Assembly: GCA_947631115.1 (NCBI GenBank)
Contig: CANRKB010000002.1
Coordinates: 1 to 64,000, forward strand
Direction of reading: 5' to 3'
Length of the DNA: 64,000 nucleotides
From: an uncultured Clostridia bacterium
GTDB taxonomy: Bacteria > Bacillota > Clostridia > Oscillospirales > Ruminococcaceae
Position numbers and translations under genes: made by a program. The first letter of the stretch is position 1, and each line of letters opens with the position of its first letter. This document shows, piece after piece, positions 1 to 64,000 of this stretch. The notes below the pieces were generated by a model that worked only from the letters and a program-made list of their open reading frames with translations, was not told where the DNA came from and did no database searches.

Positions 1-219
1 CCCGGTTATCTGTTTTTTCAGACGCATTTCGTGATGTTCGACGAGACAAAGGCGGCGGTCGTGTATTTTGCCGAAACGATTGCTATGATGGTTCTGTTTG
101 CGGCGGTGGCGCATTACCTTAACAAGCTGCTTTGCAAGGTCGGCAGAAAACAGTCAGACGGACGTATACACAAACGATATAATCTTGCAGACTTTGATGC
201 AAGGCAGAGAAAAAATTGA
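1..219 (+). CDS. C-terminal fragment of an unidentified membrane protein
   Basis: The reading frame is open from base 1 and stops at 219, so the gene begins outside the window. The visible 72 residues hold one hydrophobic helix (about residues 22-45, rich in V, F, A, M) followed by a basic tail, as expected for the last membrane segment and cytoplasmic end of an integral membrane protein. I do not recognise the family. An internal GTG/ATG at 31-34 exists but has no ribosome binding site, so a separate small gene is less likely. Confidence 0.5.
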   Translation, partial: PGYLFFQTHFVMFDETKAAVVYFAETIAMMVLFAAVAHYLNKLLCKVGRKQSDGRIHKRYNLADFDARQRKN

Positions 220-275
220 AAAGTGCGCCTTTGCAGTGTAATTTTCGCTTGCGGTGTAAAATGCGTTCGGATTGC

Positions 276-578
276 TTAAAATATACCGTGATTATACTTG
301 ATTTGTCCATATAGGATAAATGCCAAACCGACAATGAATGCCGGAATAATAATATATGGCATTGCCTCTTCGTTCCAAAATTTTACAGCAAATGACAAAA
401 CAAGAGAGGCTCCAATTAAAAGCGTTCCTGTCCCGACAGCTTTTCCATATTTGGGGACATCTTCCTCTTTCACTTTCCTTCGGTTATAGGAGTGTATTGT
501 GCTGATATTGCCCTTTATATTGACAATGCCAATGACAGATATAAATATTCCCAAAACTAACAACATCAAATTTTCCAT
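276..578 (-). CDS. Small membrane protein, DUF3784-like
   Basis: A 100-residue protein with three hydrophobic stretches (about residues 3-20, 50-66 and 74-92) and a short basic/acidic loop between the first two (RRKVKEED). The layout and loop resemble small DUF3784-type membrane proteins of Firmicutes, but I am not certain of the family. It is the last gene of a three-gene minus-strand operon behind a DUF6442 gene and an XRE regulator, 9 bp after the regulator's stop codon. Its role is unknown; the context suggests a membrane partner of the small regulator. Confidence 0.65.
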   Translation of the reverse strand: MENLMLLVLGIFISVIGIVNIKGNISTIHSYNRRKVKEEDVPKYGKAVGTGTLLIGASLVLSFAVKFWNEEAMPYIIIPAFIVGLAFILYGQIKYNHGIF

Positions 579-587
579 AATGACCTC

Positions 588-794
588 CTAAAAATAGAAC
601 AAATCTTCAAACTTCTTGTCTAAAGCAATACATAAGATAAGAGCTAATTTGGCAGTCGGATTAAACTGTCCGGTTTCAATAGAGCTTATCGTATTTCGAG
701 ATACGCCTACCATTTCCGCAAGCTGAGCTTGAGAAAGATTGGCTTCGGAACGTGCTTCTTTTAGGTGGTTTTTTAAATTTAATTTCTCATTCAT
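588..794 (-). CDS. XRE-family transcriptional regulator, YozG/Cro type
   Basis: A 68-residue protein that is almost entirely one helix-turn-helix: 'LSQAQLAEMVGVSRNTISSIE' region at about residues 19-39 shows the classical Q-x-x-L-A and S-R-x-T-I-S recognition pattern, ending in the 'FEDLF' tail typical of stand-alone Cro/YozG-like repressors. It lies between the DUF6442 gene and the small membrane protein and is cotranscribed with them. Two 18-bp direct repeats in the operon promoter are the obvious candidate operators, which would make the operon autoregulated (inference). Confidence 0.88.
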   Translation of the reverse strand: MNEKLNLKNHLKEARSEANLSQAQLAEMVGVSRNTISSIETGQFNPTAKLALILCIALDKKFEDLFYF

Positions 795-802
795 ATGCTT
801 CC

Positions 803-1120
803 CTATATAAGGCGATTAACCAATCCGACAAAAGCCAAAATGTCAAGGCTCAGAAACAGAATTGTCAGTACCAAATCACTCTTGCGTTTTAACTTGATAA
901 AACGTACTAACCATTGTGTTGCAGCAATACTGAAGTATATAGCCCACGGACTGTAAAGCATAATATGAGCAAGTTGAGAAGATAGCAAAGAAACAACGCA
1001 ACATACTAACGCTCCTACACTTCCTGCGTAAGTTCCGGCTTGACGTATGACTTCCATTTCCGCTAAATCTTTGTTTTTATTCTCTTTGCGGCTTGCTTTT
1101 AAGATTTCTTCTTTCTTCAT
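803..1120 (-). CDS. DUF6442-type membrane protein
   Basis: A 105-residue protein beginning with a charged cytoplasmic segment (KEEILKASRKENKNKD-like, residues 2-20) followed by three predicted membrane helices (about 33-51, 56-70, 82-101). The charged N-terminus plus helices matches DUF6442 proteins, which commonly sit next to YozG-like XRE regulators. It is the first gene of the operon, with GGAGGTG placed 7 bases before its ATG. Function unknown. Confidence 0.75.
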   Translation of the reverse strand: MKKEEILKASRKENKNKDLAEMEVIRQAGTYAGSVGALVCCVVSLLSSQLAHIMLYSPWAIYFSIAATQWLVRFIKLKRKSDLVLTILFLSLDILAFVGLVNRLI

Positions 1121-1133
1121 AATAGCACCTCCA

Positions 1134-1182
1134 TGCCAAGTTTTCTTGTCATTATTATAGCATTGCCAAGTTTTCTTGTCAA
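1134..1182 (-). promoter_or_regulatory. SigA promoter with two direct operator repeats
   Basis: On the minus strand a perfect TTGACA (1182-1177), 17-bp spacer and perfect TATAAT (1159-1154) precede the DUF6442 gene. The 18-bp sequence TGCCAAGTTTTCTTGTCA (plus-strand reading) occurs twice, at 1134-1151 and 1164-1181, 30 bp apart, i.e. about three helical turns. One copy covers the -35 box and spacer, the other lies just downstream of -10. This geometry fits cooperative repression by the operon's own XRE protein (inference). Confidence 0.85.
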
Positions 1183-1320
1183 GCGCTTTTTGAAAATTTA
1201 CAAAATTTTCACATATGTCGACTATATTGCCACTTGCGGTGTGAAATGTGCGCCGGGTTATTTTTTTCCGCTTCCTGTTCCCGGCTGTCCGGAACTTTGG
1301 TATAATCGCTCTGTAGCATT

Positions 1321-1485
1321 GGCGACCTGAAAGGCGGGCGTTTCGGGCAGAGCCTTACGGCGATAGCAAAACTCGCGCCGAATGCCGTTATGGGAGAACC
1401 GCTGTCGGTGCATTATTCGGGCGGGAACGGGCTGTCGGAGGACATATCTGCGTGGTTGGAAACCAATCATATATCTACCAGATGA
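1321..1485 (+). pseudogene. C-terminal remnant of a flavodoxin-like protein
   Basis: An open frame without a start codon ends in TGA at 1483-1485. It reads as the last strand and helix of a flavodoxin (…LTAIAKLAPNAVMGEPL… then …LSEDISAWLE), resembling the tail of the complete flavodoxin domain at 7.5 kb. The upstream part of the gene is gone. It lies directly in front of the aldo/keto reductase, as though a flavodoxin-AKR operon had lost its first gene. Confidence 0.5.
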
Positions 1486-1499
1486 TGGAGGCGTTGAAT

Positions 1500-2489
1500 A
1501 TGAAAATGCGAAAACTGCGGGATTTGGAAGTTACAGAAATCGGTATGGGCTGCATGGGATTCTCCCATGGCTACGGCACTGTGCCGGAAGAAAGTTACAG
1601 CGTAGAGGCGATCCGAAAAGCCCATGATTTTGGCTGCAACTTTTTCGACACGGCGGAAGTCTACGGTATGCAGCAGTTTGAAAAAGGACACAATGAACGA
1701 CTTGTGGGCAAAGCAATTGAGTCTTTCCGAAAAGACGTGATCCTTGCCACCAAACTGCATATTGAAACCGAAGAGCCGAAACAGGACGGCTCCCTCTACA
1801 ACACCATTCGCCGCCATTTGGAGGCGTCTATGGAAAAGCTGCGGACGGACTATGTTGATCTTTACTATCTGCACCGGGTCAACCCGGATATTGCGGTAGA
1901 GGATGTGGCGGAGGTCATGGGACGGCTTATCAAAGAGGGTCTGATCCGCGGCTGGGGAATGTCCATGGTCAATACGGAGTTAATTGAGCGGGTGCAGTCT
2001 GTCACACCGCTGACCGCTGTGCAGAATATCTATTCCATGTTGGACAGGGATTACGAAAAAAAGGTCATTCCATATTGTCTGGAGCATAACATCGGATTTG
2101 TGGCGTTTTCACCGATAGCAAGCGGTTTTTTGTCCGGTAAGGTCACGACTGAAACAAAATTCGGCTTTGATGATGTGCGAACCTGGGTGCCGCAGATGAA
2201 ACGGGAAAATATAATTGCCAATCAGCCGGTGCTGGAATTGATTCAGCAATATGCGAAAATCAAGCACGCGACAAACGCCCAGATCGCGCTGGCGTGGATG
2301 CTGAAGAAATATCCCCATGTAGTGCCTATTCCCGGCTCAAAAAATCAGGAGCGGATACTTGAAAACTTCGGGGCGTGGCAGGTGGAGTTATCCGACAAGG
2401 AATTTAAGGAACTTGATGGCAGCCTGTTAAAAATAACGGTGCACGGCAACCGACGTGACGTAGGTTTTGCGACAGAATATATTGATTAA
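1500..2489 (+). CDS. Aldo/keto reductase
   Basis: NAD(P)H-dependent carbonyl reductase with a TIM-barrel fold, cytoplasmic, 329 residues. The catalytic tetrad is visible: Asp50 and Tyr55 (FFDTAEVYG), Lys85 (LATKL) and His125 (YYLHR); the NADP-binding C-terminal 'PIPGSKN' loop is also present. I chose ATG 1500 because GGAGG at 1487-1491 sits 8 bases before it; an in-frame ATG at 1452 has no such site. It is closely similar in length and sequence to the disrupted AKR at 11150-12136. The Fe-alcohol dehydrogenase follows after 15 bp, so the two probably act on related carbonyl/alcohol substrates. Confidence 0.93.
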   Translation: MKMRKLRDLEVTEIGMGCMGFSHGYGTVPEESYSVEAIRKAHDFGCNFFDTAEVYGMQQFEKGHNERLVGKAIESFRKDVILATKLHIETEEPKQDGSLYNTIRRHLEASMEKLRTDYVDLYYLHRVNPDIAVEDVAEVMGRLIKEGLIRGWGMSMVNTELIERVQSVTPLTAVQNIYSMLDRDYEKKVIPYCLEHNIGFVAFSPIASGFLSGKVTTETKFGFDDVRTWVPQMKRENIIANQPVLELIQQYAKIKHATNAQIALAWMLKKYPHVVPIPGSKNQERILENFGAWQVELSDKEFKELDGSLLKITVHGNRRDVGFATEYID

Positions 2490-2504
2490 ACGGAGGAATT
2501 TATT

Positions 2505-3680
2505 ATGATGGATTTTGTATTTAACAATCCGACAAAACTGCTTTTCGGAGTTGGCAAACTCGGCGAACTTCACAATGAAAAATTGCCCGGCAAAAAGGCT
2601 CTGCTGCTTTTGTCAAAGGGGCAGTCCGTCCATAAAAACGGCTCTTATGACAAGACGGTAGAAGAACTTAAAAAGGCAGGAGCAGAATATGCGGAATTTG
2701 CAAAAATTATGGAAAATCCGCTTGTTGAGGTTGTGGAAGAAGCCGCAGAATTTGCAAAGCAAAACGGCTGTGATTTCATAGTCGCGCTCGGCGGGGGAGC
2801 GGTTCTGGACTCGTCCGTGGCGGTGGCGACTATGGCAACCAATCCGGGACATTTGTGGGATTATGTGTCCGGCGGCACGGGAAGGGCTCTGCCGCTTGTT
2901 AATCAGCCTTTGCCGGTTGTGACAATTGCAACATCTTCGGGAACAGGTTCTGAAATGAACGAGTGGGGCGTTATCTGCAAGGAAGATACTCACGAAAAAA
3001 TCGGATTCGGCATACCGGGCGTTGGAAAGCCTTATCTTGCGGTAGTCGATCCGACCTATATGACGACAGTTCCGCCGAAATACACGGCTTATCAGGGCTT
3101 TGACGCGCTGTTTCACAACACGGAAGTTATGATGTCGACTTCGCTTAATATCATGTCCGAGGCGATTGCGCTGTCCGCCATTGAGAATATTGCAAAGTAT
3201 CTGCCGCGCGCCGTCAAAAACGGAAACGACCTCGAGGCGCGTGAACACGTTGCTTACGGCAGTACAATGGCGGGTATCACCATGCAGCTTACTTCCACGA
3301 CTGCCCAGCATTCAATGGAACACGCAATGAGCGCGTATCACAGAAATTTGCAGCACGGCGCGGGACTTATCATGATTTCAAGAGAGTTTGCACAGTTCTT
3401 TGTTGATAAACACGCCTGCGACGACAGGTTCATTAAAATGGCGAAAGCTATGGGCGTTGAAAATCCGACATCTCCGCAGGATTTTGTGGACGCTCTTGTT
3501 CAGCTGCAGAAGGACTGCGGTGTTGATGATTTGAAGATGAGCGACTACGGATTTACGAAAGACGAATGTATGACGCTCGCTAAAAACGCAAGGGAAACAA
3601 TGGGCGGCTTGTATGCGGCAAATCCCTGCGAAATGACGGACGAGGACATTGCAGGAATTTTCGAGCGGTCGTTCAGATAA
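2505..3680 (+). CDS. Iron-containing alcohol dehydrogenase
   Basis: Group III (Fe-ADH, BDH/YqhD-like) dehydrogenase of 391 residues interconverting an alcohol and an aldehyde or ketone with NAD(P)H. The nucleotide-binding GGGAVLD motif (about residues 96-102), the GTGSEMN segment, and metal-ligand motifs GFDALFH and MEHAMSAYH…QHG are present, giving the usual Asp plus three His ligands. GGAGG lies 8 bases before the ATG. Cotranscribed with the preceding AKR. The substrate cannot be read from the sequence. Confidence 0.93.
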   Translation: MMDFVFNNPTKLLFGVGKLGELHNEKLPGKKALLLLSKGQSVHKNGSYDKTVEELKKAGAEYAEFAKIMENPLVEVVEEAAEFAKQNGCDFIVALGGGAVLDSSVAVATMATNPGHLWDYVSGGTGRALPLVNQPLPVVTIATSSGTGSEMNEWGVICKEDTHEKIGFGIPGVGKPYLAVVDPTYMTTVPPKYTAYQGFDALFHNTEVMMSTSLNIMSEAIALSAIENIAKYLPRAVKNGNDLEAREHVAYGSTMAGITMQLTSTTAQHSMEHAMSAYHRNLQHGAGLIMISREFAQFFVDKHACDDRFIKMAKAMGVENPTSPQDFVDALVQLQKDCGVDDLKMSDYGFTKDECMTLAKNARETMGGLYAANPCEMTDEDIAGIFERSFR

Positions 3681-3734
3681 TTTTCAGGTAAGTTATGAAG
3701 AAATTAGCAGTTTTTTGAACAGGTTGGATAGCAT

Positions 3735-3942
3735 ATGAAAATCATAATATTAGAGGGCAGTCCGAACGTTCACGGCTCGTCGAATATGCTTGCGGAGGAA
3801 TTTGTCCGCGGTGCAAAAGAGGCGGGGCATGAAGTAACGGTTATTGACACCGCGCACGCGGATATTCACCCGTGTACGGGCTGCGTAAACTGCGGATATG
3901 AAGGACCGTGCAGTCAGCATGACGATGTTGACAAAATTCATC
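3735..3942 (+). pseudogene. Truncated NADPH-dependent FMN reductase / iron-sulfur flavoprotein
   Basis: The frame starts with a proper flavodoxin-like N-terminus (KIIILEGSPNVHGSSNML, FMN phosphate-binding loop) and runs through the 'CTGCVNCGYEGPC' cysteine cluster typical of the family, but homology stops near residue 69. From there the frame enters the 3' end of the convergent DUF3021 gene and ends with unrelated residues at 4004. Family members are about 180-200 residues, so roughly two thirds is missing. A deletion joined this gene to the ABC/LytTR operon. Confidence 0.7.
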
Positions 3943-4372
3943 TGCGCTTGTTATTTTCCTTTATCTTTTCATTGACCTTATCGGCGGTTTTTTTGCCCGT
4001 GTAATAAAGAGAAAAGAAAGTGACTGCATAAACAAAAGCAATTGACACAAGCATCATAATAACTCCCAAAACGCTCGGAGTATACCAATCGAGAATATAT
4101 CCGCCCGTCAATACAACCACCGTTAAGAATATTATATGGATAATATAGCGCAGCACTGTTCCTTTACGGCTTGTTGTTTCATCACAGCTTTTTTGTATCA
4201 ATACCGTGCCGACAGCGCAGATAAACGAAATAATCAGTATCGCGGGCAGATCGGTAACAGGCATTTGCTTTTGAGTTATATCGTTTCCATATGAGATCCA
4301 GCTGTACAAAAAATATACGATCATTACAGACGCGGATATGACCGCCGTGACATTTACAATTTTTTTCAGCAT
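3938..4372 (-). CDS. DUF3021 membrane protein
   Basis: A 144-residue protein with four hydrophobic helices (about residues 7-27, 42-60, 73-93, 101-124) and a basic C-terminal tail. The size, helix layout and position immediately after a LytTR gene match DUF3021. In Firmicutes, LytTR regulators without a receiver domain are often paired with a small membrane protein that holds the regulator inactive; DUF3021 probably fills that place here (inference). It is the last gene of the ABC-LytTR operon, 3 bp after the regulator. Confidence 0.85.
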   Translation of the reverse strand: MLKKIVNVTAVISASVMIVYFLYSWISYGNDITQKQMPVTDLPAILIISFICAVGTVLIQKSCDETTSRKGTVLRYIIHIIFLTVVVLTGGYILDWYTPSVLGVIMMLVSIAFVYAVTFFSLYYTGKKTADKVNEKIKENNKRR

Positions 4373-4375
4373 AAT

Positions 4376-4810
4376 TTACACCCCGAAATATTTCTTCAAG
4401 TTCGGCACATACTGCCTTGATATGATAACTTTCTCGCCGTTTTTCAGATGCGCTTCGAGTCTGCCGTTGAACAAAGGACTTAAGTATTCTATCATATTCG
4501 TATTGACGACTTGCGCTTTTGAAATGCGAAGATAAAGGTCGGATAACTCCTCAATTTCATAAAGCCGTTTCTTTATCTCCAGAACGCTCTTTTCAAGATA
4601 GACAAAAACCCTGTTGTCCACAGCGTCAAAATAATAGACATCATCAGCCCTTACAGGCACGATATTTTCATGCTCATCTATACAGGTGAGCATATTTTTT
4701 CCAAGCTTTATTCTTGCAATAAGCTTTAACACATCGTCGTCAAGACCGTGTGTGCGAATGAGGATTTCTTCTTCCTCGCCGTCCGCAATATCTTCTATTA
4801 TTATCTTCAT
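4376..4810 (-). CDS. LytTR-family DNA-binding regulator
   Basis: A 144-residue protein whose C-terminal two thirds is a LytTR domain: 'DDVYYFDAVDNRVFVY', 'LYLRISKAQVVNTNMIEYL' and 'GRLEAHLKNGEKVIISRQYVPNLKK' are the family's characteristic strands. There is no receiver domain, so it belongs to the stand-alone LytTR regulators that are normally controlled by a membrane partner, here the adjacent DUF3021 protein. It is 4 bp downstream of the ABC permease gene and probably controls this operon. Confidence 0.93.
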   Translation of the reverse strand: MKIIIEDIADGEEEEILIRTHGLDDDVLKLIARIKLGKNMLTCIDEHENIVPVRADDVYYFDAVDNRVFVYLEKSVLEIKKRLYEIEELSDLYLRISKAQVVNTNMIEYLSPLFNGRLEAHLKNGEKVIISRQYVPNLKKYFGV

Positions 4811-4814
4811 TTGT

Positions 4815-5711
4815 TCACCTATCGGTTTTTCGTTTCAGTATGACCGCGCCAACCACTAAGAATATTATACCACATATAAGCAAAATTGCAAGTTCTGTCT
4901 GTGAATTTAAAACAAATTCTCCAAACGATAATTTCACGCCCATTTCGTTTTCAAGCGCCTCGAAATATTCTTCGGACTTTCCCGAAAGCAATGTATTTTG
5001 CGCTTCGTTTGTGAGAGACTGCCTTATAAGCGCCGTCCCGTGAAGCACGGGCAGGCATTTAAGCACCGACAGCACGCCGTCGGGCAGACTTCCCGCGGGG
5101 AGATATATTCCGCCCAAAAATCCGCACAGCGTTCCTATTGTCGTTCCAAACCCCGAATATGCGTTTGTGTTTTTTATGAATACTGCGACAAGATAAAGCA
5201 TTCCCGCATACATAAATGCATTTGCCGATGCGTATAAAACCGACATGACTATGTCTTTAAGCGTTATATCAAAGCCCATTATCGCGGCAATTATGACCGC
5301 TCCGAGCATTGTTACAACCGCAAAAACAGAAGAGCATATCCACGCCGCCGAAACATATCCTGCGGAAATTTTCCACCTTGCGACGGGCGAAGTATAAAAG
5401 CTCTGGATTATGCCGTTTTCGGTGTCGGCGATCATGGGGGAAAGCACGGTCAATACTACCATCAGAGAATTTACAGAAAGCACTCCTGCCACTGTCCACC
5501 AGAACACATAATTCTCTGCATTTTTTGTCACTTCATCGGTCACGTTTTCGCCGAAAAAGCCTTCTGTGATCCCGCTTACGTTCATATCGCCCAAAAAGAT
5601 AAGCATGACCGCAATTACAATTATCATTGTGAGCATTGACGAGAATACCGCGCTCCTGTTTCGCAGATATAATCTGCAATTTCTTTTTGTAAGCTCTATC
5701 ACCTGTTTCAT
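4815..5711 (-). CDS. ABC-2 type transporter permease
   Basis: A 298-residue membrane protein with about six helices and a large extracellular loop after helix 1 (residues about 45-70), the ABC2_membrane arrangement. The segment 'MIADTENGIIQSFYTSPVARWKISAGY' is the cytoplasmic coupling region seen in multidrug/bacteriocin ABC-2 permeases. Its start overlaps the stop of the ATPase gene by 4 bp (ATGA). With the ATPase it would form an exporter; the substrate is not apparent. Confidence 0.92.
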   Translation of the reverse strand: MKQVIELTKRNCRLYLRNRSAVFSSMLTMIIVIAVMLIFLGDMNVSGITEGFFGENVTDEVTKNAENYVFWWTVAGVLSVNSLMVVLTVLSPMIADTENGIIQSFYTSPVARWKISAGYVSAAWICSSVFAVVTMLGAVIIAAIMGFDITLKDIVMSVLYASANAFMYAGMLYLVAVFIKNTNAYSGFGTTIGTLCGFLGGIYLPAGSLPDGVLSVLKCLPVLHGTALIRQSLTNEAQNTLLSGKSEEYFEALENEMGVKLSFGEFVLNSQTELAILLICGIIFLVVGAVILKRKTDR

Positions 5712-6589
5712 TTGTTTTCCTCCACCGCGCTTAAAAATACGTCGTCAAGCGTTGCGCCTATAACTTCAAAGCCCGTGATATGTTCCTTATATTTCTCAAC
5801 TATAGGTAATGCCGAAAGCGTTCCTTTTACATGTATTCTGACACAGTTTAAATCTTTCTCTGCGTTTTCGTCGTTGCCTATATCACAGCCGTTTTTCGGA
5901 TAAAGAACAAGCGTATCCTGCGCATATTTTTCTTTAAGCTCGAACGGCGTGCCTTCGGCTATTTTTCTGCCTTTATCAATTATGACGATCCTGTCGGCTC
6001 TTGCGGCTTCCTCCATATAATGCGTGGTAAGGAACACGGTCATATCTGTGTTTTTTCGGAGCGTATCGATAGTTTCCCACACATCTGCGCGAGTGGCGGG
6101 ATCAAGTCCTGTCGTCGGCTCGTCAAGAAACAGAAGCTTAGGCGAGTGCATAAGCGCCGCCGCTATTTCGCAGCGTCTTTTCATTCCGCCCGAAAGTTTT
6201 TTATACTGCTTGTCAATATAATCTTTCATATTCAGAAGCCCGACTATCTCGGACAATTTCCGCTTTATCGCCTTTTTGTCTGTTGAATAAAGATATGCCC
6301 GACTTATGAGATTTTCCTTTACAGTCAGCATATTATCAAGGCAATTTCCCTGATAAACAACGCCTATCTTCTGCCTTATCTCCCGGACATTATCAATAGA
6401 ATATCCGCACACAACGGCGTCTCCCGATGTAATTGCAAGCGACGTTGTGAGCATATTTATCGTCGTTGATTTACCCGCGCCGTTCACTCCGAGAAACGCG
6501 AAAAACTCGCCTTTCCCCACATCTAAGTCCAGCCCGTAAACCGCCGTGTTGTCGCCGTATTTCTTGCATAAGTTTTTAGTATGTATCAT
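5708..6589 (-). CDS. ABC transporter ATP-binding protein, DrrA/CcmA type exporter
   Basis: ATPase of the ABC-2 exporter. Walker A GVNGAGKST, signature LSGGMKRR, Walker B LLFLDEPTTGLD and the H-loop 'TTHYMEEA' are all intact, followed by a C-terminal extension of about 80 residues usual in drug/antibiotic exporters. I placed the start at ATG 6589 because AAAGGGG lies 8 bases ahead; an ATG seven codons upstream (6610) overlaps the predicted -10 region and has no ribosome site. First gene of a four-gene operon with permease, LytTR and DUF3021. Confidence 0.95.
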   Translation of the reverse strand: MIHTKNLCKKYGDNTAVYGLDLDVGKGEFFAFLGVNGAGKSTTINMLTTSLAITSGDAVVCGYSIDNVREIRQKIGVVYQGNCLDNMLTVKENLISRAYLYSTDKKAIKRKLSEIVGLLNMKDYIDKQYKKLSGGMKRRCEIAAALMHSPKLLFLDEPTTGLDPATRADVWETIDTLRKNTDMTVFLTTHYMEEAARADRIVIIDKGRKIAEGTPFELKEKYAQDTLVLYPKNGCDIGNDENAEKDLNCVRIHVKGTLSALPIVEKYKEHITGFEVIGATLDDVFLSAVEENK

Positions 6590-6606
6590 AAATACCGCCC
6601 CTTTCG

Positions 6607-6635
6607 ACATTATGATAGCAAAATTTCTGTGTCAA
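6607..6635 (-). promoter_or_regulatory. Putative promoter of the ABC-LytTR operon
   Basis: A perfect TTGACA at 6635-6630 (minus strand) is followed by weak -10 candidates, TAATGT at 17 bp or CATAAT at 15 bp. A weak -10 fits a promoter needing activation by the LytTR protein. The predicted transcript start lies just ahead of the chosen ATG at 6589. Confidence 0.5.
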
Positions 6636-6686
6636 TGCAAGCAAAAAACGGTAAGCTGCGTTTTTTCGAGGGTAAGATACAAAAAT

Positions 6687-6718
6687 AACGGCACATTTTT
6701 TGTCTGTGCCGTTTTTAT
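6687..6718 (-). terminator. Bidirectional intrinsic terminator
   Basis: A 9-bp perfect stem, AACGGCACA (6687-6695) and TGTGCCGTT (6705-6713), has T-runs on both sides (TTTTTATT on the plus strand, ATTTTTG on the minus strand). It lies 60 bp after the DUF4405 gene and ends that four-gene operon. Confidence 0.85.
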
Positions 6719-6779
6719 TATATGAGCAGTATATTCATGAACTTGACAAACTTAAATTTATATAAGTTCAACTTCTATT

Positions 6780-7460
6780 CTAATCGCTCCGTATAGATTT
6801 TGCTTTTCTCAAAAGTGCCGCCAAATAATGCCCCGCGCAGACAAACGCCCCCATAACCGCAAGATAGTCCAGGAGATACAAGATCAGCGGCTCGTCGAGG
6901 TCAAAGAAAACGAAGTGGATCTGTAAAAACATATACCCCGCGAAATTCCGCTTGATGAATGCATAAACCCCGTAAGCAGCGACAAGCCACCCGACAATAC
7001 GCGTTGTCCATTTGCGTACTGCGGATTTTTTCTTGAAAAGGCGTTCTGCCATGTTCAGAATATTGCCCCAGTGCAGCCCCAGATGCAGCGATAAAACCGC
7101 AAATCCCCAGTACGCGCAAAGCAGGTGCGCGGTTTGCGCAATTGCCTGCAAAGGTCGATTCCCAAGGAACATGAAAACCGTGCGCGAGAGCAAAATTCCG
7201 CTTATCATCGAACCGAGCATTGCAAGCGTCACTAACACTACAACTGTCGTTTGCGCTATGCGATATGGCGTGTATTTGCCCTTAAACAGCGCCTTGCTCC
7301 ACCTTACATTCAAAATATGGTGAAGAACGAACAGCGCGAAAATCCCCACTCCAAGCCACTCGTGCGCCTCTTCGCCGACTAAGCTGTACGCCACAAGCGG
7401 CAGCAAAACGGCGGTCATGCTAAAGTCAACGGAAATTTTAAGTATCAGTTTAGGCTTCAT
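6780..7460 (-). CDS. DUF4405 membrane protein, cytochrome b561-like
   Basis: A 226-residue protein with six or so hydrophobic helices. Paired histidines lie in helices: 'HEW' near residue 33, 'LHHILN' near 46, 'HLL' near 131 and 'LHLGLHW' near 144-150, the pattern expected for a heme-b-binding four-helix bundle as in DUF4405/cytochrome b561 relatives. Its start overlaps the stop of the esterase-flavodoxin gene by 4 bp. In an operon with a flavodoxin, a membrane b-type cytochrome could move electrons across or into the membrane (inference). Degenerate remains of a second copy lie at 30.9 kb. Confidence 0.85.
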   Translation of the reverse strand: MKPKLILKISVDFSMTAVLLPLVAYSLVGEEAHEWLGVGIFALFVLHHILNVRWSKALFKGKYTPYRIAQTTVVVLVTLAMLGSMISGILLSRTVFMFLGNRPLQAIAQTAHLLCAYWGFAVLSLHLGLHWGNILNMAERLFKKKSAVRKWTTRIVGWLVAAYGVYAFIKRNFAGYMFLQIHFVFFDLDEPLILYLLDYLAVMGAFVCAGHYLAALLRKAKSIRSD

Positions 7461-9031
7461 AATAAGGCTTTGACCCTATCTATCCACTCGTCGATTTCTG
7501 CCTGCGAAGTTTTCAAGGTGTCGCCGCCCGTCGAATCAAACTGCACCTGCATTTCGCAAACAGATTTCGCGCCCTTGCAGGCTTTTTGAATGTCCTTGAT
7601 AACATGACCTGCCCAGCCGCCGTTTGTCGCAAACGGAATGACCGTCTTTCCCGTCCAGTCCCGACTGCTGAGAAATGTCAGCATAGCGGGAGCCATAGTG
7701 TACCACCAGGTCGGAGTTCCAACCGCAACAATTTCATATTCGGAAATATCTACAGTCGGCTTTATTTCGGGCTTAAAACCGCTGTTCACCTCGCGCTTTC
7801 CCTGCGCCACAACCTCGTCATAGCTGCCCTCATACGGCGTCACGGTGTCAATTTCTTCAATATTCGCGCCCGTAGCTTTCCCGAGCTGTTCGGCAATTTT
7901 TTTCGTGTTACCGTTCGACCACGAATAATATACGATAAGAATTTTCTTCATCAGTTCCTCCGTTCTGCTGTCAATCAAAAAAAACAACGGCAACGCATTA
8001 TACAGATACTCCTGCACCGCGTCAAAATCGTGATACCCGCCGTCTTTCTGGTAGAAAACATAATGTTCGGGCGTGAAAACCTCGGGTCTTTCAAGCATTT
8101 CTTCCGCCTGCATAAGCGTCTGACTTTTGACGGCGTCCTGCGTTCCGACCGCATGATAAATAAAATATCCGCGCTCGTCAAGGTCGTTTTCCTTTACAAG
8201 CTGCTCGATAAAATCAACGTTCTTTTCCGTCTGAAAATCCCCGTAAGTGCCGTAATACCAACAAGAACCGCTCATCGGCAGGAAGTATTTTATATAATCG
8301 TAGTCGTAGCAAAATTCCAGCCACGTCGTTACCGAGCCGAGCGAAAATCCGCCGAAAACTCGGTGATCGCGCGAGGCGGCGAGATCCTCCGCGCTTGTGG
8401 AATTTGCATAAGTGTGAAATTTCCCCTCGACTGCGGGCATAAGATTTTCCTCAAAATCACGGTGAAACTCGCGGAATTCGGCAATTGAACTGCTGAAATC
8501 CCTGTCGCTGTTTGCATTGTAAAAGCTTGCCGAAACGATTATAACGGGCGGTATATCCTTGTTTGCAATCAGGTTGTCAAACATATTTTTCGTCGGCGTG
8601 TACTCAAAATATTCCCCCGCATGACCGCCCCAGCCATGCATTAAATAAATGATGTCATACCGCGTTTCGCTGTTTTCGTCATACCCGTAGGGCAGGTAAA
8701 CATACGCCGTTTTGGTTATCGGCGCGCTGCCGCGCAGATAGTCGCAGGAGTCATATTTTAATTCGACAACCTCGCCTTGTTTATCGGCAGTTTGCTTGTA
8801 TTCTTCGGGAACGGCGGTTGTAAATCCCGTTTGAGGGATTGAAACAGGTGCGGTTTCAGAGTTGCTGTCAACTGACGCTGATGAATTAACGTCAGCTGAC
8901 GAACTCTCTGAAAATGCCGAATTTTCCGATTTACTTGCGCTTTCAGCTGAACTTTCATTCGCATTGTTCTGACACCCCGCAAGCGATAACGCCATAATTC
9001 CCGACAATAACATAATTAAGTTCCTTTTCAT
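7457..9031 (-). CDS. Lipoprotein esterase fused in frame to a flavodoxin
   Basis: Residues 1-20 form a lipoprotein signal (lipobox LSLAGC), followed by a Ser/Glu/Ala-rich linker to about residue 65. Residues 75-355 are an alpha/beta hydrolase of the feruloyl-esterase/esterase-D type, with 'LMHGWGG' and nucleophile elbow GGFSLGS. From residue 361 (ATG at 7951) a complete 164-residue flavodoxin starts (KKILIVYYSWSNGNTKKIAE; 'GTPTWWYTMAPAM'). An internal GGAGG at 7961-7957, five bases before that ATG, suggests the flavodoxin is also made alone. Otherwise it would be carried outside the cell. The gene lies 10 bp after the Fe-ADH. The fusion may result from loss of the esterase stop codon. Confidence 0.88.
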   Translation of the reverse strand: MKRNLIMLLSGIMALSLAGCQNNANESSAESASKSENSAFSESSSADVNSSASVDSNSETAPVSIPQTGFTTAVPEEYKQTADKQGEVVELKYDSCDYLRGSAPITKTAYVYLPYGYDENSETRYDIIYLMHGWGGHAGEYFEYTPTKNMFDNLIANKDIPPVIIVSASFYNANSDRDFSSSIAEFREFHRDFEENLMPAVEGKFHTYANSTSAEDLAASRDHRVFGGFSLGSVTTWLEFCYDYDYIKYFLPMSGSCWYYGTYGDFQTEKNVDFIEQLVKENDLDERGYFIYHAVGTQDAVKSQTLMQAEEMLERPEVFTPEHYVFYQKDGGYHDFDAVQEYLYNALPLFFLIDSRTEELMKKILIVYYSWSNGNTKKIAEQLGKATGANIEEIDTVTPYEGSYDEVVAQGKREVNSGFKPEIKPTVDISEYEIVAVGTPTWWYTMAPAMLTFLSSRDWTGKTVIPFATNGGWAGHVIKDIQKACKGAKSVCEMQVQFDSTGGDTLKTSQAEIDEWIDRVKALL

Positions 9032-9040
9032 TTTGAAACC

Positions 9041-10198
9041 TCAACTACATTCGTTCAAAACTTCAAGTAATTCTTCCCTCGTGAATTTCTTACAGCAACC
9101 GCCCGTCAAGACCGTGCTGTCCGCAATCGCCTTGAAATCGGCGTTTGAAATGCCCATTTCGGAGAATTTTGTCGGCAGCCCGACTTCCTTGATGAAATCG
9201 GCGAGCGCGTTTATAAACTCCTCGGCAAGTTGCCCCTCGCTCTTGCCGTCGGGAGAAACGCCCCACACGTTCACCGCCAGCCGCGCGAATTGCGCCGCCG
9301 CTTCGGGGAGCATACGCCGATACAGCACGGGGTGAATAACGGCAAGCCCCTCGCCGTGGTTGCAGTTGGTATACGCGCCAAGCTGATGCTCCAGCATATG
9401 CGCCTGAAAGTCCGTAACTTTGCCGATTTTCAGCATGCCGTTCTCGGCGATCGCCGCCGCCCATACAAGTTCGCTCCGCGCGGTTTTGTCCTTCGGATCT
9501 TTCAGAGTTGCACGCAGATTTCGGATAATGTTCCTCTGACAAGCCTCGTTGATCTCGTCCGAAAGATTGACGTCCCTCGGCGCTCCCATATAGGTCTCCA
9601 TGCAGTGGGAGAGCGCGTCGAACGCTCCCGACACGACTTGTCTCATCGGCATTGTCATAGTGTACGCGGGATCTAATATCGCAAAGCTGTAAAACGCTCC
9701 CCACAGCGCCCCCTTGATCTTCTTCTCCTCGTGCGTGATGACCGCGCCGTTATTCATTTCCGCGCCCGTGCCGAATGCCGTCACCACCGCGCCCATCGGG
9801 ATAAACTCGCTCGGCGAACCGTGCTTCTCGTTTTCAAATTCCCACAAATCGTCAGCAAGTTTAGCCTGCGCGGAGATCACCTTACAGCAGTCGATAACGC
9901 TCCCGCCGCCGACCGCAAGAATGAAGTCGATACCGTTTTCACGGGCAAGCCTCGCCCCCTCCCGAACCTTAGCGTAAGTCGGATTTGACATTATCCCCGA
10001 AAATTCCGTGACGTTCTTGCCTGCGGTTTCCAATATGCTCATAAGTTCGTCATATATGCCGTTTTTCTTTATTGAACCGCCGCCGTAAGCCAGCATAACG
10101 TTTTTGCCGACTTTTGCAAGCTCGGCAGTCAAGTTGTTTTTCGCCGCTTTTTCGCCGAAGTAAACTTTTGTGGGATAACTATATGTGAAAGTGTTCAT
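9041..10198 (-). CDS. Iron-containing alcohol dehydrogenase, BDH-like
   Basis: Fe-ADH of 385 residues, distinct from the one at 2.5 kb. Nucleotide-binding GGGSVIDCCK (about residues 94-103), 'GTGAEMN', and metal motifs GAFDALSHCME and LEHQLGAYTNCNHGEG provide the Asp and three His ligands. Best matched to butanol dehydrogenase-type enzymes. ATG 10198 overlaps the stop of the upstream AKR, with GGGAG 11 bases ahead. Second gene of the LysR-type operon A; probably reduces an aldehyde or ketone together with the AKR. Confidence 0.93.
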   Translation of the reverse strand: MNTFTYSYPTKVYFGEKAAKNNLTAELAKVGKNVMLAYGGGSIKKNGIYDELMSILETAGKNVTEFSGIMSNPTYAKVREGARLARENGIDFILAVGGGSVIDCCKVISAQAKLADDLWEFENEKHGSPSEFIPMGAVVTAFGTGAEMNNGAVITHEEKKIKGALWGAFYSFAILDPAYTMTMPMRQVVSGAFDALSHCMETYMGAPRDVNLSDEINEACQRNIIRNLRATLKDPKDKTARSELVWAAAIAENGMLKIGKVTDFQAHMLEHQLGAYTNCNHGEGLAVIHPVLYRRMLPEAAAQFARLAVNVWGVSPDGKSEGQLAEEFINALADFIKEVGLPTKFSEMGISNADFKAIADSTVLTGGCCKKFTREELLEVLNECS

Positions 10199-10199
10199 T

Positions 10200-11045
10200 T
10201 TACTTAAATCTCCCGTGTAATGCCCGTACAAAATTCGGGTCGAAGTGATCAACTATTTCGCTATGCCCGATGTCCATTTTTGAAATTGCCGCCATATCCT
10301 CGTCCGACAGCGTGAAGTTCCAGATGTCGATATTCTGCTCCATGCGCTCACGGTGAACGGACTTCGGAATTACGACAACTCCGCGTTGAACATTCCACCG
10401 AAGAACCACCTGCGCCGCGGATTTTCCGTACTTCGCGCCTATTTCGGTCAATACGGGATTTGCAAAAATGCCGTGCTTGCCCTCCGCAAAAGGTCCCCAT
10501 GCTTCGGGAGTTACCTCGTATTCCCGCATCAGTTTCAACGCGTTTTCCTGCTGGAAGAACGGGTGCAGTTCGACTTGGTTGACCGCAGGAATGACCTCGA
10601 CCGTCTCACAAAAATCCGCTAAAACGTGCGGATAGAAATTGCACACGCCGATTGCGCGAATACGTCCCTCTTTATACAGCTCCTCCATCGCGCGCCATGC
10701 GCCGTAATAGTCGCCCATAGGCTGATGAAGAAGGTACAAGTCGAGATACTCCAGACCTAATTTTTTCATTGAAGTTTCAAACGCCTGCTTTGCCTTGTCG
10801 TAACTTGCGTCAGATACCCACAGCTTTGTTGTAATAAACAAGTCCTCACGCCGCGCACCGCTTTTCTTTATTGCCGCGCCGACAGCTTCTTCGTTGCCGT
10901 AAGATGCCGCAGTATCTATGAGCCTGTAGCCTGTGCTGACAGCGTCAAGCACCGCCTGTTCGCACTGCGCAGGGTCGGGGACTTGAAACACCCCGAAGCC
11001 CTCCATAGGCATTTTCACGCCGTTGTTAAGTGTTTTGTACTCCAT
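10200..11045 (-). CDS. Aldo/keto reductase, 2,5-diketo-gluconate reductase (AKR5) type
   Basis: A 281-residue NADPH-dependent carbonyl reductase. Catalytic tetrad Asp44, Tyr49 (IDTAASYGNE), Lys74 (ITTKLW) and His107 (LYLLHQP); C-terminal 'VIPKSVHRERMEQN' is the NADP 2'-phosphate loop. ATG 11045 was chosen because AAGGAGG lies 8 bases ahead; longer in-frame starts extend into the promoter. First gene of operon A (AKR, Fe-ADH, esterase-flavodoxin, DUF4405), transcribed from the LysR-type promoter at 11077-11144. Confidence 0.94.
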   Translation of the reverse strand: MEYKTLNNGVKMPMEGFGVFQVPDPAQCEQAVLDAVSTGYRLIDTAASYGNEEAVGAAIKKSGARREDLFITTKLWVSDASYDKAKQAFETSMKKLGLEYLDLYLLHQPMGDYYGAWRAMEELYKEGRIRAIGVCNFYPHVLADFCETVEVIPAVNQVELHPFFQQENALKLMREYEVTPEAWGPFAEGKHGIFANPVLTEIGAKYGKSAAQVVLRWNVQRGVVVIPKSVHRERMEQNIDIWNFTLSDEDMAAISKMDIGHSEIVDHFDPNFVRALHGRFK

Positions 11046-11076
11046 AATAAATTCCTCCTTAATAGTTGTTATCTTT

Positions 11077-11144
11077 ATTATAACCCCAATTTTGCGCAAA
11101 GAGAAGTCTCAATTAGTTCATCAGTTAAAACAAAAAGTTTGAAC
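11077..11144 (-). promoter_or_regulatory. LysR-type operator/promoter, site A
   Basis: Minus-strand TATAAT at 11082-11077; 18 bp upstream lies GAGACTTCTC (11110-11101) in the -35 position; 13 bp further lies a degenerate 21-bp dyad (11144-11124, GTTCAAAC-N5-GTTTTAAC). Sites B (14.8 kb) and C (19.5 kb) have the same elements at exactly the same spacing. The absence of a standard TTGACA is typical of promoters activated by a LysR protein. The upstream edge overlaps the 3' end of the broken AKR gene. Confidence 0.8.
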
Positions 11145-11149
11145 CGAAA

Positions 11150-12136
11150 TCAACGGAGTATTTTCGCTCCCCCGAACACCTCGGACATCTCCATGTGATT
11201 GAGTGCGCAGTCGATACGCGCAAGTTCTTCGGGCGACAGCTCAATATCCGCCGCTCCCGCGTTTTCGCGAAGCCGTTCGGACTTTCTTGTGCCTGGGATA
11301 GCCACGAGATTTTTGTGCTTGCACAGCATCCACGCAAGGGAAATCTTCGCGGGAGTTGCGTGCTTTTCCTCGGCAGTTTTTTCCTAAAGCGCAAGTAGTT
11401 CCCGATTTTTGGAAATTCCGTCAGCTGTGAACTGCGGCATTCTGCTGCGGTAATCGTCGCTTGCAAATTTGGCGTTTTGGTCGTATTTCGCGGACAACAG
11501 CCCGTTTGCAAGCGGGGAGAAAGCCACATAACCTACGTTCAACTCGTCGAGCGCAGAAAACAGCTTTTCGTGCCACCGCGCCATCATCGAATAGCGGTTC
11601 TGCACCGCCGCAACGGGACAAACCGCGTGCGCGCGGCGAAGATATTCCTCCGTCGTTTCGGAAATTCCCCAAAAGCGGATTTTGCCCTCTTTGATAAGCG
11701 AAGCCATCGTTTCCGCAACCGTTTCGGGTTCAACTTTCGGGTCAATTCTGTGTTGATAGTAAAGGTCGATATAGTCCGTCCCAAGCCGTTTCAGACTGCC
11801 CTCCACGGACTTGCGTATCGTTTCGGGGCGGGAATCGGTCAGCAACCCGTCGGGTGCGTGCCGAACGCCGAATTTTGTGGCGATAACCACCTTTTCGCGG
11901 TAGGGCAGGAGCGCCGCGCCGACCAACTCCTCGTTATAAGCAATACTGCCGTCGGACAGCCTGCCCGTGTAACACTCCGCCGTGTCGAACATCGTGTAAC
12001 CCAACTCCACCGCCTCGTGCAGCAGCAGCGTCATTTCCTTTGTGTCGGACGGCGCGCCGAATGCGTGCGTCATGCCCATACACCCCAAACTTACAGCCGA
12101 TACGGTGAGTTCTTTCCCCAAGGTTCGGTATTTCAT
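11150..12136 (-). pseudogene. Aldo/keto reductase broken by an in-frame TAG
   Basis: Full-length would be 328 residues, the same as the AKR at 1.5 kb. ATG 12136 has GGGAG 8 bases ahead. Catalytic residues (FDTAECYT, ATKFG, YYQHR) are intact. After '…KNRELLAL' a TAG occurs at 11386-11384, and the same frame continues without interruption as EKTAEEKHATPAKISLAW… through 'IPGTRKSERL' to a TGA at 11152-11150. One base change from a Leu codon (TTG) would create this stop. The 250-residue product lacks the cofactor-binding C-terminus and is probably inactive. Last gene of operon B. Confidence 0.85.
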
Positions 12137-12153
12137 ATAATCATCTCCCAAAA

Positions 12154-12831
12154 TTATTTTGAAAACAGCCACCCCATAACCGCTTCGTCATACGCCGCAA
12201 GACCGCCCCCGCCGTGTTCGTTGCCTACTCCGCGGTCGGTGAAGTAGCTGTGCGGCTTAACGTCAAGCGTTACAAGCCGCGAGATCTCGCTCTCCGAAAG
12301 CCCTTTGCTGCGGTAAATTCCCGTCAGCTTTTCATAAGCCTGTTTTGACGGCTCGGAGCCGTAATACTCGTCATTCTCGCCGATGAAGATATACACGGGC
12401 GTTTCGCTTTCGGCAAGTGCTTCCAGATCGCCGTCCCACTGCGAACTTACATGAAGATACGCCGTAAACAGTTCGGGGCGCTTGCCCATGACGAGCGACA
12501 TGGTCTCCCCGCCGCCCGAATAGCCGTTTGAGTAGACCTTTTCACGGTCGATGTTGTAGGCGTCAAGAAAGTATTCCGCCAGCGCGATCGTCTGGTTCGC
12601 CGAAGTCTCTCGCCAATCGGAAAGCTGCGGCGCGACAACAATCATCTTGTCGTTGTACTTCTGCGCCTCAAATCCGAATGCCTCGGATTTCAGATTTTGC
12701 GCCACGCCCTGAAAATACAGCCCCTCATATCCCGGCAAAGTAAAGAACAATGCGTAAGGCTCACTCCCGTCATAGCTTTCGGGAACATAGACGTTGTAGT
12801 GAATATCCCCGTTATTCGGCGAATGATACAC
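12154..12831 (-). CDS. Alpha/beta-hydrolase (PHB depolymerase-like esterase) without a normal start
   Basis: Residues show an esterase core: 'YVPESYDGSEPYALFFTLPGYEG', nucleophile elbow YSGGGE (GYSGGG), 'IFIGENDEYYG' for the acid and 'KPHSYFTD' near the catalytic His. Such proteins are normally exported and begin with a signal peptide. Here the only in-frame start is a GTG at 12831 with no ribosome site, while recognisable esterase sequence (YNITVGTETYNGFVIDN) continues upstream to the stop of the flavodoxin gene at 12900. The gene has therefore lost its own N-terminus, or depends on readthrough or frameshift from the flavodoxin. It could be non-functional. Confidence 0.65.
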   Translation of the reverse strand: MYHSPNNGDIHYNVYVPESYDGSEPYALFFTLPGYEGLYFQGVAQNLKSEAFGFEAQKYNDKMIVVAPQLSDWRETSANQTIALAEYFLDAYNIDREKVYSNGYSGGGETMSLVMGKRPELFTAYLHVSSQWDGDLEALAESETPVYIFIGENDEYYGSEPSKQAYEKLTGIYRSKGLSESEISRLVTLDVKPHSYFTDRGVGNEHGGGGLAAYDEAVMGWLFSK

Positions 12832-12899
12832 GTTGTCGATTACAAAGCCGTTGTAAGTTTCCGTTCCGACAGTGATGTTATAATCCTTGTCGGAACGCC

Positions 12900-13724
12900 T
12901 TATAGGTCCAAGCTGTCAACCCAGTCTTTAACTGTGTCCTCGCTTGCTCTAGACTGGAAACGCTGTCCCTCAAACCAGTTGCCCGTGCCTGCCATTTCGG
13001 CGAGAAGCTTTCCGCTCTGTCCGAGACCTGATGAAGTCGATGTGCAGAACGGAATGACCGTTTTTCCCGTGAAATCGTTCGCTTCGACGAAGCCGTCTAC
13101 TACCCAAGCCGCGATCCCCCACCAGATAGGATATCCGATAAACACCGTGTCGTAGTCTGCCCAGTTGTCGACCGTGGTCGTGACAAGCTCGACATCGCGC
13201 AGGCTCTCGTCGTCATGCTCACGGGAAACGCGGCTGTTACGGTTCGTCCAGTCGAGGTCGTCGTTTGTGTACGGCTCTGTCGGCGTTATCTCAAACAAAT
13301 CAGCATCTGTCGCCGTCGCGATATACTCGGCAATTGCCTTAGTGTTCCCCGATGCCGAATAAACCGCGACAAGCGTTTTCACGCCCTCGGTCGGGGTCTC
13401 ACTCGGCGTGCTGTCGGTTGAGGTTTCGGTCGGGGAACTTGCGGTCGAACTTGATTTGCTCTCCGAGTTGTTGGAAGAAGTCGCCCCACTTTGCGAACTG
13501 TCGGAAGATGTTGTTGAAGCGGACGAACTCGAATTACTCTGCGAATTGTCGGAAGAAGTCGTCAAAGTGGACGAAATTGAATCACTTTGCAAACTGTCGG
13601 AAGAAGTCGTCGAACCTGACGAACTTGAATTGCCTTCCGAACCGTCCGAAGTTGTCGAACTGTTGCACCCCGCCAAGGTGAACATCATCACCGCGCTTAA
13701 AATCAATGCAGTTAGTTTTTTCAT
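12900..13724 (-). CDS. Flavodoxin lipoprotein (extracytoplasmic flavodoxin)
   Basis: ATG 13724 (AAAGGA 5-6 bases ahead) begins a lipoprotein signal: KKLTALILSAVMMFTLAGC, with Cys at residue 19. A Ser/Thr-rich linker of about 100 residues follows, containing three 16-residue repeats. From about residue 122 a flavodoxin (Flavodoxin_4 type) begins: 'TLVAVYSASGNTKAIAEYI' is the FMN phosphate loop, and 'YDTVFIGYPIWWGIAAWVV' supplies the aromatic residues stacking on the isoalloxazine. The arrangement places an electron-transfer domain at the outer face of the membrane. It lies 14 bp after an esterase lipoprotein in operon B. The electron donor is not evident; the DUF4405 protein is a candidate. 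Confidence 0.88.
   Translation of the reverse strand: MKKLTALILSAVMMFTLAGCNSSTTSDGSEGNSSSSGSTTSSDSLQSDSISSTLTTSSDNSQSNSSSSASTTSSDSSQSGATSSNNSESKSSSTASSPTETSTDSTPSETPTEGVKTLVAVYSASGNTKAIAEYIATATDADLFEITPTEPYTNDDLDWTNRNSRVSREHDDESLRDVELVTTTVDNWADYDTVFIGYPIWWGIAAWVVDGFVEANDFTGKTVIPFCTSTSSGLGQSGKLLAEMAGTGNWFEGQRFQSRASEDTVKDWVDSLDL
13465..13638 (-). repeat. 48-bp tandem repeat coding for the Ser-rich linker
   Basis: Three 48-bp units (13495-13542, 13543-13590, 13591-13638) and a partial 30-bp unit (13465-13494) encode the linker of the flavodoxin lipoprotein, each ending in a TTSSD-like block. Units differ by a few substitutions. The number of units could vary between strains without changing the frame. 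Confidence 0.75.
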
Positions 13725-13738
13725 AACATTCCTTTCTA

Positions 13739-14752
13739 TTAGTTCATTTGCTTTTCCCAAAACGAAACAGCGTCGTTTATCCACCCTTCCGCAACTGTTC
13801 CCGTGCCAAGTCCGAAGCCGTGCGACAGCCCCTCGTAGGCGTGGAATTCGGTGGGAATTCCGAGCGCGGACATTGCGTCAAGCCGCGCTTCCATAGTGCG
13901 CCAGTTCGCTATCCCGTCGCTTGTTCCTACGCAGGAATATGTCGGCGGATCGTCCGCGTTGTATTCGCTGTGTCCTGTGTACTGAATAATGCAAGCCGAC
14001 GGTTTCGGGAGGTTGTCACCGCCGAAATATGCCGTGCCATAAGTGCCGAGATACGCCGCCATTCGCCCGCCTGCCGAGCCACCCCATAATGAATAATCAT
14101 TCGTGTCAACCTGAAGTTCTTCGGCATTTGCGAAAATAAAGCTGATAGCCCTAGCCAGATCCTCGCAGGCGGTGTCCCAACCCGGTCTGTAAATCAGCGC
14201 GAACGCGTTGTAGCCCATTTTCGACAGCTCCAACGCATGCGGAAAGCTGTCGTGCATTGCTCCCACATACGCAAACCCGCCGCCCGCATTGCACACGGCA
14301 AATTTTGCATTCGGACTGCCCTTGAAGAAAAACAAACCGGTGTCTGCTTTGGCGGGATCGGCAGCCTTTTCCTCGTCGGTGTAGATGTCGTAGAAAATCA
14401 CCTCGCCATTGTCAGCGCGTTCTTTCATATAGTTTGCAATCTCAACCGTTTTTTGCGGGTCAATGTTGTTGTACCATGTAAGCCTTAGATTTCCGAGCGT
14501 GTCACCGCTGTAATAACCGCTGTTTACGGGGAAAATCAGCCTGCCCCAACTGCCGAAAGCGGGGTAATTTATAACGTCCGAAATTGCGGTATTGACCGTG
14601 AAAGGCTGACTTTCGGCAACATTTGAAGTTGAATTGCTTTCGTCAATAGTTGATGTAGACGTTGAACTATTCACTACACTTTCCTCGTTATTCCTCGCCG
14701 AACATGATGTAAAAAAGAACATTATCATCAATCCTAACACTAAACGTTTCAT
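13739..14752 (-). CDS. Esterase lipoprotein (alpha/beta-hydrolase, BD-FAE-like)
   Basis: A 337-residue exported hydrolase. Lipobox 'FFFTSC' puts the lipidated Cys at about residue 17, followed by a short Ser/Thr/Asn-rich linker. The hydrolase has an oxyanion region 'CNAGGGFAYVG', nucleophile elbow WGGSAGG, acid in 'CVGTSDGIANW' and His in GLSHGFG, the arrangement of carboxylesterase/acetylxylan-esterase-like proteins. First gene of operon B, behind LysR-type promoter site B. The ester substrate is unknown. Confidence 0.88.
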   Translation of the reverse strand: MKRLVLGLMIMFFFTSCSARNNEESVVNSSTSTSTIDESNSTSNVAESQPFTVNTAISDVINYPAFGSWGRLIFPVNSGYYSGDTLGNLRLTWYNNIDPQKTVEIANYMKERADNGEVIFYDIYTDEEKAADPAKADTGLFFFKGSPNAKFAVCNAGGGFAYVGAMHDSFPHALELSKMGYNAFALIYRPGWDTACEDLARAISFIFANAEELQVDTNDYSLWGGSAGGRMAAYLGTYGTAYFGGDNLPKPSACIIQYTGHSEYNADDPPTYSCVGTSDGIANWRTMEARLDAMSALGIPTEFHAYEGLSHGFGLGTGTVAEGWINDAVSFWEKQMN

Positions 14753-14772
14753 GCTCTCACCCCGCTGATTTA

Positions 14773-14840
14773 ATTATACAAAAAAAGAGACCTCGTGAGA
14801 AGTCTCTTTTGGTTTATCAGTTGTAACCAAAAGTTACAAC
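14773..14840 (-). promoter_or_regulatory. LysR-type operator/promoter, site B
   Basis: Minus-strand TATAAT (14778-14773), 18 bp, GAGACTTCTC (14806-14797), 13 bp, then a strong 21-bp dyad GTTGTAAC-N5-GTTACAAC (14840-14820). The spacing is identical to sites A and C. The dyad begins 2 bp after the lysR stop codon. It drives the esterase/flavodoxin lipoprotein operon. Confidence 0.85.
14780..14810 (-). terminator. lysR terminator overlapping promoter B
   Basis: On the minus strand AAAAGAGAC (14810-14802) pairs with GTCTCTTTT (14791-14783) and is followed by more T residues. It fits an intrinsic terminator for lysR. Its stem occupies the -35 region of promoter B, and its T-run abuts the -10 box. 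Confidence 0.65.
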
Positions 14841-14841
14841 T

Positions 14842-15726
14842 TTAGATTACCGCCTTGACCGCCTCCAAAAACCGCTCAACGGTGGGCGATGGCTCGTTTG
14901 AATACAATACCCCGAACGGTATTTTGTACTCCCAGTCCACGGGGATAACTTTTAACATAGGGTGAACGCAGTTCCAACTTTTGATGACCAGAAGCACGTT
15001 CTTTTCCTGCTCGCAGCGGTTAAAAATGCTCATATCGTAAAAGTCAAAATCGGTGATTTTTATCTGCTTGTGTTCGGTCAATTCATCTCTCACTTTGTCA
15101 ACATAACTGCTCCACCCCCTGTGCATTAAAAGCAGTTCCTCGCCGTACAAGTCGCTTATCGACAGCTTTTCTTTTTTCGCTAGCGGGTGATAGATCGAAA
15201 CTGCGCAACAAAGCGGTTCTCGCGTTATCTCGAACCCTGCGCACCCGCGCACTTCAAGCAAAGTGTCGTCAAACAGCCCCGTCACCACGTCGATGTTCTG
15301 TCCGAGATTTTTCAGTATCTCCCGCGCGTTTTCTGGGGTATTTTCAAACGGCACAAGCTGAAAACTGATGTCAGAACAGTGCTCGTGAATTTTCGACCAC
15401 AAGTCGGTAAGTATCTGCGCGGGCGTCATGGGCGAAGTGCCTATGCGGATAACGGCACTTTTTTCGTTCCCCGCGCGCCTTGCGCGGCGCACGGCTTCCT
15501 CGCTGTATGACACGATATATTTCGCGTCGGTGTAGAGCGATTCGCCCGCCTTCGTGAGTTTCAAGCCCCTGTGTGTGCGCTCGAAAAGCGAAACGCCGAC
15601 TTCGTTTTCGAGCAAATTTATCTGCTTTATGACGGCGGTGGAAGTGATGAAAAGCTCCTCCGCAGCCTTGTTGAAACTGCCCGCCTCGACAATTGCGATA
15701 AAAGTTTCAAGGTGTATATTGTTCAT
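14842..15726 (-). CDS. LysR-family transcriptional regulator
   Basis: A 294-residue regulator. Residues 3-62 form the winged HTH ('LETFIAIVEAGSFNKAAEELF', 'LENEVGVSLFERTHRGLKLTKAG'), and residues about 90-290 the periplasmic-binding-protein-like effector domain. It lies between operons B and C and beside operator site B, so it is the natural candidate to bind sites A, B and C. Its own promoter (15748-15776) is a standard SigA type, unlike the three target promoters. The inducer is unknown. Confidence 0.95.
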   Translation of the reverse strand: MNNIHLETFIAIVEAGSFNKAAEELFITSTAVIKQINLLENEVGVSLFERTHRGLKLTKAGESLYTDAKYIVSYSEEAVRRARRAGNEKSAVIRIGTSPMTPAQILTDLWSKIHEHCSDISFQLVPFENTPENAREILKNLGQNIDVVTGLFDDTLLEVRGCAGFEITREPLCCAVSIYHPLAKKEKLSISDLYGEELLLMHRGWSSYVDKVRDELTEHKQIKITDFDFYDMSIFNRCEQEKNVLLVIKSWNCVHPMLKVIPVDWEYKIPFGVLYSNEPSPTVERFLEAVKAVI

Positions 15727-15747
15727 GGCATTGCCCCCTTTTTTGAT

Positions 15748-15776
15748 ATTATAGCATAAAAAGGGGGATTTTGCAA
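15748..15776 (-). promoter_or_regulatory. SigA promoter of lysR
   Basis: Minus-strand TTGCAA (15776-15771), 17-bp spacer, TATAAT (15753-15748). The -10 is enclosed by an inverted repeat of CCCCCTTTTT and AAAAAAGGGGG, the latter also acting as the G-rich ribosome site before the ATG at 15726. The inverted repeat could mask the ribosome site. Confidence 0.75.
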
Positions 15777-15818
15777 TACAGATTTTCGGTTCTGTCTATA
15801 TTTCAATCAGTTGTCATT

Positions 15819-16226
15819 TTAACGCCGTCTGAAATCAACATCCACAATAATTTCACCGCGCTGATGATCGCTGCCGTCTATCGCAAAAGTTCTTAATGCG
15901 TCTTTGAAGTCGTCGGCAAAATCTTCTTCGCCTGTAAACCCTTTTTCATACTTTGAAATTGACCATTTAATCAAATTTGAATTGGGATCAGGATCGGAAT
16001 ATTCCATAATTACAACATACTCATTTCCTTTCCATTCAAATAAAAACGCGTGGTCATTAAAATCATCCCGCCCGAGATTTCCCAAATGCCAAAGACACAT
16101 GTCTTTTTCCGTGTCAATGGTTCTGCAACGCGGACACGCAACGTTGCCTAAAATGGGGTTCTTAATTTGACGGTTCTTAAAGTCAATTCTTTGCCCGGTT
16201 GTTAATCTCTCGTTTACAAATGCCAT
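15819..16226 (-). CDS. Hypothetical protein with CPRC motif
   Basis: A 135-residue soluble protein, not recognised. It begins MAFVNERLTTGQRIDF, contains one CPRC pair near residue 33 that could bind zinc or form a disulfide, and a C-terminal half rich in Asp, Glu, Phe and Tyr. It has its own promoter (TTGCAG-17-TATAAT, 16299-16271) and lies alone between lysR and operon C. Confidence 0.75.
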   Translation of the reverse strand: MAFVNERLTTGQRIDFKNRQIKNPILGNVACPRCRTIDTEKDMCLWHLGNLGRDDFNDHAFLFEWKGNEYVVIMEYSDPDPNSNLIKWSISKYEKGFTGEEDFADDFKDALRTFAIDGSDHQRGEIIVDVDFRRR

Positions 16227-16270
16227 AGTCTGAACCTCGTAATAATAAAAGTATTAAGTGTATCTATGCT

Positions 16271-16299
16271 ATTATAACATATTTTGGGGGATTCTGCAA
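16271..16299 (-). promoter_or_regulatory. SigA promoter of the CPRC-motif protein gene
   Basis: Minus-strand TTGCAG (16299-16294), 17-bp spacer, TATAAT (16276-16271). The spacer shares an AATCCCCC block with the lysR promoter spacer. Confidence 0.75.
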
Positions 16300-16332
16300 T
16301 AAAAAACGCAAACAGATTATCTGTCCGCCGTT
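16298..16332 (-). terminator. Terminator of operon C
   Basis: A 12-pair stem with one bulge (16332-16320 against 16316-16305) followed on the minus strand by GTTTTTTATT. It lies 10 bp after the DUF1893 stop codon. Confidence 0.7.
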
Positions 16333-16341
16333 TAAACTATG

Positions 16342-16755
16342 TTATCCCGTCATCCTGCGTTTCAGCGCGGCAAGTCCCTCTTTCGGCTCGGAAATATCCT
16401 TCACGGTTTCCTCCATAGGGCAAATTCCGTCGCCGTTTCGGTTGATGATTTGCTCGGTAAGTTTACCGTATTCGCAGGCAATTTTGTAATTTGCGAAAAT
16501 CTCCGCTCCCGCACGGCTTAAAACCTCGGCGTAAACCTCCTTCACATCGAGAAGTACATACAAAAACGCTGCTGCCTTTCCGACAATTTTGTCGGCAGCC
16601 GAAAATCCGTTCAGGTTTTCAGCACTGTCAACCTGCTCCACAAGCGGCTTTACACCGCGCTTTGTGCTTGTAATTACTTTCTCGCCCTTGCACAGAACGC
16701 AGGTGTAATTGTTTTCGGAAAGCAAGGTTTTCGCGTTTTCCAAATCAGTTGTCAT
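16342..16755 (-). CDS. DUF1893 family protein
   Basis: A 137-residue soluble protein matching DUF1893: N-terminal 'LLSENNYTCVLCKGEKVITSTKRGVKPLV' and central 'AADKIVGKAAAFLYVLLDVKEVYAEVLS' are the family signature, and 'DGICPMEETV' near residue 108 is conserved. The known structure of a family member has a cytidine-deaminase-like fold, but its activity is not established. The start overlaps the end of the ECF S-component gene by 11 bp. Last gene of operon C. Confidence 0.87.
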   Translation of the reverse strand: MTTDLENAKTLLSENNYTCVLCKGEKVITSTKRGVKPLVEQVDSAENLNGFSAADKIVGKAAAFLYVLLDVKEVYAEVLSRAGAEIFANYKIACEYGKLTEQIINRNGDGICPMEETVKDISEPKEGLAALKRRMTG

Positions 16756-17308
16756 TTTTCTTCAAATTCTCCACACGATAGACGATAAGCGGCAGCAACG
16801 CCCATTGCAAAGCCAATCCGAATAGCCCCGTGCCTATGCTCGTCCAGATTGTCGAAATGTTGACTTGACTTCCGAAAGCGTAAACTCCGAGCAAAATCGC
16901 GCCTGCTCTTACCGCGCGTCCCGCGATCTGCGCTATAACGACCTTAACGATCGTCGGAAGTTTTACATTCCGCAGAAGTCCCGCCGTTAAGCCGTAAATG
17001 CACAACTCAACCATCATAAACGGCAGCATAACGGCGTTCGGCATTCCCGAAAGTGCAAAGCTGCAAAGCGGTCCGAGAAGTCCCGCGATTGCTCCCGCAT
17101 ACGGTCCTGCAAGCAGTCCGACGAGAATTATCGGCAGGTGCATAGGTAAAAACGCCTCGCCGAGTGATGTTCCAAGTCCCGACGCTGCGCCTAAAACGTG
17201 GAAAATCTGCGGAACGGCAACCGCCCCGACAATTGCCGCGAGCGTTGCAATCGTCTGCACTTTCACCGACAAACGTGGTTTTTCAATGGTCTTAATTGCT
17301 GTTGACAT
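16745..17308 (-). CDS. ECF transporter S component
   Basis: A 187-residue membrane protein with about six helices. The segment 'FLPMHLPIILVGLLAGPYAGAIAGLLGPL' (residues about 53-80) is the signature of substrate-binding S components of energy-coupling-factor vitamin transporters. AAAGGAGG lies 6 bases before the ATG. The ECF ATPases and T component are not in the window and would be supplied by a shared module elsewhere. The vitamin or cofactor is unknown; co-regulation with flavodoxins makes a flavin or nicotinamide precursor possible (inference). Confidence 0.85.
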   Translation of the reverse strand: MSTAIKTIEKPRLSVKVQTIATLAAIVGAVAVPQIFHVLGAASGLGTSLGEAFLPMHLPIILVGLLAGPYAGAIAGLLGPLCSFALSGMPNAVMLPFMMVELCIYGLTAGLLRNVKLPTIVKVVIAQIAGRAVRAGAILLGVYAFGSQVNISTIWTSIGTGLFGLALQWALLPLIVYRVENLKKNDN

Positions 17309-17320
17309 AATTTTCCTCCT

Positions 17321-18526
17321 TTAGTCAATACTTATCAGTTTATACTCGCGATTTCCAAGCCCTATATCCTCGGCGTGTTCGAGGGTGTGCAGACCCTGCT
17401 GACGCTGAACGCGGTTTTGCAGAGATTCGCTACCCTCCGCCGCGAAACAGAGGTCAATCGCCGCCTGGTCTATCGCCACGGGATCTGTTGACGCTAAAAT
17501 TCCTATGTCGTGAATATCGGGCTCGGCAGGATTTCCGTCACAGTCGCAGTCTATCGAGATGTTGTTTAAAACGCTGACGTAAACGATTTTCTTGCCCTTG
17601 CCGAGAAAATCGGAAACCGCTTTTCCCGCTTCAGCCATCGACTCGGTAAACGCGATTTGGTCGCCGCCCCACGGACTTGTATGGCTTTGACCGCCCGTGT
17701 GGATAAGGCATTTGCCCTCTTTCGAGCCAAGTCCTATTGAGATGTTCTTGATCGCCCCGCCGAAGCCCGCCATCGCGTGTCCCTTGAAGTGCGACAGCAC
17801 GATATACGAGTCGTAGTTTACAAAATGCGAGCCGACATAATCCGTTTTAAGGTGACTTCCGCCGTCAACCTGAATTTGCACGGAGCCTTCTTCGTCAAGA
17901 ATGTCGACGTTCGCTATGTCGGTGAAGCCGTGGTCTTTCGCAACCTGTTTGTGCATCGCAGTTTCACTGCGAGAGCCGCCGTAAGCGGTGTTGCATTCGA
18001 CGATAGTTCCGTTCACCGACTGCACCAAGTCCTTGATAAGCTCGGGGCGAAGGTAGTTGGAAGCGGGCGGCTCGCCAGTGGACAGCTTTATTGCGACTTT
18101 TCCCGTGGGCGACCAGCCAAGCGCATTGTACACAGCCATCATGCCTTCGGGGGAGATGTCGGAGGTGAAGTACACGGTGGATTTTCCGTCGGTTATTTCC
18201 TGAACAGTTGAGGAACTGCTTGAAGATGAACTTGACGAACTTTGCGAAGAAGAACTGCTTGATAAATTTACCGAGGACGAACTTGAAGAACTGTCCGTGC
18301 TGTCAGTTGACGAACTTTCCGAATTGTCTGATGAACTGTCTATGGTGTCTGTTGTTGAATTATCCGATGATGACGAAGCATTTGAAACGCTTGACGAACT
18401 CTCCGATGAAACATCATCATCGGGCGGGAAAACCAAGGGCGCGTCGCTGCCGGTATTCGACGAGTTGCACGCCGAAAGTCCCAAAGCGATAATCACGCTT
18501 AGAAAGCCAATTGATAATTTTTTCAT
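17321..18526 (-). CDS. DUF362-domain lipoprotein
   Basis: Residues 1-20 form a lipoprotein signal (IALGLSAC), then a Ser/Asp-rich linker to about residue 112. Residues 115-390 are a DUF362 domain: 'VAIKLSTGEPPASNYLRPELIKDLV', 'AYGGSR', 'VLSHFKGHAMAGFGGAIKNISIGLGSKEGK' and 'DIGILASTDPVAIDQAAIDL'. Usual DUF362 proteins are cytoplasmic and often carry ferredoxin-type clusters; this one is exported and has no CxxCxxC motif, though it has scattered Cys (DCDCDG). AGGAGG sits 4 bases before the ATG. Second gene of operon C; molecular function unknown. Confidence 0.87.
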   Translation of the reverse strand: MKKLSIGFLSVIIALGLSACNSSNTGSDAPLVFPPDDDVSSESSSSVSNASSSSDNSTTDTIDSSSDNSESSSTDSTDSSSSSSSVNLSSSSSSQSSSSSSSSSSSTVQEITDGKSTVYFTSDISPEGMMAVYNALGWSPTGKVAIKLSTGEPPASNYLRPELIKDLVQSVNGTIVECNTAYGGSRSETAMHKQVAKDHGFTDIANVDILDEEGSVQIQVDGGSHLKTDYVGSHFVNYDSYIVLSHFKGHAMAGFGGAIKNISIGLGSKEGKCLIHTGGQSHTSPWGGDQIAFTESMAEAGKAVSDFLGKGKKIVYVSVLNNISIDCDCDGNPAEPDIHDIGILASTDPVAIDQAAIDLCFAAEGSESLQNRVQRQQGLHTLEHAEDIGLGNREYKLISID

Positions 18527-18535
18527 ACGAACCTC

Positions 18536-19450
18536 CTATAAAATCAAGTTGACAAGCAAGCCTGTCGCAAGTGAAAACACCATCACGAAAGCTATGTAAA
18601 TGATAAACCGTTTCACGCCGAGGACGATTTTCAGCGCGCCTAAATTCGTGATTTTCGTCGCGGGACCCGTTATCATAAACGCCGACGCGCTGCCCATACT
18701 CATGCCCATTGACAGCCATTCCCGGATTAGCGGGATCGTTCCGCCGCCGCAGGCATAGAGCGGCACGCCGATTGTCGCCGCCATAAGTACGCCGAAACCC
18801 TCGTTTGCTTCGCCAAATAAAGCGGCGAATTTGTCTGCGGGAACATACCGCTGAAACAGCGCGGACAGCAGCACTCCTACAAGAAACCACAATCCCGTTG
18901 CCTTGATGTTGCGTCCGAGGTTGAACAGAAACCGCAAAAACAGGTTCGGGTGCGTGTCGTGACTTGCCCTCGGTTCAAAACCTTTGAAGTCGAAAAACGG
19001 CTTGTCCTTGTAAACAAGATGAACGACAATTCCTGCGACGATCCCGCACAACGCACAAGATACAATGCGGATTACGAGTGCCGTTACTCCCAAAGCGGAA
19101 GAATACATGATAAGTTGAGGGTTGAGCAAAACGCTCGACATCATAAACGCCGCAAGCCAATCGTGGCGCATACCGTGCTTTGAAAATGAGGCGGCTATCG
19201 GTATCGTTCCGTACATACAAAGCGGGGAAGCGATGCCGAGTAAGCTTGCGGGAACAACTCCCCACAACCCCCATTTTTTATCGCGGATACTCTCAAAAGC
19301 CTTGTGAATACTGTCCTTTGCGAACACCGAAACAAGCGAGCCTATGACCATTCCCAGCGCCCAGTAGCCGACAATCTGCCGCAGCTGAACAGTAAAATAA
19401 TACCACACATAGACAAATTCGCGCTGTATAATTTCAAATATTTCGGTCAC
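18536..19450 (-). CDS. ArsP/DUF318-family permease
   Basis: A 304-residue membrane protein with about eight helices arranged as two homologous halves. The duplicated motifs 'GIASPLCMYGTIPIA' (about residues 71-85) and 'IGVPLYACGGGTIPLI' (about 227-242), each with a conserved Cys in a re-entrant loop, identify the predicted permease family that includes the organoarsenical exporter ArsP. First gene of operon C behind LysR-type site C. The natural substrate here is unknown; arsenicals are only one possibility. Confidence 0.9.
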   Translation of the reverse strand: MTEIFEIIQREFVYVWYYFTVQLRQIVGYWALGMVIGSLVSVFAKDSIHKAFESIRDKKWGLWGVVPASLLGIASPLCMYGTIPIAASFSKHGMRHDWLAAFMMSSVLLNPQLIMYSSALGVTALVIRIVSCALCGIVAGIVVHLVYKDKPFFDFKGFEPRASHDTHPNLFLRFLFNLGRNIKATGLWFLVGVLLSALFQRYVPADKFAALFGEANEGFGVLMAATIGVPLYACGGGTIPLIREWLSMGMSMGSASAFMITGPATKITNLGALKIVLGVKRFIIYIAFVMVFSLATGLLVNLIL

Positions 19451-19480
19451 AAAATCACCTCCGCCGGTGCTTTTATCTAT

Positions 19481-19548
19481 ATTATAATTAAAAATCCTAT
19501 TTTTGAGAAGTTCCTTTTGGTTTATCAGTTGTAACTTTTGGTTACAAC
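19481..19548 (-). promoter_or_regulatory. LysR-type operator/promoter, site C
   Basis: Minus-strand TATAAT (19486-19481), 18 bp, GGAACTTCTC (19514-19505), 13 bp, then dyad GTTGTAAC-N5-GTTACAAC (19548-19528). The dyad and the following CTGATAAACCAAAAG are nearly identical to site B. It precedes the permease/DUF362/ECF/DUF1893 operon. Confidence 0.85.
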
Positions 19549-19626
19549 CGATACATTATTACATTTGGCGAAGTCCTAAGTTTGTTCGGCAAGTGCTGTC
19601 AGCGTGTTTTTATAGGCAACGTGTCG

Positions 19627-19725
19627 ATTATAGACACGTTCGTAAATTCGATTTATGTGTATGATGATAAGGCAATAATAAACTTTAATTGCAGAGAGGA
19701 TCTAAGACGATTCCTCTCAAATTAA
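19627..19725 (+). pseudogene. C-terminal remnant of a serine recombinase
   Basis: A 32-residue open frame without start, reading IIDTFVNSIYVYDDKAIINFNC and ending at TAA 19723-19725, matches the conserved tail of large serine site-specific recombinases (…FVNkIylyDDKi.i.fN). A parallel remnant lies at 30778-30858. A hairpin with T-run (19713-19754) follows. Confidence 0.65.
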
Positions 19726-19778
19726 GTACTTACGTTTCGGATTTGAGGGGTTTTGCAGAATACAGTGTACAGTAGTTG

Positions 19779-19817
19779 AAATCCGCCCATAGCTTCAAGG
19801 CTGTGGGCGGATTTTTT
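19779..19817. terminator. Intrinsic terminator, convergent
   Basis: AAATCCGCCC…GGGCGGATTTTTT forms a long stem (outer 10 bp perfect, inner arms ATAGC/GCTGT) with TTTTTT on the plus strand and a weaker tail on the minus strand. It lies between the recombinase remnant and the TetR gene. Confidence 0.8.
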
Positions 19818-19859
19818 ATTACTCCGTTATGTCCGCGGATTTTCTGCGCAACCGGCTCG

Positions 19860-20423
19860 TTACTTCTCATTCACCCCGTTGATTCCGTTGCAAATCAGCT
19901 TTGTCGTAAGTTCGATGATTTCGTCCAGCGGGATCTTCTTTTTGTCCGCTGTCCACTGCTTGTAAATCTCAATCGTCGCCTGCGAGACGAACGCCATGAT
20001 TATATTCTGAACGTATGGGTTAACGTTCATGCGCTTGCCGTCCGTGCCCCAGGTTTCCGACATGATTTCGTTGGTGATCCTTCTGCTGATGTAGTGGTAA
20101 CTCCCGCTGCACATCAGCCTTTCGTGAAGCCGTCCCGCGCCCTCGCTCACGAGAAAAAACTCGCGCGTTATCTTGTCCATATCCCGCGGACGCTCAAGAT
20201 TTTTCGTGCGCTCGATAAAGCTTTTCGCCATTTCATTTTGCATTTCAAGTAATAAGTCATCAAGCGAATTGTAGTGCAGATAAAACGTTTTTCGGTTAAT
20301 CCTCGCGCGTTCCGTCAGCTCCTTTATCGTGATTTTTTCGTAGTCCATTTCGCAGATCATCTCTTCAAAAGTCTTGCGGATAGCCTCTCTTGTGCGGATT
20401 ACGCGCAAATCTTCTTTATCCAT
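19860..20423 (-). CDS. TetR-family transcriptional regulator
   Basis: A 188-residue regulator. The N-terminal HTH ('RVIRTREAIRKTFEEMI', 'ITIKELTERARINRKTFYLHYNSLDDLL') is typical TetR, and the C-terminal part resembles the TetR_C_8/DhaS-type ligand domain. ATG 20423 was preferred to 20465 because AGAGGT lies 6 bases ahead. Its target is not obvious: no transporter or enzyme gene lies divergently next to it, only decayed sequence. Confidence 0.92.
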   Translation of the reverse strand: MDKEDLRVIRTREAIRKTFEEMICEMDYEKITIKELTERARINRKTFYLHYNSLDDLLLEMQNEMAKSFIERTKNLERPRDMDKITREFFLVSEGAGRLHERLMCSGSYHYISRRITNEIMSETWGTDGKRMNVNPYVQNIIMAFVSQATIEIYKQWTADKKKIPLDEIIELTTKLICNGINGVNEK

Positions 20424-20528
20424 AGCGTACCTCTTTCTTTTTTGATTTAAATGTAAATTTCTCATTTTATCCCGCTTATACCGGACAGAAAAACTATGCT
20501 CATTAACAGTGATTATCTCCCTCGTTGA

Positions 20529-21275
20529 TTATTCATTCTTTGAAATCAAATTTCCGTGATTATGTTTTATGGCATAGTAAAATTCATCTTCATCGGAAAA
20601 TACAGTCTCTTTGTCCCAGATGATCATTCCCTTTTGCACTTTGTTTTGATATATAAGGACCCAAACCTTGTAATCCCTAAGGAAAGCGCCCTCATTTTGC
20701 CAAAATTTATAGAAATCATATAAGCCGACTTCCCGTGCTGTTTCACCTTGATCATAAATTTTAATTTCTAACTCTAAACCGCCCGTGTATGGAGCCGAAG
20801 TTTTATAATTGTCCATGTAAGAATAGTCAAGTGACGCTGTGATGTTTCGCGGATTAAAGAATCCGTCTTTAATAATTTTGTCAAATTGTGTGTCTGCCTT
20901 CCTATAGTAGTAAGCGTCAAAAACAACCTCACCATAATGTGCTATGATATAAAAAGTCACTCCGTCAAGTTCCAATTGCATACTACTGTCTTGATGAGGA
21001 CCAGCCGGAAGCTGGACAGGGAATGACATATCAAGTATTTTTATTGTGTCGGGATAATTGTCTTTTACATATTTCAACATCGCCCGCTTATCCTCCTGAC
21101 GCTCAAATCTCCACCATGCGGGCGGATCAATGAAAATATCAAACACATTGAATAAAATCAATGCTGCAACAACCGAAAGAGCAATTATTCTCTTTTTCGT
21201 GAAAAAATGCCTACGCTCCTTTTGCGTGTCGGTCCTGTCACTGCTTATTTGCATATCGTTGTTTTCTGTATTCAT
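20529..21275 (-). CDS. Hypothetical single-pass membrane protein
   Basis: A 248-residue protein with a charged cytoplasmic N-terminus (residues 1-28), one membrane helix (about 30-50, IIALSVVAALILFNVFDIFI) and a hydrophilic outer domain of about 195 residues rich in Asp, Tyr and Phe. The outer part has 'QLELDGVTFYIIAHYGEVVFDAYYY', which may form beta-strands. I do not recognise the family. TGGAGA lies 4-5 bases before the ATG. It stands alone, upstream of the TetR gene on the same strand. Confidence 0.72.
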   Translation of the reverse strand: MNTENNDMQISSDRTDTQKERRHFFTKKRIIALSVVAALILFNVFDIFIDPPAWWRFERQEDKRAMLKYVKDNYPDTIKILDMSFPVQLPAGPHQDSSMQLELDGVTFYIIAHYGEVVFDAYYYRKADTQFDKIIKDGFFNPRNITASLDYSYMDNYKTSAPYTGGLELEIKIYDQGETAREVGLYDFYKFWQNEGAFLRDYKVWVLIYQNKVQKGMIIWDKETVFSDEDEFYYAIKHNHGNLISKNE

Positions 21276-21401
21276 ATGTTCTCCATTCTATAAAATTATT
21301 TATTTATATTATACACAATTTACTCCCAAAAGTCAACCCGTGTGTAATAATCCTCATTCTCCAAAAAATGAGGCGTAAACCTCTCTCGTAGGAAAAATGA
21401 T

Positions 21402-21635
21402 GTGGAGTTCGAGCCTGCAAAGAATTATAATAAGAAAAAGATTGAAATAAATTTGCAAACCTGTTCCCGGTGCGGCAGATGCAGAGCAGTTTGTCCTGCA
21501 GGGATTGACATTCCGAATATTTTGCGGTTATACAAAGCTGATTGCGCGATTTATTCATGGCATTTCGCTGCGGAGGATTGTATGGGGTGCTGAGCTTGTT
21601 CGGCGCATTATTTGAAATCTTATAGTAAGTTTTAG
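21402..21635 (+). pseudogene. Remnant of an aldo/keto reductase with C-terminal ferredoxin domain
   Basis: The frame reads 'CSRCGRCRAVCPAGIDIPNILRLYK' and then 'YSWHFAAEDCMGC', a stop (TGA), 'ACSAHYLKS'. This is the C-terminal 4Fe-4S region of Fe-S aldo/keto reductases, where 'CxxCGxCxxxCP' and 'CxxCGAC' are usual. The TGA replaces the expected Gly codon GGA and a later Cys is lost. The reductase domain is absent. Confidence 0.65.
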
Positions 21636-21748
21636 CAATTTTCGAATACAATTCATAAAGTTGCCCGTACCTCTCGAAGTTCTCTTTGAGGGGTATACTA
21701 TTGTTCGGCGGAGTTAAGAAATCGCGTCATTCGCATAAATACCATATC

Positions 21749-21781
21749 TAACGCTTTTGTGAGAGAAAGCGTTATTTTTTT
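21749..21781 (+). terminator. Intrinsic terminator
   Basis: TAACGCTTT and AAAGCGTTA form a stem around GTGAGAG-type loop, followed by TTTTTTT. It follows the Fe-S AKR remnant and insulates the amino-acid transporter operon from upstream reading. Confidence 0.8.
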
Positions 21782-21906
21782 GATAGATTTTAATAGATCA
21801 TAAATATATTTAAATAAGTATCATTTTGTTTAAAATGCAATATTAAATTTACAAAATTTCATAATATTTTGTTTAATACTGAAAAAATTCATAAAATTAA
21901 AAATTT

Positions 21907-21949
21907 TTGCAAGATTAGTACTTGAAATCTTGCAAAATTGTTGTATAAT
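21907..21949 (+). promoter_or_regulatory. Promoter with palindromic operator for the amino-acid ABC operon
   Basis: TTGAAA (21922-21927), 16-bp spacer, TATAAT (21944-21949). A perfect 10-bp inverted repeat, TTGCAAGATT (21907-21916) and AATCTTGCAA (21926-21935) with a 9-bp centre, overlaps the -35 box and spacer, the position of a repressor site. The regulator is not identified. The preceding 120 bp are very AT-rich. Confidence 0.75.
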
Positions 21950-21997
21950 ATAATTAAGTTAAGAGACCTGACAATTGAAATACAAGGAGAGATTTAC

Positions 21998-22723
21998 GTG
22001 ATTAGGCTAGAAGATGTTCATAAGAGTTTCGGAGACCTTGAAGTTTTGAAAGGCGTCAACCTGCACGTCAAAGAGGGCGAAAAGGTCGTTATAATCGGAC
22101 CAAGCGGGTCCGGAAAGAGTACGCTTATCCGCTGTATGAATTACCTTGAAGAACCGACTTCGGGGAAGGTTTACATACATAATCATCTGATGAGCAGAAG
22201 CCGCAGGGCATTTATAAACAAAATCCACTCGTCAATGGTATTTCAGCAGTTCAACCTCTACCCGCATATGACGGTGCTTGACAACCTCACACTAGCGCCC
22301 GTCAAGCTCAAAAAAATCCCGCGTAAGGAAGCCGAGCAAACAGCTATGGGCTATCTAAAGCGCGTTGGGCTTGAAGAAAAAGCGCATGTTTATCCTACTA
22401 CCCTTTCGGGCGGTCAGCAGCAACGTATAGCTATTGCGAGGGCGCTTACAATGCAGAACAGAATTATATTCTTTGATGAACCTACGTCAGCGCTTGATCC
22501 CGAAATGGTGCAGGAAGTTCTTGACGTTATGATTGAACTTTCGCACGAAAAGAACTTTACAATGGTTGTTGTAACGCATGAAATGGGGTTTGCAAGAGAG
22601 GTTGCGGACAGGGTTGTTTTTGTTGACGGCGGGAATATCCTTGAAGAGGGAACGCCCGAACATTTCTTCACAAACCCACAGAATGAACGCACAAAAGCGT
22701 TTTTAAGCAAGATAATAAGGTAA
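21998..22723 (+). CDS. Polar amino acid ABC transporter ATP-binding protein (GlnQ/GluA-like)
   Basis: A 241-residue ATPase, the usual length of GlnQ. Walker [11 protein letters not shown]-loop '[16 protein letters not shown]', signature LSGGQQQR, Walker [15 protein letters not shown] and H-loop '[10 protein letters not shown]' are intact. I chose GTG 21998, with AAGGAGA 8 bases ahead, because the TTG at 21938 lies inside the promoter. First gene of a six-gene operon. Order ATPase-binding protein-two permeases equals that of gluABCD. Confidence 0.95.
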
Positions 22724-22780
22724 AATAACGTCAATTGACGTTAATATAAAACAAAAGAACATTAGAAAGGAAGTTTTATT

Positions 22781-23686
22781 ATGAAACTCAAAAAGATTTT
22801 AGCATCGGTTATGGCTGCGGCAATGTGCGCGGTCGGATTTGCGGGCTGTAGCTCGAATGGCGATTCAAGCACGCCCGACGCGGGAAATACCTCAAATTCG
22901 GACAGCTCTGCAAATTCCGAAAACAGCGGAACAACGGGCGCTGACTACTCGGACAAAATTCTGAAAGTCGGCGTAAAGGATTCCGTTATTGGTTTCGGAT
23001 ATAAAGATCCTCTTTCGGGAGAGTACAGCGGAATGGAAATTGAACTCGCCAAGAAAATTGCACAGGAGCTCGGTTTCAAGGACGTTGAATTCACTACCGT
23101 AACGGCGGCGACAAGAACCGAACTTCTTGATTCGGGCGACCTTGACTGCGTTTTAGCAACGTTTACGATTACCGAAGAAAGAAAAAAGAGCTGGGATTTC
23201 TCAACTCCGTACTACACGGACGCAGTAACGGTGCTTGTTGAAACAGCGGACGGCATAACAAACCTTGACGGACTTGTAGGCAAGAAAATCGGAGTTTCAA
23301 CCGGCTCAACTTCTGCCTATAACCTCGCAAAAACCATGAGCGAAAAAGGCTTGCTTGGCGATTATAAGGTTCCCGAATCTTCGGCGGATTTCGACATTTC
23401 CTCGTTCAACGAGAAAGGCACAACGTTTGAACAGTTTGCAGATTATCCCGCTATTTCAAACGCAATGGCGGCGGGCACGGTAGACGCTTTCTGCGTTGAT
23501 AAGTCGATACTTGCAAACTTCAAGACTGACGACCGCAGCTATATCGAGGATACATTCTCTCCGCAGGATTACGGCGTAGCTACACGCAAGGATTCAGAAC
23601 TTTCCGCGCCTATCGAGGAACTTATCACAAAGTGGCTCGCTGACGGCACTATTGACGGACTTATCTCCGAGTTTGGCATCAACTGA
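22781..23686 (+). CDS. Amino acid ABC transporter substrate-binding lipoprotein
   Basis: A 301-residue SBP_bac_3 protein. Lipobox 'VGFAGC' with lipidated Cys about residue 23, a Ser/Asn-rich linker to about 53, then the family-3 binding fold: 'LKVGVKDSVIGFGYKDPLSGEYSGMEIELAKKIA' and 'GLVGKKIGVSTGSTSAYNLAK'. AAAGGAAG precedes the ATG. Similar to glutamate/aspartate-type binding proteins, but the ligand is not fixed by the sequence. Confidence 0.93.
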   Translation: MKLKKILASVMAAAMCAVGFAGCSSNGDSSTPDAGNTSNSDSSANSENSGTTGADYSDKILKVGVKDSVIGFGYKDPLSGEYSGMEIELAKKIAQELGFKDVEFTTVTAATRTELLDSGDLDCVLATFTITEERKKSWDFSTPYYTDAVTVLVETADGITNLDGLVGKKIGVSTGSTSAYNLAKTMSEKGLLGDYKVPESSADFDISSFNEKGTTFEQFADYPAISNAMAAGTVDAFCVDKSILANFKTDDRSYIEDTFSPQDYGVATRKDSELSAPIEELITKWLADGTIDGLISEFGIN

Positions 23687-23721
23687 TTAAAGTTTTCTTC
23701 ATTGTTTTTTCTTGAGGATGG

Positions 23722-23750
23722 GGCGGTGAAACAAGCAAAATTTCACCGCC
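23722..23750 (+). promoter_or_regulatory. Intercistronic stem-loop after the binding-protein gene
   Basis: GGCGGTGAAA (23722-23731) and TTTCACCGCC (23741-23750) form a perfect 10-bp stem with no T-run behind it. Such hairpins between binding-protein and permease genes typically protect the upstream message and keep binding protein in excess (inference). Confidence 0.7.
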
Positions 23751-23775
23751 TATTCGCGGGTTTTGGGAGGCATTT

Positions 23776-24483
23776 ATGTTTGAACAAGAAAAATGGGAAA
23801 TCGTCTGGAATCACCGTCAAAGCTTTATAGACGGAACAATTTCCACGGTGATTATGGCGCTTGCGGGACTTGCAATTGCGCTCGTACTCGGCATTATATT
23901 CGGTCTTATGTCCACAAGCCAGAGCAAACCGCCGCGCATAATTTCGAGGATTTATGTTGAGTTTATACAAAACACTCCTCTTATGCTTCAGGCGCTGTTT
24001 TTGTTTTACTCGGTGGCATTTTCGGGGGTAAAGGGCTTTACGGCATTGATATGCGGTATTGTTGCGCTCGGCATATATCACGGGGCATATATTTCCGAGG
24101 TAGTGAGGGCGGGAATAACGTCTGTTCCAAAAGGTCAGAGCGAAGCGGCATATTCTCAGGGTTTTTCGCAGATTCAGACCATGTTTCTTATCGTTCTTCC
24201 GCAGACAATAAAAGTTATTCTTCCGCCTATGGTAAATCAGGTTGTAAATCTCATCAAAAATACATCCTGTATGTTCCTTGCGGGAGGAGCGGTTGATCTT
24301 ATTTCAAGGACAAACGCTTTTGCTGTGGGCGAGGGTACTGCTTCTGCGGCAGGACAGGGATATATTATCGGCGGCGTTATTTTCTTTGTGATATGTTTTC
24401 CTTTGTCAACGCTTGCTTCAAGGTGGGAAAACAGACTGAAAAACCGCGATGTATCCTCGAATAAAAAGGAGGGAGCGAAATGA
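23776..24483 (+). CDS. Amino acid ABC transporter permease (first of two)
   Basis: A 235-residue HisM/GltJ-family permease with about five helices. The EAA loop 'QSEAAYSQGFSQIQTMFLIVLPQTIKVILPPMVNQVVNLIKNTS' (about residues 120-163) contacts the ATPase, and 'YVEFIQNTPLMLQALF' is the family motif. Overlaps the next permease by 4 bp. Confidence 0.95.
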   Translation: MFEQEKWEIVWNHRQSFIDGTISTVIMALAGLAIALVLGIIFGLMSTSQSKPPRIISRIYVEFIQNTPLMLQALFLFYSVAFSGVKGFTALICGIVALGIYHGAYISEVVRAGITSVPKGQSEAAYSQGFSQIQTMFLIVLPQTIKVILPPMVNQVVNLIKNTSCMFLAGGAVDLISRTNAFAVGEGTASAAGQGYIIGGVIFFVICFPLSTLASRWENRLKNRDVSSNKKEGAK

Positions 24484-25244
24484 GTGAAATTCAAGGCAGT
24501 TTAAATATGATAACAAACGGCGACGTACTTCTTTATCTTATCAAAGGACTTGGATTTACTGTCGTGATAGCCGTTATTGCGGTGCTTTTCGGGCTTGTCA
24601 TAGGAACAATTCTGGCATTGGCAAGAAATTATTGCACAAGCAGGAAAACCGTGATTTTTAGGTGGCTCGCGACCGCATATATCGAAATATTCCGCAACAC
24701 TCCGCTTATGCTCTGGATATTTATCGGACTTGTATATTTCCCGTCAGTCGATGTTTCTGCGGATTTTTCAAAAGCTCTGGGTCTTTCCCGAACCGAAATA
24801 GCGCTGCTTATAAAGGGAATTATTGCGCTTATTCTTTTCACATCGTCTGTCATAGCGGAAATAGTAAGAGGCGGACTCAACTCCATTCCGAAGGGTCAGT
24901 TCGAAGCCGCTTATTCCCAGGGTTTCGGTTTTTTCAGAACGCTTACTTTAATTGTTCTCCCTCAGGCTTTCAGAAATATAGTTCCCACGCTTTTAAGCCA
25001 GGTTATTACAACTGTAAAAGACACGTCCTATATTGCTAATATAGCCATAGCCGAATTGCTTGGCAGAACGTTTCAGGTTATTCAGATCTCGCCGCGCTAC
25101 ACGGGTTTTACCTCGCAGAACGTATCTGATGTTTTCGTGCTTTGCGGATTAGCGTGCATTATGTATTTTGCAATAAACTTCACGATTTCTTGTATAGTAA
25201 GGCGTATGCAGAAGCCTAAAGTCAGAAAGCCGGTTTCGGTATGA
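24480..25244 (+). CDS. Amino acid ABC transporter permease (second of two)
   Basis: A 254-residue HisM/GltK-family permease. 'YIEIFRNTPLMLWIFIGLVYF' and EAA loop 'GQFEAAYSQGFGFFRTLTLIVLPQAFRNIVPTLLSQVITTVKDTS' mark the family. It pairs with the preceding permease to form the channel. Its stop overlaps the start of the hydroxyacid dehydrogenase (ATGATGA). Confidence 0.95.
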   Translation: MSEIQGSLNMITNGDVLLYLIKGLGFTVVIAVIAVLFGLVIGTILALARNYCTSRKTVIFRWLATAYIEIFRNTPLMLWIFIGLVYFPSVDVSADFSKALGLSRTEIALLIKGIIALILFTSSVIAEIVRGGLNSIPKGQFEAAYSQGFGFFRTLTLIVLPQAFRNIVPTLLSQVITTVKDTSYIANIAIAELLGRTFQVIQISPRYTGFTSQNVSDVFVLCGLACIMYFAINFTISCIVRRMQKPKVRKPVSV

Positions 25245-26167
25245 TGAAGATTTTAATTAACGCTCCCTTTTCAGAGGAAAACAGGCTTGGTTTACTTTCC
25301 GCATGCAATGATTTTCAGGAAACGGACGACATAGAACAAGCCGATATAATTGTCGGTGATATTCCCGATGAATATTTCGGAAAGCTTTATAACTTGAAAT
25401 GGCTTCAGCTTGCTAGTGCAGGCGCGGACAGGATAATTTACAATAAGGCGGTTTCGGACAAAACTGTTCTCACAAACGCTTCGGGGGCATTCGGAGAAGT
25501 TATTTCAGAATATGTATTGGGCGGCATTCTGTGCCTTTTCCGCGATTTTTTCAGCTATCGTGAAAATCAATCCGAAAAGCGATGGTATGACACGAAAAAC
25601 GAACGAATGATTAGCGGTTCAACAGTATTGATACTCGGCTGCGGAAATATCGGCAAATGCGTTTCAAAAAGGCTTCGGGCATTCGGCGCCAATACAATTG
25701 GTATTCGTAAAAGCCGTGATAAAAGCTCCGAGTTTGATGAAACATATTCCGTTGAAATGCTCGACAGTTTACTTCCAAACGCCGATATTATTGTCTGTGC
25801 ATTACCGCGAACGCCCAAAACCGAACATCTCCTAAATCGCGAGCGGCTTATGCTGATAAAACACAGCGCGCTTATCGTAAACGTCGGACGGGGAAATGTT
25901 ATTGAAACAAACTCGCTTTGCGAAAAGCTTAAAAGGGGAGAGCTTTTTGGCGCGGTGCTTGACGTTTTTGAGAATGAACCGCTCGAACAGGATTCTCCGC
26001 TTTGGAATATGAAAAACGTATTTATCACGCCGCATATTTCGGGGAAATCGTTTGGACATTCCGAAAGAACAGAAAATCTTATCGCAATGATCTGTAAAGA
26101 AAATTTGCGGCGGTTTTCAGACGGAAGACCGCTTTTGAATATTGTTGAAAGAGATTATGAAACTTGA
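25241..26167 (+). CDS. D-isomer specific 2-hydroxyacid dehydrogenase
   Basis: A 308-residue NAD-dependent dehydrogenase reducing a 2-oxo acid to a D-2-hydroxy acid. NAD-binding 'VLILGCGNIGKCVSKRLRAFG' (about residues 128-148), catalytic Arg in 'VNVGRGNVIETNSL', Glu in 'VFENEPLEQDSPLW' and His in 'VFITPHISG' are present. Translational coupling to the transporter suggests it acts on an acid derived from the imported amino acid, or an imported analogue (inference). Confidence 0.92.
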   Translation: MMKILINAPFSEENRLGLLSACNDFQETDDIEQADIIVGDIPDEYFGKLYNLKWLQLASAGADRIIYNKAVSDKTVLTNASGAFGEVISEYVLGGILCLFRDFFSYRENQSEKRWYDTKNERMISGSTVLILGCGNIGKCVSKRLRAFGANTIGIRKSRDKSSEFDETYSVEMLDSLLPNADIIVCALPRTPKTEHLLNRERLMLIKHSALIVNVGRGNVIETNSLCEKLKRGELFGAVLDVFENEPLEQDSPLWNMKNVFITPHISGKSFGHSERTENLIAMICKENLRRFSDGRPLLNIVERDYET

Positions 26168-27422
26168 TTTAAAAAACGCGCGCGTCGGCAGCAGAATAAT
26201 AAAATCGGCAGTCGGAGTAATGCTTTGTTATGCCGTGTATTTATTGCGGGGAAGAAGCGGACTTCCGTTTTATTCAATGCTTGCGGTGCTGTGGTGCATA
26301 CAGCCTTATACCGACAAATCTCTGTTAATGGCGGCACAAAGGACTGTAGGAACTCTTATAGGCGCATTTTACGGACTGATAACGATACTTATAGAAATTT
26401 ACGTTTTTCCTATTTATGAAAACGTTGCAGGCTATCTTGTAAACGCATTGATGCTTATATCCGTGCTGTTGACAACGGTTGTGCTGAAAAAGAAAAACGC
26501 TTCGTATTTTTCCTGCGTTGTGTATTTGTCAATAACGGTAAATCATATAACTGACAGCAACCCTATTTTGTTTGTAATGAACCGCGTTATTGACACATTT
26601 ATTGGAATTGCAATAGGGCTTGTTGTAAATATGGCAAGACTGCCGAGAAGAAAGATAAAAGACTGTTTGTTTATAGCCGAGCTTGACGATATGCTGTCGG
26701 CAAATACCGTGGAATTACAGCCGTATACGGTCGTAGAACTGAACCGTATGATAAAAGAAGGACTGAAATTCACGATCGTTACTATGCGAACTCCTGCGTC
26801 ATTGATGAAACCGTTGAGCGAAGTAAAGCTAAATCTGCCCGTCGTTGCAATGAACGGCGCAGTCCTTTATGACATCAGAGAAAATTCGTACATAAGAGCA
26901 TATGTTATTTCACAGGAAACCTGCGCCGTACTTCACAAAATGATTTTATCGGCAGGCATAAACTGCTTTACAAACGCGCTTCGCGGAGATTCGCTGATGA
27001 TTTATTATGACAAGCTGGAAAATCATGCGGAAAAATCTATTTTTGAAACACTGAAAAAATCTCCCTACCGTAATTATGTAAACCTTAACGTGCCGCCTGA
27101 AGATAAGATAATTTACCTTATGATGATTGATACCGTGGAGAAAATATCCGCGCTTTATAAAACGATTTCCGAAAGCGAAATCGGCAAAACGCTGAAGATA
27201 CTTTGCTATCCGTCAAGCGATTATAAAGGTTTTTCTTATATTAAGATATACAACAAAAACGCCGACAAGGATCATATGATAAAATATTTGTCGGAGCTTT
27301 GCTGCGCCAAAAAAATCGTTCCGATACAAACCGAAAAGCACGGACTTGACGGCATTGCCCGCGAACTAAAGCGTTCATTTGAACCGCTTGTTGTAACAAA
27401 ACAGCATTACAATGAGCCGTAA
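26157..27422 (+). CDS. FUSC/aromatic-acid-exporter-like membrane protein fused to a degenerate HAD domain
   Basis: A 421-residue protein. Residues 1-165 carry about five helices of the FUSC/ArAE_1 type ('SGLPFYSMLAVLWCIQPYTDKSLLMAAQRTVGTLIGAFYGL'). Residues 170-415 resemble Cof-type HAD phosphatases ('VELNRMIKEGLKFTIVTMRTPASLM', 'LPVVAMNGAVLYDI'). In HAD motif I, where DxDGT is expected, the sequence is ELDDM (about residue 178), so the nucleophilic Asp is Glu; the domain is probably not a phosphatase. ATG 26157 has AAAGAG ahead and overlaps the previous gene by 11 bp. Last gene of the transporter operon. Confidence 0.82.
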   Translation: MKLDLKNARVGSRIIKSAVGVMLCYAVYLLRGRSGLPFYSMLAVLWCIQPYTDKSLLMAAQRTVGTLIGAFYGLITILIEIYVFPIYENVAGYLVNALMLISVLLTTVVLKKKNASYFSCVVYLSITVNHITDSNPILFVMNRVIDTFIGIAIGLVVNMARLPRRKIKDCLFIAELDDMLSANTVELQPYTVVELNRMIKEGLKFTIVTMRTPASLMKPLSEVKLNLPVVAMNGAVLYDIRENSYIRAYVISQETCAVLHKMILSAGINCFTNALRGDSLMIYYDKLENHAEKSIFETLKKSPYRNYVNLNVPPEDKIIYLMMIDTVEKISALYKTISESEIGKTLKILCYPSSDYKGFSYIKIYNKNADKDHMIKYLSELCCAKKIVPIQTEKHGLDGIARELKRSFEPLVVTKQHYNEP

Positions 27423-27458
27423 AAAGATGAGCTTTATTGCGAAAACAGATACAAAAAG

Positions 27459-27487
27459 AACTCCTGCAGAAACAATCCGCAGGAGTT
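27459..27487 (+). terminator. Hairpin A after the transporter operon
   Basis: AACTCCTGC (27459-27467) and GCAGGAGTT (27479-27487) form a 9-bp stem around an 11-base loop, 36 bp after the FUSC gene. The following T-run is short (TTT). The hairpin sequence is repeated at 27643-27671. Confidence 0.65.
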
Positions 27488-27636
27488 TCAGACTGTATAT
27501 AAAGCCCCATCTGCGGCGTCAGCGGCACTGCGGCAGGCACAAAGCCTAGCCGCAGCACCGCTTCAGCGTTGTACGCGGAGCGTTCAATGCGGTATCTGTG
27601 GCTTTCTCTACAGTCTGAAATTGGACTTTTTATACA
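27486..27636. repeat. Inverted-repeat element, copy 1
   Basis: Bounded by a perfect 12-bp inverted repeat, TTTCAGACTGTA (27486-27497) and TACAGTCTGAAA (27609-27620), plus an outer imperfect pair GTATATAAAGCCC (27495) and GGACTTTTTATAC (27623-27635). A related copy lies at 32344-32455 with the same ends and internal blocks (TGCGGCGTCAG, GTTGTA(C/T)GCG(G/A)AGCG, TTTTTATACAAGCTG). No transposase is encoded; it behaves like a small non-autonomous repeat. Copy 1 is flanked by two direct copies of the AACTCCTGC hairpin. Confidence 0.7.
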
Positions 27637-27642
27637 AGCTGG

Positions 27643-27675
27643 AACTCCTGCAGAAACAATCCGCAGGAGTTTTTA
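27643..27675 (+). terminator. Hairpin B, direct repeat of hairpin A with T-run
   Basis: Same 29-base hairpin as 27459-27487, here followed by TTTTTATAC, a better terminator tail. The duplication flanks the inverted-repeat element, as if the element had inserted into or duplicated the operon terminator. Confidence 0.7.
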
Positions 27676-27683
27676 TACATTGC

Positions 27684-27812
27684 GGTTTATTCATCAATTT
27701 GCTGTATATAATCATGAAATTAGTTTCGGGAATTTACTACTGCTCGGTATGGTTTTTCGCGCTCGGTGTTTATTACATTCTGCTTGCGGTAATGCGGTTT
27801 ATTTTGCCTTGA
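27684..27812 (+). pseudogene. Possible remnant of a membrane protein
   Basis: The frame ending at 27812 contains a convincing hydrophobic stretch, 'MKLVSGIYYCSVWFFALG' followed by 'VYYILLAVMRFILP', which looks like the opening helices of a larger membrane protein and then stops. No continuation was found in other frames. Low confidence. Confidence 0.3.
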
Positions 27813-28037
27813 GCAAGACAAATTCCGGTTTTGTTAAAAAATTGTATATTTCAACGAAAAATCTCCCTCTGAAAACCGTCTGACGCTGAAAACAAATCGC
27901 CTGCATTGGTTTGAAACGGCGTTGTTAAACGCATAATCATTTGTTATGAATGATTTTGATTGTTTGATTAAATTAACTGATTTTGCTTGTAGGATGAAGA
28001 ATAATTACCATTTATTCTATTTAAAGAATATTCCCCC

Positions 28038-28066
28038 TTGAAATTTCAACAAAAATATGGTAAAAT
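28038..28066 (+). promoter_or_regulatory. SigA promoter of the binding-protein/diguanylate-cyclase operon
   Basis: TTGAAA (28038-28043), 17-bp spacer, TAAAAT (28061-28066). An 80-base AT-rich leader follows to the TTG start at 28146. Nothing else is evident between 27813 and 28037. Confidence 0.7.
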
Positions 28067-28145
28067 AAATTTAATATATTTATTACGCATTTTTATACGT
28101 TATGAGAGATAATCATTTTTATATATGAAAGAAGGGCAATTTTAG

Positions 28146-29177
28146 TTGAAACGTTTAGCCGCAGTGCTTATTTGCATAATTCTCGGATTAACTCTTTCGG
28201 GATGCATGGGCGTGAAAGAAACGCAGGACTACAAACCCGGTCCCGATTTTGCTCCATTGACCGAAATTGCAGAGGGTCGGAAGAATTTCTACCTTATAGT
28301 TAAAAATCTTGACAGCAGTTATTGGCAGGTAATAATTGACGGCGCTAAGGACGGCGGCGAGGCATTTAATTGTAATGTATTCTACAGCGGGTCATATACC
28401 GAAACCGACTGGCAGTCGCAGGAAAGACTTCTTCAGGAGGCGGCTGACGCGGGCGCAGATGCAATCCTGGTTGCACCTAACGATTCCGTAAAGCTTGCGG
28501 AAAAAATTGACGAGATATATAACAAAGGCATACATATTATCCTTATTGATACGGCGGCAAATACCGACAACTATGACGTGTGCTATATGACAGACAATCT
28601 TATGGCGGGTCAGCAGGCGGCGAAAGAGATGATATATCAGCTTAAGAAAAGCGGGAATGCCGACACTGACAGTGTACAGATAGGTTTGCAGGTAGGCTCA
28701 ACTTCTTCTCAGACCATAACCGACAGACTCGCGGGATTTTTTCAGTACTGGACAAGAAACGCACCTGAGAAATGGGAAGTTATATCGGATATAAAGTGCA
28801 ACGACGGCTATATCGACAAGGCTATAGAATGTGCGGAGGAGTTGCTTGAATATCCAAACATTAAAGGAGTTTTCGGAACAAACAACGGCTCAACGGTGGG
28901 ATTTGCGACAGCTGTTAAAGAGCAGGAGCGCAAGGACATTGTGGTTATAGGATTTGACTATTCGGACGAAATCGCAGAACTTATAAATGATGATGAATAC
29001 AACGCGTCAACCATTCTGCAAAAACAGTACTATATGAGTTATTCCGGCATTAAAACCGCATCGGAACTTACGGACGGGAAGAAAATCTTCGTTAAATTTG
29101 AGGATACGGGCGTTATAGTAGTGAATAAGGAAACAAGGGATACGTCAGAAGTACAAGACGCACTTTTGCATAATTAA
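28146..29177 (+). CDS. Sugar-type substrate-binding lipoprotein (Peripla_BP_4)
   Basis: A 343-residue periplasmic-binding-protein fold. Signal with lipobox 'LTLSGC' (Cys about residue 20), then 'KNFYLIVKNLDSSYWQVIIDGAKDGGEAFNCNV', 'ADAGADAILVAPNDSVKLAEKIDEIYNKGIHIILIDTAAN' and 'GVFGTNNGSTVGFATAVKEQ', the RbsB/LacI-like family. TTG start with GAAGGG about 9 bases ahead. No ABC permease accompanies it; instead a membrane diguanylate cyclase follows after 8 bp. It may therefore serve as a ligand sensor rather than a transport component (inference). Confidence 0.88.
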   Translation: MKRLAAVLICIILGLTLSGCMGVKETQDYKPGPDFAPLTEIAEGRKNFYLIVKNLDSSYWQVIIDGAKDGGEAFNCNVFYSGSYTETDWQSQERLLQEAADAGADAILVAPNDSVKLAEKIDEIYNKGIHIILIDTAANTDNYDVCYMTDNLMAGQQAAKEMIYQLKKSGNADTDSVQIGLQVGSTSSQTITDRLAGFFQYWTRNAPEKWEVISDIKCNDGYIDKAIECAEELLEYPNIKGVFGTNNGSTVGFATAVKEQERKDIVVIGFDYSDEIAELINDDEYNASTILQKQYYMSYSGIKTASELTDGKKIFVKFEDTGVIVVNKETRDTSEVQDALLHN

Positions 29178-29185
29178 GGTGAAGT

Positions 29186-30685
29186 ATGAATTCTAAAAAT
29201 GTGAACTCGCCGATTGAAGTAGGTAAAAGCGTTCCGCTTATAAAGACGCTTATGGTTTATCTTGTGATATGCGGGATAGGAATAGTTGTTCTTCTGTTGA
29301 GCTTTGACGGGCTGATAAGAAATCACGACAAACAGCTTACGGGAGATATTTGCGGGCTTGTTGCCGAAAAGATGAACTATTCGATCAGCTATATGACAAA
29401 CTCGGTTGAAAATATGGCGGCGGTTTTGTCTGCTGCAAATTACAGTGATTTGCAGAATTTATACGACACTCTGTCGCGCGATAAAAACGGCACGGGATAT
29501 GTGAGTATAGGCATTATTGACGAAAATCAGAAAATATACGCATCTCCTACCGAACTCAGCGAGTTTGAAAAGTGGGGACTTTTAGATGTGGCAAAGCTTG
29601 CGGATCCTGTTTCAATTTCCGCGCCGTACCGTTCGGGAGAATCGGGTCAGCCCGTGTTCACAATGTTTGCGGATTATACATACGGCGGAGGAAAAAGCGG
29701 TTATCTTTTCTTAACCTATCCTCTTAAGGAAATTCAGAACATAGCATATACCGAATCGTTGTCGGAAGAGGCTGAAATATGGCTTATGGAGGCGGTTTCA
29801 GACAACATTATACAATGCGCGGGTTCAAACAAGTACTCCATAGGCAGCTGGAGCAATGCCCTGTTTTTAATAAGGCAGGAGATTGACAAAGAATATCAGG
29901 ATGATTACGAAATCTGGAAAAACAAGATGAACGCTGACCAAAGGTCAGCAAACATCACTTATAACATAAAGGGCGTTACATATACGCAGGTTTATTCAAA
30001 AATAGACTTCATGCACGGTTGGTATGTTGTGGTAAGGATACCGAGCAATGCGCTTTCGTCAACAATACAGCAGTTCAGGGAACGCGTACTGATATTCCTG
30101 ATAATACTGTTCGTTGCAACGTTTATCATGTTCATTCTGCTTCACAGACGCGAGGCGCAGGAGAAAAAGGTGCTTGAAAATCTCTCAATTCACGACCCGC
30201 TCACTTCGGTTATGAACAGGAGAGCGTTCGATTTTACTGCAGAGCAGTTCTTCGGAAAATCGCTTAAAAATGAGGCGTCTTTGCTGTTTATGGACATTGA
30301 CTATTTCAAGCAGGTGAACGACAGGTTTGGTCATGAGGCGGGCGACAGGATATTAAAAGGCTTTGCTGCGGCGCTGAGAGAGCTTTTTGAAAACAACGGT
30401 TATATTTCACGGTACGGCGGAGATGAATTCGTGGTTCTTGTAAGGAGCGGCGATGTTGAGGCAATAAGCGAAAAACTGGTGCTTTTGCAGAAGAAAGCTG
30501 CGGAAATCAAGCCTTGCGATGATGAGAAAGTATGCGGAGATTTTGTGCTGACATTCAGCTGCGGCGCGGCGGTATTCCCGAAAGACGCCGCCAATCTTAA
30601 AGACCTTGAGGCAGGAGCTGACAGTGCATTGTATATTGTTAAGAAAAACGGCAGAAACGGTTTCGGCTGGTACAAAAAATCCTAA
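29186..30685 (+). CDS. Membrane diguanylate cyclase with extracellular sensor domain
   Basis: A 499-residue protein: helix 1 (about residues 19-41), an extracellular dCache-like domain (about 45-290), helix 2 (about 297-316), then a GGDEF domain (about 330-497). The active motif RYGGDEF (Gly411-Phe415) and 'FMDIDYFKQVNDRFGHEAGD' are intact, so it should make cyclic di-GMP. The RxxD inhibitory site expected just before GGDEF is absent (NNGYIS). Coupled to the preceding binding lipoprotein. Confidence 0.92.
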   Translation: MNSKNVNSPIEVGKSVPLIKTLMVYLVICGIGIVVLLLSFDGLIRNHDKQLTGDICGLVAEKMNYSISYMTNSVENMAAVLSAANYSDLQNLYDTLSRDKNGTGYVSIGIIDENQKIYASPTELSEFEKWGLLDVAKLADPVSISAPYRSGESGQPVFTMFADYTYGGGKSGYLFLTYPLKEIQNIAYTESLSEEAEIWLMEAVSDNIIQCAGSNKYSIGSWSNALFLIRQEIDKEYQDDYEIWKNKMNADQRSANITYNIKGVTYTQVYSKIDFMHGWYVVVRIPSNALSSTIQQFRERVLIFLIILFVATFIMFILLHRREAQEKKVLENLSIHDPLTSVMNRRAFDFTAEQFFGKSLKNEASLLFMDIDYFKQVNDRFGHEAGDRILKGFAAALRELFENNGYISRYGGDEFVVLVRSGDVEAISEKLVLLQKKAAEIKPCDDEKVCGDFVLTFSCGAAVFPKDAANLKDLEAGADSALYIVKKNGRNGFGWYKKS

Positions 30686-30777
30686 AATTCTTCCTTATTT
30701 GGCTTTGCTATGCTGCTGACAGACTACAGCCAAAAATGGCGAATTTTGACATTGCGAGCCAAGACAACAAGCAGGGG

Positions 30778-30858
30778 ATTATAGGTACGTTTGTAAATTC
30801 GATTTATTTGTATGATGATAAGGCTGTAGTTGAAATACTTCATGCATATTTTGTATAA
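30778..30858 (+). pseudogene. Second serine-recombinase C-terminal remnant
   Basis: The frame IIGTFVNSIYLYDDKAVVEI ends at TAA 30856-30858 and parallels the remnant at 19627-19725 in DNA as well as protein over about 45 bp. Only the tail is left. Confidence 0.65.
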
Positions 30859-30861
30859 AAC

Positions 30862-30896
30862 AAGAGGTCAGAACTCAATGTTCCGACCTCTTATAT
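30862..30896. terminator. Intrinsic terminator, probably bidirectional
   Basis: AAGAGGTC (30862-30869) and GACCTCTT (30885-30892) form an 8-bp stem; T/A-rich tails on both sides. It closes the diguanylate cyclase operon. Confidence 0.7.
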
Positions 30897-30904
30897 TTAA
30901 AAAT

Positions 30905-30974
30905 CCCGGCAAGATAATGCCTCGCGCATACAAACGCCCCTATAACCGCAAGATAGTCCTAGAGATACAAAAAA
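30905..30974 (-). pseudogene. Remnant of a DUF4405 gene
   Basis: About 65 bp match the 3' part of the DUF4405 gene at 6.8 kb with few changes. Read on the minus strand it gives LYL-stop-DYLAVIGAFVCARHYLAGIF, against LYLLDYLAVMGAFVCAGHYLAALL in the intact gene. A TAG interrupts it. It lies just upstream of the EFR1 gene. Confidence 0.75.
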
Positions 30975-30997
30975 TTCTAAATTTAACGGAGGAATAA

Positions 30998-31756
30998 ATG
31001 GTAGGAGTATATTTAAGCGGAACAGGCAACACCGAACATTGCGTAAAAAAATTAGTAAAGATGTTAGATGTGTCCGCAGAGTGTTTTCCACTGGAACATA
31101 CCGATATTATTCAAATATTGAAAAAACAAGACACGATAATTTTCGGCTATCCGACGCAGTTTTCAAACGCTCCGTTTATGGTGCGTAATTTTATTAAAAT
31201 CAATTCATCTTTAGGGAACGGAAAAAAGGTGTTTTGCGTAAATACCATGGGACTTTTCAGCGGCGACGGAACGGGCTGTACTGCTCGGCTTTTAAGGAAA
31301 TACGGCGCGGTGATACTTGGCGGTTTACAGATTAAAATGCCCGATTCTGTATGCGACAGCAAGCTTTTAAAAAAGAGTATTGAAGAAAACAGACAAATTG
31401 TAAAAGCCGCCGACAAACGCATTGAACAAGCAGCCGAACAAATTAAAGCCGGAAAATATCCGCGCGAAGGATTGAGTTTTATATCGCATATAAAAGGTTT
31501 ATTCGGGCAAAGATTATGGTTTTATAATAAAACGACAAATTATTCCGACAAATTGAAAATCAGTGGTTTGTGCGTTGGCTGCGGGTTGTGCAGCCAAAAT
31601 TGCCCCATGGGTAATATAAAAATTGAGAATAAAAAAGCTATTTCGAGCAACAGATGTACAATGTGCTATCGTTGTATCAGTTTATGCCCGAAACAAGCAA
31701 TCACACTGCTTGGAGATAAAGTTCAAGAGCAATGCAGATACGAGAAATATATTTGA
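30998..31756 (+). CDS. EFR1-family flavodoxin-ferredoxin protein
   Basis: A 252-residue electron carrier. Residues 1-150 are flavodoxin-like ('VYLSGTGNTEHCVKKL' FMN loop, 'IFGYPTQFSNAPFMV'); residues 188-240 carry two 4Fe-4S clusters, CVGCGLCSQNCP and CTMCYRCISLCP. The two-domain order matches EFR1 family ferredoxins of Clostridia. GGAGG lies 7 bases before the ATG. It is monocistronic and follows decayed DNA. Confidence 0.9.
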   Translation: MVGVYLSGTGNTEHCVKKLVKMLDVSAECFPLEHTDIIQILKKQDTIIFGYPTQFSNAPFMVRNFIKINSSLGNGKKVFCVNTMGLFSGDGTGCTARLLRKYGAVILGGLQIKMPDSVCDSKLLKKSIEENRQIVKAADKRIEQAAEQIKAGKYPREGLSFISHIKGLFGQRLWFYNKTTNYSDKLKISGLCVGCGLCSQNCPMGNIKIENKKAISSNRCTMCYRCISLCPKQAITLLGDKVQEQCRYEKYI

Positions 31757-31849
31757 CAAGTAAAGAAAGCCCCGGTATGCACGCATTGTACACATTCTGC
31801 GGATAAAGCTGAACAGCAGATGGGGTTTAATATATTACTGTCTGCAGGC

Positions 31850-32137
31850 TTATGAGTTTTTTATATCATCTTTCATTTTAAGATCTAGACTTGGTTCGAT
31901 ATAATTTTTCTGTATCTCGGAAATATCTACTCCAAGCGCTGTACAGATCTTGAGCCAGGTTATCCAGTTAGGAATATTTTTTCCGTTCTCTAAGCAGCGA
32001 AGATAAACTTCGGTTATGCCTATGATCTCCGAAAACCGTTCTTGAGAAAAATCTTTTTTCAGCCGCATTTCGTGCAGTTTTTCGGCAAATTTCTGCTCCA
32101 GCATAAGCATCTGATCTTTCTCATCGTTTAGTTTCAT
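31850..32137 (-). CDS. XRE-family transcriptional regulator
   Basis: A 95-residue protein with a helix-turn-helix at about residues 16-70: 'LHEMRLKKDFSQERFSEIIGITEVYLRCLENGKNIPNWITWLKICTALGV' . An acidic N-terminus and short C-terminal tail flank it. AAGGGGG precedes the ATG. Own promoter at 32171-32199. Target unknown. Confidence 0.88.
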   Translation of the reverse strand: MKLNDEKDQMLMLEQKFAEKLHEMRLKKDFSQERFSEIIGITEVYLRCLENGKNIPNWITWLKICTALGVDISEIQKNYIEPSLDLKMKDDIKNS

Positions 32138-32170
32138 AATGAAGTATCCCCCTTTTTAGATTTTAATGCA

Positions 32171-32199
32171 AGTATAACAATTTTTCGTCAATTAGTCAA
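32171..32199 (-). promoter_or_regulatory. SigA promoter of the XRE gene
   Basis: Minus-strand TTGACT (32199-32194), 17-bp spacer, TATACT (32176-32171). Confidence 0.75.
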
Positions 32200-32343
32200 T
32201 ACCGAAAACAGCAGGCAAAAATTCGAGTTTTTGGCTTTGTAATGCGGAATACAAGGATTTTTGTGCATACAAACGAAACAAACTTCGGTCTTTTCGTGCA
32301 TTTTTTGACATAATTTTTTTGATATAAGAGATTAAGAATTAAA

Positions 32344-32455
32344 AACAGACCGTATATAAAGCCTCATTTGCGGCGTCAGTGTTGTATGCGAAGCGCATAT
32401 TGCTGTATCCGGGTCTTTCTTTGTAATCTGAGATCGGACTTTTTATACAAGCTGT
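32344..32455. repeat. Inverted-repeat element, copy 2
   Basis: Shares the ends AGACCGTATATAAAGCCTC and GGACTTTTTATACAAGCTG and the internal TGCGGCGTCAG and GTTGTATGCGAAGCG blocks with copy 1 at 27486-27636, but is about 35 bp shorter and its inner inverted repeat has decayed. The rest of the 32200-32650 interval is AT-rich and shows no gene. Confidence 0.65.
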
Positions 32456-32610
32456 AACAAATAAAGCAATTCGTTTGTAGTACATGTTGCATAAACAAAA
32501 AATTGGTATTTAGTGAATATGGCAAATTTGACCAAAAATATAGTCAATAATTAATAATTAAATTGACATTTTAATCATATGGTTATTGATACCGCTGTAC
32601 GGCGAAAACA

Positions 32611-32644
32611 GAAAAAACTCCCGCGGAAAATTCCTTTGGGAGTT
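32611..32644 (-). terminator. Terminator of the ligase/racemase operon
   Basis: Minus strand AACTCCC (32644-32638) pairs with GGGAGTT (32622-32616), followed by TTTTTT. It lies 9 bp after the racemase stop codon. Confidence 0.8.
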
Positions 32645-32652
32645 ATTTTACA

Positions 32653-34740
32653 TTAAAGATAATTTGTTTTTTTAAAAACAACCACTCTTCTCCCGATCCT
32701 GCTTAAAATATCGTTCGGAATTGTATCTGCACGCGCTGCAATTTCGTTTGCGGTTATTGTTTCATTGCCAGAAGTTCCGATTATAACGGCAATATCTCCC
32801 TGCTTTACTTGCATTTGGGATACGTCTGTAATTGTCTGATCCATACATATTTTTCCGATAATAGGCACACGCTGCCCGTTTATCAGAACATAACCTTGTC
32901 CGTCCGAGAGCGCCCTCGGCAAACCGTCGGCGTATCCTATTGCAAGCGACGCAACTTGCATATCTTCATTTGCAACGCTTGTAAGACCGTAACCTATGGG
33001 CTCGCCTTTATACACTTTCCTTACAGAAGTGACGCGCGTTTTCAGCGACAGAACAGGCAGGAGTTTTGTGTTTTCCACGCCGCCGTATAACGCTATGCCG
33101 ACGCGGACATAATCTCCGCCGAGGTGTGCATAATTCAAAAGCCCGTAGCTTGCCAGCAAATGTACTTTCGGATAATATCCGCTCTTTGCAAGGCTTTCCA
33201 CTATGTTATAAAATCTCTCGGATTGCTGCTCGGTAAATGACATATCGTGCGGCGAGGTCGTTTCATCAGCGGAAAGATGAGTAAAAATTCCGTCTATGAT
33301 TAGATTTTTCATCTCAAAAATCCGCTGTATTTTTCCTTGTTCCTCGCTCCGTATGCCAAGCCTCCTCATGCCCGTGTCAATTCCGATATGGCAGTGAATT
33401 TTTCCGTAGTTGTTAAGAATTATTGCGTATTCGCAACTTACAATCGTCTGAGAAAGCCTGAAAAAACGAAGCAGAGGAAACTGCGCGGGGTGGGTATAAC
33501 CTAAAATTAAAATCTTGCCACGAATTCCATGTTTTCGCAGTTCAACTCCCTCGCAGGCGGTGGCAACGCAAAATGCTCTCACTCCCATTTTGTTTAATTC
33601 TTGCGCGATCAAAACCGCTCCGTGACCATAGGCGTTTGCCTTAACAGCAGGCATAAGCTCGGAATTTTTTGGAGATATGCCGCACAGGAAATTAACGTTT
33701 TTACGCAGGGCGTCAACGTCAATTTCCGCCCATGCGCGTGCATCAGGACAGTGTAAAGCATTGTACAATTTTCGCGCTTTTCTTGTAATAATGACCGCGA
33801 AAATTGAAAATAAACCTGAAAATACAGCGGTCAGAACAAATAAAAGCAACTCTCGTTTTTCAAAAAAATTCTCCGAAAATATTTTGGAGATTCCGCGCAG
33901 CACAATAATTATCATCGGGTGAATAATGTAAATCCACATCGAGATTTTCCGCAAAATTGGTTGCTGCGGAATTTTTACAGAGTTCAAAAGCGCAAATAAA
34001 AACAGCATTGTCGGAATTAAAAAAACATACATACTGTCGTGACGAGGTATGTTGAAACCTTTAAGCAGAAACGCTTCCGCGGTCATTAACACAAAGGATA
34101 TTTCGGCTGTTACAACGACTTTTTTGCAGTCAAAGTTCACGTTTGCTTTTTTGAGTTTTGAACCTAAAAGCAGAAAAATCGGCGCGAAAAACAATCCGTT
34201 TCTTGTGTAGGAAAAAACGTTAAATAAAATGTTGTAAAATATTTTGAGCGGAAAGATTTTTTCGGTGAACCCATAATAACTGTCGCCGAATATTCCGATT
34301 ATGTATAAAACTATTGCAATAACAAAAGCCTTTTTGGCGCTTAATTTATCAAGAATATGTACGAGCAAAATTCCCGTAATGCAGGCAGAGAAGTACCACA
34401 AGTGATAATAATAACCGTCAAAAAAGAGCATTTTGAAAGCGTTCCAAAGCGAAAAACCGCCGAAATACCCGGAATAGATACTAAGCGGCAAATACAATAT
34501 AGTGACCGCGAGATACATTTTTGTAAGTTTTAAAAGCGCATTTTTAGGGCGCTCAAAATTTGTATAAAAACCCGTTACCATAAAGAAAAACGGAACGGCA
34601 GTCCTGGCGATTATTCTTGTGAGAAAAATATCCGCATTCGGACTTAATGTTTCTAGCGGGGAAGTGTGAATTGAAATTACGAGTATAGCCGCTATCAGCC
34701 GAAACCAATCAAAAGCGCCGCTTTTTTCTTTTTCGGTCAT
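32653..34740 (-). CDS. vanT: VanT-like membrane-bound serine racemase
   Basis: A 695-residue two-domain protein. Residues 8-325 form a ten-helix acyltransferase-3-like membrane domain; residues about 338-695 form an alanine-racemase-fold PLP enzyme. PLP Lys367 lies in AVKANAYGHGA, the opposite catalytic Tyr in IGYG, and 'GKICMDQ' is conserved. Where alanine racemases have Tyr354 (TINYE), this has Asn676 (TIPND), the substitution characteristic of VanT serine racemases. The architecture is that of VanT from vanC/E/G clusters: L-Ser uptake or presentation plus conversion to D-Ser. Start overlaps the ligase stop by 4 bp. Confidence 0.9.
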   Translation of the reverse strand: MTEKEKSGAFDWFRLIAAILVISIHTSPLETLSPNADIFLTRIIARTAVPFFFMVTGFYTNFERPKNALLKLTKMYLAVTILYLPLSIYSGYFGGFSLWNAFKMLFFDGYYYHLWYFSACITGILLVHILDKLSAKKAFVIAIVLYIIGIFGDSYYGFTEKIFPLKIFYNILFNVFSYTRNGLFFAPIFLLLGSKLKKANVNFDCKKVVVTAEISFVLMTAEAFLLKGFNIPRHDSMYVFLIPTMLFLFALLNSVKIPQQPILRKISMWIYIIHPMIIIVLRGISKIFSENFFEKRELLLFVLTAVFSGLFSIFAVIITRKARKLYNALHCPDARAWAEIDVDALRKNVNFLCGISPKNSELMPAVKANAYGHGAVLIAQELNKMGVRAFCVATACEGVELRKHGIRGKILILGYTHPAQFPLLRFFRLSQTIVSCEYAIILNNYGKIHCHIGIDTGMRRLGIRSEEQGKIQRIFEMKNLIIDGIFTHLSADETTSPHDMSFTEQQSERFYNIVESLAKSGYYPKVHLLASYGLLNYAHLGGDYVRVGIALYGGVENTKLLPVLSLKTRVTSVRKVYKGEPIGYGLTSVANEDMQVASLAIGYADGLPRALSDGQGYVLINGQRVPIIGKICMDQTITDVSQMQVKQGDIAVIIGTSGNETITANEIAARADTIPNDILSRIGRRVVVFKKTNYL

Positions 34741-35756
34741 TTTAATGCACCCTCGATAATCATTTCAATGACCTGCGAAAACGTGTATCCCGCTGCTTTC
34801 ATCATAGACGGGAAACGGCTGTGTTCCGTAAATCCGGGAATGGTGTTCACCTCGTTAAAGATTATATTTCCGTTTTCACCAAGGAACATATCCACCCGCG
34901 CAAAACCTTTACAGCCCAGAGTTTTGTAGATCGTCTTTGCAGTTTGCTTTATTTGATTTGAAACGTCGGCGGAAACAGGAGCGGGGCAGAGTATCTGAGA
35001 AGTTTTAAGAGTATATTTTTCGGTATAGTCAAAAAATCCGCCAGCAATTTTTATTTCGTCAATTTCACCCGTAATAAGTTCTTCATTGCCCATAACAGCG
35101 CAGCCTACCTCAAAGCCTTTAATTTCCTCCTCAATAATTATTTCGTTGTCAAATTCAAATGCTTTCTTAATTGCCTTTATCAACTCATCGGTATTTACAA
35201 CTATTGAAATTCCGCATGACGAGCCGCCCCGCAGAGGTTTGACAAATGCGGGAAAGCCTATCGTGAGTTTAATTTCCGCAGGGTCTATCTTGTCGTGTTT
35301 TGAAAAAACACGACCCATAGGCACGGCAATGCCCGCTGTTGAAACCAATTTGTGCGCTCTGAACTTGTCCATACAAATTGCAGAAGAAAGCGTCCCGCAG
35401 CCGCAGAGCGGTATACCCGCAAGTTCTATCAAGCCTTGAAGAGTGCCGTCCTCGCCGCCCATTCCGTGCATAACGGGAAAAGCGGCGTTTATAGTTATGT
35501 TCTCCGTTTTTGTTATCAGGCATTTTGACGTTCTGTCCGGTGAGATAAAAGCTTTTTCGCTATTACCGTCAAGATTATCCGAACGGATATTTTCAATACT
35601 TCCACAAAAGCGAAACCATTCGCCGTTTCTAGTTATCCAAATCGGAACGGCATTATATCCTTTCGGAAAATTTTCCAGAACTGAGGCCGCAGACTGCAAT
35701 GAAACACTGTATTCCGACGATGTTCCTCCAAACATTACGGCAATATTTTTCCCCAT
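34737..35756 (-). CDS. D-alanine--D-serine ligase-like protein (VanC/E/G group)
   Basis: A 339-residue ATP-grasp ligase joining D-Ala to a second D-amino acid for peptidoglycan precursors. The N-terminal motif GGTSSEYSVS has Tyr where D-Ala-D-Ala ligases have His (EHxVS), and the omega loop FFDYTEKYTLKTS matches D-Ser-selecting ligases rather than D-lactate ligases. ATP-binding 'FVKPLRGGSSCGIS' and metal-binding 'NEVNTIPGFT' are intact. AAGGGG lies 8 bases before the ATG. With the coupled racemase it would supply D-Ala-D-Ser termini, which lower vancomycin affinity. No VanXY, VanY or VanRS gene is in the window. Confidence 0.88.
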   Translation of the reverse strand: MGKNIAVMFGGTSSEYSVSLQSAASVLENFPKGYNAVPIWITRNGEWFRFCGSIENIRSDNLDGNSEKAFISPDRTSKCLITKTENITINAAFPVMHGMGGEDGTLQGLIELAGIPLCGCGTLSSAICMDKFRAHKLVSTAGIAVPMGRVFSKHDKIDPAEIKLTIGFPAFVKPLRGGSSCGISIVVNTDELIKAIKKAFEFDNEIIIEEEIKGFEVGCAVMGNEELITGEIDEIKIAGGFFDYTEKYTLKTSQILCPAPVSADVSNQIKQTAKTIYKTLGCKGFARVDMFLGENGNIIFNEVNTIPGFTEHSRFPSMMKAAGYTFSQVIEMIIEGALK

Positions 35757-35829
35757 TTTATTATCCCCTTAATTTTTATTTACCCTTATGCTGTTTTGTA
35801 AAAACGACTTTCGGCTTTTGACATTAATG

Positions 35830-35858
35830 ATTATAAGCTAACCGAAATAAACATTCAA
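35830..35858 (-). promoter_or_regulatory. SigA promoter of the D-Ala-D-Ser operon
   Basis: Minus-strand TTGAAT (35858-35853), 17-bp spacer, TATAAT (35835-35830), about 75 bases before the ligase ATG. No inverted-repeat operator is obvious, so expression may be constitutive (inference). Confidence 0.7.
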
Positions 35859-36032
35859 TAGGTATTTTTAAATGTAAGAATACCTTTAGAAAATTGTGAT
35901 AGAAACTTTAGAAATAATTAAGAAAATCTTAAGAAATTAACGCTTCGGGTGAAAATAAAATTGGAGTCTATTTCCAATCTCATTGAATAATTTCCAAACG
36001 CTGAAATCCGACACATATTTTAAAATATAATA

Positions 36033-36062
36033 TTGACAAACCGTATATAAAAGAGTTATAAT
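36033..36062 (+). promoter_or_regulatory. SigA promoter of the adhesin gene
   Basis: TTGACA (36033-36038), 18-bp spacer, TATAAT (36057-36062), about 70 bases before the ATG. The 35860-36030 stretch contains no other signal I can support. Confidence 0.8.
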
Positions 36063-36134
36063 GTTATAAAGGGGTATTGTCCTTGCAAATAAAAAGGTCA
36101 GTCCGATTTTTGATTTATGAGAGGTGGAGTGGTT

Positions 36135-39100
36135 ATGAAAACTGCTGTCAGGCAATTTCGGGATAAGGCTATATCTTTATTGACAGCATTCGCGCTTTTG
36201 ATCTCTGCATTTTCGGCGTTCTCGCTGAACTTCAGAGCAAGCGCGGAAGATGCGGAAGAATTTGTCGATATGGAGATCGCGGAATATCGGCTCTGGTACA
36301 TGGATCCTGATATTGGAGAGTTTGTCGATGTAAGCAAAACAGAAGATACTCTTTATGTTAAAGACGGCGATGGGGTGAAATTTTATCTGAAATGGTTTAT
36401 ACCGAACAATATCGATAATTATAATCTACAGACCGTGATAAATTCCCACGGTATAAAGTTCGATATACCTGCCGACGGAAAGCTCTATTATGAGGGTGAA
36501 GAAATAGGAACATATGAGGTAATTACAGAAGAACCCTCGAATATTACCTATTTCCGCGCTTACCTTGACAAAGATAAAGTCAAGGACAAGTCCAACATAA
36601 GCGGCGGTCTTATTATTGACGGCGTAATTGAACTTGACAAAGACGGCACTGTCAAAAACGGCTCCAATCAGACTCTCGAATATGGCGATAAGAGCGTTGA
36701 TGTTATCTATTATGACGGAAAATCCAACGGAAGCGTTACGATTTCAAAGTCGGGCGGATCTTTATCAGACGACGGATCGGGTAATTATACTATAAACTAC
36801 ACTGTCAATGTTACCATCAACGGCATGATAGATAAAGCGACTGTCACTGACGTACTTCCCGAAGGGCTCACTATAAAAGAAGACACTCTCACTGTATCCG
36901 ACAGCGCGGGAAACCCTGTTCCTTTCACCGCTCCTTCCGATGACACAAGTATAGGAAGTATTGTTCTTTCGCAGGTCGCAGGCGCAAACAAGGACACAAT
37001 CACCAAATATACAATAAAGTATTCTGCCGAGATTACAAGAGAAGATCTTATAGAAAAGTTTATGAAAAAAGGCATAAGCATAGAAAATATTGCTAATGTC
37101 GATTACATAGACGCAGACGGAGAACCTCAAACGGTCAGTGCATCAACATCGACTTCTACAAACGGTCCTAATGTTTCAAAGACTGCTTCTACATCAAGTT
37201 CGGGTAGCTTTGTAGATAATATTGATGTGACTTGTTATGAAAACGGGCATACTGTAACAAAAAATTGCCGTGTTATAGAATACGCGATACAATTTTCAGG
37301 AAGTTCTATTGTAAGTATAGATTCGAATGATGTAAAAGAAGCAATCAAAACTTTAAAGGATTATTTCAGTAATCTTAATAAAACACAATGGCTCCCGTAT
37401 TGTAGTTATACAACTCCTTATGAAGTCAACGGAAAATACTATAACTATACTTTAAATCAAGCACCCACTTATCTCAGTGAACTTATTTACAAATATTGTG
37501 AAGACCCTGAAGGTCTTTCAAAAATGACCGAAGATGAATACAAAAGTCTTATTGATGATTATTACAGCTTTGATCCAAGTACAAATTCTTGGAGATATAA
37601 AATCATCATTATTGATGACAACATAAACAAAAACGGCATTGGCAACGGTAAAAAGTCGTTAGTCAACAATGTTGAAGCGAAAATAAAAGATATTCCCGTT
37701 ACGGGACAGAGCGTAATTTCCGATCTTCCCGGAATTGATGTCTTGGATAAGACGCTTGAAATATCTGCCGATTTATTAAAATCGCCTAATGTCAACCCTA
37801 ATAACAGCTATAATGATAGCTTGAATTGGGCTATTAAGTATTATCAATTAAATAGTAGTGATATTCTAAGCGGTATTTTCCCCGATATAGATGGTGACCC
37901 GTCTACTCTTGATATTCCTTGGAAAATTACAATAAAGGGCGATGAGTTAAAAAAAGTATACAGTAGCGGTTCAAAAGTTATTCTTTCCGATATTCTAGGT
38001 TTTGTTTTTCCTGTTCAAAATGGATATGATTATGATAATCAACCACTTTTGGATAATGTCGAAAGAATTCCGGGAACACCGGAATATTCTGAACCTGCCA
38101 CCCATTATTTTGATACGGAAAGTACTGATGAATCAAATCATGAGCTTGAATTTTGGAATACATTTACTATAGATTACGGGGGTATAACAGGACGTCCTGG
38201 TTGGTCGTTAAACAATAAAACCTTAACAGGCAACAAATGGACAGTTGAGCTTTCGGCTAATTCCGGCATTATTGAATCCAGATCAGATATAACAGTAAGA
38301 TACTACTCCAAGATAAAGCTTATAGATAACAAAGACGGCACATACAGCATTCCCGATATGTTTATAGAAGCGATGAGGAACATTTATAATACATCATCTC
38401 TTCAAGTAAACAGTGAGCCGCCCTATAACGACAACTTCACTCTCCAATATAAGGCTCCCGCAAAAGAAACCGATAAACCCAAGCTCAGCGACTTTTCAAA
38501 GAACAGCATAGCGTCGGTTAGTTTTGGCGGCGAGAAAAAGACTCTTGCTGATGATATGTCTATCGGCTGGTGGTTCGGCATTCCAGTTGACAATATTTCT
38601 TCAAGCAGAGACGGCAAAGCAGATGTTATGACGTTTGAAGACAAACTCCCGGAGGGCTTGAAGTTCAATAAGGATTCGCTTATTGCCGTTTATTGGGACG
38701 GATCCGGCTATTCATCTTCAACAAGCAACTTATCCACCTCAAAAACTCTCGAAGAATGTAAGCTCGACAGCTCATGTTATACGGTAGCTTACGATGAAAC
38801 CGAAAGAAAGCTCACAATAACCTTTACCGCGACCGCAGATTTTGAAACAAAGGTAAAAGAGCTTTCGGCAAAAAGAATTGCTTTCTTCTTCAGTTCGGAT
38901 ATTGAAAAAGACTTTATTTCCGAACATTCCGACGAAACTTCTCATTCGTTTAAAAATAGTGCAACGGTTACTTATGACGGAGAAGACCCTGTTACAAAAT
39001 CGTCTTCTGTTACTAAGAATTTCCCGCAGTTAGCCAAAAAGTCGGGCGTTATAGTTGATGAACAATTTGATCCTGAAAACTACGTCATGGACATGAGAAT

Positions 39101-42100
39101 GAAAGCTCGGTATACTCTTGAAATAAACCCGCTTGCTCTTGACCTTATCAAAGATTTAAACACGCTTACTATAAAGGATGTGATGAACGAACATCTGATC
39201 CTTCTTCCCGAAACTGTTCAGTTTATTGACGGAAATACGGGAGATGCTCTGAGCGGAGCGGGATATTCGTTCTCATACGATCCCGCAGACAATAACACTG
39301 TTGTTTTCAACATTCCCGATGAAGCCTATGTAAAGATAGTTTATGATACTGTCATTGATGTAGACCCCGGCGAAAATCCGAACTGGCTCAAAGAAACAAA
39401 CAACAAATTTACAATAGACGGTCTTGACCGGGATAACGCGTCAGCCGAAGTAGAAACCGCTTCTTTCAACGGCAGAGTTCAGGCATATGTCAGAAATGAA
39501 ACGGGTTCTATCACTATCAGCAAGTATTTCGTTGATGACGACGGCGAGCATAACCTTGCAGGCGCAGGCTTTATGCTCTACAGCGTTTATGACAACTTCG
39601 GGAAAGTAGCCGAAGAGCCTATGCTGACCGATCCTGTTAAAATTCCCGATTCGGGCAGCGTAGTAATAAACGAGCTTCCTCTTGACAGAATTTATTGGCT
39701 TAAAGAAGTTTCCGCTCCCGAAGGATTTTTAGTTGATGAGATAGGAACTTACTTTATGCTTACGGGCGACAGCGGCGTTAAAGATCCGAGAGGTGTAGCA
39801 AATCCCAATGCAGATACAAAGGCGCTTGCTGAAAAGATAACGGCGGCGCTCGGAAGCAATCCCATTTCCGAATACGAGGGAACTGTAGCTTCTAATGTCC
39901 ATAAATTCCTCAACATAAAAGAGGTAACTATTTCGGGTACAAAGACATGGGTCGGCGACAGCGGCTATAATGTAAGACCCGATGAAATAACGCTTTTGCT
40001 CTTTGCAAACGGAAAACCATATGAAGGCACCTATGAAACCGAATGGATAAAGAACGGCGACGAATGGACATTTACCATAAGCGGACTTCCCGAGCGTGAT
40101 AAAGAAGGAAATGTAATTACCTATACCCTCAAAGAAGTTAAAGTTCCTTTCTATGAATCGGAAATAACTGTTGATTCCGACGGCAATATAAACATAACCA
40201 ATACTTTCACTGCCGAGAAAGTTAATGTTCATGGTACAAAGATCTGGGTAAACGATAACGAAAATGTCAGACCCGATGATATAACGCTTGTACTTAAAGC
40301 AGACGGCCTGGAAGTAAAGGGCGCTGTACCTACATGGACAAAATCGGGCAATAATTGGACATATGAATTTAAAGATCTTGATAAGTACATTTATACAAAG
40401 GAAGACGGAGTAGTTAGCAGAAAGGCTATCAAGTATACTGTAACGGAAAATAATGTTCCGCTGGGCTACACTGTAACTGTCGATAATGTTTCCGACACGG
40501 AAACAAATATAACCAATACTTTCACTGCCGAGAAAGTTAATGTTCATGGTACAAAGATCTGGGTAAACGATAACGAAAATGTCAGACCCGATGATATAAC
40601 GCTTGTTCTTAAAGCAGACGGCGTGGTAGTAGAGGACGCTGTACCTACATGGACAAAGTCGGACGATAAGTGGACATATGAATTTAAAGATCTTGATAAG
40701 TACACTTACACAAAGGAAGACGGAGTCGTAAGCAGAAAGGTTATAGAGTATATTGTTACAGAAATTATACCCGACGGATATACGGCAGAATATGAACGTT
40801 CTGAAGATGCTGAAGGCAATACTATTGTAGATATTACAAACACCGCAACCGTAACCAAGATAACCAAGGTTGATGAAGCAGACAATCCGCTTTCGGGCGC
40901 TGAACTTGTTGTAACAGACAAGAACGGAAAGCCCGTTGATACATGGACAACGGCAACAGGCGCTCATATCATTACAGGTCTTATTGCGGGAGAAACATAT
41001 TATCTCTCCGAAAAAACTGCTCCTGACGGCTATAACACGGCAGAAACCATTGAGTTTACCGTAAAAAGCGACGGCACTGTCCTTGAAATTGAAATGACAG
41101 ATACCGTTACTGTTACCGAGATAAGCAAGACAGATAAGGACGAAAATTTCGTTCCGAATGCTCACCTTATTCTGAAAGACGAAAACGGCGATACAGTAGC
41201 AGACTGGTTTACAGGAAACGAAGTAAAGGTCATTGAAAAGCTGATTGTAGGAAAAACCTATACTTTGATGGAGCTTTCTGCTCCCGACGGATATACTGTA
41301 GCAAAGGAAATTCAGTTCACCGTAAAGGATGGAGTAACGACCGAAGTCGTAATGACAGACGCTCTGACCGAAACCCATATTACAAAGGTAGACGAAAACG
41401 GCAAACCTCTTGCAGGCGCACATCTTATTGTAACAGATGAGAACGGCACTAAGGTTGACGAGTGGGAGTCGAAAACAGAAGCTCATCAAATCACAGGTCT
41501 TGTCGCAGGCGAAACCTACACGATAACCGAAACAGTTGCTCCTGCAGGTTATGCAATTTCCGAATCGCAGACGTTTACGGTTGAAATAGACAAAATTACT
41601 GTCGTTACATTTGCCAATGCGCTGACAGTAACGGAAATAGCCAAGGTTGACGAAAATAACAAGCCCATTGCAGGCGCACATCTTATTGTAACAGATGAGA
41701 ACGGCGATACCGTTGCAGAGTGGGATTCGACAAAATCAACTTATACAATCCAAGGTCTTGTCGCAGGCGAAACTTATACAATAACCGAAACGGCAGCACC
41801 CTCAGGTTATGAGACCGCGAAACCGGTTAAATTTACCGTTAACGCTGACGGATCGCTAACCGAAGTAACGATGAAAAATTATTTAACGGTAACAAAGATA
41901 ACAAAGACAGATGAAAACGGCAATGCGCTTGCAGGCGCTCATCTTATCCTGAAAAACAAAAACGGCGTTATCGTTGAAAGATGGATCTCTACAGATGGTT
42001 CTTACAGAATTACAGGCCTTACTGCGGGCGAAAAGTATACGCTTATCGAGCTTGACGCTCCCGAAGGCTACGAAAGAGCGCTTCCAATAACCTTTGAAGT

Positions 42101-42251
42101 AAAAGGAAACGGCGAAGTCACTGTAGTTGCAATGGAAGATTCTCTGAAAACGGATTCTTCTCCCGAGACGGGCGTTTCCGGCAGCGCAGCTGTTCTGGCG
42201 GTGCTTTCCGGCGCGGCAATAGTTATACTTAGCAAGAAAAAGAAAAGATAA
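36135..42251 (+). CDS. Large wall-anchored adhesin with Cna-B and SpaA repeats
   Basis: A 2038-residue surface protein. ATG 36135 (GAGGTGGAG ahead) begins a signal peptide (about residues 1-36, cleavage near FRASA). Residues 40-1120 comprise pilin/adhesin-type beta domains without obvious repeats. A SpaA-like domain with 'GSITISKYFVDDDG' begins near 1122; three Cna-B domains follow (about 1265-1575), the second and third nearly identical over 105 residues. Five 86-residue SpaA repeats (VTKITKVDE…LAGAHLI…) fill about 1575-2000. Sorting signal SPETG at 2009-2013, hydrophobic helix and KKKKR tail. Isopeptide-type Lys/Glu/Asn positions are expected in these folds. No sortase gene is in the window. 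Confidence 0.92.
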   Translation: MKTAVRQFRDKAISLLTAFALLISAFSAFSLNFRASAEDAEEFVDMEIAEYRLWYMDPDIGEFVDVSKTEDTLYVKDGDGVKFYLKWFIPNNIDNYNLQTVINSHGIKFDIPADGKLYYEGEEIGTYEVITEEPSNITYFRAYLDKDKVKDKSNISGGLIIDGVIELDKDGTVKNGSNQTLEYGDKSVDVIYYDGKSNGSVTISKSGGSLSDDGSGNYTINYTVNVTINGMIDKATVTDVLPEGLTIKEDTLTVSDSAGNPVPFTAPSDDTSIGSIVLSQVAGANKDTITKYTIKYSAEITREDLIEKFMKKGISIENIANVDYIDADGEPQTVSASTSTSTNGPNVSKTASTSSSGSFVDNIDVTCYENGHTVTKNCRVIEYAIQFSGSSIVSIDSNDVKEAIKTLKDYFSNLNKTQWLPYCSYTTPYEVNGKYYNYTLNQAPTYLSELIYKYCEDPEGLSKMTEDEYKSLIDDYYSFDPSTNSWRYKIIIIDDNINKNGIGNGKKSLVNNVEAKIKDIPVTGQSVISDLPGIDVLDKTLEISADLLKSPNVNPNNSYNDSLNWAIKYYQLNSSDILSGIFPDIDGDPSTLDIPWKITIKGDELKKVYSSGSKVILSDILGFVFPVQNGYDYDNQPLLDNVERIPGTPEYSEPATHYFDTESTDESNHELEFWNTFTIDYGGITGRPGWSLNNKTLTGNKWTVELSANSGIIESRSDITVRYYSKIKLIDNKDGTYSIPDMFIEAMRNIYNTSSLQVNSEPPYNDNFTLQYKAPAKETDKPKLSDFSKNSIASVSFGGEKKTLADDMSIGWWFGIPVDNISSSRDGKADVMTFEDKLPEGLKFNKDSLIAVYWDGSGYSSSTSNLSTSKTLEECKLDSSCYTVAYDETERKLTITFTATADFETKVKELSAKRIAFFFSSDIEKDFISEHSDETSHSFKNSATVTYDGEDPVTKSSSVTKNFPQLAKKSGVIVDEQFDPENYVMDMRMKARYTLEINPLALDLIKDLNTLTIKDVMNEHLILLPETVQFIDGNTGDALSGAGYSFSYDPADNNTVVFNIPDEAYVKIVYDTVIDVDPGENPNWLKETNNKFTIDGLDRDNASAEVETASFNGRVQAYVRNETGSITISKYFVDDDGEHNLAGAGFMLYSVYDNFGKVAEEPMLTDPVKIPDSGSVVINELPLDRIYWLKEVSAPEGFLVDEIGTYFMLTGDSGVKDPRGVANPNADTKALAEKITAALGSNPISEYEGTVASNVHKFLNIKEVTISGTKTWVGDSGYNVRPDEITLLLFANGKPYEGTYETEWIKNGDEWTFTISGLPERDKEGNVITYTLKEVKVPFYESEITVDSDGNINITNTFTAEKVNVHGTKIWVNDNENVRPDDITLVLKADGLEVKGAVPTWTKSGNNWTYEFKDLDKYIYTKEDGVVSRKAIKYTVTENNVPLGYTVTVDNVSDTETNITNTFTAEKVNVHGTKIWVNDNENVRPDDITLVLKADGVVVEDAVPTWTKSDDKWTYEFKDLDKYTYTKEDGVVSRKVIEYIVTEIIPDGYTAEYERSEDAEGNTIVDITNTATVTKITKVDEADNPLSGAELVVTDKNGKPVDTWTTATGAHIITGLIAGETYYLSEKTAPDGYNTAETIEFTVKSDGTVLEIEMTDTVTVTEISKTDKDENFVPNAHLILKDENGDTVADWFTGNEVKVIEKLIVGKTYTLMELSAPDGYTVAKEIQFTVKDGVTTEVVMTDALTETHITKVDENGKPLAGAHLIVTDENGTKVDEWESKTEAHQITGLVAGETYTITETVAPAGYAISESQTFTVEIDKITVVTFANALTVTEIAKVDENNKPIAGAHLIVTDENGDTVAEWDSTKSTYTIQGLVAGETYTITETAAPSGYETAKPVKFTVNADGSLTEVTMKNYLTVTKITKTDENGNALAGAHLILKNKNGVIVERWISTDGSYRITGLTAGEKYTLIELDAPEGYERALPITFEVKGNGEVTVVAMEDSLKTDSSPETGVSGSAAVLAVLSGAAIVILSKKKKR

Positions 42252-42282
42252 TTTCTTAGCCGCTTAAGTTTATTCAAGCGTT

Positions 42283-42322
42283 CCCCCTCACTGAATTTTC
42301 TTCAGTGAGGGGGATATTTTTT
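42283..42322 (+). terminator. Intrinsic terminator of the adhesin gene
   Basis: CCCCCTCACTGAA (42283-42295) pairs with TTCAGTGAGGGGG (42301-42313), a 13-bp perfect stem, followed by ATATTTTTT. Confidence 0.95.
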
Positions 42323-42367
42323 CTATGCTGATAAATAATATTGTTGAAATAATTTTTTTAAAGCAGC

Positions 42368-42420
42368 TTGACAAAATAAATGAATTGATGTATAATAATA
42401 TTGGTTAGTTTAAACTAACC
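42368..42420 (+). promoter_or_regulatory. Promoter with palindromic operator for the DUF3793 gene
   Basis: TTGACA (42368-42373), 17-bp spacer, TATAAT (42391-42396), then a perfect 18-bp palindrome GGTTAGTTTAAACTAACC (42403-42420) covering the expected transcription start. The half-site TTAG…CTAA resembles metal-dependent DtxR/IdeR-type operators, which would mean repression by iron or manganese (inference). Confidence 0.85.
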
Positions 42421-42473
42421 ATATGATAAAAACCATTTTAAATTTGATCGTTAATTGTCGAAAAGGTGAAAAA

Positions 42474-43040
42474 ATGTCTGAAGAAAAACTTGTTCAATAT
42501 TGCTCCCCGACGCTTGCGGGGATAAAAACAGGCAGCTTGTTTTCCTGCAAATACGAAAACGGTAATATTATGCGTGAATATTTCCGAAGCTATAACCGTC
42601 GACTAAGAAGCAAAGGCATACGGCTTCTGCCATTGCAATATCGCAACGGACGCGCGCTCGTATATGTATACCGTCCCTCGATGCTTTCGTTAGACATGAG
42701 CAACGCAGAAACTTGTGAAATACTGCGCTCTTTGGGATATTCGACAGAAATGCCCGAACGCTGTATAACACATCTTATGAAAAGACTTTCTGAATGTAAG
42801 GATTTTCCCCATGAGATAGGGCTTTTTCTCGGGTATCCTCCCGAAGATGTCCGCGGATTTATCTTAAATAAAGCAGGAGGTTATAAATGCGTCGGTTGTT
42901 GGAAAGTATATGGAAACGCCGAAAAAGCAAAGATACTTTTTGAAAAATACAGAAAATGTACAGATATTTATACCGAGCAGCTTGCTTTGGGAAAAAGCGT
43001 TGAAATACTTGTGGCTTCGGAGAGTTCATTTATGAATTAG
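42474..43040 (+). CDS. DUF3793 family protein
   Basis: A 188-residue soluble protein with the DUF3793 pattern: 'YCSPTLAGIKTGSLFSCKY' at the start, 'EIGLFLGYPPEDVRGFI' and 'GYKCVGCWKVYGNAEKAKILFEKYRKC' in the C-terminal half. I used ATG 42474 (AAAGGTG ahead) and not an ATG 17 codons upstream. DUF3793 genes often accompany ferrous iron transport or flavodoxin genes in Clostridia; the operator at 42403-42420 fits metal control. Biochemical role unknown; the conserved Cys residues could bind metal. Confidence 0.88.
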   Translation: MSEEKLVQYCSPTLAGIKTGSLFSCKYENGNIMREYFRSYNRRLRSKGIRLLPLQYRNGRALVYVYRPSMLSLDMSNAETCEILRSLGYSTEMPERCITHLMKRLSECKDFPHEIGLFLGYPPEDVRGFILNKAGGYKCVGCWKVYGNAEKAKILFEKYRKCTDIYTEQLALGKSVEILVASESSFMN

Positions 43041-43049
43041 ACATAACTA

Positions 43050-43078
43050 TTGACAAATCATTAAAAAGAGAGTATAAT
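43050..43078 (+). promoter_or_regulatory. SigA promoter of the first hybrid kinase
   Basis: TTGACA (43050-43055), 17-bp spacer, TATAAT (43073-43078). Transcription should start near 43085, which rules out the in-frame start at 43080 and supports TTG 43116. Confidence 0.85.
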
Positions 43079-43115
43079 ATTGTATATAATGTATACAAAT
43101 AGGAGATGTTGTATC

Positions 43116-45188
43116 TTGGTAAAAAGATTATGCTCTTTTTTCCTGTCAATTGTCCTTATGACGGCATTTATGCTTTGTGCGTCAGCTGAAGAACAGCCGC
43201 AGAAAGTTCCCGAATTTACCCCCGAAGAACAGGCATATATATCCGCTCATAAGTCACTTAAAGTCGGATTTGTACCCGACAGGATACCGGTCAGCTTTTC
43301 CGATAACGGCGATATGGCGGGAATTTCTCGGTATATTCTCGACCGAATAAGCGGAATATGCGGGATAGAATTCGAGTATAAACAGCTTCCGACAAAAGAC
43401 GTTACATACGATTATCTTACGGGCGAGGGCTTCGATCTTGTTACAAGCGTTGAGTTTAACGAAGAAAACAAACACGCCCGCGGAATACTCATAAGCTCTC
43501 CTTATTTGTCGAGCCGTAAAGTTGTCGTTGCGCACGACGGATTTGAATTCCGCTCTGACGGAGAATTTACCGTTGCCGTGGCTACAGGGTCGCAGACGCT
43601 CAAAACGGTTTTGTCAAAATCTTTCCCTAATTTCAAGATACAGGATTACGACTCTATCTCCGAATGTCTTGACGCAGTAAACAGCGGACAAGCAGATCTA
43701 ATGATACAAAACCAGTATGTCGTAGAATACTGGCTCTCAAAGCCGAAATATGAAAAACTTAAAGTTATTCCCGTTGTAGGGCTTAGCGACGAGCTTTGTT
43801 TTTCTGCGGTTGTACAGTTCGGCGAAAATTCCGAACAGTCGCAAAAAGACGGAGGAATACTTATAGATATTCTCGACAAATCCATTGCCTGCATCTCTGA
43901 AGACGAATCTCTGAATTACGTTATACAGGGCGTAATGGAAAATCAATACAGCTATAATTTTGAGGATTTTTTCAGCCGTTATAAATATACGACGTTTATT
44001 GTATGCATAGCTTCCGTGGCAATAATCGTCCTTGCAATTATCCTTATACGTCAGAGGATCCGTATAGCCGAAAACCATGCTAAAGCAAAGGCAAGGGGAG
44101 AGTTCCTCTCGACAATGAGCCATGAGATAAGAACGCCGTTAAACGGCATGATCGGCTTAAATCGGCTTATGTCTCAAAATCTTGACAATAAAAATAAGCT
44201 CGAAGAATATTTAAGCCAGTCTACCGTTACGGCAAAATACCTCCTTACGCTCGTTAACGACCTGCTCGATTCATCTAAGCTCCAGGCGAATGTGTTCAAG
44301 CTGGACAAGAAAACCGTTGATATTTCGCTTCTTGCCGATTCAGTCATAACTACAGCAAAAAGCTCTATGAGGGACAGAAACATTGATTTTCAGACTTCGC
44401 TCGATATAAAGGAACCTTATATCGTCGGCGACAGCGTAAGAATACAGCAGATATTGTTCAACCTTTTGGATAATGCGGGTAAATTCACCCGTTCGGGCGG
44501 AACCGTAAAGTTTACGCTTAAACAGGAAAAAAGCGGAAATGAAATAGTAAATATATTCACCGTTTCCGACAATGGCAGGGGAATGAGCGAAGAATTTCTT
44601 TCACACGTTTTCGACGCTTTTTCCCAAGAGCTTGATACCGTTTCAAAAGGCAATCAGGGAACAGGATTGGGGCTTTCTATAAGCCGCAGACTGGCGCGCC
44701 TTATGGAAGGTGATCTTACCTGCGAAAGCGAAAAGGGAAAGGGAAGTACGTTTATCTTTAAATTCAGCGCCGAGTCCGCAGCCGCTCCCGAAGTCTTGCA
44801 GAACGGAGTTGTGAATGTAAATCAGCGCGTTCTTGTCGCAGACGATAACGAGCTTAACGCCGAGATAATTTCCGATCTTCTTGACAGCGTGGGATATAAG
44901 ACCGATATTGCACAAAACGGAAAAGAGGCAGTCGAGCTGTTTGAAAAGTCCGAACTCAATACCTATGGGATAATCATAATGGATCTTCTCATGCCCGAAC
45001 TCAACGGATATGAAGCGACTAAAGCCATTCGCGCTCTCGACCGTACCGACGCGAAAACCGTAAAAATTATAGCCTGCACCGCTAATTCTTTTAACGAAGA
45101 ACACGAACGTGCGATTGAAGCGGGTATGAACGATTTTGTCACAAAGCCCGTTGATTTAGACGACCTGCTTGAAAAAATGGAAAAGTAA
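43116..45188 (+). CDS. Hybrid histidine kinase with SBP_bac_3 sensor domain
   Basis: A 690-residue membrane kinase. TTG 43116 follows AGGAG by 10 bases. Signal peptide (about residues 1-23), extracellular amino-acid-binding-type SBP_bac_3 domain (about 28-270), membrane helix (about 292-312), HisKA with His336 (STMSHEIRTPLN), HATPase (NLLDNAGKF, DNGRGMS, GTGLGLSISRR), and receiver domain with Asp623 (IIIMDLLMPELNG) and 'VTKPVD'. No HPt or output domain, so phosphate must pass to a separate partner. Resembles EvgS/BvgS-like sensors of small ligands. Confidence 0.93.
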   Translation: MVKRLCSFFLSIVLMTAFMLCASAEEQPQKVPEFTPEEQAYISAHKSLKVGFVPDRIPVSFSDNGDMAGISRYILDRISGICGIEFEYKQLPTKDVTYDYLTGEGFDLVTSVEFNEENKHARGILISSPYLSSRKVVVAHDGFEFRSDGEFTVAVATGSQTLKTVLSKSFPNFKIQDYDSISECLDAVNSGQADLMIQNQYVVEYWLSKPKYEKLKVIPVVGLSDELCFSAVVQFGENSEQSQKDGGILIDILDKSIACISEDESLNYVIQGVMENQYSYNFEDFFSRYKYTTFIVCIASVAIIVLAIILIRQRIRIAENHAKAKARGEFLSTMSHEIRTPLNGMIGLNRLMSQNLDNKNKLEEYLSQSTVTAKYLLTLVNDLLDSSKLQANVFKLDKKTVDISLLADSVITTAKSSMRDRNIDFQTSLDIKEPYIVGDSVRIQQILFNLLDNAGKFTRSGGTVKFTLKQEKSGNEIVNIFTVSDNGRGMSEEFLSHVFDAFSQELDTVSKGNQGTGLGLSISRRLARLMEGDLTCESEKGKGSTFIFKFSAESAAAPEVLQNGVVNVNQRVLVADDNELNAEIISDLLDSVGYKTDIAQNGKEAVELFEKSELNTYGIIIMDLLMPELNGYEATKAIRALDRTDAKTVKIIACTANSFNEEHERAIEAGMNDFVTKPVDLDDLLEKMEK

Positions 45189-45197
45189 TAATCATTA

Positions 45198-45242
45198 AAC
45201 GGCATTACAGCATTTTTGCGCTGTAATGCCGTTTTTGTTTTT
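45198..45242 (+). terminator. Intrinsic terminator between the two kinases
   Basis: AACGGCATTACAGC (45198-45211) pairs with GCTGTAATGCCGTT (45220-45233), then TTTGTTTTT. The second kinase has its own promoter. Confidence 0.95.
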
Positions 45243-45272
45243 CAGTGTAGAACGCAAAAAATTGTTTTCTAC

Positions 45273-45301
45273 TTGACAATATTGTCATAAAATGATATAA
45301 T
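45273..45301 (+). promoter_or_regulatory. SigA promoter of the second hybrid kinase
   Basis: TTGACA (45273-45278), 17-bp spacer, TATAAT (45296-45301), about 60 bases before the ATG. Confidence 0.85.
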
Positions 45302-45361
45302 TATAATAGGTTATTTTAACGTTTGGTTTGGTAGATTGCCTTTTATGAAAGAAGATGTGAT

Positions 45362-47953
45362 ATGTTTAAGAAGATAGTTGAAAAGGGAAAAATGCTCAAT
45401 AAAAGCCTTTTTCCGACGGGGCTTATTATCGCCGTTATAATAGTCAGTCTTCTCGTGGCCTATTTTATGATAGTAGACGTTCTGCGCGACAGATCCATCG
45501 GAAGAATGGAAGAGGGCGTTAATACCGTCATAAGCGAAGTTACGGCTAAATTTAAACGCGACAGTGAAATGCTCAACGCAACGGCGGATATGCTTTCAAA
45601 TCTTGATACTTTCGATACAAAATCCGCTCTAGCGGTAATGTCCGCAAACTCTTCTCTGTTTGAACTTATGCAGATAAAGATACTTATGCCGAACGAGACC
45701 ATTCTTTCCTCGGACGGCACTATAACGGACGCAAATATAAGCGAGGATATTTCGTTTGCCGAAGAATCAAAGCACGGAGAACACGTTTCAAACCGTGTGT
45801 CAATGATAGGCTCGGAAAAGCCTGTTCTGCGCCATTTTGTGCCTATAGAAAGAAACGGGAAAATAGCGGGGATAATTTACGGACTTACAGACCTCGAAAA
45901 TCTCGAGCCGACGCTTAATATTGACAACATTTATAACGCCTCGGCTGAAGTATATATATTTGAATCGCAGACAGGAAATTTCATTCTCGATACATATCAT
46001 GATAAACTTGAAAACATAGACGATTTTGGCGGCGGAGACTCTGGTCTTGAAACAAAAGGCGACCTTGACTGGGAAGAATATACCGACAGTATGAAAAGAC
46101 TGGAAAAGGACTATGTCATTTTCCGTACTCCGAGAACTGACGGCTGGCAGTATATGAACTATGCTCCTGCGGGAATGAACGAGTGGGTAATAGCTGTTCA
46201 GGTTCCCGAGAGCGAAGTTTTCGCAAGCGTATTCGCCGTTCAGAAGATCTGGTTTATTGTGGGAATAATCCTTCTTGTGGCAATGATAATCTATTATATC
46301 TGGGTCACGAGCAATTACCGCCGGTATACCAAACAAGCCGTACAGCAGGCGGTGCTTACCGAAAAGCTGAAGAAAGCGGAAGCCGCGGATAAAGCGAAAA
46401 GTATGTTCTTGTCAAATATGTCGCACGATATAAGAACTCCTATGAACGCCATAATCGGCTATACGACGCTTGTTCAGGCTAATCTCGACAACCGCGAGAA
46501 GACCGAAGAGTATTTAAAGAAGATACTTTCTTCGAGCAACCATATGCTCAGCCTCATAAACGATATTCTCGACATGAGCCGTATCGAATCGGGAAAGCTG
46601 AATATCGAGGAAAAGGAATGTTCTATTTCGGATATATTCCGCGATATGAGAAATATTATTCAGACGCAGATGAAGTCAAAACAGCTCAATTTCTATATGG
46701 ACACCATTGACGTTATCGACGAGGACATCTACTGCGATAAGCTGCACACAAACCAGGTTATTTTAAACCTGCTGTCAAATGCAATTAAATTTACTCCCGC
46801 AGGCGGAAGCGTCGGTCTTACCATTCGCCAGAAACCGAACGCGCCGAGCGGTTTCGGAGCTTATGAGATCCGCGTTAAAGACAACGGCATAGGAATGAGC
46901 GAGGAATTTACAAATCACATTTTCGAGCCGTTTGAACGCGAGCATACCTCGACTATAAGCGGAATTCAAGGCACGGGTCTCGGTATGGCGATAACGAAGA
47001 ACATTGTAGACGCAATGGGCGGAACAATCGAAGTTCATTCCGAAAAGGACAAGGGAACGGAGTTTATTATAAATCTTGAGTTCAGACTTCAGTCCGAGCC
47101 GAAAAAGCCTGCTGCTATACATGAACTCAGCGGTTTGCGCGCACTTATCGCCGACGACAATTTCTCTACCTGCGACAGCGTTGCAAAAATGCTCCACCAT
47201 ATTGGGATGCGCCCAGACTGGGTTCTTCGCGGAAAAGAAGCTGTTCTTCACGCAAAGCAGGCGTTTGAGCTTGGCGACGAATACAAGGCGTATATAATCG
47301 ACTGGCTGTTGCCCGATCTAAACGGAATTGAGGTAGTAAGACAGATCCGCGCCGTTATTGGCGATACAACGCCTATCATAATAATCACGGCTTATGACTG
47401 GACGGATATTGAAGAAGAAGCCCGCGCGGCAGGCGTTACGGCATTCTGCAGCAAGCCTATCTTTCTTTCGGATCTTCGCGATATACTTTCCGAGGCGGCA
47501 GGCGGCGAGGTCGCAAGCAAAGAAGATAAGCCCGCTTTCGAGAATTCGCTTATCAAAGGAACGAGATTGCTTCTGGTCGAGGACAACGAGCTTAACCGCG
47601 AGATAGCAGAGGAACTTCTTACGGAGCGAGGATTTGTTGTTGAAAAGGCTGAAAACGGGCAAGAAGCCGTTGATATGGTCGCAGGCTCGTCTGACGGATA
47701 TTATAAGCTTATACTTATGGATATACAGATGCCTGTTATGGACGGCTATGCCGCTACAAAGGAGATACGCGCTCTTGATAATACCGCACTTGCAGGTATA
47801 CCGATAGTAGCTATGACGGCAAACGCCTTTGAAGAAGACAAGAAACGCGCTATTGACTGCGGAATGAACGCGCACATTGCAAAACCGATAGACGTTGAAA
47901 AACTTATCGAGGTAGTTACCGATATTCTTCTTCAAGATAGAAGTAAGAAATAA
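45362..47953 (+). CDS. Hybrid histidine kinase with extracellular Cache domain and two receiver domains
   Basis: An 863-residue kinase. Helix 1 (about residues 17-37), extracellular dCache-type domain (about 40-285) including 'EWVIAVQVPESEVF', helix 2 (about 292-315), HisKA with His355 (NMSHDIRTPMN), HATPase ('NLLSNAIKF', 'DNGIGMS', GTGLGMAI), receiver 1 with Asp647 (IIDWLLPDLNG) and receiver 2 with Asp787 (LILMDIQMPVMDG). There is no HPt domain. The last codons and stop lie inside a short inverted-repeat element (47938-48058), so the native C-terminus may have been altered. Confidence 0.94.
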   Translation: MFKKIVEKGKMLNKSLFPTGLIIAVIIVSLLVAYFMIVDVLRDRSIGRMEEGVNTVISEVTAKFKRDSEMLNATADMLSNLDTFDTKSALAVMSANSSLFELMQIKILMPNETILSSDGTITDANISEDISFAEESKHGEHVSNRVSMIGSEKPVLRHFVPIERNGKIAGIIYGLTDLENLEPTLNIDNIYNASAEVYIFESQTGNFILDTYHDKLENIDDFGGGDSGLETKGDLDWEEYTDSMKRLEKDYVIFRTPRTDGWQYMNYAPAGMNEWVIAVQVPESEVFASVFAVQKIWFIVGIILLVAMIIYYIWVTSNYRRYTKQAVQQAVLTEKLKKAEAADKAKSMFLSNMSHDIRTPMNAIIGYTTLVQANLDNREKTEEYLKKILSSSNHMLSLINDILDMSRIESGKLNIEEKECSISDIFRDMRNIIQTQMKSKQLNFYMDTIDVIDEDIYCDKLHTNQVILNLLSNAIKFTPAGGSVGLTIRQKPNAPSGFGAYEIRVKDNGIGMSEEFTNHIFEPFEREHTSTISGIQGTGLGMAITKNIVDAMGGTIEVHSEKDKGTEFIINLEFRLQSEPKKPAAIHELSGLRALIADDNFSTCDSVAKMLHHIGMRPDWVLRGKEAVLHAKQAFELGDEYKAYIIDWLLPDLNGIEVVRQIRAVIGDTTPIIIITAYDWTDIEEEARAAGVTAFCSKPIFLSDLRDILSEAAGGEVASKEDKPAFENSLIKGTRLLLVEDNELNREIAEELLTERGFVVEKAENGQEAVDMVAGSSDGYYKLILMDIQMPVMDGYAATKEIRALDNTALAGIPIVAMTANAFEEDKKRAIDCGMNAHIAKPIDVEKLIEVVTDILLQDRSKK

Positions 47954-48058
47954 GAAGTAAGAGTTCAAGGCGAAAGATGTCCGCTAAAAAAATATATAAA
48001 AAGAAAAAAGAGGCAAGGGTGTAAATTCTTACCTCTTACCTCTAACATCTTACTTCTA
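47938..48058. repeat. 121-bp inverted-repeat element with GAAGTAAGA ends
   Basis: Ends are perfect 10-bp inverted repeats, TAGAAGTAAG (47938-47947) and CTTACTTCTA (48049-48058). Inside them the left end continues with AAATAAGAAGTAAGAG and the right end (reverse complement) with ATGTTAGAGGTAAGAGGTAAG, so the arms are built from degenerate 8-9 bp GTAAGA units. The centre is A-rich. The left arm encodes the final RSKK-stop of the kinase. No protein is encoded. Confidence 0.7.
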
Positions 48059-48060
48059 AA

Positions 48061-48097
48061 GCATTGAAGCCCACCGTTTCACGGTAGGCTTCAATGC
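48061..48097 (-). terminator. Hairpin downstream of tRNA-fMet
   Basis: GCATTGAAGCC-CACCGT (48061-48077) pairs with ACGGTA-GGCTTCAATGC (48081-48097): 16 pairs with one C-A mismatch and a TTC loop. It adjoins the tRNA CCA end. The T-run on the minus strand is only TTT, so it may be a terminator or a 3' processing signal. Confidence 0.65.
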
Positions 48098-48098
48098 G

Positions 48099-48175
<77 letters not shown>

Positions 48176-48277
48176 ATATAATACGTCAAGCAGTCGCTCA
48201 ACAAAAAATATTATACCACAACCATAGTTGTTTGTCAATAGGTTTTATAAAATTTTTTTATATCTTTTTTAAATATT

Positions 48278-50464
48278 TCATGGCGTAAGTTTCAAAAAGA
48301 AAATATCGGGGAAGAAGAGCGCCGCGGAAATGAACGCCGCGAGTAGTATTATGCACATAACAGCTTGCTTTTTGTTGAACGGAAAACATACGCGAAACAG
48401 TGAAGCAAAACAAACCGCCGCAGTAAAAAACGTGCAAATTGTCGAAATAAAGTCTGCGGAAAAGCCGAAATTTCCTAGAATTATTTCAAGCAGGACAACG
48501 CCGACCGCAGCAATTATCCCGAACGGCGCGGCGCGTTTAAGCGCGTTTTTTGCGAAACTTCCGCGAACAATGCTGAAATTCGGCTCAAACGTCAGCAGAA
48601 AAGACGGCGCGCCTATCATAAGCGCGCTTATAAGCGTGAGCTGTATGGGCTTGAAAGGATAGTTGTACGGCAAAAACAGAAAAAATGCCGAAAGTATAAA
48701 AGAAAAAATTGTCTTTACAAGAAACAGAGCCGAAGAGCGTTCGATGTTGTTTATACAGCGCCGCCCCTCGTTTACGCAGTCCGATAAAGAAGCAAAGTCC
48801 GAGTTTAAAAGCACAAGTTCGCATACACACTTTGCAGCGTCGCTTCCCGATTTAAGCGCTGCAGAGCAGTCCGCCGCGATCATGGCGGGAACGTCGTTTA
48901 CTCCGTCGCCTATCATTGCTACGGTATGTCCAGAAGCTTGAAGCGCTTTTATGATTTCAACTTTCTGGTCGGGCTTTGCTCTGCCGAATATCGAATTTTT
49001 CTCGGCAATTTCAGAGAGATTTTCTTTGTCGGCTTTCGACATATCCGTACAGTTTCCCTCAAATCCGCACTTCTTTGCAATTTCAGCAACGGTTTCGGGA
49101 GCGTCGCCGCTTATTATTTTAAGCTGCACGCCTTGTTCTCTGAAAAATTTAAGAGCTTTTTCGGCGGAAGGTCTTATCGTATCCGAAAGAGTTATTATCG
49201 CTTTCGCGGTTATATTATTCGGAATTTTTCCGTCGGTTATTCGTTCGCCGCTTTGTGCAAGAACAAGCACCCTAAGCCCCGAATCCGAAAACTTCCCGCA
49301 AAGTTTATTGTCCCCGAAAACAAATTCTTCCGCTCCGAGAATTAGCGTTCCGTAAGTTTCAAACGCTGCGGCGCTCCATTTTCTTTCCGATGAAAATTCT
49401 ATTACATTAAGAGGCTTTTCGGCGTTGCACTTTGAAAGTCCCTCGGAAATTGCCTTTACTGTGGCGTTAGGAGCGTCAAATGCATTTACAAAAGAATATA
49501 ACGCCGAGCTTATGTCAAAAGTTTCGTCAACGGGAATTATTTCTTCAAGTTTAAGTTTTCCCTCCGTCAGAGTTCCTGTTTTGTCAATGCAAAGAACGTC
49601 AGCTCTTGACAGCCTTTCGGCGCAATAAAGGTTCTGGCAGAGCGTTTTCTTGTGCGCGAGCCTTATTGAGCTTACCGCAAGGGCGGTGCTTGTCAGAAGC
49701 AGAAGTCCCTCGGGTATCATTCCTATAAGCGCGGCGGAAGTCTGTTCAACGCTTTGCACAAGCGGAGTTTCCGCAAAGAAAAACGCTTTTACGAACAAGA
49801 CCGCTCCAAACGGGAAAATACAAGCCGAAACTATTTTCAGTATCTTGTTTATGTCGTTCATCATAGCCGAACGGCGTTTTATCGGCTTTTTAGCCGTTGC
49901 AGTGATCTTTCCCGAAAGGCTCTCGTCTCCGACTTTTGTTGCCTGAGCTTTGCAGTGACCGCTCGTTATAAAGCTTCCCGAGTAGAGTATATCGCCCTTG
50001 CGTTTTAAAACGGCGTCGCTCTCGCCCGTAAGCAGGCTTTCGTTTACTTCAACATTTCCCTCAAGCACAACACAGTCCGCGCATACGGAGTTTCCGTTTC
50101 TAAGAACTATAAGATCGTTTTCGACAACCCTTTCAAACGGTATCTCTATTTCTTTTCCGTCGCGTATAACGTTTGCTTTCGGCGCGTTTAATATCTTCAG
50201 TTTATCTATTTTTATCTTTGCGCGTATCTCCTCGAAAATACCTATAGCGGCATTTCCTATGACAACGCCCATAAACAGCATATTTCTCCAGCTTCCGACC
50301 AAAGCAAGAGCAACAGCAATAATAACGTTTATAAGGTTAAAGAGCGTGAAAATATTAGAACTTATTATTCTTCCTATGCTCTTGGTCTTGACTCCGCCGC
50401 TGTTTTCGGGCATGCCCTTTGCTTCTTCGGAGCTTAAGCCTTTGTTTAAGTCAATTTCTTTCAA
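48278..50464 (-). CDS. P-type cation ATPase, CtpE-like
   Basis: A 728-residue transport ATPase. Actuator motif LLTGES (about residues 140-145), helix-4 motif MIPEGLLLLTS, phosphorylation site CIDKTGTLTEG, and hinge MIGDGVNDVPAM are intact; about eight to ten helices with the last six C-terminal. PEGL in helix 4 and absence of heavy-metal CPx motifs point to the Ca2+/Mg2+-like group; closest type is CtpE, implicated in calcium uptake. Ion specificity here is inferred. Start appears to be TTG 50464, with GGTG 8 bases ahead. Monocistronic. Confidence 0.92.
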   Translation of the reverse strand: MKEIDLNKGLSSEEAKGMPENSGGVKTKSIGRIISSNIFTLFNLINVIIAVALALVGSWRNMLFMGVVIGNAAIGIFEEIRAKIKIDKLKILNAPKANVIRDGKEIEIPFERVVENDLIVLRNGNSVCADCVVLEGNVEVNESLLTGESDAVLKRKGDILYSGSFITSGHCKAQATKVGDESLSGKITATAKKPIKRRSAMMNDINKILKIVSACIFPFGAVLFVKAFFFAETPLVQSVEQTSAALIGMIPEGLLLLTSTALAVSSIRLAHKKTLCQNLYCAERLSRADVLCIDKTGTLTEGKLKLEEIIPVDETFDISSALYSFVNAFDAPNATVKAISEGLSKCNAEKPLNVIEFSSERKWSAAAFETYGTLILGAEEFVFGDNKLCGKFSDSGLRVLVLAQSGERITDGKIPNNITAKAIITLSDTIRPSAEKALKFFREQGVQLKIISGDAPETVAEIAKKCGFEGNCTDMSKADKENLSEIAEKNSIFGRAKPDQKVEIIKALQASGHTVAMIGDGVNDVPAMIAADCSAALKSGSDAAKCVCELVLLNSDFASLSDCVNEGRRCINNIERSSALFLVKTIFSFILSAFFLFLPYNYPFKPIQLTLISALMIGAPSFLLTFEPNFSIVRGSFAKNALKRAAPFGIIAAVGVVLLEIILGNFGFSADFISTICTFFTAAVCFASLFRVCFPFNKKQAVMCIILLAAFISAALFFPDIFFLKLTP

Positions 50465-50557
50465 GTTTATTCACCGCTTTCTGTTGTTAATTATAACCGA
50501 AATTTCGACAGGTGTCAATTATGTATTTGATAATTTTGTGAAATTTTTTCGTTTGAC

Positions 50558-50586
50558 TTGATTTATTTTCTTTTTTATGTTATAAT
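50558..50586 (+). promoter_or_regulatory. SigA promoter of citrate synthase
   Basis: TTGATT (50558-50563), 17-bp spacer, TATAAT (50581-50586). The 80-base leader has a hairpin AAAACTGC-TTTTC-GGCAGTTTT at about 50609-50629 without T-run. Confidence 0.75.
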
Positions 50587-50666
50587 TAATTTAATATACA
50601 TATTTAGAAAACTGCTTTTCGGCAGTTTTCCGTGAACGATTATATTTATTTATGAGGAGGGATCAT

Positions 50667-52013
50667 ATGACTGATGAAATCAGAGAATATGCAGCTTTAA
50701 AACAGGAGATATGCAGAAAGAATGACGAAATTTCCGACGAGCTTTTTAAAAAGTACGGCGTAAACCGCGGACTTCGAGACATAAACGGAAAAGGCGTTCT
50801 TACGGGACTTACGACCATTTCAAAAATGGTTTCATTTACAAAAGATGAAAACGGAAACGAAGTGCCGTGCGAGGGAGAACTTTGGTATCGCGGATATAAT
50901 GTAAAGGACCTTGTTTCCATGTGCGGCGACAGCTGTTACGGGTTTGAAAAAGCGGCTTATCTTCTTATTTTCGGAGAGATGCCGGATGAAAAGGAAACAG
51001 AGCGCTTTAAGGAAATTCTCGGAAAGTGCCGCTCTCTTCCTACAAACTTCACCCGCGATGTTATAATGAAAGCGCCGAGCAAGGATATTATGAACTCGAT
51101 GACGAGGAGTATTTTAACGCTTGCGTCATACGATCCTACCACAAATTCGGGAAAGTTTGAGGACAGCCTTTATCAGTGCATAATGCTTATCGCCGAGTTT
51201 CCTATGCTCGCGGTATACGCTTATCATGCGTACAATCATTATGAGAATGATGAAAGTATGTATATACATCGCCCCGACAGCTCGCTTTCAACGGCTGAAA
51301 ATCTGCTTATGATGCTTCGCCCGGACAAGCAGTATTCTCCGCTTGAGGCTAAAGTCCTTGACGTAGCGCTAATGCTCCACATGGAACACGGCGGCGGAAA
51401 CAACTCCACATTTACTACCCGCGTCGTAACTTCTTCAGGCTCGGATACTTATTCGACGATTGCCGCGGCAATGTCTTCGCTCAAGGGACCGAAACACGGC
51501 GGCGCAAATATAAAAGTCATGGAAATGATGGACAATATTCGTCAGAATGTCAAAGACACCAAGGATTATGAAGAGGTCTATGATTATCTCGGAAAGATAC
51601 TTGCGGGTGAGGCATTTGATCACAAGGGGCTTATCTACGGCATGGGACACGCGGTGTATTCGCTTTCCGACCCGAGAGAGAGAATATTCAGAGGGTTTGT
51701 CGAAAAACTTGCGGCGGCTAAAGAGCGCGAGGACGATATGCTGCTTTATAAGTATGTTGAGGACGCCGCGCCGAAGCTTATTGCCGAAAAGCGCAAGATA
51801 ATGAAAGGAGTAAGCCCGAACGTTGACTTCTACAGCGGCTTTGTTTATGATATGCTCGGAATACCGACCGAACTCTTTACCGCGATATTTGCCATAGCAA
51901 GAATTGCGGGCTGGAGCGCGCATAGGCTCGAAGAGCTTATAAGCGCGGGTAAAATTATTCGTCCCGCATATATGAGCGTTATGAAGCGCGCTGAAGTTGA
52001 AAACAGCAATTGA
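50667..52013 (+). CDS. gltA: Citrate synthase
   Basis: A 448-residue citrate/methylcitrate-synthase family enzyme condensing acetyl-CoA with oxaloacetate. Active-site residues are in place: His in MLHMEHGGGNNSTF, His in YGMGHAVYS, and Asp in PNVDFYSG; 'KGPKHGGAN' is also conserved. ATG 50667 has GAGGAGGG ahead; an ATG five codons upstream lies within this ribosome site. Length fits the longer clostridial type. Monocistronic, closed by a strong terminator. It may feed a partial TCA path toward glutamate. Confidence 0.95.
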   Translation: MTDEIREYAALKQEICRKNDEISDELFKKYGVNRGLRDINGKGVLTGLTTISKMVSFTKDENGNEVPCEGELWYRGYNVKDLVSMCGDSCYGFEKAAYLLIFGEMPDEKETERFKEILGKCRSLPTNFTRDVIMKAPSKDIMNSMTRSILTLASYDPTTNSGKFEDSLYQCIMLIAEFPMLAVYAYHAYNHYENDESMYIHRPDSSLSTAENLLMMLRPDKQYSPLEAKVLDVALMLHMEHGGGNNSTFTTRVVTSSGSDTYSTIAAAMSSLKGPKHGGANIKVMEMMDNIRQNVKDTKDYEEVYDYLGKILAGEAFDHKGLIYGMGHAVYSLSDPRERIFRGFVEKLAAAKEREDDMLLYKYVEDAAPKLIAEKRKIMKGVSPNVDFYSGFVYDMLGIPTELFTAIFAIARIAGWSAHRLEELISAGKIIRPAYMSVMKRAEVENSN

Positions 52014-52020
52014 TTTAAAT

Positions 52021-52056
52021 ATCAGAGCCGATTTTTTTCGGCTCTGAATTTTTTTG
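52021..52056 (+). terminator. Intrinsic terminator of citrate synthase
   Basis: TCAGAGCCGA and TCGGCTCTGA form a stem around a T-rich loop, followed by ATTTTTTTG. Confidence 0.95.
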
Positions 52057-52066
52057 TAATTTCCTA

Positions 52067-52095
52067 TTGAAATGAGAGAGAAAATGTATTATAAT
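52067..52095 (+). promoter_or_regulatory. SigA promoter of the zapA-U32 operon
   Basis: TTGAAA (52067-52072), 17-bp spacer, TATAAT (52090-52095). Transcription should start near 52102, giving a leader of about 100 bases. Confidence 0.8.
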
Positions 52096-52109
52096 GTAAA
52101 TGAGTAGGT

Positions 52110-52159
52110 CTGCATAATGAGCCGTGTTACTGACAACGCATATTAGGCTTTAAATGCAG
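52110..52159 (+). ncRNA. Structured RNA leader upstream of the ZapA-like gene
   Basis: Three helices stack in one hairpin: CTGCAT (52110-52115) with ATGCAG (52154-52159); GAGCC (52119-52123) with GGCTT (52146-52150); GTGTT (52124-52128) with AACGC (52135-52139), loop ACTGAC. It begins at the predicted transcription start and ends 40 bases before the start codon. I do not recognise it as a known riboswitch or 6S RNA. It could be a cis-regulatory element or a short independent RNA. Confidence 0.45.
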
Positions 52160-52199
52160 TCTGAAAATAAACTTTTTTTGAAAGGAAAGGTATAAGGGT

Positions 52200-53360
52200 A
52201 TGTTAAACGAAAAGATCACTGTCACAATAGGCGGAAGAAATTACAAGCTCGTTACGGACAATTCAAAGATACTTCTTGCCGCAGCAGAAAAGATCGACAA
52301 GAAAATGGAAGAATACTGTACGGCAAATATCGACCTTCGCCGTGATGACGCCGCCGTATATTCCGCGCTTGAAATTTCAAATGACCTTTGCGAGGCGGAA
52401 GAAATGCTTTCTTCTGCAAGCGCTGAGATAACTCGTCTTAAAGCTGTAGAAGAAAAGGCGACAGCCTCAGCCGAGGAAAACAAAAAACTGAAAGCTGACA
52501 GTGACGAGCTTAAAAAGCTGAAAACCGAGTTTGAAAAGCTTTCAAAACGCTTTTCGGAACTTGAGAGTAAAAACGAACAGCTTTCAGAAACCCTTAAAAC
52601 TGCAAATGAAAAAGCTGCGGAGAGCGACAAGCTGAAGTCAAAGCTTTCCGAAGCAGAACGCAGCATTTCCGATCTTAAAAACAAAAACGCCGACCTTTCA
52701 AAAGAAGCAAGTAATAAAGCTGCCGAAACCGAAAAACAGAAGAAAACCGTTTCGGAAAAGGATAAACGTATTACGGAGCTTACCGCGGAGAATAAAAAAG
52801 CGGTAAAGTTTTCCGAGGAAAATAAAAGACTGCTTGAAAAACTTGAAAAGACTAAGAATTTTGAAGAAGCCTTCAACCGCGAAAAATCGCGCGCCGATAA
52901 AGCTGAAGCCGATGCTGTAAAACAAAAAGAACAAAACGAAAAACTTTCAAAGGAAAATTCTGAAAACGCTTTAAAAATAAGCGATCTTGAAAATAAGCTC
53001 AAAAGCAAGACCGCAAGCGCTGATGATTATAAAGCTCTCGAGGCAATGTACGACGAACTTGAAAAGTCGGAGAAAGACCTTAGAAAACAATTAGACGTTC
53101 TTTCAAAGGACAAGAACGTAAAAGCAAACGCCGAGCTCAGAGAACTTAAAGCAAAGTATTCGCAATTAGAAAGCGAAAATGCCGCGTTAAAGGCGGCAGA
53201 TAATAACGGCGGAGAGCTTGAAGCCGTAAAAGAACAGATCACGGCAATTAAGGCGAGAAATGAAAAACTTACAAAACAAGTTAAGACGCTTAAAAAGGAA
53301 AACACTGCCCTTGAAAAGCAGTTAAAAGAAGCGCAGGAAGACGGTCAGCTTACTTTATGA
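52200..53360 (+). CDS. ZapA-like cell division protein with long coiled coil
   Basis: A 386-residue protein. Residues 1-90 match ZapA ('ITVTIGGRNYKLVTDNSKILLAAAEKIDKKMEEY', 'AVYSALEISNDLCEAEEM'), which binds FtsZ and bundles its filaments. Normal ZapA is about 90-110 residues; here residues 90-385 are a continuous Lys/Glu/Leu-rich coiled coil, so the protein is a long rod. The U32 peptidase gene overlaps its end by 4 bp, a gene pair usual in Clostridia. Confidence 0.88.
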   Translation: MLNEKITVTIGGRNYKLVTDNSKILLAAAEKIDKKMEEYCTANIDLRRDDAAVYSALEISNDLCEAEEMLSSASAEITRLKAVEEKATASAEENKKLKADSDELKKLKTEFEKLSKRFSELESKNEQLSETLKTANEKAAESDKLKSKLSEAERSISDLKNKNADLSKEASNKAAETEKQKKTVSEKDKRITELTAENKKAVKFSEENKRLLEKLEKTKNFEEAFNREKSRADKAEADAVKQKEQNEKLSKENSENALKISDLENKLKSKTASADDYKALEAMYDELEKSEKDLRKQLDVLSKDKNVKANAELRELKAKYSQLESENAALKAADNNGGELEAVKEQITAIKARNEKLTKQVKTLKKENTALEKQLKEAQEDGQLTL

Positions 53361-55384
53361 GCGAAATACTTGCGCCATGCGGGAGCTTTGAGAGCCTATT
53401 TGCAGCGCTAAGATCGGGAGCGGACGCCGTTTATGCGGGAATGAAAAACTTTTCCGCAAGAAAAAATGCCGAAAATTTTTCGGACGCGGATCTTGAAAAA
53501 GCGGTCGAAGAATGTCATAAACGCGGAGTAAAACTTTATGTGGCTTTGAATACGCTTGTCTATGATAAAGAACTGCCGGAACTTGCCGAGTGTGTAAAAA
53601 CAGCGGCAAAATGCGGCGCCGACGGAATTATTGTTCAGGATTTGGGGGCGGCTGAACTTATACGCCGGATCTGCCCCGAAATGCCGCGCCACGCTTCTAC
53701 TCAGATGACGCTTAACAGTATTTCCGGAGTAAAAGCAGCGGAAGAACTCGGCTTTTCGAGAGTGGTTTTGGGGCGCGAACTTTCCAAAGACGAAATTTTA
53801 AACATAAGCAGAAACACCGATATTGAGCTTGAGATTTTCGTTCACGGCGCGCTTTGCACGTCGATAAGCGGTCAGTGTTATATGAGTGCGTTTTTCGGCG
53901 GCAGAAGCGGAAACCGCGGACTTTGCGCGCAGCCTTGCCGCCTTGATTTCAGCGTGAACGGGAGACATAATGTTATTTCTCTAAAAGACGGGTCTATTGT
54001 AGAACATCTTCCCGAGCTTTCGGAAATTGCTTCTTTCAAGATAGAGGGAAGAATGAAACGCCCCGAATATGTCGCCTGCTCGGTCGACGCATGCGTTAAA
54101 AGCGCAGGAAAAAATGATTTTGACAGCGAGCGTCTTAAAAACGTATTTTCGCGCAGCGGACTTACCGACGGATATTTTACGGGCAATATGAATAATATGA
54201 ACGGTATCCGTAAAAAGGACGACGTTGAAATTACTTCCAAAACGCTCGGTTCGATTCGCGAACTTTATAAGAACGAGTTTCCGAGGATAAAGACAGATGT
54301 TTTTGTTAAGATAGCCGTGGGAGAGCCTTTATATATCAAAGCAAGCTGTAAATACGGAGATGTGATCTGTAAAAGTTTGGAACTCCCCGAAACAGCAGTA
54401 GGAAAACCGCTGGATGAAAAGACCGTTTGCGAGAGAATAGCGAAGTTTGGCGGTACGCAGTTTTATGCCGGTGAAATTTCCGCTAGTGTAGATAATGGTC
54501 TGTTTGTACCTGTTTCCGCTTTAAATTCACTAAGACGGGAAGCGTGCGAAAAGCTCGAGGCTCTTGTTCTTGAAAAGAATACACATACTTATAATATATA
54601 TGAGCCCGAGATAAAACCGATTGAGCGTAATTTGCCGAAAAAAACAGCTTACCGCGCCGAAGTCAGCAACGAAAAACAGTTTATGCAGGCGCTCAGTCTT
54701 TCGTTTGAAATGATATATGCGCCTATGGAATTGCTTTGTGAGAAAACTCCCTGTAAAGAGAGAATAGCGGTATCTCCTCCTTTGATAATTGATGAAACAG
54801 CAGACAGAGAGCGTCTTTGCGAGCTGCGCAGAATGGGATTTGAAAACGGATACGCTCAGACCCTTGCGCATATGCGGCTTTTAAAAGAGTGCGGATTTAA
54901 GATACACGGCGGTTTCAGAATGAATATCCTCAATTCCGTATCGGCGGGAGTATGCGAAAATCTCGGCTTTTCGGATATAACTCTTTCCGTTGAGGGAAAC
55001 GCTTATGTACTTTCAATGGTAAAAAGCGGTATTCCTATGGGCATGATCGCTTACGGAAAACTTCCGCTTACGCTTATGCGCAGATGTCCTATTGCAGACG
55101 GAAAGACCTGCGGGATATACGCAGGCAGGCAAGATTGCAAAAAGACGATATACGACCGCTTCGGTCGGGAAATGCCTGTTTCATGCAAGGGAAGATGCGT
55201 TGAGCTTTTAAATCCCGATCCGCTTGTTTTGAGCGACAAGCCCGAAATGCTCGGAAAATTTGATTTCATAGTATTTTGTTTCACTGACGAAACGGATATT
55301 GAAAGCATAGTAAAAATGTATGACGAGCATATAAAGCCGAGCGGCAGATTTACGCGCGGATTGACTTCCGAGGGCGTGATTTAA
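53357..55384 (+). CDS. U32 family peptidase / RlhA-like 23S rRNA hydroxylase
   Basis: A 675-residue protein. N-terminal U32 domain: 'ILAPCGSFESLFAALRSGADAVYAG', 'ALNTLVYDKEL', 'TQMTLNSISG', 'IEIFVHGALCTSISGQCYMSAFFGGRSGNRGLCAQPCR' with the four Cys that bind a cofactor or Fe-S cluster, and 'FKIEGRMKRPEYV'. Middle region matches DUF3656, and the C-terminal part contains 'RCPI…C' Cys motifs. This is the architecture of RlhA/YdcP, required for hydroxylation of a 23S rRNA cytidine; a protease activity is doubtful. Cotranscribed with zapA. Confidence 0.92.
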   Translation: MSEILAPCGSFESLFAALRSGADAVYAGMKNFSARKNAENFSDADLEKAVEECHKRGVKLYVALNTLVYDKELPELAECVKTAAKCGADGIIVQDLGAAELIRRICPEMPRHASTQMTLNSISGVKAAEELGFSRVVLGRELSKDEILNISRNTDIELEIFVHGALCTSISGQCYMSAFFGGRSGNRGLCAQPCRLDFSVNGRHNVISLKDGSIVEHLPELSEIASFKIEGRMKRPEYVACSVDACVKSAGKNDFDSERLKNVFSRSGLTDGYFTGNMNNMNGIRKKDDVEITSKTLGSIRELYKNEFPRIKTDVFVKIAVGEPLYIKASCKYGDVICKSLELPETAVGKPLDEKTVCERIAKFGGTQFYAGEISASVDNGLFVPVSALNSLRREACEKLEALVLEKNTHTYNIYEPEIKPIERNLPKKTAYRAEVSNEKQFMQALSLSFEMIYAPMELLCEKTPCKERIAVSPPLIIDETADRERLCELRRMGFENGYAQTLAHMRLLKECGFKIHGGFRMNILNSVSAGVCENLGFSDITLSVEGNAYVLSMVKSGIPMGMIAYGKLPLTLMRRCPIADGKTCGIYAGRQDCKKTIYDRFGREMPVSCKGRCVELLNPDPLVLSDKPEMLGKFDFIVFCFTDETDIESIVKMYDEHIKPSGRFTRGLTSEGVI

Positions 55385-55428
55385 ATAAATTGAATTATAA
55401 AAAGTTTATGTGAAAGGACTGTAGTTAT

Positions 55429-58400
55429 ATGAAATTAAAAGCTCCGAATAATTTTAACGTCGTAGGCGAGGACGGAGCTTGTTTGGCGCGGTGGGACGCG
55501 GTAGAGGGCGCGGACGGCTACAAGCTGTACTTCTTCAGGGCTTCCGAAATGGAAAGCTGTATTAAGATACGTTATTCTCAGACGTGTGAAAAAACCGTGT
55601 TGGGTTTTGAAAATAACGAGGAGTATCTTGTAAGGATACGTGCTTTTACGCTTAAAAACGGAAAGGAAAATGTCGGAACGGCTAGCGAGAAAGTAGCGTT
55701 CACTCCGATAAGCACAAAGCTAAAAGCGCAGAAAACTATCTGTATGAAAGCAGGGGAGACTGCGCAGATAAAGTGCGAGCGCGAAAATTCCGTTCCGCGC
55801 ATAAGGTCGTTTATTTCATCAAACGAAAAAATAGCGACAGTCGATGTATCGGGCGTCGTAACCGCAAGGAGAGCAGGTTCCTGCAGCATAAAGATAACCG
55901 CTTCCGACGGCGAAATGTTTGAAACGAAGATAGAGGTCGAACGTTCGTATTCATCATCGGAAAATTATGCGACGATTATGCTTGCGGGAGATATTATGTG
56001 TACTCTTGCGCAAAAAAGCTCGACAAGATCGTTTGCATATGATTTTTCCGAGGCGTTTGCGGGGATAAAGGAAACGCTCGGCGAAGCTGATTATGCCGTA
56101 GGCGTCCTCGAGGCTGTATGCTATGACGGCGCGCCGTTTGAAAACGAAACTCTGAGACTTGAAAACGGAGCTTCAAACTCAAACTCTCCGTCTACTTTTC
56201 TTTCGGCAATTTCCCGCGCGGGCTTCAAAGGTCTTGTTACAGCGACAAACCACAATTGCGACGCGGGCGCTGACGGATTGTCGGAAACAGTGGAAAATAT
56301 CGAAGATCTCGGAATGGACAATATCGGAACTCTCGGAAGAAATCCCGTTATAGTTACAATAAAGGGAATAAAAGTCGGATTTATTGCCGTAAGCTCTGTT
56401 TCAAACGGTCTTGACGATACCGTGTCGGACAGACATCACCTGACGACAACGCTCGGAAGATTTGGCAGGAACAATTTTGAAAGACTTATCTCACGCGCTA
56501 AAACGAGAGGCGCGGAGTATATTATAGCCGTCCAGCATTGGGGAAGTATGAATACGCCGACAGTAGTAGAACAGCAGATCGAAACTGCGGAGTTTATGGC
56601 TGAAGCGGGAGCGGATCTTATTGTCGGCTCTCATCCTCACGTTATACAAAAACTTGCTTATATCAAAACCGCAGACGGAAGAACGGTACCTTGTCTTTAT
56701 TCTCTCGGAAATTTCCTTTCGACAATGCATGATGTAAGCGAAAACCGCGACGGAATCATTCTTTGCGTTAAACTTAAAAAGAAGAACGGTAAAATTTCCG
56801 CCGCGCTGTCCTATGTCCCCGTATGCAGTGAAAACAGGGAGTTTGGCGCCGCGGTTGTCCGCGCATATCCTCCTCATAGCGAATTTACGGAGGAAAGTTT
56901 TGAAAGGACTTCAAAGTTTTTTGAAAATAAACTCGGCTATTACGGCAAAAAACCGAAGATAATGCTTTCGGGTTCAATGCTCCTTAAAAAGATATTCACT
57001 TCGGGAAACGGCTTCAGAACGGACGATACGGCAATGTTCGTTTCCCAGCTTTCTCTCGGCTCAAAGCCCATATATTCGGAGAAAAACGGAGACGGGCGAC
57101 TTGCGCTTGAATTTTCAAAAGATCTGTCTGAATATGTTTATTCTTCAAGACCCGATTATATCGCGGTGGATTTTTTCGGCGCGGGTTCTTACTCGTGTCT
57201 GAGAATTGACAACGGGGAAGACCAGAGCTATTTTACAAATTCAAAGAGCTTTATAAAAAGCGATTTTTATGCCCGTCATAAATATGAAATGATAAAGATT
57301 CGTCCTCCTTTCGGAGAGGCGATCTATAAGCCGCTTATAAAAAGTTATGCCGACAAACTGCTTGCGGTCGTTTCGGGAAAGCAGATAGTTCTTTTCCGCA
57401 CCAAAATTACAAACGCCCGCGTCAAGAAAACCGAGCTTCGCACCGTTCCCGCGCCAGACCGCACAAACAAATTTATTCGCGCAATGGAGGATTATTTCAT
57501 TGAGCTTGTAAAGCCGCGCGTGATAAACCTTTCGGGAAAGTTTTTCTCAAATGTAGACGGCAATGATTTTGAGGACGAATATTATGAAGAAGCGTACAGA
57601 GCGTTTGTGGAAATAACATCCGAAAAGGGAAGAACTTGTGTAAATAAGCCCGATCCGGAATCATGGTTTGAAAGAGTGCTTAAATATTACGACAGCATGA
57701 CCGCGCGTTCTTACAATAAACGTCTTCTTGATATGAGCTGCGCTGCGGACAATATCATAGCAAAGACCAACAAGGAATTTGCCGCGAACAACCGTACAAG
57801 GCTCTTAAAGCTCAAGGCTTCGGGTACTTGCGAGTTGTCCTCTGTCCGCAAGTTCTTTGAAAACGATCCATATGCCGAAGAAGTCTGCCGTGCGGCGGAG
57901 ATAATCGAGGCAGTACAAAGAGGCGGACTTGAACGCACATACGAGTTTTTTAAACCCGCGTTTTCGGGAAATTACAATATTGTAAAATCCATAGCTAAAT
58001 TGCTGTCGGCTCAGACGGGTATTCCCGTAAACGAATACAACGCGGAGCTGGTTTTCTTGCTTCGCGGAAAACCACAGTTCAGGCGTTATGCCACCGATCT
58101 TAACATGATGACTGTCGACATCTGGGGAAGCGCGGTTTCAAGAGAATCGCTGAATTGCTGCCGTGACGCCCAGATAGGAACGTTCATTCAGAAACAAGCT
58201 CCCATACTGAACTACGAGGATCCCGTGAAAGTAGATTTTCCCGAAAGCGCCGATACCTTCAAGGGGAGCGCATACAGGAGAAAAACTGCCCTTGACGCGT
58301 TTAACAGAAACGGTTTCAAAGTGCTTGAAGAAAGCGATTCAAGCTGGATATTGCTTGATTTTTACGACGTTATTTGCCGAATGGCAGAATATGAGGGAAG

Positions 58401-58905
58401 CCTCTTCGAGCTTGACGACTTCTTTGTAAGCACCGAATTTTACTCGAACATAAGAAAATATTGCGTCGAATGTTATTTGTTTGAAAAGCGGACAATGGAT
58501 TATTGCTGCGAGAAGATAACAAAGTTTGCACAAGAAGTGGCTGAACTTTACGGAGACAATATCATTCTTATAAAAACAGAACCTAAGAGCAGCTATATAT
58601 CCCTTGACTATAAACTTGAGTCGTTCGGCTCCGACAGACTCAACAATATAAAGAGAAAGTTTATAGCGCTTTGTGAAGAACGCTTCGCGAGCGTTACAAA
58701 ATGCTATGTTATAGATATTTCAAAGAAATTCTACTCGTCCGATAAATATATTTACGGCGGTGCGAATATCGTTCATTATGAAGATGAGTTCTACCGCCTT
58801 GCGGGAGATTATATTTCACAAATACTCAACGGAAACACAAAAAAGCTTTATAATGAAGTAGATGAAAACTATATTCTTCTCCGAGACCTTAAACTCGGCA
58901 AGTAA
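55429..58905 (+). CDS. Multidomain CapA-type metallophosphatase with Ig-like and DUF6270 domains
   Basis: A 1158-residue protein. Residues 1-92 fibronectin-III-like; 93-170 Big_2-like ('SSNEKIATVDVSGVVTARRAGSCSIKITA'); 180-500 CapA/poly-gamma-glutamate synthesis fold with metal motifs LAGDIM, TNHNCDAGADG, VQHWG, GSHPHVIQ and YSLGNF; then two DUF6270-type SGNH-like domains, the first degenerate (IMLSGSMLLKK, about 510-750), the second with VDIWGSAVSRE (about 880-1145). The first residues (MKLKAPNNFNVVGEDG) are not a signal peptide, and no upstream start is available, so location is uncertain. Likely involved in surface polymer synthesis or trimming. Confidence 0.85.
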   Translation: MKLKAPNNFNVVGEDGACLARWDAVEGADGYKLYFFRASEMESCIKIRYSQTCEKTVLGFENNEEYLVRIRAFTLKNGKENVGTASEKVAFTPISTKLKAQKTICMKAGETAQIKCERENSVPRIRSFISSNEKIATVDVSGVVTARRAGSCSIKITASDGEMFETKIEVERSYSSSENYATIMLAGDIMCTLAQKSSTRSFAYDFSEAFAGIKETLGEADYAVGVLEAVCYDGAPFENETLRLENGASNSNSPSTFLSAISRAGFKGLVTATNHNCDAGADGLSETVENIEDLGMDNIGTLGRNPVIVTIKGIKVGFIAVSSVSNGLDDTVSDRHHLTTTLGRFGRNNFERLISRAKTRGAEYIIAVQHWGSMNTPTVVEQQIETAEFMAEAGADLIVGSHPHVIQKLAYIKTADGRTVPCLYSLGNFLSTMHDVSENRDGIILCVKLKKKNGKISAALSYVPVCSENREFGAAVVRAYPPHSEFTEESFERTSKFFENKLGYYGKKPKIMLSGSMLLKKIFTSGNGFRTDDTAMFVSQLSLGSKPIYSEKNGDGRLALEFSKDLSEYVYSSRPDYIAVDFFGAGSYSCLRIDNGEDQSYFTNSKSFIKSDFYARHKYEMIKIRPPFGEAIYKPLIKSYADKLLAVVSGKQIVLFRTKITNARVKKTELRTVPAPDRTNKFIRAMEDYFIELVKPRVINLSGKFFSNVDGNDFEDEYYEEAYRAFVEITSEKGRTCVNKPDPESWFERVLKYYDSMTARSYNKRLLDMSCAADNIIAKTNKEFAANNRTRLLKLKASGTCELSSVRKFFENDPYAEEVCRAAEIIEAVQRGGLERTYEFFKPAFSGNYNIVKSIAKLLSAQTGIPVNEYNAELVFLLRGKPQFRRYATDLNMMTVDIWGSAVSRESLNCCRDAQIGTFIQKQAPILNYEDPVKVDFPESADTFKGSAYRRKTALDAFNRNGFKVLEESDSSWILLDFYDVICRMAEYEGSLFELDDFFVSTEFYSNIRKYCVECYLFEKRTMDYCCEKITKFAQEVAELYGDNIILIKTEPKSSYISLDYKLESFGSDRLNNIKRKFIALCEERFASVTKCYVIDISKKFYSSDKYIYGGANIVHYEDEFYRLAGDYISQILNGNTKKLYNEVDENYILLRDLKLGK

Positions 58906-58928
58906 ACACACTATGAAAGGGGAGTAAT

Positions 58929-60113
58929 ATGAGCGGCAAACTTAGCGGTGAAAAACCGCTGAATTACGGGATAACTGCGCTTGTAGTCCTCCTTGGCCTG
59001 TCTTTGTGCGGGTGTTCGTTTAAGACAAACGATTCCTCGGACAGTCTTTCGCACGAACAATCGTCGGAAATCGTTTCATCGTCTTATAGTAACGAAAGTT
59101 CGACTGTTTTTTCGAGCAGTTCTATTCCGAGCGAAAGTTCATCTGTTTATTCGTCAAGCTCTCCGAAAAGCTCGTCCGAATATTCCGTGTCATCATCGTC
59201 GGCTTTTTCGTCGGAATATTCTTCGTCGGCTGTATCCTCGCAACCTATCCCAAGCAGCAGTTTTTCAAGCTCTGCTCCTCCGCCGAGTGTAGTAATTCCC
59301 GACTTTGAAGTCCCGACTTCCCCCGGCACGGCAATTATCACCGACAAGACCAAAAACGCAGTCGTCATAGATTATTCAAACGCGACAAAGGGATATGTTT
59401 CGGTCAAGTATTCTGGCGGCAGCAAGCGCGTTAAGTTCAGATATGTCTGCGGCGATAAAACATATAACTTCGACGTTCCCGTAAACGGAACTGTAGTATA
59501 TTTACCGTTGTCGTGCGGAAGCGGTCAGTACAGTTTCTATGTTTTTGAAAACATAGAGGGAAACACCTATTCGACTTTACTTAGCGAGTCGGTAAATATA
59601 AATATAAACGACAATATAACGCCCTATACTTATCCGAATCAGTTTGTAAGCTTTGTAAAATCATCCGAATGTGTAAAGAAAGCCGCCGAGTTATGCGCGG
59701 GAAAAACGGGAACTATTGATAAAATTTCCGCGGTATTTCTTTATATATCGGACAACATAACATACGACTATGATCTTGCCTCAACGGTAAAGAGCGGCTA
59801 TATACCCGATCCCGATAAAACTTTAAAAAGCAAAAAGGGGATATGTTTCGACTATGCGTCGCTCATGTCGGCTATGCTCCGCTCTCAGGGAATACCTACA
59901 AGGCTTGTCATAGGTTATGCAAGTCCCAATATTTACCACGCATGGAACGAGGTATATACCGAGCAGACAGGGTGGATAACTCCCGAACTGCTCATGAGCA
60001 ACAGGGGATATAATCTTACGGACGCAACGTTTTATGCGAGCGCTTCAGATAAGAAAACGATCGCGGATTATATTATGAACAGCGCAAACTATAATGCTGT
60101 TTATTATTATTAA
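58929..60113 (+). CDS. Transglutaminase-like lipoprotein
   Basis: A 394-residue exported protein. Signal with lipobox 'LSLCGC' (Cys about residue 29), then a Ser-rich linker to about residue 120, a beta domain (about 125-235), and a transglutaminase-core domain (about 245-394). Catalytic triad visible: Cys in KGICFDYASLMSAMLRSQGIP, His in YHAWNEVY, Asp in LTDATFY. These domains cleave or form amide bonds, often with peptidoglycan or surface-protein substrates. It lies between the CapA and pilus-like genes and 10 bp before the latter. Confidence 0.9.
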   Translation: MSGKLSGEKPLNYGITALVVLLGLSLCGCSFKTNDSSDSLSHEQSSEIVSSSYSNESSTVFSSSSIPSESSSVYSSSSPKSSSEYSVSSSSAFSSEYSSSAVSSQPIPSSSFSSSAPPPSVVIPDFEVPTSPGTAIITDKTKNAVVIDYSNATKGYVSVKYSGGSKRVKFRYVCGDKTYNFDVPVNGTVVYLPLSCGSGQYSFYVFENIEGNTYSTLLSESVNININDNITPYTYPNQFVSFVKSSECVKKAAELCAGKTGTIDKISAVFLYISDNITYDYDLASTVKSGYIPDPDKTLKSKKGICFDYASLMSAMLRSQGIPTRLVIGYASPNIYHAWNEVYTEQTGWITPELLMSNRGYNLTDATFYASASDKKTIADYIMNSANYNAVYYY

Positions 60114-60123
60114 AAGGAGTTAA

Positions 60124-61164
60124 ATGATGAAGAACTTATCTTCGGATGAAACGGCATATTTTTTTGAACAGCTTGCTTTGATGCTTAATGCTGGTATGCA
60201 GCTATCGGACGGACTGGAAATTCTCCATGAAGATCTGGAAGATAAACGCATAAAGGAAATATGCGGCAAACTTTCAAAAAGCATAAACGGCGGAAAAACG
60301 CTTGGCGAAGCAATGGAAGAATGTGGAAAATTTCCCGAATACGCTGTAAATATGGTAAAGATCGGAGGAGTAACGGGACGCCTTGAGGGCGTTTCAAGAG
60401 ATCTTTCGGAATATTATGAGGATAGGGCAGAGCTTAGCAGAACGGTAAGATCCGCGGTGATACACCCGCTTATGCTGTTGTTTATGATGACTGCCGTAAT
60501 AATTGTGCTTATCGTTCTGGTACTTCCGATGTTCAGCGAGATATTCTCTCAGTTTGACGCGTCCGTAAGTGAAACTGTAAGCTCCGCCGTAAATACCGCG
60601 TATACTATAGGCTGGATAATTTTAGCGGCGCTCCTCGTAATAATAGCGGCGGCGATAATAATCGCTCTGTTGTCGCTTATACCTTCGGTAAAGCGCGGGC
60701 TATCGGGATTTCTGACGGTATTTCCGCTTACAAAAAGAATTTCGAAAAAGTTTTCTCTTGCAAAAATATCAAGCGCAATGAGCCTTATGGCGTCTGCGGG
60801 GATAGCTCCCGAAGAAATGCCGCTCTACGCTTCGTCGCTGATAAATGACAAAGCCTTGATAAAAAAGCTCGATAAATGCAGAGAGCGTGTTTTAAACGGG
60901 GAATACTTCGCCGATGTGATCTCTTCATCGGATATTTTCCCGTCTATGTTCGCTCATTCTCTCAAATTTTCTTATACATCGGGCTCGTTTGAACAGTCTT
61001 GGAAAAAACTCTCTGAGCGTTGCGACTACGAGGCGCAGGAAGCCGCTTCGGGAATAGTTTCCGTAATAGAGCCGCTTATAGTAATTGTGTTGACGACGAT
61101 AATAGGAGCGGTCTTGCTTTCGGTTATGATACCTCTTATGAATATAATGTCAGTTATAGGGTGA
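60124..61164 (+). CDS. Type II secretion/type IV pilus inner membrane protein (GspF/PilC)
   Basis: A 346-residue platform protein with two T2SSF domains: 'FFEQLALMLNAGMQLSDGLEIL' (about residues 13-34) and 'KISSAMSLMASAGIAPEEMPLYAS' (about 215-238), and three membrane helices (about 118-140, 158-190, 315-340). 'MVKIGGVTGRLE' is the conserved cytoplasmic segment. GGAGTTAA precedes the ATG. First of a six-gene run ending in pilT. Confidence 0.92.
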   Translation: MMKNLSSDETAYFFEQLALMLNAGMQLSDGLEILHEDLEDKRIKEICGKLSKSINGGKTLGEAMEECGKFPEYAVNMVKIGGVTGRLEGVSRDLSEYYEDRAELSRTVRSAVIHPLMLLFMMTAVIIVLIVLVLPMFSEIFSQFDASVSETVSSAVNTAYTIGWIILAALLVIIAAAIIIALLSLIPSVKRGLSGFLTVFPLTKRISKKFSLAKISSAMSLMASAGIAPEEMPLYASSLINDKALIKKLDKCRERVLNGEYFADVISSSDIFPSMFAHSLKFSYTSGSFEQSWKKLSERCDYEAQEAASGIVSVIEPLIVIVLTTIIGAVLLSVMIPLMNIMSVIG

Positions 61165-61170
61165 AAAATA

Positions 61171-61485
61171 ATGAAACGATTTTCATTCAGAAGAGTATTT
61201 TCGGCAGCTTTGCCCATTGCCGTGTTTATGATAATGATAGTGTGGATAATTTGCGGTATTTTAAATGCGGATAATGCTGTCGATAAAAACGAGCTGGATA
61301 ACGTAAAGGCAACGATCGAAAACGGAGTGACTGTTTGTTATGCGATAGAGGGGGTATATCCCGAAAGCATGGATTATCTTATTGATAATTACGGCGTTGT
61401 CGTAAACAGTAAAAAATACATAGTGCATTATGAGTGCATTGCCGCAAATATAAGACCGACAATAACAATAATCGAAAGGCGGTAA
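61171..61485 (+). CDS. Small pseudopilin-like membrane protein
   Basis: A 104-residue protein with one N-terminal membrane helix (about residues 13-30) and a short outer domain containing 'ATIENGVTVCYAIEGVYPESMDYLIDNYGVVV', reminiscent of pseudopilin C-terminal regions. It has no prepilin-peptidase site (no G-FxxxE). It follows the GspF gene by 6 bp. Function inferred only from position. Confidence 0.75.
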   Translation: MKRFSFRRVFSAALPIAVFMIMIVWIICGILNADNAVDKNELDNVKATIENGVTVCYAIEGVYPESMDYLIDNYGVVVNSKKYIVHYECIAANIRPTITIIERR

Positions 61486-61489
61486 GGCA

Positions 61490-61933
61490 GTGAAAAACTA
61501 CAAGAATACAGCCGATACAATAAGCACGGTCGGAAGTATGCTGCTGTTTTTGCTTTTCGCCGTTTGCATGATGATGATAATCGCTACTGCGGCGGGTTCT
61601 TACAGCAGGATAAACGATAACTACGAAACAGACTTCACAGTTTCCGCTTCGATAAGATACCTTTCAAACAAGATAAAAAGCGCCGAAAAAGTGGAGCTGT
61701 CGGAAAACGGAATGATATTGCAGAGCGGCAGCACGGCAAACATTATTTATTTTTCTGACGGCGGACTTTATGAAAAGACGGTCGCAGCAAGTTCTGAATA
61801 CGAACTTTCGGGCGGCGACAGGATATTTGAACTAAGCGGGGTCGAGATACAAGAAACCGAGGAGCTTTACAAAATAACCGTGAACGTAGACGAAAAAACA
61901 AGCTCCGCTATTGTACGAAAAGGAACAGTATAA
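61490..61933 (+). CDS. DUF4860 pilus-cluster protein
   Basis: A 147-residue protein with one N-terminal helix (about residues 14-36) and a beta-rich outer domain ('SASIRYLSNKIKSAEKVEL', 'IIYFSDGGLYEKT'). It matches DUF4860, found in clostridial type IV pilus-like operons. GTG start at 61490. Its stop shares a base with the next ATG. Confidence 0.82.
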   Translation: MKNYKNTADTISTVGSMLLFLLFAVCMMMIIATAAGSYSRINDNYETDFTVSASIRYLSNKIKSAEKVELSENGMILQSGSTANIIYFSDGGLYEKTVAASSEYELSGGDRIFELSGVEIQETEELYKITVNVDEKTSSAIVRKGTV

Positions 61934-62334
61934 TGAAAAGATCTACAAAGCGTCCGTTGAATTTGTTTTTTATAGAGATGATAATATCTCTGCTGTTTTT
62001 CAGCATTTCGGGAGCTGTCATATTATCCGTGTTTGCCGGCGCAGATAAAAAATCACGCGCCGGAGAAACGCTTGAAAGCGTTATAGTTTATTCGCAATCT
62101 GTTGCAGAAGTTTATTCTTTAAACGGCGATTATGATGAAACGATGAAGATAGTTGCAAGCGAATGCGGGAAGCTCGATGATAAAATAACAGTCATAAAGG
62201 ACGAAGAAAAAACCGAAAACGCGGCAGGAACGTTTTCAAAACTAACGCTTATATTTACAGCAAACGGCAAAAAGATCTATGATTTCACCTGCGCCGCTTA
62301 TGTGAAGAACGGAGGCAGTGATGAACGGACGTAA
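61933..62334 (+). CDS. Divergent type IV pilin-like protein
   Basis: A 133-residue protein. The N-terminus 'NLFFIEMIISLLFFSISGAVIL' resembles the pilin F-x-x-x-E helix, with Glu at the fifth position, but lacks the preceding Gly for prepilin peptidase. The outer domain contains two Cys (SECGK and DFTCAAY) that could form a disulfide as in pilins. Overlaps the next gene by 14 bp. Confidence 0.75.
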   Translation: MKRSTKRPLNLFFIEMIISLLFFSISGAVILSVFAGADKKSRAGETLESVIVYSQSVAEVYSLNGDYDETMKIVASECGKLDDKITVIKDEEKTENAAGTFSKLTLIFTANGKKIYDFTCAAYVKNGGSDERT

Positions 62335-62797
62335 ACAGCAAAAAAATGCGGGGATAGGCGTCGGCTATATCACGGTTATGATAATCTTTGCAATTTTGTG
62401 CCTGACCGTTTTCGCGGTGCTTAGTTTTCGTGCGGCAGGGTCAAACGACGCGCTGAACGACAGGGCAGGGAACTATCTTAAAGATTATTACGCGGCGGAT
62501 ATGTCGGCAAAAGAAACACTGTCGAGGCTCGACGAGATAGCCGAAGAGCTTAAAGGCTCGGCATTCTTTGCGGAAAGTTTTGAAGAAGAAGCGGAAAGCA
62601 TAGAAAGCGTTTCGGTCAAAAGCCTGCCGAACGGCTGCAATGTCGAATATTCCGTAGGCATAAACGACAGGCAAGGCATCTTTGTAAGCGTAACTTTCTT
62701 TGAAAACGGCGAGTTCGAGATAAACGAATGGAAGAGCATCACAAACGATACGTTTGAAGAAGAACCCGGGCTGAACGTCTGGGACGGAACATTTTGA
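62321..62797 (+). CDS. Hypothetical single-pass protein of the pilus cluster
   Basis: A 158-residue protein with a membrane helix at about residues 14-36 ('YITVMIIFAILCLTVFAVL') and an acidic outer part (Glu-rich near 75-90). GGAGG lies 5 bases before ATG 62321; a GTG at 62318 is less likely. The layout, a short cytoplasmic start then one helix, fits PilX/GspK-like minor components. Family not recognised. Confidence 0.72.
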   Translation: MNGRKQQKNAGIGVGYITVMIIFAILCLTVFAVLSFRAAGSNDALNDRAGNYLKDYYAADMSAKETLSRLDEIAEELKGSAFFAESFEEEAESIESVSVKSLPNGCNVEYSVGINDRQGIFVSVTFFENGEFEINEWKSITNDTFEEEPGLNVWDGTF

Positions 62798-62812
62798 CGA
62801 TTTGAGGAAGAT

Positions 62813-63865
62813 ATGGAATTACTTGAAATTTTAAAAATTGCCGCGGACAATTCCGCGTCGGATATATTCATAATTTCGGGCGCGGCGCTCAGTTATAAGG
62901 CTAACGGAGATCTTGTAAAAATTAACGACGCCCCGCTTACTCCCGCGGTTACAAAGGAATATGTGCATGAAATTTACAAGCTCGGCGGCTATAAATTTGA
63001 TATTGAAAATCTCCCCGAAAAGGAAATGGATTTTTCTATCTCGGTTGTCGGAATGGGAAGATTTCGCGCAAATATCTACAAACAACGCGGATCGTTTGCG
63101 GCGGTGCTGAGATATGTTCCGTTTACGCTTCCCGAACCCGAACAGCTCGGTATACCCGAAAGCGTAATGAAACTATCAAAACTGAAAAGCGGAATCGTTC
63201 TTGTCACCGGACCTGCGGGCAGCGGAAAATCAACTACGTTGTCCTGCATTATCGAAAAGATAAACGAAGAACGCTCGGGACATATTATCACGATAGAAGA
63301 CCCGATAGAGTTCTTGCATAAGCATAAAAAGAGCATAATCAGCCAGCGCGAAATTAATATCGACACCAAGAGCTATTTAAGCGCTCTGCGTTCTGCTTTG
63401 AGGCAGTCGCCCGATGTTATCCTGCTGGGCGAAATGCGCGATTACGAGACTATAAGCGTCGCAATGACAGCCGCCGAAACGGGTCAGCTCGTGCTTTCAA
63501 CGCTCCACACTCTCGGTGCGGCAAATACCATCGACAGAATAATAGACGTATTTCCTACAAATCAGCAGCACCAGATTAGGATCCAGCTTTCAATGGTGCT
63601 GAACGCCGTTATTTCCCAGCAGCTCGTTATGTCCACGGAAGGGAAGTATACTCCCGCGTTTGAGATAATGACAATGAACAGCGCGATAAGAACTCTTATC
63701 CGCGACGAAAAGACTCACCAGATAGATTCCGTCATACAGTCGGCTCCCGGTATGACCACAATGGACAACAGTCTGCTGAATATGTACAAGTCGGGCGTAA
63801 TTACTGCAGAAACCGCCGTGAAGTACGCGTACAATTCCGACATCATGGCGAAAAGAGTTATTTGA
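62813..63865 (+). CDS. pilT: PilT-like twitching/retraction ATPase
   Basis: A 350-residue GspE-family hexameric ATPase. Walker A GPAGSGKST (about residues 133-141), Asp box 'IITIEDPIEFLH', Walker B VILLGEMRD, His box 'LVLSTLHT' and the C-terminal 'AFEIMTMNSAIRTLIRDEKTHQI' region are typical of PilT, the motor that depolymerises pili. The AIRNLIRE-like motif of PilT appears as AIRTLIRDEK. No extension ATPase (PilB) lies in the window. Last gene before the edge. Confidence 0.94.
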   Translation: MELLEILKIAADNSASDIFIISGAALSYKANGDLVKINDAPLTPAVTKEYVHEIYKLGGYKFDIENLPEKEMDFSISVVGMGRFRANIYKQRGSFAAVLRYVPFTLPEPEQLGIPESVMKLSKLKSGIVLVTGPAGSGKSTTLSCIIEKINEERSGHIITIEDPIEFLHKHKKSIISQREINIDTKSYLSALRSALRQSPDVILLGEMRDYETISVAMTAAETGQLVLSTLHTLGAANTIDRIIDVFPTNQQHQIRIQLSMVLNAVISQQLVMSTEGKYTPAFEIMTMNSAIRTLIRDEKTHQIDSVIQSAPGMTTMDNSLLNMYKSGVITAETAVKYAYNSDIMAKRVI

Positions 63866-63993
63866 CATAATAGTTCACAAATCAGATGTTTTCGTTTAAT
63901 TATATTTTTTCTGATAGCTTGATTTTTGTTAAAATCAGCTAAAAAAGTTTGTAGGATTTGTTGAAATTTTGTAAATGTTTTTCTCTAAAACTA

Positions 63994-63999
63994 TTGACA
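63994..63999 (+). promoter_or_regulatory. Possible -35 box at the window edge
   Basis: A TTGACA lies 1 base from the edge; the -10 would be outside. The preceding 63866-63993 is AT-rich and shows no gene. Confidence 0.3.
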
Positions 64000-64000
64000 T

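Follow-up and report, generated by a model that had tools for sequence, protein, structure and literature searches.

The 64,000-nucleotide stretch of DNA analysed here (the window) contained three minus-strand operons that, judged from their promoter sites and the distribution of these sites in related genomes, almost certainly form one regulon. The LysR-type regulator encoded between two of these sites very likely controls all three operons, and control would probably be by activation rather than repression. A fuller reading of the sequence, about evenly poised in our estimation, is that this LysR-activated regulon serves the opening of plant-type esters together with the reduction of reactive carbonyl or phenolic compounds.

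Site A (11077..11144) preceded the AKR/Fe-ADH operon (operon A), site B (14773..14840) the esterase/flavodoxin operon (operon B), and site C (19481..19548) the ArsP/DUF362 operon (operon C), all on the minus strand. Direct reading bore out the positions that the initial annotation had given for the three sites and their common register: a 21-bp dyad, 13 bp, a 10-bp box, 18 bp, and TATAAT. As described there, the dyad was perfect in sites B and C and degenerate in site A. The box was GAGACTTCTC at sites A and B and GGAACTTCTC at site C. Over the first 44 bp, pairwise identities were 35 (A/B), 29 (A/C), and 37 (B/C), and the register held without gaps across 35 aligned sites. LysR-type promoters combine a T-N11-A dyad at about -65 with another element at about -35. 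Here the centre of the dyad lay some 64 bp before the expected (assumed) start point, with T-N11-A spacing in sites B and C and a degenerate form in site A, and an ACTTCTC box covered the -35 region beside a good -10 element. This combination gives the layout of a LysR-activated promoter.

The LysR gene (14842..15726, minus strand) did lie between sites B and C, as first reported, with its stop codon 1 bp from site B. It encoded a 294-aa protein with HTH_1 and LysR_substrate domains (Pfam). The closest solved LysR structures were distant (E 1e-12 or weaker), and a plasmid search with this protein yielded only a 41% relative. Cys162 and Cys238 were nearly invariant, even in 40% relatives. The structure model had a mean pLDDT of 73.1, falling below 50 at residues 229-255, and because of this weak stretch it was not used to place the two cysteines in space. 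A terminator-like hairpin inside site B (14783..14810, minus strand; 12 pairs and a T tail), absent from the initial annotation, included the site B box in its 5' arm. Hairpins were counted at 19 of the 35 aligned sites and were present at all 16 that lay downstream of lysR; this count excluded the L044:11250 hairpin (-1.5 kcal/mol), judged not credible, and grouped L050:14130 with the sites not adjoining lysR.

Operon A encoded four minus-strand proteins. The first was a DkgA-like aldo/keto reductase, AKR_A (10200..11045; Pfam, start codon placed by eye), for which the best NCBIfam match was PRK11565 DkgA (271.5 bits, below the cut-off of 425). Its residues D50/Y55/K80/H113, which we take to be the Asp-Tyr-Lys-His tetrad, were invariant in 35 homologues. 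The second was a YqhD-like iron-containing alcohol dehydrogenase, Fe-ADH (9041..10252; Pfam, a later start being likely), matching PRK15138 best in NCBIfam (249.2 bits, below the cut-off of 645); D212/H216/H285/H299, presumably the metal ligands, were invariant in 20 homologues. The third was a lipoprotein whose single ORF joined Flavodoxin_4 to a CE1 feruloyl-esterase-like domain (7457..9031; Pfam and PDB relatives). The CE1-like domain matched the XynY domain structures 1gkk and 6fj4 (E 5e-43 and 4e-43) with Ser, Asp, and His aligned, and S230/D299/H334 were conserved among 18 homologues. A DUF4405 membrane protein (6780..7460; Pfam), probably a b-type cytochrome, followed, with six His (H33, H47, H48, H112, H126, and H130) invariant in 15 homologues.

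Operon B, also on the minus strand, encoded the BD-FAE-like esterase Est_B1 (13739..14752; Pfam and PDB esterase relatives), with a lipoprotein-type N-terminus by eye, and the lipoprotein Flavodoxin_4 protein Fld_B (12900..13784; Pfam, lipobox by eye, an internal ATG being the likely start), with PDB relatives 4ici, 4j8p, and 3klb. These were followed by the alpha/beta hydrolase Est_B2 (12154..12831; Pfam Peptidase_S9, PDB esterase LC-Est1C) and the aldo/keto reductase AKR_B (11150..12172; Pfam), the 3' end of which fell 5 bp before site A. The gene content first assigned to the operons stood at the level of Pfam families and was amended in two places. AKR_B carried a single in-frame stop (11384-11386), which ruled out a frame shift, and its counterpart in locus L022 was a 328-aa ORF; the esterase-flavodoxin of operon A was two ORFs in L022 and L024 and was split in L021 as well. 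At another locus, L051, the CE1 feruloyl-esterase-like and BD-FAE-like esterases were fused in one 636-aa lipoprotein.

Operon C comprised, on the minus strand, an ArsP_1-type permease (18536..19450; Pfam), a DUF362 protein with a lipoprotein-type N-terminus (17321..18526; Pfam, lipobox by eye), an ECF transporter substrate-binding component (16745..17308; Pfam), and a DUF1893 (TM1506-like) protein (16342..16755; Pfam). NCBIfam matches of the permease were to the SO_0444 Cu/Zn efflux and SaoE models, the best being the SO_0444 family at 110.2 bits, below the cut-off of 300. NCBIfam gave nothing for the DUF4405, DUF362, DUF1893, and ECF proteins at the thresholds used, and Rfam gave nothing at gathering thresholds in the region 4000-23000.

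From these contents a mechanism can be proposed. LysR would bind the dyad and, with ligand, recruit RNA polymerase; the surface esterases (CE1 feruloyl-esterase-like and BD-FAE-like) would open plant-type esters; the DkgA-like and YqhD-like reductases, with the flavodoxins, would reduce reactive carbonyl or phenolic products; and the permease and ECF component would move substrate or product. DUF4405 may hand electrons to the lipoprotein flavodoxins. That the regulon handles carbonyls or phenolics linked to esters is our tentative preference. The ester cleavage and carbonyl reduction named in the initial annotation, as predicted activities, agreed with the enzyme families and the conserved catalytic residues. 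Its extracytoplasmic electron transfer is possible, given the conserved His and, in the available text of one study, the demonstration of heme binding by a DUF4405 protein (PMC11334425); the electron path is one that we infer. The permease, DUF362, ECF, and DUF1893 proteins fit the carbonyl reading loosely, and for the ArsP-type permease export is as plausible as uptake. A bolder and rather unlikely version is a transferable LysR-controlled surface pathway, in which plant phenolics or similar compounds would be released extracellularly by lipoprotein esterases, DUF4405 and the lipoprotein flavodoxins would deliver electrons to them across the membrane, and the cytosolic AKR and Fe-ADH would treat what enters. 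If true, this would be a previously undescribed inducible extracellular reduction system of gut Clostridia.

The same regulon might instead serve catabolism of a specific plant ester, such as a cell-wall fragment bearing feruloyl or acetyl groups, to supply carbon or an electron source, the reductases then acting as sink steps rather than in detoxification. The two plant-type esterase families and their fusion in L051 are consistent with this, as are the 'Lapin' isolate names, taken to mean rabbit, carried in a named collection by 34 of the 34 named loci with LysR identity of at least 66%. Since that collection was scanned with exact-peptide seeds, which would miss LysR of 60-67%, and such genes occurred across the order, the idea of a regulon limited to rabbits was dropped. 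Against catabolism, genes for glycoside hydrolases, ring cleavage, or beta-oxidation were not seen among the families behind the sites, and the carbonyl reductases, at least three, exceed the needs of a simple hydrolysis route. We consider it unlikely, though the strongest of the alternatives.

A role in some other stress or export (of a metal, organometal, or quinone), with the ArsP-type permease at its centre, is less probable again. The efflux models matched by the permease point in this direction, and the near-invariant Cys162 and Cys238 of LysR would suit a thiol-based sensor. The permease scores, however, fell far under the cut-offs, the cysteines could not be placed within the weak LysR model, and esterases and AKR/Fe-ADH genes were the commoner first targets behind the sites.

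Comparison within the genus linked the site to the LysR gene. Of 43 genomes of the same genus, 10 carried a LysR of at least 60% identity (G000, G008, G017, G023, G030, G033, G034, G063, G065, and G066), and all 10, six of which contributed no site to the model, contained a site at E <= 1.1e-7. Among the remaining 33 genomes two had a site at E <= 1e-4, both with LysR absent at E <= 1e-15: G024, where it lay upstream of Est_B1 and Fe-ADH pieces only, and G011, where it lay upstream of Est_B2, flavodoxin, DUF4405, and AKR_B relatives. Four genomes with LysR relatives of 36-43% only (G013, G019, G029, and G062) had no site at E <= 0.01.

An order-wide search found the site in 23 of 295 genomes. 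LysR at E <= 1e-80 was present in 16 of 22 site-positive genomes vs. none of the 18 site-negative genomes tested. A gene of the families lay within 1.3 kb of 71 of 79 distinct sites, and all 16 order-level sites fetched from further genomes were upstream of a gene from the same families; three sites with enough downstream sequence (two in L050, and L164:2902) had no library family behind them. In L026, L028, and L052, the DUF362, ArsP, flavodoxin, AKR, Fe-ADH, esterase, and DUF4405 genes were all behind a single site after lysR. The gene set has moved between species. A viral-contig scan with the 26-bp core of the site returned two contigs with one common, chance-like sequence and no gene-library match, and thus gave no sign of phage carriage.

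These distributions bear on whether the site serves a regulator other than LysR, with lysR a passenger of the cluster. The six site-positive order genomes without LysR at E <= 1e-80 would suit such an arrangement, and LysR binding to the site is a prediction from sequence. Opposed to it are the co-occurrence of site and LysR (10/10 vs. 2/33 in the genus, 16/22 vs. 0/18 in the order), in a test that covered LysR only, the T-N11-A spacing and -64/-35 layout that suit LysR proteins, and the presence of no rival regulator beside the sites in like manner. We regard this explanation as improbable.

Chance was addressed with pattern and matrix searches. With up to 3 mismatches the dyad occurred at three places in the window vs. 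0.14 expected, and none of 100 shuffles reached three; two of these places were exact and the third was an unrelated 3-mismatch place at 12850. A whole-genome scan with the dyad alone gave weak extra places, each with 3 mismatches, so the longer 26-bp core was adopted. Allowing up to 3 mismatches, the core matched four places in the genome, one of them with 3 mismatches, and its reversed control pattern one. The exact matches were sites A, B, and C only. Of the 35 aligned sites, 29 went into a weight matrix; the three window sites, two of L022, and one of L021 were left out, so that training used no site from the window or its two nearest copies. The matrix scored B at 100.0, A at 74.7, and C at 67.0, with the next place in the window at -5.1. 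Although a span of 8.5 kb holds all three sites, chance resemblance or recent local duplication without function can practically be dismissed, being refuted by this ranking and the 16/16 order loci with family genes, with 35 gap-free sites in register and 23/295 order genomes with the same families downstream also against it.

The matrix ranking, the uniqueness of the core, the tracking of site with LysR, and the recurrence of the same families behind sites thus make one regulon well supported, and the comparison across genus and order strongly favours the proposal of a single regulon with a LysR-type promoter. Gut families without characterised roles (DUF362, DUF1893, DUF4405, lipoprotein flavodoxins, and the ArsP-type permease) are thereby gathered in a single regulon that is open to testing, with its switch defined and a regulator gene adjoining it, and scans of other genomes with the site model can predict further members. 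That distant Clostridia share the set points to a chemical pressure that recurs in the gut.

The initial annotation knew of no described system with this content. That statement holds only in part: no paper on the gene set as a whole was found in the literature searched, but joint control of DkgA and YqhD by a single activator has been described (PMC8262776). The Pusillibacter faecalis plasmid pMM59_01 carries a LysR (41% identical), a flavodoxin, a 72% AKR_A relative, a cupin, and CMD; its cluster differs in being divergently arranged, the matrix finds no site there, and its annotated neighbours include neither an esterase nor DUF362 or ArsP. The flavinylation electron-transfer system of PMC11334425 likewise combines DUF4405 with Flavodoxin_4. 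Unlike that system, the set here would be under LysR, with esterases and reductases. By eye, its flavodoxin ORFs show no obvious insertion after the first strand that might carry a flavinylated residue. Like CE1 feruloyl esterases, among them the XynY domain, the operon A lipoprotein has the aligned and conserved Ser, Asp, and His, yet it is a free lipoprotein rather than part of a xylanase and is apparently co-regulated with carbonyl reductases. In Escherichia coli, the single activator YqhC governs yqhD-dkgA in response to aldehydes, according to the accessible part of PMC8262776. Here, too, one activator would adjoin a YqhD-type Fe-ADH and a DkgA-type AKR, although YqhC is AraC-type and the adjacent regulator belongs to the LysR family, so the present set is not a member of that regulon, and esterases, flavodoxins, DUF4405, DUF362, a permease, and an ECF component are added. 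By analogy, the regulon described here may work like the YqhC regulon.

Three promoter-like sites had been proposed in the initial annotation on the minus strand of the window, at 11077-11144 (site A), 14773-14840 (site B) and 19481-19548 (site C). Direct reading of the sequence located all three there, with their elements in the proposed register; B and C have a perfect dyad, and that of A is degenerate. Within the first 44 bp, 35 positions agreed between A and B, 29 between A and C, and 37 between B and C. A search of the whole 2.06-Mb genome recovered the exact 26-bp core AACTGATNAACN5GNNACTTCTC in three copies, namely A, B and C, and a single additional place with three mismatches. A weight matrix built from 29 of 35 aligned sites (the three window sites, two from locus L022 and one from locus L021 were omitted) scored B at 100.0, A at 74.7 and C at 67.0; the next-best place in the window scored -5.1. 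A second AKR/Fe-ADH pair (Pfam), without the site, was found on the plus strand at 1452-4004, followed by a short ORF that appeared flavoprotein-like by eye.

The LysR protein (gene at 14842-15726, between B and C) was searched against named genome contigs, yielding 38 loci: 34 at 66-98% identity, all from records whose isolate names contain 'Lapin', and four at 22-27%. The 35 sites from the window and the LysR loci aligned without gaps over 72 columns. Among the invariant columns were portions of the dyad, ACT and AC within the TGATNAAC stretch, ACTTC in the box and three positions in the -10 element.

The 35 sites, as a model built on sequence alone, and the LysR protein were each searched against 43 genomes of the same genus. 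LysR occurred at ≥60% identity in 10 genomes, all of which had the site at E ≤ 1.1e-7, including six that had given the model no site. The site was found at E ≤ 1e-4 in two of the 33 remaining genomes. One, G024 (83% complete), had no LysR at E ≤ 1e-15 and carried the site followed by pieces of the esterase Est_B1 and Fe-ADH, which looks like a remnant of the cluster. The other, G011, also had no LysR at E ≤ 1e-15; its weak site (E 3.4e-5) preceded relatives of Est_B2, flavodoxin, DUF4405 and AKR_B. Matches at E 0.02-0.1 in four further LysR-poor genomes or extra places were at chance level. Order-wide, the site was present at E ≤ 1e-4 in 23 of 295 genomes and 20 of 148 genera. Judged from coordinates, at least four of these genomes (G000, G199, G211 and G342) had themselves supplied sites to the model. 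LysR was detected at E ≤ 1e-80 in 16 of 22 site-positive genomes (G000 excluded) and in none of 18 site-negative genomes, these being the genus and family members among those listed from 272 negatives. Cysteines at LysR residues 162 and 238 were near-invariant even in relatives of ~40% identity and are a possible thiol sensor.

Genes of the target families (esterases, flavodoxins, AKR, Fe-ADH, DUF4405, DUF362, ArsP and others) began on the same strand and no more than 1.3 kb away at 71 of 79 distinct sites scoring above 25. Five sites lay 501 bp or less from the end of a contig, and three (two in L050, and L164:2902) had no family gene in the 1.3-kb range; L164:2902 was followed by an uncharacterised 126-aa ORF and by an AKR that carries 4Fe-4S domains. 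This count omitted duplicate window loci (L001-L007, L059-L062), loci L156, L157 and L176, and weak-hit loci L075-L077, L084-L086 and L092. Four library families drawn from site-adjacent genes (hydrolase lipoprotein, cupin lipoprotein, RibD_C and flavin reductase) were the first target at 4 of the 71 sites. Loci L169 and L050 of genome G085 contained two good sites before uncharacterised ORFs, the first of 144 aa without a Pfam match. Because many of the 79 sites came from LysR-selected loci, the order-level set is the fairer test. There, a family member lay directly downstream in 16 of 16 loci from further genomes (L180-L195; best site per genome, three model-genome loci, L177-L179, excluded). 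Order-wide additions behind sites were cupin lipoproteins, RibD_C, flavin reductase and SDR proteins.

The strongest reason to regard the three sites as a single system is the occurrence of single-site and split arrangements across loci. In L026, L028 and L052, one site after lysR preceded DUF362, ArsP, flavodoxin, AKR, Fe-ADH, esterase and DUF4405 genes, with Est_B2 also behind it in L028 and L052. In other loci the same genes were divided into two or three groups, each with one site, and in L051 both esterase types formed a single protein. Comparison across genomes strongly supports one real regulon formed by the three operons, with LysR very probably its regulator.

The dyad centre lay 57 bp upstream of the last TATAAT base, or at about -64 if transcription starts ~7 bases past TATAAT. 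T-N11-A matched dyad positions 5 and 17 in B and C. The -35 match was weak (TTCTCA in those two sites). The site B box doubled as the 5' arm of a terminator-like hairpin of 12 pairs with a T tail. Such a hairpin occurred in all 16 aligned sites downstream of lysR (from overlap with the lysR end to ~0.56 kb past it) and at L033:14368, L040:14327 and L050:14130; it was absent from the other 16 of 35 aligned sites, including A and C. Most simply read, the switch would also act as the terminator of the preceding gene.

Measured against the window genome, RpoB and LysR gave conflicting identities: 82.7% and 97.6% for G034, 84.5% and 65.9% for G017 of the same genus, and 64-65% and 82-84% for four genomes recorded as Lachnospiraceae. 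Trees covered 22 of 25 genomes, leaving out G065 (duplicate of G067), G085 (unreadable RpoB) and G087 (partial LysR). The RpoB tree grouped G000 with G067 (100/99) and the LysR tree grouped G000 with G034 (100/99), G017 being distant on a long branch. The window cluster occupies 6.8-19.5 kb, and in L024 the cluster is flanked by the homologues of positions 30.7 and 32.7 kb in the window. In L022 a resolvase-type recombinase gene adjoins the cluster as two ORFs (resolvase N-terminal and DUF4368; L022:19127-20165), which resemble one broken large serine recombinase gene. Together, the identity conflict, trees, differing positions and recombinase make transfer of the cluster between genomes likely. 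On the Pusillibacter faecalis plasmid pMM59_01 (L176), which is typed as conjugative, a 41% LysR relative lay in divergent orientation to flavodoxin, AKR, cupin and CMD genes.

The operon A lipoprotein matched CE1 feruloyl esterases (XynY, E 5e-43) and other ferulic acid esterases; its Ser230, Asp299 and His334 aligned with those enzymes and were conserved in 18 homologues. The ORF at 7457-9031 joins feruloyl-esterase-like and flavodoxin domains that are two ORFs in L022 and L024, and may be either a true fusion or a sequence error. Est_B1 was BD-FAE-like (Pfam), and AKR_B, the reductase of operon B, had an in-frame stop at 11384-11386, its L022 relative being a 328-aa ORF. Six His of the operon A DUF4405 protein were invariant in 15 homologues; one cytochrome of the DUF4405 family is reported to bind heme (PMC11334425). 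The window also encodes, at 36117-42251, a surface protein of 2044 aa that contains six stretches of SpaA and three of Cna_B.

Hypothetically, the regulon would handle reactive carbonyl or phenolic compounds released from esters, a reading that does not account for the permease, DUF362, ECF and DUF1893 proteins of the site C operon. An electron path outside the cell would be the bolder option. No description of this combination of LysR-regulon targets was found in the literature searched. The best NCBIfam models for AKR_A and Fe-ADH were DkgA and YqhD, both with scores under the cut-off. In Escherichia coli, the DkgA/YqhD pair is described as activated by YqhC, and YqhD as guarding the cell against aldehydes (PMC8262776).
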